From IMG/VR virus record IMGVR_UViG_3300042564_004833, positions 1-27,846 of that record: a stretch of DNA of 27,846 nt; one strand, 5' to 3'. How positions within the stretch are numbered: the stretch's first letter is position 1; every line of letters begins with the position of its first letter. Under the pieces are notes generated by a model. The model was given only the letters and a program-made list of their open reading frames with translations. It ran no database searches and was not told where the DNA came from. The DNA comes from a virus. This document shows positions 1-27,846 of the stretch, piece by piece. The position numbers and the translations under genes are program-made.

Positions 1-859
1 GACCACCGTTTTCAGTGAAAGTGTATTCTTTGTATATAGAAAAAATTTTATCTTCTAAAGAATTTATATGTTTTCCAAGTCCACCAAAATCATGATCTTC
101 GTAATAAGAATTAACGGTAAGTTTTCCTTCGATATAATGAAATTTTGGATCAAATTTAATCTCACTTATCTCTAAAGAATCAATATCTGAAGAAATATTA
201 ACTTCAAAAATGTATTGGAGTTTCTGCATAGATTTTTTGAATCTCTGTTCAAGATTACCATCCTCTTCTTCTTTTAATATGTTTTTAATGGACTCTTTGA
301 GGTTTTTCATATGATATTGTTTTTCATTAGATTCGTTATACGAATGTTTGAAGTGTACATGATCAGGTTCCATCTCAAATGCTGGTGCTGCATATCCACC
401 AACACCTTCTTTAGATTCTTTTTTCTTTTTGATCTTAACACAATTAGGATATCTTTTACCAAACATGGTCTTCATACCTTTTTGTGTGTAACCTTTCCAA
501 CATCTCTCAGTGATCTCAGACTCATTTAATTCTTCACCACATTTCGTCGTGTCGGTTGTAATGAATATACCGTTAAATTTTGGAAAAAAGTCGTTGATTA
601 AATTATATAGTTCTTGTTTTTTTTGACCATACAATTCAAAATTGAGATTCTCCATATTTTTAGTATACAATATGATTCGTAGTTGTGTTCCTTCTCTATG
701 GTGTAGATTGAATGTTTCCCAACTATATCCACAAACAAAGTCCGTGAAAACATCATCAACTAATTTATCTAATAATTTCTTGTATTTTAGATATGACTCT
801 TTTGGAACCTCTAAGATTTCCTCTCTTATTACTTGTCTTATATGTTTTTTTAATCTCAT
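1..859 (-). CDS. Leader-tagged phage protein with a second internal leader (3' end outside window)
   Basis: I translated 286 residues by hand with no stop, so the gene continues past base 1. It starts at ATG 859-857, which shares one base with the TAA of the preceding gene (TAATG). Residues 1-15 (MRLKKHIRQVIREEI) form an amphipathic basic helix ending in I-R-E. A nearly equivalent leader (MKNLKESIKNILKEEE) recurs at residues 184-199, splitting the protein into two units. Residues 120-147 hold a Cys/Lys-rich stretch (C-W-K-G-Y, later F-G-K-R-Y-P-N-C) ending in a KIKKKK patch; I recall similar stretches in phage virion-associated proteins but cannot name the family. No enzyme motif is visible. 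The two leaders fit a prohead-protease-processed cargo protein; this is inference. Confidence 0.8.
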   Translation of the reverse strand, partial: MRLKKHIRQVIREEILEVPKESYLKYKKLLDKLVDDVFTDFVCGYSWETFNLHHREGTQLRIILYTKNMENLNFELYGQKKQELYNLINDFFPKFNGIFITTDTTKCGEELNESEITERCWKGYTQKGMKTMFGKRYPNCVKIKKKKESKEGVGGYAAPAFEMEPDHVHFKHSYNESNEKQYHMKNLKESIKNILKEEEDGNLEQRFKKSMQKLQYIFEVNISSDIDSLEISEIKFDPKFHYIEGKLTVNSYYEDHDFGGLGKHINSLEDKIFSIYKEYTFTENGG

Positions 860-1722
860 TAGGCTTGGTGGGTAACAAAGTATTCAGTAATTTTTCCGAA
901 TGGTGCAGTAACTACTTTTGTAACGGGACCCTCACATATTTTTCCTTCTTGAGTAAGTTTCTTACATTTCAGAGCCATTTTGGTAGGTCCAGGATTATGG
1001 TTCCATCCACCTCTTCTATCGATTTGATAAACACCTTGTGCGTCAACTAAAGGAACTTTAATTGTTAAAGTAGCCCCTTTAACACTTTTCCCACCATTAA
1101 TAGTAATTCCATTGATGTCTGGCTTCATTCCCCCTTGTGCCAAATATGGATTTAACTCACAAACTAATATGTTATATACTTGATGTATTGTATCACCACC
1201 ACCTTTGGCGTGAGCTATAGAAAGTCCAGATGACGGACCTTGATATGAAATTTCAAATTGGTTTTTACTAGCCGAAATATTCACTTTATCTCCCCACTTT
1301 GTAAGGCCACCCTTACTAGCCCAAGCTTTACACGATCTCCAAGATGATCCGACTATATCCGAACTATTAATTTGAGATGGTTGTTTAACAATACCTTCTT
1401 TGTTTTGTATTTCAGATGATTTTATAGTTTTTTTACATCCCAACCATCCTTTAATTTTATCGTCCAATAATTCGTTTAACTTACCTCTAGTTTCAGGACC
1501 AACAATACCATCAATTTTGATATCAGTAAATGTTTGGAATTCTCTAACACAATCTTCAGTTTCTTGGTCAAACTCACCTGTGGCAGGAATTTTTAATAAA
1601 GTTTGTAATGTCTCTACCTCATCATCCTCAACACCCATTTTCATAGGTTGAGTCAAATAGTTGGACTCAGAGATCATTTGAATTACATTTTTTATTCTTG
1701 ATATTTGTTCTTGTAAGTTCAT
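859..1722 (-). CDS. Leader-tagged protein with peptidoglycan-binding domain
   Basis: A 287-residue protein. Residues 1-21 are a leader of the E-x-I-x-R-I type (EQISRIKNVIQMISES) ending in I-S-E. Residues about 35-90 match the peptidoglycan-binding 1 fold (PF01471-type): an L-Q-x-L-L start, then T-G-x-F-D-x-E-T, V-R-E-F-Q and D-G-I-V-G-P-E-T. The C-terminal half (about 125-287) is Gly- and Lys-rich and I do not recognise it; it carries no obvious hydrolase triad. Family knowledge says the domain binds cell-wall glycan peptides, so a virion-borne or lysis-associated role is likely. The start ATG lies about 15 bases after a TATTTATT element. The stop is shared with the start of the next gene, so the two are probably co-translated. 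Confidence 0.85.
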   Translation of the reverse strand: MNLQEQISRIKNVIQMISESNYLTQPMKMGVEDDEVETLQTLLKIPATGEFDQETEDCVREFQTFTDIKIDGIVGPETRGKLNELLDDKIKGWLGCKKTIKSSEIQNKEGIVKQPSQINSSDIVGSSWRSCKAWASKGGLTKWGDKVNISASKNQFEISYQGPSSGLSIAHAKGGGDTIHQVYNILVCELNPYLAQGGMKPDINGITINGGKSVKGATLTIKVPLVDAQGVYQIDRRGGWNHNPGPTKMALKCKKLTQEGKICEGPVTKVVTAPFGKITEYFVTHQA

Positions 1723-1737
1723 TTAGTAATTGTTTAC

Positions 1738-1747
1738 TAAATAAATA
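1738..1747 (-). promoter_or_regulatory. Candidate late-promoter element (TATTTATTTA)
   Basis: Read on the minus strand this is TATTTATTTA, preceded by TGA and followed about 15 bases later by the ATG of the peptidoglycan-binding gene. It belongs to a set of nine similar elements in the window, all oriented with their gene. Promoter activity is inferred from position and recurrence only. Confidence 0.5.
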
Positions 1748-1762
1748 TCATTAAAAACCTAT

Positions 1763-2044
1763 TTAATAAATGGTTTTAGGGTAAACATTTTGATATGTGA
1801 CTCTAAAATCATCTTCAGATAAATTTAAATAACTTTTAATCTCACCTCTTAAATAATTTCTATCAATACCTTTTCTAATTGTTGAATATATCCCGTCAGT
1901 TAATTTTATATGAACTAATATGTGGACCGTATAAAAAGGTTGATATTTTTTAGACTTTGTTTTAGTAATCTCTATAGTCAAATCATCCCTATATGAGTAA
2001 ACGTCTTTGATGAAAGTATGTAGTAATTTTGTTATGTCCTTCAT
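1763..2044 (-). CDS. Small hypothetical protein
   Basis: A 93-residue protein I do not recognise. It is mixed alpha/beta in appearance, basic, with an N-terminal helix (KDITKLLHTFIKDVY) that lacks an (L/I)-x-E site and so is not clearly one of the tagged set. Hydrophobic alternation at residues 37-50 suggests a beta strand. Its ATG overlaps the TAA of the upstream GIY-YIG gene by one base (TAATG), so it is probably translated by coupling from that gene. No signal peptide or membrane segment is seen. It could be an accessory of the upstream nuclease-like protein, but only position suggests this. Confidence 0.7.
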   Translation of the reverse strand: MKDITKLLHTFIKDVYSYRDDLTIEITKTKSKKYQPFYTVHILVHIKLTDGIYSTIRKGIDRNYLRGEIKSYLNLSEDDFRVTYQNVYPKTIY

Positions 2045-2649
2045 TATAACTCTCTTAATGATTCTCCTGTTTCTTTAATTTTGAATTGTGTTACTTGATT
2101 GGTCCCGCTGTTTCCTCTTCTACCTGTAAGATATTTTAATAACCCACTGTTGTAAAATTTATTTGGTGTGTCAAATGTTTCTCCTTTGAAGTGTAGTATT
2201 CCTTTTGAATCAAGTATCACATCATAGTCAATTCCTTTGTAGGTTCGGATCAACATGGTATCTTTGCCAAATGATTGAGCAATCTTAACTAATCGTTCAT
2301 CAGTTGTTCCACTAACTTGTTCTTCTTTGATTTGATCCATGTTAATAGATTCGGCTCCGTAGATATTCATAAAGTTAATGAACTCACCCGTAAGCGTGTC
2401 TTCCTCATCTTTAAACCACTCACCAACCAATCTACGACTATCAAGGATTGCATGTAATAACTTTTCAACCTTGTCCATATTGTCAACCTTAAAAGCTGAT
2501 ATGATCTTGTATCCTATGGGAGATTTGGTACGATTGAGTTGATACTCTCGTTGTGTAAGAGAAATTGTTTTTCCGATTTTTTTGTCTGTGGTTTCAAGTT
2601 CTCGACCGAGAACATCATAATACTCACCTAAATAGATATATCCTTCCAT
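2044..2649 (-). CDS. GIY-YIG superfamily protein (T5orf172/MUG113 type) with RAMA-like C-terminus
   Basis: A 201-residue protein. Residues 1-95 fit the T5orf172 branch of the GIY-YIG nuclease superfamily: G-Y-I-Y near the start, K-I-G-K-T at 24-28, R34 and L38 in the following helix, E62 with L-L-H at 64-66, and G-E-W-F at 76-79. Residues about 130-200 (Y-K-G-I-D-Y-D, then G-I-L-H-F-K-G, then K-I-K-E-T-G-E-S-L) resemble the RAMA/DUF4357-like domain often attached to restriction and modification proteins. Expected activity is DNA cleavage or DNA binding; whether it still cuts cannot be told. It starts five bases downstream of a TATATTTG box, suggesting a leaderless transcript read by the host polymerase. 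It has no capsid-type leader, unlike the neighbours on both sides. Confidence 0.8.
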   Translation of the reverse strand: MEGYIYLGEYYDVLGRELETTDKKIGKTISLTQREYQLNRTKSPIGYKIISAFKVDNMDKVEKLLHAILDSRRLVGEWFKDEEDTLTGEFINFMNIYGAESINMDQIKEEQVSGTTDERLVKIAQSFGKDTMLIRTYKGIDYDVILDSKGILHFKGETFDTPNKFYNSGLLKYLTGRRGNSGTNQVTQFKIKETGESLREL

Positions 2650-2653
2650 AAGG

Positions 2654-2661
2654 CAAATATA
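2654..2661 (-). promoter_or_regulatory. Bacteroidota-type -7 promoter box, leaderless spacing
   Basis: On the minus strand the sequence is TATATTTG-CCTT-ATG. It matches the Bacteroidota -7 consensus TAnnTTTG, with exactly four bases before the start codon. Since transcription normally begins a few bases after this box, the message would start at or next to ATG 2649. No clear -33 TTG is seen. Confidence 0.6.
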
Positions 2662-2676
2662 GTAAAAAGATTTTAA

Positions 2677-3015
2677 TTAGTCTTTAATTCTTTTTACTCT
2701 TGTGTCAATATAGATATCGACAATCTTTTTTCTAAAATCCCAATCAGGTGTCCAATAAGGACAGATAACTATGTGTCCACCTGTCATTTGCATAACCTCA
2801 TCTGAGATATGCTCATCAAACCATGACTTAATGTTTGCCGCTCTAGAATTAGAATTGAGGTGTACTATTAACTTAGGTTTCCCATCATACTCACTCACCT
2901 CAATTGATGTAACCTCATCAAAAAAATCATATATCATTTGTTTAACCAAATTAACTTCTTTGTTTTGATTTTCCTCAACAAGAACCTTTTTTATATGTTG
3001 TCTAAGTAGATTCAC
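2677..3015 (-). CDS. Leader-tagged hypothetical protein
   Basis: A 112-residue protein starting at GTG 3015, two bases after the TAG of the upstream gene. The GTG start is chosen because it gives the full leader MNLLRQHIKKVLVEE, which ends in L-V-E as in the other tagged proteins. The rest is a compact alpha/beta protein (beta strand at about 45-51, helix around 60-75, then a C-V-I-C-P-Y-W-T-P-like hydrophobic stretch near 82-90) that I do not recognise. No enzyme motif is seen. It probably shares a transcript with the long upstream gene. Packaging in the capsid with removal of the leader is the inferred fate. Confidence 0.75.
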   Translation of the reverse strand: MNLLRQHIKKVLVEENQNKEVNLVKQMIYDFFDEVTSIEVSEYDGKPKLIVHLNSNSRAANIKSWFDEHISDEVMQMTGGHIVICPYWTPDWDFRKKIVDIYIDTRVKRIKD

Positions 3016-3017
3016 AA

Positions 3018-4802
3018 CTACATTACTTGATTAATAAATTGTTTTACAGCTCTAACAACTTTTTGAGTATATGGATCAAGTTTTCCCTCATTAGAGTCAA
3101 TATTATCAATAACATTATGAATCGTTAACATATCTAATATTTTTGCTATTTGTTGTCTTTTGTTTTCAAAAGTGGATATACTATATCTTTCACCATCAAT
3201 ATCAAATTTAATCATTTTAAGTTTAATTGGGTTGTCTGTCCAACCCAAGTCTACTTCGTCAATTTTATATCTTCGTAAAAGAAAGTTCAATATCTTTTGT
3301 GTTGGGTTGTCTTCGTTTTCTTTAATTATATTACTCTCATTAAGAGCATTATACAATTTATATTTTCCATTCAATTGACTAATGTCTTTATCTTCATAGG
3401 GAACCTCATTTTCTAAAGTTTTATAATGTTTTCCATTAACATACTTAATACCTATATAACCACCTTTCTCCCTGAACATTTTTCTTGCTTCAGGTTTCAT
3501 ATCAACATTTCCAATATTTAAATCATTAATCGAATCAAAAACAAATGAATCAAAGATTTCTTTTTCACTGTCAGTGAACATAGAATCATCATATATTAAG
3601 TTAACTATTGGCCATGAATTGTTTTTAAATACATTTTCACCTTTACCAACTATTTCAAATCTCATAGGAAATTCGATATACTCTTTTCTTGAATGATAGG
3701 TAAGATCCAATTCTCCTTTGAGTGAGTCAATCATGTCAGTAATATCGGGAAACTCTTTGAAAATCTTTTTAAGATTGTCTATTCCTCCGACTAATTCGGC
3801 GGCAGAAAAAATATCTTCGTTTTGAATTAGTTTCAATAAGTTAAGTTTTGAGGATTCTTCTTTGAGAACTTTTTTTATTATGTTTTTTGTTTCGTAAAGA
3901 TCGTCTATAGTAATATCATTATCAATAAAATCATCATCAAATTCGTTATCTATTTTACTTTCATATTTGTAAGGATAAATAATTTCTTTGTAATTCCCTT
4001 TGTTTTTTATATTATAAAAAAGAGTTGCCGGATCAATACCCAGTCTTTTTGTAACGTCTCTAAGTGAAGAATAAACTTCACCTGTTTCTATATTAATAAA
4101 ATTTGATTTTTTTTCTAATTTACGATCACCAACCATTTTTGACGGTTCGATTGGGGTGTTTTCAAAATCTTCTATATTTGTTTTTCTTTTAATCGCACCT
4201 ATTTTATTAAGTTTACCTGTTTTAATTAGTCGATATAATTCGGGGTCTTCGTCTTTAATATCTTCAACAGAACCATCTGTTGCCCTTTTTATTAGGTCTT
4301 TGAAGGGTGTAATATCCTTTGTACAAGCACCTAAAGATTTACTATAATATTTGTTTAGCGGTTCCCAACCCTTTTCTTTAAATTTACATAGGATTTCAGC
4401 CTCTTTTTTCTGAGCTTTCTCTTTACTAATGAATTTACTTGTTAAAACATAAAATTTATCAGGATCTGGATTTTTTGTTACCAAATTTTTTAAATGTTGT
4501 TTGTATCTTGTATTAGGATCTAATGTTAACCCCACATAAACTCGTTTAATTGGTTTTTCCCAAAGGAATATGTATATTTTTCTGTTGTTTATATCACCTA
4601 GATCGTCAAAATTTAATTCAGTTGCTAGTTTTAACAACCAATCATTCTTAAGTGCAAAGTTATATTCACTTGGGAAGTTGTCTTCAAAATATTTCGTATT
4701 ATGTATACGTTTATCTCGAACAAATTTTTTCATTTCCTTATACTCAATCCCAGTCTTAGATAGGTATTGTTCTCTTAATATACGTCTGATTAAATCTTTC
4801 AT
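3018..4802 (-). CDS. Leader-tagged multi-unit protein with GIY-YIG endonuclease-like domain
   Basis: A 594-residue protein. Residues 1-12 (MKDLIRRILREQ) are the leader. Residues about 74-155 fit a GIY-YIG nuclease: K-I-Y-I-F at 75-79, V-Y-V-G-L-T at 88-93, R99 and H103 in the next helix, and a Glu-rich helix near 127-137. Residues 235-280 look like a NUMOD-type DNA-binding helix-turn-helix (a S-L-R-D-V-T-K-R-L-G-I-D element), as in homing endonucleases. A second leader copy (NIIKKVLKEE) lies at 307-316 and a weaker third (ESNIIKENED) at about 489-498. The 320-480 and 500-594 units are not recognised. An internal duplication or polyprotein cut by a prohead protease is plausible; a plain homing endonuclease would not need the leaders. 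The start follows a TATTTATTA element. Confidence 0.8.
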   Translation of the reverse strand: MKDLIRRILREQYLSKTGIEYKEMKKFVRDKRIHNTKYFEDNFPSEYNFALKNDWLLKLATELNFDDLGDINNRKIYIFLWEKPIKRVYVGLTLDPNTRYKQHLKNLVTKNPDPDKFYVLTSKFISKEKAQKKEAEILCKFKEKGWEPLNKYYSKSLGACTKDITPFKDLIKRATDGSVEDIKDEDPELYRLIKTGKLNKIGAIKRKTNIEDFENTPIEPSKMVGDRKLEKKSNFINIETGEVYSSLRDVTKRLGIDPATLFYNIKNKGNYKEIIYPYKYESKIDNEFDDDFIDNDITIDDLYETKNIIKKVLKEESSKLNLLKLIQNEDIFSAAELVGGIDNLKKIFKEFPDITDMIDSLKGELDLTYHSRKEYIEFPMRFEIVGKGENVFKNNSWPIVNLIYDDSMFTDSEKEIFDSFVFDSINDLNIGNVDMKPEARKMFREKGGYIGIKYVNGKHYKTLENEVPYEDKDISQLNGKYKLYNALNESNIIKENEDNPTQKILNFLLRRYKIDEVDLGWTDNPIKLKMIKFDIDGERYSISTFENKRQQIAKILDMLTIHNVIDNIDSNEGKLDPYTQKVVRAVKQFINQVM

Positions 4803-4806
4803 TATT

Positions 4807-4815
4807 TAATAAATA
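4807..4815 (-). promoter_or_regulatory. Candidate late-promoter element (TATTTATTA)
   Basis: The minus-strand sequence TATTTATTA ends four bases before the ATG of the 594-residue tagged protein. It is a full match to the recurrent nine-base element. Function is inferred from recurrence and orientation. Confidence 0.55.
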
Positions 4816-4819
4816 TTGG

Positions 4820-6397
4820 TTATAAACCATATCTTGTTTTTGTGTCATTAAAATATTGTAATATGTCTGAATCTGACAATGCCGTATCATAAATTAATAC
4901 TTCACCAACATTACCATTCAAATACTCATTTCCTGCTGTTTTTGCAATCTGTAAAGCACTTGTGATAACATTATGACCAACAGGTGTATCTGATCCTACT
5001 GAAACCCCATTAACCAATATACGTCTTGTTGTTCCATCGTATTTTGCAACCGCATTAAACCATCCATTTGTTGGTGAAACAGAACTACTTACCACTAAGT
5101 CATTACCCCACCAATAATTTAGTAATTGGTTGGTTGATCCGGCTCTAAATGCGTTTGATTGATTACTAACACCAAATGAACCAATACTCATAAGACCATT
5201 ACCACCCCAGCTTGACCCTAATTGTACCCATATTATGAAAGTGTAAGGTGAGTTACCTGTTGGAAGATTGGTACCTGATGGATTGGAGAACCACCCGTTA
5301 GATCCTGTTGAGAAGTAAACCGCACCTGTGTTATTCCATGTAATACTTCCTGAGTTTGTCATCTGAACATTGTTACCATTATTAGTTAAATCGTACCATG
5401 TTGTACCAGCACCTGAATAACTATTTGGGTTTGAGGCATCTAAATATAATTTTAAATTTGGTGGTACCGCAACGTATGATGTCCAATAACCATTATTATT
5501 TAGATAAGTGTTACATTGATCTCCTGTTGTAAATGTTTGATTAAAAAGTCCATTAACTAAATTAACATACGATAGTTCCGTCTTTAATGGTGATCTCCAA
5601 AACCCAATTGATGCACTAACGTTCCCTAAAAAGTTATAATCAGACGGGACACCATATTTTGGGTAATTTAATACTTGCATCGTTCCATAAATGTAAGGAC
5701 ATAACGCAGGATAAAAATTAGTTAATCCATCCATTGACGTACCACCTGTCAATGTTGTTGGGTTTGAAGATGGGTTATTATTCCAATCACCACCATTTAC
5801 TCTTATCCACCAATATTGACCGTGTGCGATTGCAATGTCAATTATATCACCATCGGTCCAAGTTGGGAGACCTGTTTGTTCAAGACTTCCATTAAAGTAA
5901 TAATTACCATCATCAGAAAATCCAATACTATTCGCATCATTTCCAGGATAACCATTAAATGGTCCTGAATAATTCATATTAGTCAATCCTACCCCAATAA
6001 AATGACCACCAATACCAACAGAAGGATTAGTTGAGGTATATTGAATACTAAACATAACCTTATTTGTTCCCGATATAATTGTTTCACCTAATACTGATTG
6101 TTGATATGCAAATATTTGTGATGCGGTTTGATTATTATTACTTAAAGCAATATCAATACCTTTGTAGGTTGAGCTTAATGTGATCGCATCTTCTGGAACT
6201 TGTGTTGGTTGGTTACCAGCAGGAACTGTATGTGCGATGACATACCCCAAATCTTCATCAGGTCCCATCCACCATTTCAATCCTCCATAGTCTTCGGAAT
6301 ATTTAATATTACCTACACCAATAGCAATATCACCAACTTGCTCGGTATAAACTAGTGTTGATCCTGTATTATATGCGAAAGGTCTTGATGTTGCCAT
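4820..6397 (-). CDS. Tail-fibre-like protein with SPRY-like and LamG domains
   Basis: A 525-residue Gly/Asn/Ser/Thr-rich protein without signal peptide. The N-terminus (MATSRPFAYNTGS, then Q-V-G-D-I-A-I-G and K-W-W-M-G-P-D-E) resembles the attachment segment I associate with tail-fibre or adhesin proteins of large marine phages. Residues about 75-240 look SPRY-like (G-V-G-L-T, G-F-S-D-D-G-N-Y-Y-F-N-G, then W-T-D-G-D-I-I-D-I-A). Residues about 315-525 are a LamG/concanavalin-type lectin domain (L-K-L-Y-L-D-A-S-N-P-x-S-Y opening, W-Y-D-L-T-N-N-G-N-N, and a G-x-V-G-E-V-L-I-Y-D closing strand). The likely role is binding host surface glycan as part of the virion. It has its own candidate late promoter and is divergent from the plus-strand gene at 6436. 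Confidence 0.8.
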   Translation of the reverse strand: MATSRPFAYNTGSTLVYTEQVGDIAIGVGNIKYSEDYGGLKWWMGPDEDLGYVIAHTVPAGNQPTQVPEDAITLSSTYKGIDIALSNNNQTASQIFAYQQSVLGETIISGTNKVMFSIQYTSTNPSVGIGGHFIGVGLTNMNYSGPFNGYPGNDANSIGFSDDGNYYFNGSLEQTGLPTWTDGDIIDIAIAHGQYWWIRVNGGDWNNNPSSNPTTLTGGTSMDGLTNFYPALCPYIYGTMQVLNYPKYGVPSDYNFLGNVSASIGFWRSPLKTELSYVNLVNGLFNQTFTTGDQCNTYLNNNGYWTSYVAVPPNLKLYLDASNPNSYSGAGTTWYDLTNNGNNVQMTNSGSITWNNTGAVYFSTGSNGWFSNPSGTNLPTGNSPYTFIIWVQLGSSWGGNGLMSIGSFGVSNQSNAFRAGSTNQLLNYWWGNDLVVSSSVSPTNGWFNAVAKYDGTTRRILVNGVSVGSDTPVGHNVITSALQIAKTAGNEYLNGNVGEVLIYDTALSDSDILQYFNDTKTRYGL

Positions 6398-6400
6398 TTT

Positions 6401-6409
6401 TTATAAATA
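6401..6409 (-). promoter_or_regulatory. Candidate late-promoter element (TATTTATAA)
   Basis: The minus-strand sequence TATTTATAA sits three bases before the ATG of the tail-fibre-like gene. It differs at one base from the most common form. It lies back to back with the plus-strand TATCTTTG box at 6424-6431, so this 38-base gap appears to hold two divergent promoters of different classes. Confidence 0.5.
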
Positions 6410-6423
6410 TCAAATATTTTTAT

Positions 6424-6431
6424 TATCTTTG
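6424..6431 (+). promoter_or_regulatory. Bacteroidota-type -7 promoter box, leaderless spacing
   Basis: The sequence TATCTTTG-TAGT-ATG matches TAnnTTTG with exactly four bases before the start codon of the small plus-strand gene. The spacing is identical to the boxes at 2654-2661 and 12846-12853. It supports ATG 6436 as the start, rather than the upstream in-frame ATG at 6355. Confidence 0.65.
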
Positions 6432-6435
6432 TAGT

Positions 6436-6714
6436 ATGAAAAAGATATTCACATACTGCCTCGTTAATCTATTCACTTGGAACCCAAATAAGTCTTTGGA
6501 GATTGTTCGTGAGTTTCTTGGTGATACCTCTATCTCTAATCCATCCCCAACCAAAAAAGTCTTGTCTCAGACTCAACCAAAAAAGACTCAACCAAAAAGT
6601 AAACGTAATGAACTTTTGGAGAGTCTTAATTATTTAAAGTCTAAAGAGACAAAAACCAAACAAGATAAAGAGTCTATCTATACTTTGGAAATGGTCTTAA
6701 AGAATATGGTATAA
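6436..6714 (+). CDS. Small basic hypothetical protein
   Basis: A 92-residue protein, one of only two plausible plus-strand genes. I start it at ATG 6436 because the TATCTTTG box lies just before it and because the upstream in-frame extension to 6355 would run into the divergent tail-fibre gene. It has a hydrophobic/aromatic N-terminus (MKKIFTYCLVNLFTW), a helical segment, a Ser/Pro/Gln/Lys-rich linker with a short repeated T-Q-P-K unit, and a charged C-terminal helix. No family is recognised. The stop abuts the stop of the minus-strand DHH gene with no gap. The promoter type suggests early expression by host RNA polymerase; a takeover or regulatory role is possible but unproven. Confidence 0.65.
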   Translation: MKKIFTYCLVNLFTWNPNKSLEIVREFLGDTSISNPSPTKKVLSQTQPKKTQPKSKRNELLESLNYLKSKETKTKQDKESIYTLEMVLKNMV

Positions 6715-8373
6715 TTACTTAATCTTGTACGGGTTTGACTTGATGAATGCCTTCGTAATTCGTTTTACTCCTTCGTTAACACTTTTACTTTGCTTCACTT
6801 TATTTTTTAAAACACTAACAAACTCCTTTTGAATATCCGCAACTAAATCAACAAATCTCCTATCTTTAACTTCTTCAACAGGAGTAATTGGTCCCATTTC
6901 TTTTTCAATTTGATTTGTCGCAACTTCAATTTGTTTGTCAGACAATCTACCATACTTAATTAACTTACCTTGTAGTTCTTTTACAAACTTATTGTTTCCA
7001 TTGTAGTTAACTATTGGTGATAGATTTGAGTCAACTACCTTTTTAGGGTCACTGAAACTTTTACTATACATAAAATTAATACCAGATATATTTGTAATAC
7101 ATTTGTGACCTCCTGAGTTTGCTTCGATAACATCGAAACCGTTTACTGAGACTTTATTGAGTAGTGACTTTTGTTTTGGTGATAAAGTTTTATACAAACC
7201 TTGAGTTATCTCATCAAGTATTTTTGCCAAACTTTCTCCACCTTCCATCTTAAATGAAGGGCTATCTCCGTAAATTGCCATCATATCCTTGAAAGTAAAT
7301 CCTACAGACTTTTCTCCTGCTTCTTGTTCTGAAATCCTTTTGAGAGTTCCAAGGGTAATTTTTTGGTTTTCTAACTCTCCCTTAAACTTATTTAAAACTT
7401 CATCCTTAACTTGTCCTAAATCAATACCTTTAATTGCCCTATCTTTTTTGAATGGGTTACAAGATGCTTGTACCATACCAAACGGCATCCCTGTCACTAA
7501 AAACTCGGCATCGGGAAAGTTACTAAATGGTACATATCTATCATAAGCACCTGCCTTTTGTGTGGATCCAAAACCATATTGTGAAATGATACCGTCTGAA
7601 TATTCAAGATCTTTCGCTTCTTTTCTTGATTCTTTATATGCTTGTGAGTGTTGTGAAATTTTATTTAAATCGGCATATCCCTTCTCCTTAATTTGATCCT
7701 TAATATTCATTAGAATACTTAATAAAGATGGTTTTGCGTTTAATACAATATCAGATAAAAATCCTGGCTTGTTTTTAAATGCTAATAACAACTTATTTGC
7801 AACCAACCCCATTCTTCTTTTGTTTTCTTTAAACCCTTTGTCTCTATCTATTTTAAATAGATAATCCATCACATTCTCAGGTGTAATATCATACTTAGCA
7901 TAATCAGCCGAGTCGATCATAGAAATGGTTTCTATATCTTCAGTTGGGAATATGTCTTTAGGTGATATTGTTTGTGAGACAGTTTCAACGTTTGATCTTG
8001 ATGATTTGAAGTTTGTTGCCGTTCCTTTCTCTACACCAGCCTGACTATCATGGTGGTCTGTATGAATGACGAACATAGGTTTACCGTGAGCGAAATCTAC
8101 TAACACCGGCATAATATCACCTTCACCTTCAGGTTTTTTAACCGCAAACTCTTTAGATCCATATTGTATTGGTTCGGCATCAACTACTTTGATACCATTT
8201 TGTTCTAAGTAGTCTTTCATTGCTAAAGCCGTGGTTACACCATCTAAATCTAAGTGAAAGTATATTTTTGCCATTTGATATCTTTTGGCAATGTCTTTAA
8301 TGTCTCTGATCCCACTTTCATTCAAAAGTCTTTGACCTTCTTCTTTTAAGATCTTTCTGATAAAATTTTTCAT
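6715..8373 (-). CDS. Leader-tagged DHH-family phosphoesterase
   Basis: A 552-residue protein. Residues 1-12 (MKNFIRKILKEE) are the leader, with a second possible L-N-E site at 17-19. The mature part begins near M34 with the DHH motifs in order: F-H-L-D-L-D-G (D42, D44), a V-L-V-D-F strand (D93), H-T-D-H-H-D-S (D106, H107, H108), and M-I-D-S-A-D-Y (D154). These bind two metal ions in DHH phosphoesterases, which act on short oligonucleotides, cyclic dinucleotides or 5' single-strand ends (RecJ). The 200-550 region is not a recognisable DHHA1 domain by eye, so the substrate is open. An E. coli-length RecJ would be of similar size. If the leader directs packaging, this enzyme would enter the cell with the genome. 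Confidence 0.85.
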   Translation of the reverse strand: MKNFIRKILKEEGQRLLNESGIRDIKDIAKRYQMAKIYFHLDLDGVTTALAMKDYLEQNGIKVVDAEPIQYGSKEFAVKKPEGEGDIMPVLVDFAHGKPMFVIHTDHHDSQAGVEKGTATNFKSSRSNVETVSQTISPKDIFPTEDIETISMIDSADYAKYDITPENVMDYLFKIDRDKGFKENKRRMGLVANKLLLAFKNKPGFLSDIVLNAKPSLLSILMNIKDQIKEKGYADLNKISQHSQAYKESRKEAKDLEYSDGIISQYGFGSTQKAGAYDRYVPFSNFPDAEFLVTGMPFGMVQASCNPFKKDRAIKGIDLGQVKDEVLNKFKGELENQKITLGTLKRISEQEAGEKSVGFTFKDMMAIYGDSPSFKMEGGESLAKILDEITQGLYKTLSPKQKSLLNKVSVNGFDVIEANSGGHKCITNISGINFMYSKSFSDPKKVVDSNLSPIVNYNGNNKFVKELQGKLIKYGRLSDKQIEVATNQIEKEMGPITPVEEVKDRRFVDLVADIQKEFVSVLKNKVKQSKSVNEGVKRITKAFIKSNPYKIK

Positions 8374-8375
8374 AC

Positions 8376-8384
8376 TAATAAATA
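8376..8384 (-). promoter_or_regulatory. Candidate late-promoter element (TATTTATTA)
   Basis: The minus-strand reading is AAAG-TATTTATTA-GT-ATG: a full match ending two bases before the start codon of the DHH gene. If it works like a -10 box, the message would be leaderless or nearly so. Confidence 0.55.
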
Positions 8385-8395
8385 CTTTGAGATAT

Positions 8396-8423
8396 AAAAA
8401 AACCTCACTATGATAGTGAGGTT
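8396..8423 (-). terminator. Intrinsic terminator after yceI
   Basis: Bases 8401-8410 and 8414-8423 are perfect inverted repeats of ten bases around a three-base loop. On the minus strand the hairpin is followed by a run of seven T (two of them in the stem). It lies 31 bases past the yceI stop and upstream of the DHH start, so it separates the two transcripts. Confidence 0.85.
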
Positions 8424-8453
8424 TCTATATTTTGATGTTATGTCAAAATTATA

Positions 8454-9005
8454 TTATGCAACTTCTTCTGTTTGTGGTTCGGTTTGTTCAACCATTTCCA
8501 ACATCTGAACATCCAAAGTCAATTTAACCTCATCACTTAACAACAATCCACCTGTCTCAAGTGGTGCGTTCCATGTAAGATCAAAGTCAGAACGATTGAT
8601 AGTTCCTACAATTTCAAAACCATGTTTTGTATTACCCCATGGATCAACACTTTTACCATTGTATTCAACATTCAACTCAATTTCTTTAGTTGTATCTTTG
8701 ATTGTCATTTCACCTTTCATTTTACCATTATCAAGGTTCATGTACGTTGATTCAAAATACATTTTAGGAAATCTTTCTGTATTGAAGAAGTCTTCGTTGT
8801 TTAAGTGTGCGTCACGATCAGAGTTTCCTGTTGAGATTGATTTCACTTCAGCCTCGAAACGGATCTCAGCGTCCTCCATATTATCCATAGAGTATTTCAT
8901 CCCACCTGAATAGTCAGTGATCATTCCTTTTACGTTTGACACCATCAAGTGTCTGATTTTAAACCCCAAGTCAGAGTGAGCTGGGTCAATTACTAATTGT
9001 TTCAT
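8454..9005 (-). CDS. yceI: YceI-family lipid-binding-like protein
   Basis: A 183-residue protein with the whole YceI lipocalin-like fold pattern: D-P-A-H-S-D-L-G-F-K-I-R-H-L near the start, the paired-strand F-E-A-E-V-K-S-I-S-T-G-N region, D-x-H-L-N-N-E-D-F-F at 65-74, F-P-K-M-Y-F-E-S, and N-R-S-D-F-D-L-T-W near 137. YceI proteins bind polyisoprenoid or similar hydrophobic molecules. There is no signal peptide, so this copy acts in the cytoplasm, as many Bacteroidota YceI proteins do. The C-terminal 15 residues are acidic and Gln/Glu-rich. It stands alone between two hairpin terminators and lacks both the tag and the TATTTATTA element. It is likely acquired from a host. Confidence 0.9.
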   Translation of the reverse strand: MKQLVIDPAHSDLGFKIRHLMVSNVKGMITDYSGGMKYSMDNMEDAEIRFEAEVKSISTGNSDRDAHLNNEDFFNTERFPKMYFESTYMNLDNGKMKGEMTIKDTTKEIELNVEYNGKSVDPWGNTKHGFEIVGTINRSDFDLTWNAPLETGGLLLSDEVKLTLDVQMLEMVEQTEPQTEEVA

Positions 9006-9094
9006 TTTTTATATTTGTTTTGGTTTATTTTCTAATGAAATGATAGTTCTTTTATCATGACTTGTAAATCATTTTTATCTTGATCTATGTTAAG

Positions 9095-9123
9095 AAAAAA
9101 CCCCATCCTTTTGAGATGGGGTT
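9095..9123 (-). terminator. Intrinsic terminator after the T9SS gene and small ORF
   Basis: Bases 9099-9107 and 9115-9123 form a nine-base GC-rich inverted repeat with a seven-base loop, followed on the minus strand by six T (9095-9100, partly in the stem). It begins only four bases beyond the stop of the 29-residue ORF, which supports that ORF as the last gene of the transcript. Confidence 0.85.
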
Positions 9124-9127
9124 CATA

Positions 9128-9217
9128 TTATTTCTTAAACCACTCTTGGTATTCCCTCCTATCTTTTATGATTGTAGGAATGATAAATGACATTACAAAT
9201 AACCAAAGGTAAATCAT
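9128..9217 (-). CDS. 29-residue single-membrane-segment peptide
   Basis: This ORF begins at ATG 9217-9215, overlapping the TGA of the T9SS gene as ATGA, and ends TAA four bases before a strong terminator. Residues 1-17 (MIYLWLFVMSFIIPTII) form one hydrophobic membrane segment with an internal proline, followed by a charged tail KDRREYQEWFKK. Overlap, membrane character and terminator position together make it a likely real gene. The function is unknown. The predicted topology is N-out/C-in from the positive tail. A chance ORF of this size cannot be ruled out. Confidence 0.55.
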   Translation of the reverse strand: MIYLWLFVMSFIIPTIIKDRREYQEWFKK

Positions 9218-10779
9218 TTTCTAATTACTAACTTTTTAGTTTTAACTTTGTTGACTCTGATGTAGTAAACACCATTCTCTAAGTTACGTAAGTCAATTTC
9301 ATTATCATTAACAGAATCAATTACTCTACCACTTTGATCAATCAACTCTATATATGATTTCTTACTAACATAAACTACCTCACTTGCTGGATTAGGATAG
9401 ATTCTAAAGTCATTTGAATTTTCATTAACCGAAGCTAAATCTCCGAATATTTCAGTTGGGAAACTTGATCCTACAGCCGCTGTTGATCCTTCTTGTAATC
9501 TATAATCAGGTGTCAAACCAAATGGTACAAATGGTGTTACCCAATTGATATTAGAGTGTGTTGAAATTGAGTCGTTAGCGTGTTGTGAGAAGTATGTCGA
9601 TAGAATGCCAGGTGTTGTTGTAATACAAACAGTACCAGTATTAAAGTTAGAAAGAATGTTACTGTGGAAATACATTGTGTCCCCTAAAATATTATCTTCT
9701 ACAGGTAGACCTTCAATGGATAATCCTTTTTCCCATCCAGTAACAATAGTATTGAAAACAGAAGTTGCGGTATTTCTTCTTAATCTGAAAGCCTTTTCAA
9801 ATTTTTCACCAATTGGTAGGGAAACCGTCCCGTCGCCTTTAGCGCCAATTATAGTGAAGTTAGAAAAAATAGGTGCTGTCAATGGTTGAGCCACACTACC
9901 CTGTGCGTCATTATCCGATTCGAAACAATTTGAGTCGCCAGCAGCGTCTGAAAAATTTTCATTTCTAATCGCTAAACCAAATTGAACCTTTCCTCTGTAT
10001 CCAAAGTCAGTATCAAAGTCATCATCAACTGATGAATAAGCAATTAAGTGTTTACAGTTCACAGTTCCTCCGAACCATTCAAAAGAGTCGTCACCACAGT
10101 GACTTACTTGTACGTAGTCAACTAACGTTTGATTACCTACCGAACCAAAAGTAAGTCCATTGATTTCTTTGTTTGGTTCAAGTGCAATACCTGCAAACTC
10201 AATACGTACAAATCTAATCACACCTGAGTCATCATTATCATTTGTTCCTCCGTGTTGTGTGAAATTTGTTGGTGCAAGTCCTTCAATATTTGCCACACCA
10301 CCAGGTTGGTTGTTAATTGCATTACCCAAAATAATAACTCCACCCCAATCACCTTCAACTCTTTGTGCAATTGGATTGTTAGATGTAAAAACGATTGGGT
10401 TAAATTGTTCACCATCTGCAACAAGTTTAGATCCTCTTGTAACAATTAAAGTTCCTTGCGTTGCGTAATCACCTCTGATGATTGTTCCTGGTAAAATAGT
10501 AAGAGTTGCTCCGTTTTTAACGTAAACCTTGTTTTGGAGTTTGATTACTCCTGACCAAGTTGTATTTGTTGTAATGTCTGAATTTGCGGTTGTTTGTGTT
10601 GCCGGGTAAACCGTATTTTGTGGGTCCCAATTAGACCAACCATAAGTCCAATCTGTTGATGGTGAGTTATCCGTTACAGGAAAAGCACCTCTATAATCTG
10701 TTGGTGTCCAAAATTGGTTTTGAGAGAAAGACGTGATTGTCATCAAAACCGAGAAAATTGTTAAATAAATTTGTTTCAT
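9214..10779 (-). CDS. Secreted beta-helix protein with T9SS type A sorting domain
   Basis: A 521-residue protein with a signal peptide (MKQIYLTIFSVLMTITSFSQ). Start 10779 is chosen because it begins the signal peptide; an in-frame ATG at 10809 would add ten charged residues before it. The body has repeated hydrophobic strands typical of a right-handed parallel beta-helix, with conserved blocks such as G-D-W-G-G-V-I-I-L-G, R-F-V-R-I-E-F-A-G and D-D-S-F-E-W-F-G-G-T that I know from Bacteroidota surface proteins. The last about 75 residues are a T9SS C-terminal domain: F-R-I-Y-P-N-P-A-S, then I-D-Q-S-G-R-V, L-x-N-G-V-Y-Y-I-R-V and the K-K-L-V-I-R-K end. This would send it through the host's type IX system to the cell surface. 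No capsid leader or late element is present. Confidence 0.9.
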   Translation of the reverse strand: MKQIYLTIFSVLMTITSFSQNQFWTPTDYRGAFPVTDNSPSTDWTYGWSNWDPQNTVYPATQTTANSDITTNTTWSGVIKLQNKVYVKNGATLTILPGTIIRGDYATQGTLIVTRGSKLVADGEQFNPIVFTSNNPIAQRVEGDWGGVIILGNAINNQPGGVANIEGLAPTNFTQHGGTNDNDDSGVIRFVRIEFAGIALEPNKEINGLTFGSVGNQTLVDYVQVSHCGDDSFEWFGGTVNCKHLIAYSSVDDDFDTDFGYRGKVQFGLAIRNENFSDAAGDSNCFESDNDAQGSVAQPLTAPIFSNFTIIGAKGDGTVSLPIGEKFEKAFRLRRNTATSVFNTIVTGWEKGLSIEGLPVEDNILGDTMYFHSNILSNFNTGTVCITTTPGILSTYFSQHANDSISTHSNINWVTPFVPFGLTPDYRLQEGSTAAVGSSFPTEIFGDLASVNENSNDFRIYPNPASEVVYVSKKSYIELIDQSGRVIDSVNDNEIDLRNLENGVYYIRVNKVKTKKLVIRK

Positions 10780-10871
10780 TCTTTTAATTTTAAATTTTAT
10801 TTCTACCAATAGATAGTGGTAAAAAATTTAAAATCACATTAAAAAAAGAACCTTAACAAAATGGTAAACGA

Positions 10872-10888
10872 GTTAATATTATATTAAC
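10872..10888 (-). other. AT-rich inverted repeat after a stop codon
   Basis: Bases 10872-10878 and 10882-10888 are perfect seven-base inverted repeats with a three-base loop, directly after the TAA of the 221-residue gene. No T-run follows, so it is a weak terminator at best. It could also be an operator for the T9SS gene downstream. Confidence 0.3.
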
Positions 10889-10889
10889 A

Positions 10890-11555
10890 TTACCGTATAA
10901 ATTTGGTATCGTAGTAAGTTGCAACATAGTCAGCATTTAAAAGTGGGTATTGTGCAATCACTCGATCAACATCTTCATAATATTCTTCAGTTTCGTAATA
11001 TGGTTCCGCATAATGAGCTAAGAAATCATCAATATATGTATTTATTGCCTCATTAACATCAACATTTTCACCATTTTTTGTAGCCGATATTGGGACAACG
11101 GTATTGTCAATATAATACGACTCTGCATCATAATGTCTGGTTTTTAACCCAATAGATTCTATTTGAATAATCCATCGTTTGTGCCCAACAAACGGAGTTC
11201 CTGTTGTGAATTTGAGTTCTCTAACTGCATCAAAAACTTTTTGTATTTGATTTTTTACCTTTTCGTTAAGATAAAATTTTGGTTGTTCGTCCCATAATAT
11301 TTTAGTGTCTAATTTAATACCAACATAATCTTCAAACTCCATTAATATATCTAAAAGTTCGTCATCCACTATTGCCCAATAATAAGAAACATCATTTGGA
11401 TTTTCTATTTTAAATCCAATAGGATAAGAAGGTTTGAAGTGTTTACTAACAATTTTTTCCCCGACTATAACAGGAGTACATTTTAACCCATGAAGATCTA
11501 TAACACCCCCAACAAACTTTTTGAAGAGTTTTAATGTTGTTTCATTATCCATCAT
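10890..11555 (-). CDS. Hypothetical protein downstream of lysozyme
   Basis: A 221-residue acidic, aromatic-rich protein that I do not recognise. It starts at ATG 11555, overlapping the lysozyme TGA as ATGA, so it is translationally coupled to it. No signal peptide, membrane segment or enzyme motif is visible. The C-terminal 45 residues are rich in Tyr, Glu and Asp (Y-Y-E-T-E-E-Y-Y-E-D). A helix around residues 95-112 (K-N-Q-I-Q-K-V-F-D-A-V-R-E-L) is the most regular element. Operon position suggests a partner of the lysozyme, such as an inhibitor, chaperone or virion protein, but nothing in the sequence decides this. Confidence 0.7.
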   Translation of the reverse strand: MMDNETTLKLFKKFVGGVIDLHGLKCTPVIVGEKIVSKHFKPSYPIGFKIENPNDVSYYWAIVDDELLDILMEFEDYVGIKLDTKILWDEQPKFYLNEKVKNQIQKVFDAVRELKFTTGTPFVGHKRWIIQIESIGLKTRHYDAESYYIDNTVVPISATKNGENVDVNEAINTYIDDFLAHYAEPYYETEEYYEDVDRVIAQYPLLNADYVATYYDTKFIR

Positions 11556-12463
11556 ACAAACATTTTTGCTTCTTTCTCTCTACGAGATTTTAAACCAGGA
11601 AAGTCATCAAACAATGAGCTAGTTGTTTGTAAGATCAATTCTCTCGCCTCTTCAAAGTCACCTCTTTTAATTGATTGTAAAAATTTCTTTGTTCTGATAT
11701 TTCTTCCCATGTTGTAAGTCATAGAAATTAAAGTGTTATACATTCCTTGAGTAAGGTTTGGTGTGATACCTTGTTTTTCCCAATCATTTAATATTTCGTT
11801 TACAATCTCCTCAGCAATTTTAATATCGTCTCTGAACAATATTTCAGCTTGTTTTGGTGTGATTCTTGTCTTACCTGGTTTAATTTTTTCGTAATTAGGT
11901 AAAAAATCATATCCTTCTCTTTCTCCTTTTTGTATTGCGTGTCCGTAACCAATTGTATACGCACCGTCACCAAGATCATAAGCAATTAATGCAGGTTCTC
12001 CTTTATCTACAATTGATCCTTCTTCCCATCTTAAATGATCTAAAAGTTCTTTTGAAGATTTTCTAATCCTTGGTTGTTCAAGTTTTTTAATCGTTTCTTT
12101 TTCAGTTTCAACTGCAGTTTGTAATTGTGGTTCTAAAAAGTTTTGGATCTGATTTAAAGATACTATCCCTAAGAATGAGTACATAACGTACCTCATAATT
12201 TTTCTTTTTAGATCTTCAGGTAGTTTTTTTATTTTTTCTTTAAGAGTTTCGATGTATTGTTTGACATCTTCTTTTGTTTTAACCCAAATTTTAGAAAGAT
12301 CAATCTCATCTTTCACATTTGTAAAATCCCACTCCATATCAGGTTCTCTTTCTTCATCCTCAGTTAATACTGAAAGTTTAAAAACAACCTCATCCAATAT
12401 TTGTTGGTGGTTGGTATAGGACTTTATTACTTTATATTGATCTTCTCGAATAGATAATTTCAT
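11552..12463 (-). CDS. Leader-tagged GH24 lysozyme (T4 lysozyme-like)
   Basis: A 303-residue protein. Residues 1-9 (MKLSIREDQ) are a short leader containing I-R-E. Residues 20-90 are charged and partly helical; residues about 89-104 (I-M-R-Y-V-M-Y-S-F-L-G-I-V-S-L) are a moderately hydrophobic segment that could be a membrane or signal-anchor element. Residues about 137-303 are the GH24 muramidase domain: R-W-E-E-G with catalytic E148, A-Y-D with D163, Y-T-I-G-Y-G-H with T170, matching Glu11-Asp20-Thr26 of T4 lysozyme. It cleaves the MurNAc-GlcNAc bond. At 303 residues it is nearly twice T4 lysozyme; the extra N-terminal half suggests a virion-carried or membrane-held form rather than a simple holin-released endolysin. 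It follows a TATTTATTA element. Confidence 0.9.
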   Translation of the reverse strand: MKLSIREDQYKVIKSYTNHQQILDEVVFKLSVLTEDEEREPDMEWDFTNVKDEIDLSKIWVKTKEDVKQYIETLKEKIKKLPEDLKRKIMRYVMYSFLGIVSLNQIQNFLEPQLQTAVETEKETIKKLEQPRIRKSSKELLDHLRWEEGSIVDKGEPALIAYDLGDGAYTIGYGHAIQKGEREGYDFLPNYEKIKPGKTRITPKQAEILFRDDIKIAEEIVNEILNDWEKQGITPNLTQGMYNTLISMTYNMGRNIRTKKFLQSIKRGDFEEARELILQTTSSLFDDFPGLKSRREKEAKMFV

Positions 12464-12465
12464 AT

Positions 12466-12474
12466 TAATAAATA
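12466..12474 (-). promoter_or_regulatory. Candidate late-promoter element (TATTTATTA)
   Basis: The minus-strand reading is A-TATTTATTA-AT-ATG, a full match two bases before the lysozyme start. It has the same spacing as the element before the DHH gene at 8373. Confidence 0.55.
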
Positions 12475-12481
12475 TATGAAA

Positions 12482-12841
12482 TTATTTTTCGAAAGTAACT
12501 TTACTGACTTGGAAGTCTAAGATATTGAAGTAAACCAATTCGTCTCTTAATTGTTGTTCGTTTTGGTATCTACGAATTCTATCATTTTTACGTCGTGAAT
12601 TTGCTTGAGTATAGAAACTTAGGTTCATTTTGACAATAACATCTACTTCATAACAAAATTGTTTTGTATTTCCTCTCCAAGAAACAGTTTCGTATTTTCT
12701 GATATTTGAGATTGTAATAACACAGTCATTATCTTTCCAAAATCTTCCGTCAATTGATATTGGTTTTTTCTTTAAAAGTTTTTTGATGAACTTTGTGTCT
12801 TTGTCTTTGATACAATTACCTATTTTATATCTGTGTTTCAT
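12482..12841 (-). CDS. Small basic hypothetical protein
   Basis: A 119-residue Lys/Arg-rich protein that I do not recognise. It has a lysine-rich helical start (K-F-I-K-K-L-L-K-K-K at 17-26), alternating hydrophobic strands around 40-50 and 63-73, and a basic loop (R-R-K-N-D-R-I-R-R) near 83-91, which would suit nucleic-acid binding. It begins four bases after a TATCTTTG box, so it is probably expressed from a host-type promoter as a leaderless message. No leader of the capsid type is present. It lies alone between the lysozyme transcript and the glycosyltransferase cluster. A role early in infection is possible on promoter grounds only. Confidence 0.65.
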   Translation of the reverse strand: MKHRYKIGNCIKDKDTKFIKKLLKKKPISIDGRFWKDNDCVITISNIRKYETVSWRGNTKQFCYEVDVIVKMNLSFYTQANSRRKNDRIRRYQNEQQLRDELVYFNILDFQVSKVTFEK

Positions 12842-12845
12842 ATAA

Positions 12846-12853
12846 CAAAGATA
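12846..12853 (-). promoter_or_regulatory. Bacteroidota-type -7 promoter box, leaderless spacing
   Basis: On the minus strand TATCTTTG-TTAT-ATG, matching TAnnTTTG with exactly four bases before the start codon at 12841. This is the third case with this spacing. The box lies in the 20-base gap after the first glycosyltransferase stop. Confidence 0.65.
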
Positions 12854-12861
12854 ACAAAATA

Positions 12862-13824
12862 TTACCTTCTGCCAAAATTTCTATTAAGATTTTCTAACTT
12901 AGCTTTCTTTAGCGCTGTAGTTAATACTTTACTGGTTTGATGATTTGTAGTTCTATTAACTTGTGTGTAGTCAATAGTTTTTGGTTGTTTAGTTTCATTA
13001 ACAGGTCTTGGTTTGTCACTAAATATTGATTCCAATAACTTATGTTTTTTTTCTTTTAACTCCCTTTCTAAATTAATTTCTTCCGTTTGAGTTTGTATTA
13101 TCGATTGAGACAAAGTGTTTGTTTGGATATCTAAGACCTGGTAATCACCTTTTTTCATTTCATCTAAGATCACACCACCTTTTTTGTTTTTACTAATCTT
13201 AAAGAAATTTGCCCTCATTTGTGACGCATATCCAGTATCTTTTCTTCTTGTTAAACTATTATTGTGTAATCTCCTGTGGAATAAGACTTCAGATGTTAAA
13301 TTTATCTTCCTTTTGAATTTATATATTCTACCCATGAAATCAGAGTCCGCAGCAACTTTCCATCCCTCAAACCCATTCATACTTAAAAATAGATCTTTCT
13401 TAATTCCAAATACACCTTCACCATATAAGGATCCATCATTACTGAAATTCCTTTGCCCTTTGTAGTCCTTGAAGTTGAGGAACTTGGGTTTTACACAATC
13501 ATATTTATCTAAACTATTATCGATCTCATCTATTAGGGTTTCTAACATTATGTCATCAGAATCGAAGAAGAATATTTTATCGTATTTTGCTTGTTCGGCT
13601 AATGTATTCTTAATAATATATGGTCCACCATTTTCAGTAAAATAATAAAAAAAGTAGTTCTTCGGAAATTCTTTAGTTTTAACGTATTCTAAAGTTTTTT
13701 CACAATTATCAATTCCAATCAACACTTCAAACTCATCATCATACTTGTTATTATTAATTGAATTAAATAACTCCTCAAAAAAATCTATTGAGTCAAACGT
13801 AGGTATTATAATTGATAAACTCAT
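12862..13824 (-). CDS. Family 2 glycosyltransferase with C-terminal tail
   Basis: A 320-residue protein. Residues 1-210 are a GT-A fold: M-S-L-S-I-I-I-P-T-F-D-S start, G-I-D-N-C strand, a F-F-F-D-S-D-D metal/nucleotide-sugar site near 90-96, and a W-K-V-A-A-D-S-D acceptor-side motif near 155. It transfers a sugar from a nucleotide donor. Residues 215-320 are a low-complexity polar tail ending L-N-R-N-F-G-R-R, not part of the usual GT2 fold. The next gene's product has a comparable tail ending K-G-R-R. The start overlaps the following-gene order as ATGA with the upstream glycosyltransferase. Possible targets are virion protein, phage DNA or host surface glycan; the sequence does not say which. 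Confidence 0.85.
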   Translation of the reverse strand: MSLSIIIPTFDSIDFFEELFNSINNNKYDDEFEVLIGIDNCEKTLEYVKTKEFPKNYFFYYFTENGGPYIIKNTLAEQAKYDKIFFFDSDDIMLETLIDEIDNSLDKYDCVKPKFLNFKDYKGQRNFSNDGSLYGEGVFGIKKDLFLSMNGFEGWKVAADSDFMGRIYKFKRKINLTSEVLFHRRLHNNSLTRRKDTGYASQMRANFFKISKNKKGGVILDEMKKGDYQVLDIQTNTLSQSIIQTQTEEINLERELKEKKHKLLESIFSDKPRPVNETKQPKTIDYTQVNRTTNHQTSKVLTTALKKAKLENLNRNFGRR

Positions 13825-14762
13825 CTTCTACCTTTAGTCTTATAAAGTTTTTGTAAAACAGAAGCGTTTGTCTTTAAAGAAGAATTACCTCCAAGATTTT
13901 TTGGTTTCACCGCAACATGAGTTGGTGTTTTATTAAAGATTTGATTTACTTTTTCGTAGTTAATCATCTTTTCAGTTTTTTCAATAGTCGATTTAACTAC
14001 TATCGGTTCTTCTTTAGGTTTTTCAGGTTCTATTATAATCTCCTCTTCTTTTTGTAAGTCTATCGTATTAAAATCTAACTTTATTGTTTTATCGTAGATT
14101 GAGTTTGAGACTAATGTTTGTATTCTATCGTTTCTTGAGTGGGTGTCGTAAATAGTTTCCTGTTGATGAGTATAATTGATGTAACCCTTACTATGTTTCG
14201 CACAAATTATATCAATATTAGTTTCTATACAATACTTTCCAACCCATACATCTGCCATGTTTGGGGCTTTAAAATGGTTTAAAGGTATTCTCATTAAATT
14301 TGTGTGGAAACACATAACTCCAGTACCTCCAAATTGTACTTTAATATCATTTTTAACAGTACCTAAACAACTATATCTTTCAGTTGCTGATCGATAATAA
14401 CTCCCAATAGGAAATTTGTTAAAATTTCTACCGTGTAAAGTTATTACTTTTGTATTGTTATATTCCTTACACTTTCCAATCATATATTCAACATAATTTG
14501 GGGGATATATTAAGTCATCGTCAATAGTTAAAAAATATCCGTCCTCACAACTCATTAAACTCATGAACTTAAATGCGTCACCTAATGAATTATCAGTTAA
14601 AAACAGATTTATTTTTGTATCGTATAAAAATAAAGGTATGTTGTTATGATTATCATTAAGTGCAATATTAATAACATCACATTGATTATAAATTGATTTG
14701 ATTGTTTTTTCTAAACTACCAATCCTACCATAAGAAGATACGTTAACAATTACTTTATCCAT
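13821..14762 (-). CDS. GT-A-type glycosyltransferase with C-terminal tail
   Basis: A 313-residue protein. The N-terminal two thirds look like a GT-A/family 2 enzyme: V-I-V-N-V-S-S-Y-G-R at 4-13, L-F-L-T-D-N-S-L-G-D, and the T-I-D-D-D-L-I-Y-P-P metal site around 79-88. An F-G-G-T-G-V-M-C-F strand follows near 144-152 and W-V-G-K-Y-C near 173. Residues about 230-313 are a polar tail with a Glu/Pro/Lys-rich hinge (E-P-E-K-P-K-E-E-P), then M-I-N-Y-E-K-V-N and a K-G-R-R end, echoing the D-Y-T-Q-V-N and G-R-R of the gene downstream. It overlaps its downstream neighbour by four bases. The donor sugar is not predictable. Confidence 0.75.
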   Translation of the reverse strand: MDKVIVNVSSYGRIGSLEKTIKSIYNQCDVINIALNDNHNNIPLFLYDTKINLFLTDNSLGDAFKFMSLMSCEDGYFLTIDDDLIYPPNYVEYMIGKCKEYNNTKVITLHGRNFNKFPIGSYYRSATERYSCLGTVKNDIKVQFGGTGVMCFHTNLMRIPLNHFKAPNMADVWVGKYCIETNIDIICAKHSKGYINYTHQQETIYDTHSRNDRIQTLVSNSIYDKTIKLDFNTIDLQKEEEIIIEPEKPKEEPIVVKSTIEKTEKMINYEKVNQIFNKTPTHVAVKPKNLGGNSSLKTNASVLQKLYKTKGRR

Positions 14763-14764
14763 TC

Positions 14765-15346
14765 TTATTTTAAATGTGTGTTATTTGTTACTCTATTTTC
14801 AATATCACTAAATCCTTCTCTCTGCCAAGCTAAAATTGGTTCACAAATAAAACATTTTCCTAATGGTAAGACATCACTAATCAATACATCTACTTTCCAT
14901 TCCCTTGAGTTGATACCTTCCAATATTGTATCATAAAATTTATCTCTAACGATAAACGCGTGAGTTGTGAAAACTTTTTTAGCCCAATTCAAAGACTCAG
15001 AATATTTTTCAACGTCCCCAACATTCCAACCACCTAAGTAAAGTAAATCCCAATCTTCAGGTAATTCAGTCATCACTTTTACCAATTTATCATTAAAGTC
15101 TTCACAAACCTCAATATCATCTTCTAACACTAAGACCATATCTAAGTTATCATTTTTAACCTGTGTGAATAATCTTCGATGACTATCCCAACATCCCATA
15201 AAACCTTGTTGTTTTACAGAATAATCGGCAAACTCAATTTTTCCATCTGTCGCCTCAAAAATCTCATAGTTAAACGGAAGATTAATTTCATCTAATCTGT
15301 CAGTTCTCCTTTTAAGATTGATAACATAACTTTTAATTTCTTTCAT
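14765..15346 (-). CDS. Family 25 glycosyltransferase (LPS-type)
   Basis: A 193-residue protein with the GT25 signature: Y-V-I-N-L-K-R-R-T-D-R at 7-17, I-F-E-A-T-D-G near 28-34, Q-Q-G-F-M-G-C-W-D-S-H near 46-56, and V-L-V-L-E-D-D-I-E-V near 71-80, followed by W-D-L-L-Y-L-G-G. The family transfers galactose or related sugars to lipopolysaccharide or protein hydroxyl groups. The length is typical of phage GT25 copies and short compared with bacterial LgtB. It overlaps the upstream glycosyltransferase by four bases and is separated by two bases from the next, so the four transferases form one transcript. Confidence 0.88.
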   Translation of the reverse strand: MKEIKSYVINLKRRTDRLDEINLPFNYEIFEATDGKIEFADYSVKQQGFMGCWDSHRRLFTQVKNDNLDMVLVLEDDIEVCEDFNDKLVKVMTELPEDWDLLYLGGWNVGDVEKYSESLNWAKKVFTTHAFIVRDKFYDTILEGINSREWKVDVLISDVLPLGKCFICEPILAWQREGFSDIENRVTNNTHLK

Positions 15347-16041
15347 ATCGTAATAATGGGTTTATTTTTTCTTTCCTCAAAGTTCATCTTTGATTCGTGA
15401 TCACCATGTATAACGAGTGATGTTTTGGTATGATACATGGATTTATTTTTATTATGAAGCTTTGTCGATATTTGTTGTCCAACACCAGAACTTAGATTGG
15501 GGTCGTGATTCCATCTACTCATAGGTATTTCATCAATTTTAAAATCTAACTGACTAAAGAATTCTTTTGTTGATATATAACATAGGTCATTCCACTGAGT
15601 TTTAATATGATCACCCATGTCTATAGAATTAAAACTAGTCCAATTGTGTCTATAAACTCTACCATCAGTTAAAATACTTAAACATATTTTATTTGGGTCA
15701 GGGATTTTATCATATCGATTAGCCGCAACACTTAAAAAATTATCAATCAACTGAACATCATCAGGGATTTGAATGAAGTATTTTGAATTAATGTTTCTGA
15801 CGTACCCAAATATGGTATTTATGATTTTCCAATACTTTTTCTTACCTTGATTTGGAAAAAATTTGACATACTTAATGTGTGGACTATTAAAGTTGTAGTT
15901 CTGAACGCTACCGTCATCGAACACAACGATTAAAACTTTTTGATTTCCTTTTTGTCTTTCGATTTGATTTATTAAATCATACAACATATCCCCTCTGTTA
16001 TAAGTTGTAATTAAAATGCAAAAATCATAATTTGAGTCCAT
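15343..16041 (-). CDS. Family 2 glycosyltransferase
   Basis: A 232-residue GT-A protein and first gene of the glycosyltransferase operon. Visible blocks are C-I-L-I-T-T-Y-N-R-G-D at 8-18, V-V-F-D-D-G-S near 39-45, K-Y-F-I-Q-I-P-D-D-V near 87-96 (the DxD-equivalent), and a C-terminal V-I-H-G-D-H-E-S-K-M motif near 209-218. It lacks the long polar tail of the two downstream transferases. The region before its start holds an ATTTTATTTAAATA stretch that is only loosely like the late element, so its promoter is uncertain. Confidence 0.82.
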   Translation of the reverse strand: MDSNYDFCILITTYNRGDMLYDLINQIERQKGNQKVLIVVFDDGSVQNYNFNSPHIKYVKFFPNQGKKKYWKIINTIFGYVRNINSKYFIQIPDDVQLIDNFLSVAANRYDKIPDPNKICLSILTDGRVYRHNWTSFNSIDMGDHIKTQWNDLCYISTKEFFSQLDFKIDEIPMSRWNHDPNLSSGVGQQISTKLHNKNKSMYHTKTSLVIHGDHESKMNFEERKNKPIITI

Positions 16042-16085
16042 TATCGGTATTTAAATAAAATCTATGTAAGTTATCTAAAAAATAA

Positions 16086-16400
16086 CTATTTGTTTTTCTT
16101 TTTTTTACCCTGACAGTGTGCTCTCTGACTAAATCCTTTTGGGTTATTACAATTTATTGATTTTTTGTATTTTTCAGTCCATTTCTCATCAAGAGGTTCT
16201 TTCTCTAACTTGTTCTTCCAAAACTTAAATAAGTTTTCTTTATCGTATTCTTGTTTCTTGGAGTCCCACCCACAGTCATGACACAAATAAGGGTGTCTAT
16301 CATCTTTTTCCATTTTCCATGAGTGTTCGCACTTTTCACATTCAATCTTATTATTGAATACTCTGTCGGCTTGTTTTTCTGTTAATACTATTTTCATCAT
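16086..16400 (-). CDS. Leader-tagged zinc-ribbon protein
   Basis: A 104-residue protein started at ATG 16400, which overlaps the upstream TGA as ATGA; a TTG two codons earlier was rejected and the ATG at 16397 is an equal alternative. The N-terminus (MKIVLTEKQ) is a leader of the MKI-x-(L/I)TE-x-Q class shared with the next gene. Residues about 21-50 hold C-x-x-C and C-x-x-C pairs (C-E-K-C, C-H-D-C-G-W) forming a zinc ribbon. The C-terminus contains I-N-C-N-N-P-K-G-F-S-Q then A-H-C and a run of lysines; I recall similar ends in phage proteins. Nucleic-acid binding inside the virion is a reasonable inference. Confidence 0.8.
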   Translation of the reverse strand: MMKIVLTEKQADRVFNNKIECEKCEHSWKMEKDDRHPYLCHDCGWDSKKQEYDKENLFKFWKNKLEKEPLDEKWTEKYKKSINCNNPKGFSQRAHCQGKKKKNK

Positions 16401-16711
16401 TCGCAATCTGAATCATTGTATAATTCCACCAAATAATCGTAGAATTTTTTATTTAAATATTCTTCAACTTCGTCTCTGACATCAACCATTTCTTCTGATG
16501 GTTCTTCATAATCATAATGTTCCTCATCATTATAATAGAAATGAAGACCCTCATTAATACAGAAGTCGGCATAATCATCTTCGTCTTCAAAGTCGCATGG
16601 GTCTTGGATCTCGGTTTGATATTCGATTATTTCACTAATTTTTTCAAGTTCAACTGCTCGTCTTTTGAGTCTTAAACTCATCATTTGTTCTTCGGTTATT
16701 ATTATTTTCAT
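16397..16711 (-). CDS. Leader-tagged acidic hypothetical protein
   Basis: A 104-residue protein opening with MKIIITEEQMMSLRLKRR, a leader with I-T-E followed by a basic patch, and then a strongly acidic, Asp/Glu/Tyr-rich body (for example D-F-E-D-E-D-D-Y-A-D-F at about 40-50). A C-terminal helix includes E-E-Y-L-N-K-K-F-Y-D-Y-L. It overlaps both neighbours by four bases (ATGA at each end). The acidic body may mimic DNA or bind basic partners; no family is recognised. Confidence 0.75.
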   Translation of the reverse strand: MKIIITEEQMMSLRLKRRAVELEKISEIIEYQTEIQDPCDFEDEDDYADFCINEGLHFYYNDEEHYDYEEPSEEMVDVRDEVEEYLNKKFYDYLVELYNDSDCE

Positions 16712-17448
16712 TTTCTTAATACTGGTATTACTTCTTCAGCAAAAAAGTTCATTACTTCGTCCTCAATTTGCATGTCTTTTAATATATCCTGTAATCTTGT
16801 TTCCTCGTCTAAAACACTATAGAAATCATAATCAGTAATATATCCACGTTTATCTGTTGTAATTACACCCAAGAATTCATTATCTTCAAATTTTACCTCA
16901 CCAAAATAATTGATTTCATTGTTCTCCTCAAATTCTTCCGAAAATGTGTAGACTAACGGCATTTCAAAACCATCATATTCAAATGTTTCACCTTCTCTTT
17001 CGTCAATATCATAACTTTCTTCGTCACTATAAACAAACTCTTCGGCATTACCTCCTTGATTTACAAACTTTTGGAATGCCCTCATCATGGTTTGCTCTGA
17101 TGGTTTTAGATCTATATTATTTTTCTTTTTATTATATAAATCTAAAATTCTATCGAAGTTTTCAGTTATAGTTTCACGAGGATTTACACTATAAAAATAT
17201 TCTTTCAATTGATCATCGAAAGTATCTTTCATTGCGGAAAATACACTTAAGTATTTATCGTTGAATGAATCGGATTGTATTTCGGTCGCACTTCCATCAA
17301 AAATTTTACTCAAAACCTCATCATAAACATCAACTAAAAAATGTTCAAATACGTTATAATCAGTGGGGTCAATATTATTTACCGCTTGTTCAACCGATTC
17401 AACAACCTCACCTATTCTTCTTGTTAACCAAAGTTGACCTTCTGTCAT
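16708..17448 (-). CDS. Hypothetical acidic protein in tagged operon
   Basis: A 246-residue protein not recognised. The start MTEGQLWL has a T-E-x-Q core like the MKI-x-ITE-x-Q leaders but lacks the leading MKI, so it may be a degenerate or shortened tag. Residues 18-110 are mainly helical; K-P-S-E-Q-T-M-M-R-A-F-Q-K-F at about 117-130 is a helix followed by an N-Q-G-G-N turn. The remainder is acidic with alternating strands. It overlaps the nuclease-fold gene before it and the acidic gene after it by four bases each, placing it in a four-gene translationally coupled block. Confidence 0.72.
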   Translation of the reverse strand: MTEGQLWLTRRIGEVVESVEQAVNNIDPTDYNVFEHFLVDVYDEVLSKIFDGSATEIQSDSFNDKYLSVFSAMKDTFDDQLKEYFYSVNPRETITENFDRILDLYNKKKNNIDLKPSEQTMMRAFQKFVNQGGNAEEFVYSDEESYDIDEREGETFEYDGFEMPLVYTFSEEFEENNEINYFGEVKFEDNEFLGVITTDKRGYITDYDFYSVLDEETRLQDILKDMQIEDEVMNFFAEEVIPVLRK

Positions 17449-18308
17449 AATTCAACCTTTTCTCTCGTTTTATTATTGTAAATAGTGAATGGGTTCGCAA
17501 TTACAATCCAATCAACATATTTGTATTCATCACTCCTATTCCAAGATTTTTCGTTATTTTTTACTTGGATTGTTTTTGTTCCGTATTTAGGTGAAGTCAT
17601 GATTAAGTCAGTACCATATACCATGTCGATCATATCACCATTCCCACCTTCGTATTCAGTTTTAAAACCAAACTCCTCTAAAACTTCCTTAACTTTAGCT
17701 TCAGCCGCTTCACCCTCCCTAGTATTTCCAAGAGTGTTTTTGGTGTAATCATTTAGTTCTTCAGAGTTTACGAAATAATTATTAATCAATCTAACAATAT
17801 ATGGTTTGAGCTTTAATAACCCTTTTTCAGGATCTGATATGATGTGTTGGATTGTTGGTTTTGCCTTATCTCCTCCCCTATATATCATATCGGTTAATAA
17901 CTCCGCAAGATCATAATAGTTAGTATTTAATTTATTAATTGGTTGCCACTCACCATCGATATAAACTTGTTTTTTTTTCTTTACATGTCTGTCAATAAAT
18001 CTATCCAATTCTTTTTGATCTATTTTACCAATTGTGTGTAAAAAATTAGCACCATCTACAAATTTTTTTTTCAAATTTTCAGGAATATCTGTTTCAAGAT
18101 TACTCTTTTTTTCGTCTATAATTTTCATAAGACCCAAACCACTATCTTTGAATAACCAACTTTTCAAAGACATTATTTTTTTACACACCAACATTTTTTG
18201 TGGACTACCCAAAAATCTTTGGCAAGCCCTATAATCCGATTCATTAGGATTTTGGATCTCCATCATCTCGGTTATTCTTAATATTTCTTCTTTGAGTAAA
18301 CTTTCCAT
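17445..18308 (-). CDS. Leader-tagged PD-(D/E)XK-like nuclease
   Basis: A 287-residue protein. The leader is EEILRITEMMEI at residues 7-18 (two (L/I)-x-E sites: L-K-E and I-T-E), of the same class as the peptidoglycan-binding protein. The C-terminal 100 residues fit a restriction-endonuclease-like fold: R-E-G-E-A-A-E-A-K-V-K-E helix with E200 and E203, then G-F-K-T-E-Y-E, a G-T-D-L-I-M strand with D234, and T-I-Q-V-K with Q248 and K250 (D-x13-Q-x-K). The final strand V-D-W-I-V-I-A-N-P supports it. Cleavage of DNA is expected but unproven; a Q in place of E is common in this fold. The first 190 residues are unrecognised helices. It starts 3 bases after a TATTTATCA element. Confidence 0.75.
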   Translation of the reverse strand: MESLLKEEILRITEMMEIQNPNESDYRACQRFLGSPQKMLVCKKIMSLKSWLFKDSGLGLMKIIDEKKSNLETDIPENLKKKFVDGANFLHTIGKIDQKELDRFIDRHVKKKKQVYIDGEWQPINKLNTNYYDLAELLTDMIYRGGDKAKPTIQHIISDPEKGLLKLKPYIVRLINNYFVNSEELNDYTKNTLGNTREGEAAEAKVKEVLEEFGFKTEYEGGNGDMIDMVYGTDLIMTSPKYGTKTIQVKNNEKSWNRSDEYKYVDWIVIANPFTIYNNKTREKVEL

Positions 18309-18311
18309 TAA

Positions 18312-18320
18312 TGATAAATA
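18312..18320 (-). promoter_or_regulatory. Candidate late-promoter element (TATTTATCA)
   Basis: The minus-strand reading is AAAG-TATTTATCA-TTA-ATG, three bases before the nuclease-like gene. The preceding AAAG is the same as upstream of the DHH gene, hinting at conserved flank bases. Confidence 0.5.
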
Positions 18321-18322
18321 CT

Positions 18323-19057
18323 TTAGAAATCGATTGTCATATAGTTTTCCTCAATTTCTTCATCGTAGTTTTGATTGTGGTTAACACTCACGGTTTTATT
18401 TTGGAAGTTGTAGGCAAATGTTCCGTTTGACCCTTCATTAATTTCCCAACCTGAATGATACAGATCAAGTAATTCATATGTAATATCTTCTAATCTACCA
18501 TCTAAAGATGTTTCACCATCTGATGATGCAACCTCATCATTTAACCAACCACTATCACTTGATCCTTCATATGTTATTTCAACAATATCACCATATTTTT
18601 TTAACATCTCAGAAATAAACTCTGGGTTTACCAATAATTTATCTTTTCTATCTCTTCCTTCTCGATACCACGGTAATGTTGTATTCACAACATTCTGAAA
18701 TGTGTGTTCTATTTTAGTTTCATCGGTTTTTGTTTCATAAAAATCATATGTAATTATGATTTGTTTTTTGTCGGCATTAATCTCAAAATTCAAAGAACCA
18801 TTTGCAGTTCCATAATAATCATTATAAAAGTTATCCATATCAAAATCATTTTTGATATCGTCAAACAAAATGTCTATTGATTGAGGTAATTGACCTACTT
18901 CATATACCGATCTCCCACGGTAAGTTGGTCCATCTAAACCATGATCCCAATCATCGTAGCAATTATATTTATATTGTACTCCATCTTCCAAGTTCATGGA
19001 ATTTAGAATCAAAGAAAACTTTTTTAAATCTTTAATTTGTTGATCAGTTAATTTCAT
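18323..19057 (-). CDS. Hypothetical protein with weak leader
   Basis: A 244-residue acidic protein not assigned to a named family. The start MKLTDQQIKDLKKF resembles the MKI-x-ITE-x-Q leaders but has D in place of E, so cleavage at that point is doubtful. The middle has alternating strands (K-Q-I-I-I-T-Y-D-F-Y). The C-terminal 60 residues contain L-Y-H-S-G-W-E-I-N-E-G-S-N-G-T-F-A and V-N-H-N, a pattern I have seen in small proteins of phages and bacteria without known function. A TATTTATTA element lies 13 bases before the start. The following gene begins only 14 bases beyond its stop. Confidence 0.7.
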   Translation of the reverse strand: MKLTDQQIKDLKKFSLILNSMNLEDGVQYKYNCYDDWDHGLDGPTYRGRSVYEVGQLPQSIDILFDDIKNDFDMDNFYNDYYGTANGSLNFEINADKKQIIITYDFYETKTDETKIEHTFQNVVNTTLPWYREGRDRKDKLLVNPEFISEMLKKYGDIVEITYEGSSDSGWLNDEVASSDGETSLDGRLEDITYELLDLYHSGWEINEGSNGTFAYNFQNKTVSVNHNQNYDEEIEENYMTIDF

Positions 19058-19070
19058 AAAAGTATTTTAT

Positions 19071-19079
19071 TAATAAATA
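19071..19079 (-). promoter_or_regulatory. Candidate late-promoter element (TATTTATTA)
   Basis: Full match on the minus strand in the 24-base gap after the DUF6915-like gene, 13 bases before the start at 19057. It would create a short untranslated leader. Confidence 0.5.
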
Positions 19080-19081
19080 GT

Positions 19082-19435
19082 TTAATCTTCAAACTCTAAC
19101 TTCTGACTTCTTGTAACCCAAGATGGTCTCTCACCAGACAATAATATTTTCATCCAATCAGACGCGGATGGTATGTATCCATCACAATCTTCTTTCACAT
19201 GTTGTTCTCCAACATAACGAGTGTAGACGGTCTTACCATCACTATTCTTAAACTCGTCACCGAACTTTTCTTGGAGTTCGAATAAACCTTCACTGTGGTG
19301 TCTGAATGCTCTGTGTAAGGAATGTCCATACCATCCTTTAGTTTCATCTAACCAGTTATGTATGTGTATGTAATCTTCCCACTTTCCACCAAACTTTTTG
19401 GCTGAGCTTTTTGAATGTAAGATTGGGTGTGCCAT
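19082..19435 (-). CDS. DUF6915-like protein
   Basis: A 117-residue protein. It has the pattern I know from DUF6915-type proteins: M-A-H-P start, S-A-K-K-F-G-G-K-W-E-D-Y, I-H-N-W-L-D-E-T-K, H-R-A-F-R-H-H-S-E-G-L-F, then G-E-Q-H-V-K-E-D and I-P-S-A-S-D-W. The many conserved His residues suggest metal binding. The function of the family is unknown. The start overlaps the TAA of the upstream gene by one base (TAATG). No tag is present. The family name is from memory and should be treated as probable. Confidence 0.75.
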   Translation of the reverse strand: MAHPILHSKSSAKKFGGKWEDYIHIHNWLDETKGWYGHSLHRAFRHHSEGLFELQEKFGDEFKNSDGKTVYTRYVGEQHVKEDCDGYIPSASDWMKILLSGERPSWVTRSQKLEFED

Positions 19436-19716
19436 TATTTTGTTATTTTGTTTGCCGAGTTGACGAACTCTTTTATTGTTTTATTTGTTACTGCTGCAGT
19501 ATCTCTATTATGAAATAGTTCAGGTTTTGACTCTTCTATTAAATTACGTAATCTTTGTCGAATATATTTTCTATTACCTTCTATTTGATAGAACTTATCA
19601 TCAACCATTAAATGTGGTAAATCTGAATTAAACACATTAGTGGTTGGGAAGAAAACTTGATAGTGCCTTACCATATAATAAAACAAATTTTTATTTATTT
19701 CTATATCTTCAACCAT
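19435..19716 (-). CDS. Small hypothetical protein
   Basis: A 93-residue protein not recognised. It has an aromatic-rich N-terminal half (N-L-F-Y-Y-M-V-R-H-Y-Q-V-F-F) and a basic helical middle (R-K-Y-I-R-Q-R-L-R-N-L-I-E-E-S). No leader, signal peptide or enzyme motif is seen. It is coupled to the DUF6915-like gene by a one-base TAATG overlap and is divergent from the plus-strand zinc-repeat gene. Upstream in its own direction is TATTTTTAGTATATG, only loosely like the late element, so its promoter is unclear. Confidence 0.65.
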   Translation of the reverse strand: MVEDIEINKNLFYYMVRHYQVFFPTTNVFNSDLPHLMVDDKFYQIEGNRKYIRQRLRNLIEESKPELFHNRDTAAVTNKTIKEFVNSANKITK

Positions 19717-19731
19717 ATACTAAAAATAGAA

Positions 19732-19740
19732 TATTTATTA
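19732..19740 (+). promoter_or_regulatory. Candidate late-promoter element on the plus strand (TATTTATTA)
   Basis: A full TATTTATTA on the plus strand, 13 bases before the GTG of the only other plus-strand gene. Because the element turns around with its gene, this site argues that the element is directional and belongs to the gene downstream of it. Confidence 0.6.
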
Positions 19741-19753
19741 AAAAAACAAAATA

Positions 19754-20578
19754 GTGAAAATTCCAGAAAACAAACTAAAGGTTTTTACCAAACAAATATA
19801 TAATCATATCATCGATGAATATGGTCAGGATAGAAATTTAACCCCACAAGATGTTCATAACATGATTACGAATTACAATGATGAAATTCTTAAATTATTA
19901 ACTAGTAGAATGGATCCCGACACAAAAAGGGCCGTATCTTTCATGGTATCTCTTTATTCTGAGAACAAAAATCTTGATGAGATTGTTAAGTATGTGTTAG
20001 ACAATTACACTTATTTGGAGGTGACTCATTACGACAATTTTGATCATAAAACCATTGAATGTTCTGAATGTAGGGGTAAAGGTAATGAAGATTGTGATAG
20101 ATGTGATGGGAGCGGTAATGAAGATTGTGATAGATGTGATGGTTCGGGAAGTATTAACTGTACCGATTGTAATGGATCAGGTGAAGACTCAGAAGGTGAA
20201 TCATGTTATACCTGTAATGGAGATGGTGAAATATTTTGTCCTGATTGTGATGGAGCCGGTTCACTACCATGTGATAGTTGTGATGGAGATGGTTCATTAG
20301 ATTGTAACTATTGTGATGGAGATGGTGAAATAGAGTCAAGTGATAAATTTTTTGATAAATCTACTGGTATTGTTGCAACCATATCACCTGATGTTCGTAA
20401 TTTACCTAACGAAACAATATTAACTGATGAGCAAGCAGACACACTATTTAAATCAAAAATAATTGCCCGTATTGATCTTGACGATTTTCAAGTTGATGAA
20501 TACGAACCTATGTCATTTAAAGGTGATGGATCTGGATCAGATATGTGGGTTATCGATTATAAAGAAATCGGTATTTAA
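19754..20578 (+). CDS. Zinc protein with eight DnaJ-type CxxCxGxG repeats, no J domain
   Basis: A 274-residue protein starting at GTG 19754 (the upstream element and the absence of an earlier in-frame ATG support it). Residues 1-100 are helical; H-I-I-D-E at 18-22 contains an I-x-E site but the start is not a clear leader. Residues 103-191 hold eight C-x-x-C-x-G-x-G units (for example CDRCDGSG twice), twice the four in DnaJ, enough for four zinc ions. In DnaJ and similar proteins this module binds unfolded protein. The J domain and C-terminal beta domains are absent. Residues 195-274 form an unrecognised acidic domain. Likely an assembly chaperone or scaffold, by analogy only. Its stop overlaps the stop of the convergent ferritin-like gene by three bases. 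Confidence 0.85.
   Translation: MKIPENKLKVFTKQIYNHIIDEYGQDRNLTPQDVHNMITNYNDEILKLLTSRMDPDTKRAVSFMVSLYSENKNLDEIVKYVLDNYTYLEVTHYDNFDHKTIECSECRGKGNEDCDRCDGSGNEDCDRCDGSGSINCTDCNGSGEDSEGESCYTCNGDGEIFCPDCDGAGSLPCDSCDGDGSLDCNYCDGDGEIESSDKFFDKSTGIVATISPDVRNLPNETILTDEQADTLFKSKIIARIDLDDFQVDEYEPMSFKGDGSGSDMWVIDYKEIGI
20081..20142 (+). repeat. Tandem 33-base repeat in the zinc-repeat gene
   Basis: Bases 20081-20109 and 20114-20142 are identical 29-base copies with a 33-base period, encoding two identical zinc units. A shorter identical 15-base pair recurs at 20279-20293 and 20312-20326 with the same period. This indicates recent expansion of the zinc repeats by duplication. Confidence 0.85.
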
Positions 20579-21069
20579 CTCAAGAACTTTAATTTATACA
20601 TCGTAGAGTAAATTAACTCCTGAACAGTATCTATTTGATTTTGGATATAACTGTCGTCTACAGATTCTCTATTTTCTTCAATCATGTTTAATAATTGTGT
20701 AAAGTACGACAATACTTGTTTCTTATTTTTATAAGAAGTCATTTTGAAACTTTTGTAGTTTTTCATTAATCCGTACTTACCTTGATAAGATTCTACTAAA
20801 CCGTCAGTAAGTGCATCAACACCTTCATAATATCCTTGTAATGCTTTGTGTTCCGCATAAGATTTAGTACCTAAATGGAATACGTGAACTTGTGTTTGAG
20901 AATGTAATAAATGACAGATCATTACACAAAAATCTTCATTTGTTGACCCCTCTTCAGTTTCATTTTCATCAGAAGTATCTTTTTTGTCTTGATCTTCATC
21001 TTCTTCTTGTTCTAAAAGATTTCTTTTTTTCAATTCTTCGATCAATTCTTTTCTCAAATCAGTTTTCAT
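20575..21069 (-). CDS. Leader-tagged ferritin-like (Dps-like, DUF5856-type) protein
   Basis: A 164-residue protein. The N-terminus is a leader-like helix MKTDLRKELIEELKKRNLLE with L-I-E and L-L-E sites, followed by an acidic linker (residues 21-46). The remaining 118 residues are helical and fit a four-helix ferritin-like fold: H-L-L-H-S-Q-T-Q-V-H-V-F-H, then Y-A-E-H-K-A-L-Q-G-Y-Y, then D-G-L-V-E-S-Y-Q-G-K-Y-G. His and Glu residues sit where Dps-type proteins bind iron. I recall a phage family (DUF5856) of this type, which is a probable assignment. With a packaging leader it could protect DNA in the capsid or just after injection; this is inference. It follows a TATTTATAA element. Confidence 0.75.
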   Translation of the reverse strand: MKTDLRKELIEELKKRNLLEQEEDEDQDKKDTSDENETEEGSTNEDFCVMICHLLHSQTQVHVFHLGTKSYAEHKALQGYYEGVDALTDGLVESYQGKYGLMKNYKSFKMTSYKNKKQVLSYFTQLLNMIEENRESVDDSYIQNQIDTVQELIYSTMYKLKFLS

Positions 21070-21081
21070 AGTTGTGTTTTA

Positions 21082-21090
21082 TTATAAATA
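21082..21090 (-). promoter_or_regulatory. Candidate late-promoter element (TATTTATAA)
   Basis: The minus-strand reading is TAG-TATTTATAA, 12 bases before the start at 21069 and within the 32-base gap after the rmlC stop. One base differs from the commonest form. Confidence 0.5.
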
Positions 21091-21101
21091 CTATGAACTC
21101 C

Positions 21102-21599
21102 TTATTTAGTTATTAAATCTTTATCAGCAATAACAACTAACTCTTCACCAAACAAAGGTTGGATCTCTTTAATCTTACTTTTAATTTCAGGATAATCGGT
21201 CCATACTTTAACACCTTCATGTTCAGGACTATAGTCATTATCTACCAAATACTGAACTACCGAGTTTTCTTCGGTTGTTATAAAACCGTGAGCAAAGTAT
21301 CTTGGTACGTATACCTCATCACCCTCGTTCATTTCAAAAAAGAATACTTTATTGTAATCCTCCGATACGGTTCTCATATCGATCACAAAGTCCAATATCT
21401 TCCCTGAGATCACTTTAATTAACTTGGCTTGAGCATACTCATTCTTTTGGAAGTGTAGACCCCGTAAGGTATATTTACGGGGATTTACACTGATGTTACT
21501 CTGAAGCCAGTTCTTATCAAGTTTATCTAACATTAAAGGACTGAATGTCCCTCGTTTGTCTCTGAATACTTTGTTCTCAATAAAATGTGCTTTCTCCAT
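21102..21599 (-). CDS. rmlC: RmlC-like dTDP-4-dehydrorhamnose 3,5-epimerase
   Basis: A 165-residue cupin. Visible RmlC features are R-D-K-R-G-T-F near 13-19, S-x-N-P-R-K-Y-T-L-R-G-L-H-F-Q with the catalytic His, D-F-V-I-D-M-R near 70-76, G-D-E-V-Y-V-P-R-Y-F-A-H-G-F near 92-105, and a Y-S-P-E-H-E-G-V-K-V-W-T-D-Y end. The enzyme epimerises the keto sugar in dTDP-rhamnose synthesis. No other rhamnose-pathway gene is in the window, so it must use host intermediates, perhaps feeding the glycosyltransferases. It is slightly shorter than bacterial RmlC. The start shares one base with the stop of the metallophosphatase gene (TAATG). Confidence 0.85.
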   Translation of the reverse strand: MEKAHFIENKVFRDKRGTFSPLMLDKLDKNWLQSNISVNPRKYTLRGLHFQKNEYAQAKLIKVISGKILDFVIDMRTVSEDYNKVFFFEMNEGDEVYVPRYFAHGFITTEENSVVQYLVDNDYSPEHEGVKVWTDYPEIKSKIKEIQPLFGEELVVIADKDLITK

Positions 21600-22306
21600 T
21601 ATAAAAATTGTATTTCATTTGTTATTGGGTTCCAATCAATGTGCCAAGGTAAATGAGCGTAATTGTATCGTTCATTCAATACGGCAGCATTGAAGTAGTG
21701 TGTATGTCCATCGTAGTAGTGTCCATAACCAGTATGAATGTGTCCACAGATATGGATCTTCGGTTTGATTTGTTTTATTCGTTCTGCAAGTAATTCACAA
21801 CCCAAGTGAACATTTCGGTTACCTTCAACATCATCTAAGATACCCCAAGCCGGACCGTGAGTAATTAAGATATCAATGTCTTCAGGTATCATATCCCAAA
21901 CCGCTTTCAACTCCTCACCATTTCGTGGTAAGTTGAATGCCCAATTATAGAACTCAGGTTGCCAAGGACTACCCCAAATTTTCACAGTATTCACATTTTC
22001 ATCATGTGGGTCACCATCCCCAACATTAACCCAATCATCTTGGAGGTATGTTATTGTATCATATGAACCAATAATCTCTTTTACTTTCTCTACGTTATTT
22101 TGGAAACCCCAATCGTGATTACCAGCAATGAATACTTTGTGGTGATAGTCACCTATTTTGTTATACCAAGCGGCAAACTCACGGATTTCATGTTCGTAAC
22201 CCATAGAACTTAAATCACCGGCATGTAATAACAAATCACCACCAGGTAAGTCACCTGTAATGTGTTTATGTTTTCCGTGTGTGTCTGATATGATAGTTAG
22301 TTTCAT
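21599..22306 (-). CDS. Calcineurin-like metallophosphoesterase
   Basis: A 235-residue protein with all the two-metal motifs: I-I-S-D-T-H-G at 5-11, H-A-G-D-L near 29-33, A-G-N-H-D-W near 64, L-I-T-H-G-P-A-W-G near 148 and I-C-G-H-I-H-T-G near 189. Start 22306 is chosen because it overlaps the upstream TGA as ATGA and begins directly with the first motif strand; an in-frame ATG at 22318 would add four residues. It hydrolyses phosphomonoesters, diesters or nucleotides; the substrate is open. Sits between RmlC and the DUF2452 gene in a coupled block. Confidence 0.9.
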   Translation of the reverse strand: MKLTIISDTHGKHKHITGDLPGGDLLLHAGDLSSMGYEHEIREFAAWYNKIGDYHHKVFIAGNHDWGFQNNVEKVKEIIGSYDTITYLQDDWVNVGDGDPHDENVNTVKIWGSPWQPEFYNWAFNLPRNGEELKAVWDMIPEDIDILITHGPAWGILDDVEGNRNVHLGCELLAERIKQIKPKIHICGHIHTGYGHYYDGHTHYFNAAVLNERYNYAHLPWHIDWNPITNEIQFL

Positions 22307-22680
22307 AGTTTTATCCATTTATTGTCGTGGTTATACTTGAAGGATCCGATGTGTTCTCGGTTCCACTCATTTGGTTGGATCAAAGATAAGAAAATATTTC
22401 CATCTGTACCATAGTAAAGGTGATAAATCTTTCCGATCACAGGTTCAAAACTAAACTTGGCCTTGTAAACCAAATCGTTCCATCTGTATTCCTCAATAAG
22501 TTTCTCGTATTCCTTCTTTAGTTCGTCAAACTTATCTTCAAATTGTTGATTGACATGGATTATCCTTGGGCTCTTCCAAAACTGAATATCGTTTACTACG
22601 ATCGCAGGGGCGCCGACATTCGATCCATAGGGTAATAGAGCAGGATTATCAGCGACATTATCGGGTTTCTTATCTTCCAT
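22303..22680 (-). CDS. DUF2452 family protein
   Basis: A 125-residue protein. I start it at ATG 22680 (MEDKKPDNVADN), which is where the family begins; the longer frame from 22737 would add an unrelated 19 residues overlapping the upstream gene. It matches the DUF2452 pattern I know from Flavobacteria: K-P-D-N-V at the start, L-P-Y-G-S-N-V-G-A-P-A-I near 15-26, N-D-L-V-Y-K-A-K-F-S-F-E-P-V-I-G near 73-88, and F-L-S-L-I-Q-P-N-E-W. The function of the family is unknown. Because the family is mainly chromosomal in Bacteroidota, this is a host-type gene carried by the phage. The 11-base overlap with the lipoprotein gene suggests coupling. Confidence 0.82.
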   Translation of the reverse strand: MEDKKPDNVADNPALLPYGSNVGAPAIVVNDIQFWKSPRIIHVNQQFEDKFDELKKEYEKLIEEYRWNDLVYKAKFSFEPVIGKIYHLYYGTDGNIFLSLIQPNEWNREHIGSFKYNHDNKWIKL

Positions 22681-22942
22681 ATTTATGGATTGGGTTTGTG
22701 CAATTACCTTTATGCGAACCCCAAGTGCTTTGTCCATAACCTACTCTAATGTATACACAACCTCCATATGTGAATTCTGTTACATTTTTGTGAAGATCAT
22801 CAGATTTCTGTCTTAACCCTATAGGTTCTTCTATTGTTTGTTGTTTTTGTTGTTGTTCACAAGAGGCTATACCAATTAATATTGTTCCTACACTTGTCCC
22901 CAAGACAAACATAAGGAATACACTATAAAATATTTCTTTCAT
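22670..22942 (-). CDS. Small putative lipoprotein
   Basis: A 90-residue protein. Residues 1-27 are a hydrophobic signal segment ending I-A-S-C, an acceptable lipobox with C28 as the lipidated residue, followed by a Gln-rich linker. The C-terminal domain (residues 48-90) has two further Cys and a Y-G-G-C-V-Y-I-R-V-G then N-C-T-N-P-I-H pattern, which I recall from small phage proteins but cannot name. It would be anchored in a membrane facing the periplasm. It starts 35 bases after the metalloprotease gene; no clear promoter is seen in that gap. Confidence 0.7.
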   Translation of the reverse strand: MKEIFYSVFLMFVLGTSVGTILIGIASCEQQQKQQTIEEPIGLRQKSDDLHKNVTEFTYGGCVYIRVGYGQSTWGSHKGNCTNPIHKYGR

Positions 22943-22977
22943 AAGATAAAAATAAACGACTTACTTCGGTAAATCAA

Positions 22978-23424
22978 TTATTCTTGCCCGAAACTTTGTT
23001 TTTTTGTTGTGGCGTTTTCCACTAACCACTGATCTACATTTGGGACTCTCAATAAAAAATCTAATTCATATGAATAAGCCCAATATTCTTCTTTGTTTGG
23101 GTCCATGTTTCTTCCGTAGATTAACAGGTGATAACTTTCGTGTATAAGAATGGCACATATATTATATATGTTTCCAAAGTTCATCTCTTTAGTTGGGATG
23201 AGAATTGTATGTGGTGGTTCTGTGGTTGCAAATGTATTATTCCAATAACCAATATTGTTACAAACGGTAACTAGGTTATTATATTTTACCGTATCGTATT
23301 TTTGTATTGTGTCTAAAGCTTGTTGAACCTTACTTTTCCAACCATACCCAACATCAGTAATATTAATTTGAGATATAGAAGATGACCAAAACATTAACGA
23401 TATCAAAAGTTGCCATATTTTCAT
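22978..23424 (-). CDS. Secreted putative zinc metalloprotease (HExxH)
   Basis: A 148-residue protein with a signal peptide (MKIWQLLISLMFWSSSISQ). H95-E96-S-Y-H99 is a zinc-protease motif set in a hydrophobic helix (A-I-L-I-H-E-S-Y-H-L-L-I-Y), with E113 about 13 residues on as a possible third ligand. The fold is short, like minimal gluzincins. It is predicted to act in the periplasm or outside. Alternatively it is a non-catalytic HExxH protein, since the motif alone can occur by chance. The start overlaps the stop of the preceding gene as ATGA (four bases), so it belongs to the secreted-protein operon. Confidence 0.72.
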   Translation of the reverse strand: MKIWQLLISLMFWSSSISQINITDVGYGWKSKVQQALDTIQKYDTVKYNNLVTVCNNIGYWNNTFATTEPPHTILIPTKEMNFGNIYNICAILIHESYHLLIYGRNMDPNKEEYWAYSYELDFLLRVPNVDQWLVENATTKKQSFGQE

Positions 23425-23873
23425 ATTTTGATAATTGCTTCGTGTATGGCTTTCTTTAATGCCGACGATACCGTCATCTTTTCAAACGGCATCATTCCTT
23501 CTCTTACTTCGATCATCATCGCTCTTACCTCTGTTGATGACTCACCAATTCCTTCATAACACTTTCCATCATAATGTATTCTAACACCAACTTGAGTTAC
23601 GGATTCTGTTTTCTCAACACCTACAACTCTGATCGTTGTCTTTGGGAGTCCAAAGTAAAACACCTCAACATCCATGTCTTTCCCATCATCAGACAGACAG
23701 AACTTTTCAGATAATTCTTCTTCAACAATTTGTTTAATACCAAATCTGATATCTCTGTTTCCAAGTTCTCTTAACTTTGCCGTGTTGTATACAGAATCAA
23801 CATAAACACACTGTTGAGACATTGCGAGGTTACCAAGTAGTAACATACCAAGTAGTAAGATTATATTTCTCAT
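23421..23873 (-). CDS. Secreted protein, possibly CsgG/LpoB-like
   Basis: A 150-residue protein with a signal peptide (MRNIILLLGMLLLGNLAMSQ) and three further Cys residues. After the signal, residues 38-150 show the order strand, helix, strand typical of small periplasmic domains; G-I-G-E-S-S-T-E-V-R-A-M-M and the final helix A-L-K-K-A-I-H-E-A-I-I resemble the end of the CsgG-like protein at 27154. The resemblance is weak and by eye only. It overlaps both neighbours by four bases (ATGA), so it is translated with the nuclease before it and the metalloprotease after it. Confidence 0.65.
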   Translation of the reverse strand: MRNIILLLGMLLLGNLAMSQQCVYVDSVYNTAKLRELGNRDIRFGIKQIVEEELSEKFCLSDDGKDMDVEVFYFGLPKTTIRVVGVEKTESVTQVGVRIHYDGKCYEGIGESSTEVRAMMIEVREGMMPFEKMTVSSALKKAIHEAIIKI

Positions 23874-24454
23874 TTTATTTTATATTTTGTAAAGTCAGTT
23901 GATAGTGGTTTCTCATTCTTGAAGTAATACTTCTCTACGGTTTTTCCGTATTTGATTGTTTTATAGTACCCATCAGGTACAACGGCACCTGTAGGTAAAA
24001 CTACCGATTTCGGTGTAAATACACAACGGATCTCTACGGTAACAGGTTGAGTCTTTGCCAGTTCTCTTTCACGAACCTCCAACAATCTCCAAGTGGTTCT
24101 ATTTAAGTTTTCTTGTTGTAACGAACAATTAAGATATGTGAATGTTTTAAATAACATATCACGATCACAATTAAAATCAGCAGCAGGAGCCAAGTGACCT
24201 TTGTCATATGGGTTGTTCTCATAGTCTTTGTTGTCTGATGTTAAGATTGAATCGCAAGTATAAAAGTCCATACCTTTTCTATTGGCAGTTCCATTAGGAC
24301 AAGGTACCGAATAACGAATAAACTTTGGTTGTTGTAATTTTTCAGAGTAGACAATCTCGAACATATTTGTTTTAATGTAGATTGAATCTCTTAATGTTTT
24401 CTGACCGAAAACGAATAATGGAAATAAAAATAAAAATAATAACTTAATTCGCAT
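23870..24454 (-). CDS. Secreted DNA/RNA non-specific endonuclease (NUC1)
   Basis: A 194-residue protein with a signal peptide (MRIKLLFLFLFPLFVFG). It has the NUC1/Serratia-nuclease core: Y-D-K-G-H-L-A-P-A-A-D with catalytic H87, F-T-Y-L-N-C-S-L-Q-Q near 105-114, and N-L-N-R-T-T-W-R-L-L-E with metal-binding N118 and E126. The enzyme cuts DNA and RNA without sequence preference, using Mg, outside the cytoplasm. It may degrade extracellular or host DNA, recycle nucleotides, or exclude competitor phage DNA. The start overlaps the GEVED gene by 11 bases. No immunity protein is evident next to it. Confidence 0.9.
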   Translation of the reverse strand: MRIKLLFLFLFPLFVFGQKTLRDSIYIKTNMFEIVYSEKLQQPKFIRYSVPCPNGTANRKGMDFYTCDSILTSDNKDYENNPYDKGHLAPAADFNCDRDMLFKTFTYLNCSLQQENLNRTTWRLLEVRERELAKTQPVTVEIRCVFTPKSVVLPTGAVVPDGYYKTIKYGKTVEKYYFKNEKPLSTDFTKYKIK

Positions 24455-25523
24455 AACCTGTTCTTATTAAATAAATGTTTGATATCCCACTGTTAGTAGG
24501 ACCTTGTATTGTTAATCCCTGAACCCCAGGGTAGGTTGTTCTTAAATCACCATACGATGAATTAATTACATTCCATTGGGTTTGATTAAATAACCGATAT
24601 GTTGGCACACCGACTTCCCAAGGTACGTTATATGTCTTCTGATAAACTTCATAAACATCCGATATAGTGAGGATGTTATTACCATTTGTATTTAATCTGT
24701 AATAGTCTTTGGACTCAAACCCCTGTGTTAAAATCTTTTGGTTGAAGAACTGAGCATCGGTTATCGTAGGGTTAGATACCGCTAAATTATCTACAACGAT
24801 TTGGAAGTTGTATGATGTGGCATTTAAGTTTGTTGTTATACTATACTGACCATTTGCGTTTGTATTGTAAGTTCCGTGTAACGTATAGTTTGTTTCTGTG
24901 GTAAGTTTCTTAAATAATTTTACCGGTACGTTTGGTATACCATTACCTTCGGCACCATAAACAAATCCTGAATGATTGTAAGGATCAATTGCTCCTGTTA
25001 TATTTGTTTTAAAGTCAAATGTATTTCCGTATGCATATGTACCACATAGATTTGGTATATTAGCATAAACCATTACAAATCTAACAAGTACCGGTCCATT
25101 GAATACCGTTGTTGGTACCACAAAGGTTGCCGACTTTGTATGTGTACCTAACCAAGAAAAATTATATTGGTGTACCAATTCACCAGCATCAGTTAAAACT
25201 CCATTACCATTGAAGTCAATCCACATTTTGAAGTACTCCATGTAGTTTCCATTTGTCTGTGCGGTGTACTGAAGTGAGATATTCTGACCCGCAGTAATTG
25301 TTGGTATGAGAGGTCCATTTGTGTAGTTGTAATATCCCGCAGGATTACCTCCCGACGTTGCGGCATAACCATTTGATCCCGCAAATGTTTGTCCATTAAT
25401 AGTTACACTTGATACGTACTCACAACAAAAACTCGTTGGGTAACTCGTACACAACGCCGTCTGAGAATAACTAACATAACTGATGAGAAAGGCTACTGCC
25501 CAACTAATAATCTTGTTCCACAT
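24444..25523 (-). CDS. Secreted GEVED-domain protein
   Basis: A 359-residue protein with a signal peptide (MWNKIISWAVAFLISYVSYS) and a Cys-rich start. Residues about 90-160 fit a GEVED domain: M-E-Y-F-K-M-W-I-D-F-N-G-N-G, D-A-G-E-L-V, then P-V-L-V-R-F-V-M-V-Y. Residues about 185-250 look like a carboxypeptidase-regulatory/SdrD-type beta domain (N-V-P-V-K-L-F, G-Q-Y-S-I-T-T). Residues 275-300 (R-L-N-T-N-G-N-N-I-L-T-I-S-D-V-Y) resemble a dockerin-like calcium loop. There is no T9SS C-terminal domain, so it should stay periplasmic or leave by another route. It overlaps the outer-membrane gene by 31 bases; the start is fixed by the signal peptide. Confidence 0.82.
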   Translation of the reverse strand: MWNKIISWAVAFLISYVSYSQTALCTSYPTSFCCEYVSSVTINGQTFAGSNGYAATSGGNPAGYYNYTNGPLIPTITAGQNISLQYTAQTNGNYMEYFKMWIDFNGNGVLTDAGELVHQYNFSWLGTHTKSATFVVPTTVFNGPVLVRFVMVYANIPNLCGTYAYGNTFDFKTNITGAIDPYNHSGFVYGAEGNGIPNVPVKLFKKLTTETNYTLHGTYNTNANGQYSITTNLNATSYNFQIVVDNLAVSNPTITDAQFFNQKILTQGFESKDYYRLNTNGNNILTISDVYEVYQKTYNVPWEVGVPTYRLFNQTQWNVINSSYGDLRTTYPGVQGLTIQGPTNSGISNIYLIRTGYAN

Positions 25524-27157
25524 GTTACTGTATAATTAAGTGCCCTTTCTTTTATTGCCCAAGCACCTCCGGCATTTATGTTAAATTTAAATCTTTTTGT
25601 TATGTTAATATTTGTACCCAAACTTGGTATTACAACATAAGGCGACTTCAATAATAAGTCATTGTAATAACTGATGTAAGGTGAATAAACAAACAATCCC
25701 ATTATTTTCATATCAATTCTTTTTCCGAATCTCAAATCATACATTCCACCAGCAATAACCGCAGTTCCCAAGAACTCCGTTTTATATACTTGTCCGTATG
25801 ATACCGTTCCCATGTAAATTGCTTTGAGACTTGGTATTTTTGGGAACATTAACATCTGTCCTCCAGCTATCGTTCCGTAAACAGAACCTCTACCTTCAAA
25901 ACCTAACGATAAAGTCCCTGACAATAAAGTCATACTTTTTTTATTGATCCAAGCGTGATACCCTGTTAGGTTTGGTCCTTGTTGCGCTGATACATAATCA
26001 ACTAATCCACCACGAGCAGTTTCCCCGTCCCAACGCATATTATGATATCCACCTGTAAGTTTTAATCCTGTTCTAACTTCTGAGTTTTGAAAGTTGAAAC
26101 CTACAAAGTCACTTGACGCGATTACTGTAGGTTTACCACCTTCCTTATTCTGATTTATTGTTTTTGTTGCTCCCTGTGTGATGTTGGTTTGTCCTCCACC
26201 ACTTTCTTCTGGGGTTGTTGTACCTTCTTGGTTGGGTGGGTTTCCGCTATTATTCCCCACACCAGTGTTCCCATTACTACTCCCACCATTGACATCAGGG
26301 TTAGTTGTACCACCATTTACTTCTTGTTGGTTAGATCCTTCCACATTCCCACTATTCCCAGTGTTACCAGGCTGCCCAACATTGCCACTATTATTAGGGT
26401 TATTATTATTTTCATTTCCGTTTTGATTTTGATTTATAGGCGACTGAGCCTGTTGATTTCCATTTTCATTTGATCCACCTTGAGTTGTAGTTCCTCCTGC
26501 TGGTGTTGGATTTTGAGTTCCACCATTTTGATTAGTGGTTCCATTTCCTCCGTTTGAACTTGTTTCATTTGTTCCAGAAGTGGTTTGACTTCCTTCAGTA
26601 GTGTTACTTGTTCCATTATTTACATTTTGAGTGTTATTGGTCGTGGTATTATTAGTATTTGTTGTTGTGTTATTACTATTATTTGTTGTATTGTTTCCAC
26701 TTCCATTTTGGGATCCCTTCCCATTCTTCTTATTACCGTTGTTGGTATTAGAAGAGTTAGATGCCGCCGCCAATGATCCACTTAAGAAATCAGTTGCCCC
26801 ATTTGATAGATCCATTAGTGATGATAATGAATTCAAAAGTCCAACCGTATTAAGTGTCACATCTTGTGCGATATTAATTTGTCCACCAAGTCCAACTATC
26901 TCTGAACAAGGTGATCCGTCATATTGCGAAAAAACTTGGTTAGCCCAAGTTTCAAAAGTTCCATCGGTAAATTGTTGTTGAGTAAAGTTCTCAACAAAAC
27001 CATAGTACCCCACCGTGACTGAGCCATTGATGGGGACTATAAGGTTTTTTATGTTTCCTGTACAAGGATCTGTGTAAGAATAATTGTAGGTTTGCGCATT
27101 TAGTTTGAAAAAACTAAATAACACAAACACAAATGATATAAGAATCTTTATTCTCAC
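25493..27157 (-). CDS. Outer-membrane protein with Asn/Thr/Gly-rich linker
   Basis: A 554-residue protein with a signal peptide (MRIKILISFVFVLFSFFKLNA). Residues 22-130 are a compact extracytoplasmic domain with two Cys. Residues about 135-335 are a low-complexity linker rich in Asn, Thr, Gly, Ser and Gln with short repeats such as N-N-T-T. Residues about 345-554 show many short alternating amphipathic strands (for example G-S-V-Y-G-T-I-A-G-G, Y-M-G-T-V-S-Y-G-Q-V-Y and V-V-I-P-S-L-G-T-N-I) consistent with an outer-membrane beta-barrel. The first residues overlap the stop of the CsgG-like gene (ATGA). The likely function is surface display or export partner; unknown. Confidence 0.75.
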   Translation of the reverse strand: MRIKILISFVFVLFSFFKLNAQTYNYSYTDPCTGNIKNLIVPINGSVTVGYYGFVENFTQQQFTDGTFETWANQVFSQYDGSPCSEIVGLGGQINIAQDVTLNTVGLLNSLSSLMDLSNGATDFLSGSLAAASNSSNTNNGNKKNGKGSQNGSGNNTTNNSNNTTTNTNNTTTNNTQNVNNGTSNTTEGSQTTSGTNETSSNGGNGTTNQNGGTQNPTPAGGTTTQGGSNENGNQQAQSPINQNQNGNENNNNPNNSGNVGQPGNTGNSGNVEGSNQQEVNGGTTNPDVNGGSSNGNTGVGNNSGNPPNQEGTTTPEESGGGQTNITQGATKTINQNKEGGKPTVIASSDFVGFNFQNSEVRTGLKLTGGYHNMRWDGETARGGLVDYVSAQQGPNLTGYHAWINKKSMTLLSGTLSLGFEGRGSVYGTIAGGQMLMFPKIPSLKAIYMGTVSYGQVYKTEFLGTAVIAGGMYDLRFGKRIDMKIMGLFVYSPYISYYNDLLLKSPYVVIPSLGTNINITKRFKFNINAGGAWAIKERALNYTVTCGTRLLVGQ

Positions 27158-27846
27158 TTTGGAAATACTCCTTTAGTTATTAATCTTGAAACAACTCTTG
27201 AAGATGCTGTCTCTAAGGCTTTCTTTGTAGAAATACCTATGGTTGATTGATTGAATTTTACCTCATCGGATATGTCTCCTAATATAGATGAGGTTTTGAT
27301 TGTAACTGCTTCACCAAGTCCTGATCCTACGATCACTTGACTTGTTTCAGCATCAACAAATTTGATCTGTAGACCCAATCTTGTTGTTTGATTTACGGTT
27401 TGTTGTCCGTTGACTTTTACTATTTCATCTTCAGATACACTAAAGTCGTATACCTCAATATAAACAAAGTACTTAGCCAATACAACATTACCTTTCACAT
27501 CGATTTTGTTTGAAGATATCCCTTTGTCTGATGCCTTGTCTTGTGCAATCATTCTTTGTTTGATATCTTCCTTTTCTTCTGTGAAAATAAATCTATTGGT
27601 GTACTCCAAATATTCAATAACAATATTGGTTACACCAAGACCTACTCTTTTGTCTTTTAACTCAGGGTACATTTCATATAGTTCCTCGTTGATACCAATT
27701 TTTAATAATTGGATCGGAACCTGAATTGTCCCATCGTAATCCGCTACTACATCTATCGATTGTTTCTTCTCAAACTCAGCCTGATATTGTTCTGTCTTTA
27801 CAGTACCAATACCCCCTCCGTTTTGAGGGGGCTGGGCTTGTACTGT
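27154..27846 (-). CDS. CsgG-like outer-membrane secretion protein (5' end outside window)
   Basis: The frame is open to the window edge, so the start lies to the right; 230 residues are visible. The pattern fits the CsgG/curli-secretion fold: K-R-V-G-L-G-V-T-N-I-V-I-E-Y near the middle, V-L-A-K-Y-F-V-Y-I-E-V-Y-D-F-S, L-G-L-Q-I-K-F-V-D-A-E-T-S-Q-V-I-V-G-S-G-L-G-E with the G-x-G-E end typical of that group, and a final helix A-L-E-T-A-S-S-R-V-V-S-R-L-I. CsgG forms a nonameric pore in the outer membrane. The first visible residues are Pro/Gly/Gln-rich. The assignment is by pattern only; a related LpoB-like fold is possible. Confidence 0.7.
   Translation of the reverse strand, partial: TVQAQPPQNGGGIGTVKTEQYQAEFEKKQSIDVVADYDGTIQVPIQLLKIGINEELYEMYPELKDKRVGLGVTNIVIEYLEYTNRFIFTEEKEDIKQRMIAQDKASDKGISSNKIDVKGNVVLAKYFVYIEVYDFSVSEDEIVKVNGQQTVNQTTRLGLQIKFVDAETSQVIVGSGLGEAVTIKTSSILGDISDEVKFNQSTIGISTKKALETASSRVVSRLITKGVFPK

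What the first reader, a model, noticed from the sequence alone, without database searches (positions are those of the whole stretch)
22670..27846. Translationally coupled operon in which nearly all products are exported
Seven consecutive genes (CsgG-like pore, outer-membrane protein with a 200-residue Asn/Thr linker, GEVED protein, NUC1 nuclease, small CsgG/LpoB-like protein, HExxH protease, lipoprotein) overlap or abut, and the six with visible N-termini carry a signal peptide or lipobox. Such a block in a phage genome suggests a dedicated envelope programme. Possibilities are nuclease export through a CsgG-type pore to destroy competitor DNA, superinfection exclusion, or a surface structure. 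The combination is not one I recognise from a described system.
Basis: partly seen in the sequence, partly recalled or inferred. Interest (0 to 1): 0.78.

Follow-up and report, generated by a model that had tools for sequence, protein, structure and literature searches.

The report
Phage operon for host-surface lectin display
Large T4-like viruses of Bacteroidota bacteria share a conserved block of genes whose products are almost all sent out of the infected cell, including a curli-type (CsgG-fold) outer-membrane protein, a beta-barrel, and sugar-binding proteins with cellulosome-style connectors; they probably remodel the surface of the dying host, but no function has been demonstrated.

Summary
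The window is a 27.8-kb fragment and its edge cuts the operon. In close relatives it continues upstream with a cohesin/dockerin protein ending in a type IX secretion (T9SS) sorting tail (COH), a small protein c3, and often a two-TM holin-like gene. Among 38 non-redundant loci with at least 6 kb on both sides, COH, the CsgG-like protein, a beta-barrel protein (OMP), a second small CsgG-related protein and a lectin/GEVED protein are present in all 38; c3 was called in 34. Nuclease (11/38) and HExxH protein (26/38) are accessories. All 20 long phage records tested carry exactly one T9SS tail, in this operon; 17 carry T4-type gp23. The CsgG family is in at least 586 IMG/VR contigs, one cultured species (Flavobacterium phage immuto), and one of 84,980 prokaryote genomes, on a gp23-bearing contig. 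AlphaFold plus Foldseek give a CsgG fold and a 12-strand barrel. A late-promoter-like motif and frequent endolysin neighbours suggest late expression. Best reading: a late system that exports and displays lectins on the infected cell by cohesin-dockerin pairing, perhaps for adhesion. Envelope lysis is the main rival. Export and conservation are well supported; purpose is inferred.

The parts
27154..27846 (-). CsgG-like outer-membrane (lipo)protein, 230 aa visible, 5' end cut by the contig edge
   Evidence: AlphaFold2 of a 97% identical full-length relative: pLDDT 57.5, pTM 0.53; Foldseek PDB top 18 hits all E. coli CsgG, best E 2.6e-9, probability 1.00, about 13% identity. No Pfam CsgG hit by sequence.
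25493..27157 (-). OMP, 554 aa: signal peptide, small N-terminal domain, long helix, disordered linker, C-terminal 12-strand beta-barrel
   Evidence: Immediately downstream of CsgG-like in 47 of the clusters, with a holin-like gene between them in 9. AlphaFold2 of relative L057 (26% identical): 12 strands, barrel pLDDT mostly 70-87; Foldseek: OmpC model, FapF, NanC, KdgM.
26150..26755 (-). Asn/Gly/Thr-rich linker of the OMP (about residues 135-336)
   Evidence: 202 residues: 56 N, 38 G, 36 T
24444..25523 (-). GEVED-domain member of the variable lectin (LEC) family, 359 aa, with Ig-like plus dockerin-like C-terminal module
   Evidence: Pfam GEVED 1.4e-11; C-terminal module shared with COH, 31% identity, E 4e-15; LEC family present in 38/38 loci
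23870..24454 (-). NUC1, exported DNA/RNA non-specific endonuclease (accessory)
   Evidence: Pfam Endonuclease_NS 3.8e-19; DKGH motif in 13/15 family members; 11/38 loci
23421..23873 (-). Small exported protein related to the CsgG-like protein (core)
   Evidence: hhalign against the CsgG-like profile: probability 96.9, E 1.6e-10; 38/38 loci
22978..23424 (-). Exported HExxH protein, putative metallopeptidase (accessory)
   Evidence: HExxH in 32/32 members; 26/38 loci; no Pfam family
22670..22942 (-). Small putative lipoprotein, lineage-specific accessory
   Evidence: TM/lipobox-like N-terminus; 2/38 loci

Best explanation
The block is the 3' part of a conserved operon of T4-like phages of T9SS-bearing Bacteroidota. 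It is probably expressed late and remodels the outer surface of the infected cell. Inferred mechanism: (1) COH, encoded upstream of the window edge, goes through Sec and then the host T9SS and is anchored on the surface; it carries a cohesin domain (probably two), a dockerin-like module and a T9SS sorting tail. (2) The CsgG-like protein, its small paralogue and the 12-strand barrel OMP form an outer-membrane export assembly (a pore, or a lipoprotein ring with a barrel), possibly linked to the inner membrane by c3. (3) That assembly brings out the lectin/GEVED protein, which has a dockerin-like module but no T9SS tail. (4) Dockerin-cohesin pairing fixes lectins on the surface. (5) The coat makes the infected or lysing cell adhesive, for example to neighbouring hosts. 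Shown here: gene order, co-occurrence, export signals, T9SS tails, domain families, predicted folds. Inferred: late timing (motif and neighbours only), pairing, export route of the lectin, and the adhesion purpose.
For: Five gene families co-occur in 38/38 loci with sufficient flanks (CsgG is there by construction, the others are not). All 20 phage records of 98-434 kb searched hold exactly one T9SS tail, in COH. COH alignment: T9SS tail 22/22, cohesin 20/22. Dockerin-like calcium loop: COH 53/53, LEC 47/51, other long genes 8/166. LEC: C-type lectin 20/30, laminin-G 7/30, GEVED 4/30, T9SS tail 0/30. CsgG fold, 12-strand barrel. Motif [AC]TATTTAT[AT] lies upstream of 21/70 structural-region genes against 10/142 others in immuto (p 2e-5), and upstream of COH in 22/53 loci but of CsgG-like 0/55, OMP 0/56, small CsgG-like 0/50. 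The CsgG-like gene is under strong purifying selection (dN/dS 0.04-0.07), LEC varies most. Found in one of 84,980 genomes, on a gp23-bearing contig, and in none of 294 other genomes of that class.
Against: No experiment. Cohesin-dockerin pairing was not modelled, and Pfam dockerin hits are weak (best 7e-4, below the cut-off in the member examined). The CsgG model has modest confidence (pLDDT 57.5), and its second hairpin segment is about 7 residues shorter than in E. coli CsgG (my count), so pore formation is not shown. That LEC uses the CsgG/OMP route is inferred only. Frequent linkage to endolysin and holin-like genes (28/38 and 29/38) fits a lysis role as well.
Confidence: 0.42

Rival explanations
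1. Outer-membrane stage of lysis. Holin and GH19 endolysin open the inner membrane and wall; c3 (weakly hydrophobic N-terminal segment plus a long tail ending in a conserved W), the CsgG-like lipoprotein and the OMP act in place of spanins to breach the outer membrane. Lectins and nuclease then handle released debris and DNA.
For: GH19 endolysin within 8.5 kb in 28/38 loci and holin-like c7/c9 in 29/38, in several different arrangements; in immuto c7 precedes the GH19 gene in a separate lysis cluster; late-promoter-like motif. c3 is highly conserved and the CsgG-like protein is often a lipoprotein (30/55).
Against: In immuto the holin/endolysin cluster lies about 28 kb from the operon. c3 is only weakly hydrophobic (median best 19-residue mean 1.29) and looks unlike a coiled-coil i-spanin. 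A T9SS-anchored cohesin protein and lectins in every locus are not needed for lysis.
Confidence: 0.25
2. Receptor masking or superinfection exclusion: the displayed lectins cover host glycans, stopping further phage adsorbing to the cell or progeny sticking to debris.
For: Lectins vary most while the export genes are conserved; surface display is implied by the T9SS tail.
Against: A late-promoter-like motif suits debris release better than exclusion, which should act early.
Confidence: 0.13
3. Nuclease export to destroy competitor or host DNA.
For: NUC1 has a signal peptide in 15/15 members and mostly keeps the DKGH motif.
Against: NUC1 is in only 11/38 complete loci; a plain signal peptide reaches the periplasm without any pore.
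Confidence: 0.05
4. Virion decoration: exported lectins coat progeny at lysis and help them attach to the next host.
For: Lectin domains occur on virions of large phages (PMC7824862).
Against: Signal peptides route the proteins away from virion assembly; COH has a host cell-surface sorting tail.
Confidence: 0.08

Closest known systems
Curli (type VIII) secretion: CsgG with CsgE/CsgF and CsgA/CsgB
   Same: CsgG fold of an exported, often lipidated protein; operon of exported partners
   Different: No CsgA/B/E/F found by Pfam in the operon proteins scanned; no Pfam CsgG hit; adds a separate 12-strand barrel, a T9SS cohesin protein and lectins
Curli genes in one T4-like marine Bacteroidetes virus (Tominaga et al. 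2020, PMC7198788)
   Same: A T4-like Bacteroidetes virus with a CsgG annotation; the authors proposed attachment of infected cells to neighbours
   Different: One genome, read as curli A-G-F; cohesin, T9SS tail, barrel and conservation were not mentioned in the passages read. Possibly the same operon; not checked because its sequence was not at hand
Cryophage T9SS cargo proteins (PMC7468147, Nat Commun 2020)
   Same: Phage-encoded proteins with T9SS type A sorting domains
   Different: Variable enzymes and a PA14 protein in one phage, called a unique occurrence; here one conserved scaffold-like protein in a fixed operon
Pseudomonas Fap system, FapF
   Same: 12-strand barrel preceded by a helical N-terminal region and a disordered linker
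   Different: Barrel also matches NanC, KdgM and autotransporters; no Fap partners identified; FapF architecture is recalled from general knowledge
Pel export: PelC lipoprotein ring with PelB barrel
   Same: CsgG-fold lipoprotein beside a separate outer-membrane barrel; PelC is among the Foldseek hits
   Different: No polysaccharide synthesis genes in the operon; analogy only, recalled from general knowledge
Cellulosome (scaffoldin cohesins and dockerin enzymes)
   Same: Cohesin domain and dockerin-like modules in partner genes
   Different: Cargo are lectins and GEVED proteins, not plant-polymer enzymes; the setting is a phage-infected Bacteroidota cell

Membership tests
CsgG fold family | CsgG tertiary fold | tested here: met
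   Foldseek top 18 hits are CsgG, E down to 2.6e-9, on a model of moderate confidence
CsgG Pfam family PF03783 | Sequence match above the curated cut-off | tested here: not met
   No match in the window or in any of 28 relatives
Curli system | Curlin repeats (CsgA/B) and CsgE/CsgF accessory proteins in the operon | tested here: not met
   No such Pfam family in the core and accessory operon proteins scanned
CsgG pore | Oligomeric pore with two TM beta-hairpins per subunit | tested here: inconclusive
   Model shows three long strands, the region of the fourth has pLDDT below 50; hairpin 1 segment similar in length, hairpin 2 about 7 residues shorter (my count); oligomer not modelled
T9SS type A substrates | C-terminal sorting domain above cut-off plus signal peptide | tested here: met
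   COH: PF18962 above cut-off in 21/21 records, 22/22 aligned members, TIGR04183 5.1e-11; signal peptide 62/63. COH itself lies beyond the window edge
Cellulosome-type cohesin-dockerin system | Cohesin domain | tested here: met
   PF00963 in 20/22 COH members, above cut-off for L003 and immuto
Cellulosome-type cohesin-dockerin system | Dockerin domain | tested here: inconclusive
   Calcium-loop pattern in COH 53/53 and LEC 47/51, Pfam hits weak
Cellulosome-type cohesin-dockerin system | Calcium-dependent binding of the two modules | not testable with these tools
   Needs purified proteins or complex modelling
Fap system | FapF-type 12-strand barrel with coiled coil and plug | tested here: inconclusive
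   12 strands and a long helix predicted; FapF among several barrel hits
Spanin pair | i-spanin with TM and periplasmic coiled coil, partnered with a small OM lipoprotein | tested here: inconclusive
   c3 has one weakly hydrophobic segment and a conserved tail that does not look like a coiled coil

The most novel reading that the evidence does not exclude
A new kind of phage system: large T4-like phages of Bacteroidota carry a self-contained, late-acting surface-display machine that uses the host type IX secretion system for a cohesin scaffold and its own CsgG-fold/barrel exporter for dockerin-tagged lectins, coating the infected cell so that it sticks to its next victims.
Probability: 0.33. 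Interest if true: 0.88.

Novelty: new variant of a known kind. Interest (0 to 1): 0.72.

Why it matters
A gene block that is this conserved and this consistently exported across hundreds of phage contigs very likely matters to the infection cycle, yet in the literature searched only single parts had been mentioned in single genomes. If the display reading is right, it would show a virus building a scaffolded lectin coat on its host with host and viral export machinery, and would give a mechanism for infected-cell aggregation in Bacteroidota. If the lysis reading is right, it would point to how T4-like phages breach the Bacteroidota outer membrane. A cultured phage (immuto on Flavobacterium sp. 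LMO8) makes both directly testable.

Tried and rejected
Sequence searches for the CsgG-like protein in Pfam, PHROGs, NCBIfam and PDB found no CsgG hit; hhalign against E. coli CsgG alone gave probability 1%: only the structure comparison showed the fold. Diversity-generating retroelement for the variable lectins: no reverse transcriptase in 20 phage records, rejected. Host origin: no relative in 294 other genomes of the class, rejected. HExxH protein in the phage database: no match. PHROGs gave nothing for COH, LEC, c3 or c7. The BFVD search gave one uncultured-phage CsgG annotation as best hit, E 5.7e-7. Papers: no description of a cohesin/T9SS/CsgG phage module in six literature searches.

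Full report
Observation. The window is a complete IMG/VR virus record of 27,846 bases, most likely a genome fragment. The seven frames are real, on the - strand, in the order given; the first six overlap and the seventh follows after 35 nt. The CsgG-like gene runs off the window end. In the closest complete relatives (L003, L004; 97% identical CsgG-like protein) the operon continues upstream with a two-TM gene, c3, and a cohesin protein of about 635 aa, COH. In L003 an antisense call hides c3; it is called in L004 and most others.

Is it conserved? I collected 212 loci, reduced them to 56 CsgG clusters, and took the 38 with at least 6 kb on both sides. COH, OMP, the small CsgG-related protein and LEC (the lectin/GEVED family) are in all 38; c3 was called in 34; holin-like c7/c9 in 29; GH19 endolysin in 28; HExxH in 26; NUC1 in 11; the lipoprotein in 2. 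The loci were fetched by CsgG, so its own presence is by construction. Order varies modestly: LEC lies after OMP in most, after the small protein in others, and before COH in immuto-like phages, where COH is split into two genes.

Whose genes? 20 phage records of 98-434 kb each hold exactly one T9SS sorting tail, in COH; 17 of them have a T4-type gp23. The only bacterial-genome hit lies on a 254-kb MAG contig that itself carries gp23, so most likely a binned phage. A profile search of 294 other genomes of that class found nothing. Immuto has gp20, a prohead protease and gp23, and infects Flavobacterium. Far-T4 viruses were earlier linked to marine Bacteroidetes (PMC7198788).

What are the proteins? 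CsgG-like: AlphaFold2 with 28 sequences gave pLDDT 57.5 and pTM 0.53; Foldseek against the PDB ranks E. coli CsgG first through eighteenth, E 2.6e-9 to 1.8e-6, at about 13% identity, with FlgT, PelC and LptE further down. The small protein is a relative of it (hhalign 96.9%). OMP: modelled on a short-linker relative, pLDDT 66.1, a small N-terminal domain, a 40-residue helix, a disordered linker and 12 long strands; hits are outer-membrane barrels including FapF, NanC and KdgM. COH: cohesin 20/22, T9SS tail 22/22, dockerin-like loop 53/53. LEC: C-type lectin 20/30, laminin-G 7/30, GEVED 4/30, no T9SS tail, dockerin-like loop 47/51 against 8/166 background. COH and the window's GEVED protein share an Ig-like plus dockerin-like module (31% identity, E 4e-15).

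When is it made? In immuto the motif [AC]TATTTAT[AT] occurs within 80 nt upstream of 21 of 70 genes of the structural regions and 10 of 142 others (Fisher p 2e-5), 44 times on the + strand, which carries nearly all genes, and 7 on the other. In the operon loci it occurs within 120 nt upstream of COH in 22/53, c3 in 11/49, CsgG-like 0/55, OMP 0/56 and the small protein 0/50; other genes 74/612. This fits a transcript starting at or near COH, under a late-type promoter. It is a correlation; gene classes were assigned by me from the annotation after seeing the motif, and the loci are related by descent. The association with endolysin genes points the same way.

Selection. CsgG-like dN/dS is 0.04-0.07 across the pairs where it could be computed; LEC is the most divergent protein between several lineages. 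dS is near saturation for several pairs, so only the ranking is used.

Mechanism. The most economical reading is a late export-and-display system: COH through the host T9SS; LEC through the phage's own CsgG-fold/barrel assembly; pairing by cohesin and dockerin; a lectin-coated infected cell. The main rival is an outer-membrane lysis cassette. The two are not exclusive.

Novelty. Single parts have been noted: curli-type genes in one T4-like marine virus with an aggregation idea (PMC7198788) and T9SS cargo in Cryophage (PMC7468147). I found no description of the conserved module in the papers searched; most subscription papers and all preprints were not searchable. I therefore call it a new variant of a known kind rather than categorically new, since no function is shown.

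Noticed in passing
window 9214-10809 (-): A second T9SS-tail protein outside the operon: 531 aa, PF18962 E 1.2e-10, with a signal-peptide-like N-terminus.
   Followed up: partly
MW353175 (immuto), genome-wide: Motif [AC]TATTTAT[AT] often about 20-35 nt before structural genes: a candidate late promoter, reading as the reverse complement of T4's TATAAATA.
   Followed up: partly
window 2-859, 2677-3015, 3018-4802, 6715-8373, 11552-12463, 16397-16711: Many unrelated proteins share short N-termini such as MKxxIRxILxE or MKIxITEEQ, reminiscent of capsid-targeting tags of T4-like phages.
   Followed up: no
window 19754-20578 (+): A + strand gene among - strand genes: a Cys-rich protein with repeated CxxCxGxG units (BSD2/DnaJ-type zinc domain).
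   Followed up: no
upstream of COH in immuto-like loci, e.g. L168, L171, L081: A conserved short stem-loop-like leader (for example AGTGCGAAAGCACCTGGTTTTT in L168) between the motif and the COH start.
   Followed up: no
window 12862-16041 (-): Glycosyltransferase-like genes by eye, in a window that also has a dTDP-sugar epimerase; immuto has a long sugar-gene cluster.
   Followed up: no
window 11552-12463 (-) and 859-1722 (-): Phage lysozyme domain (1.3e-15) and peptidoglycan-binding domain (1e-9) proteins elsewhere in the window.
   Followed up: no
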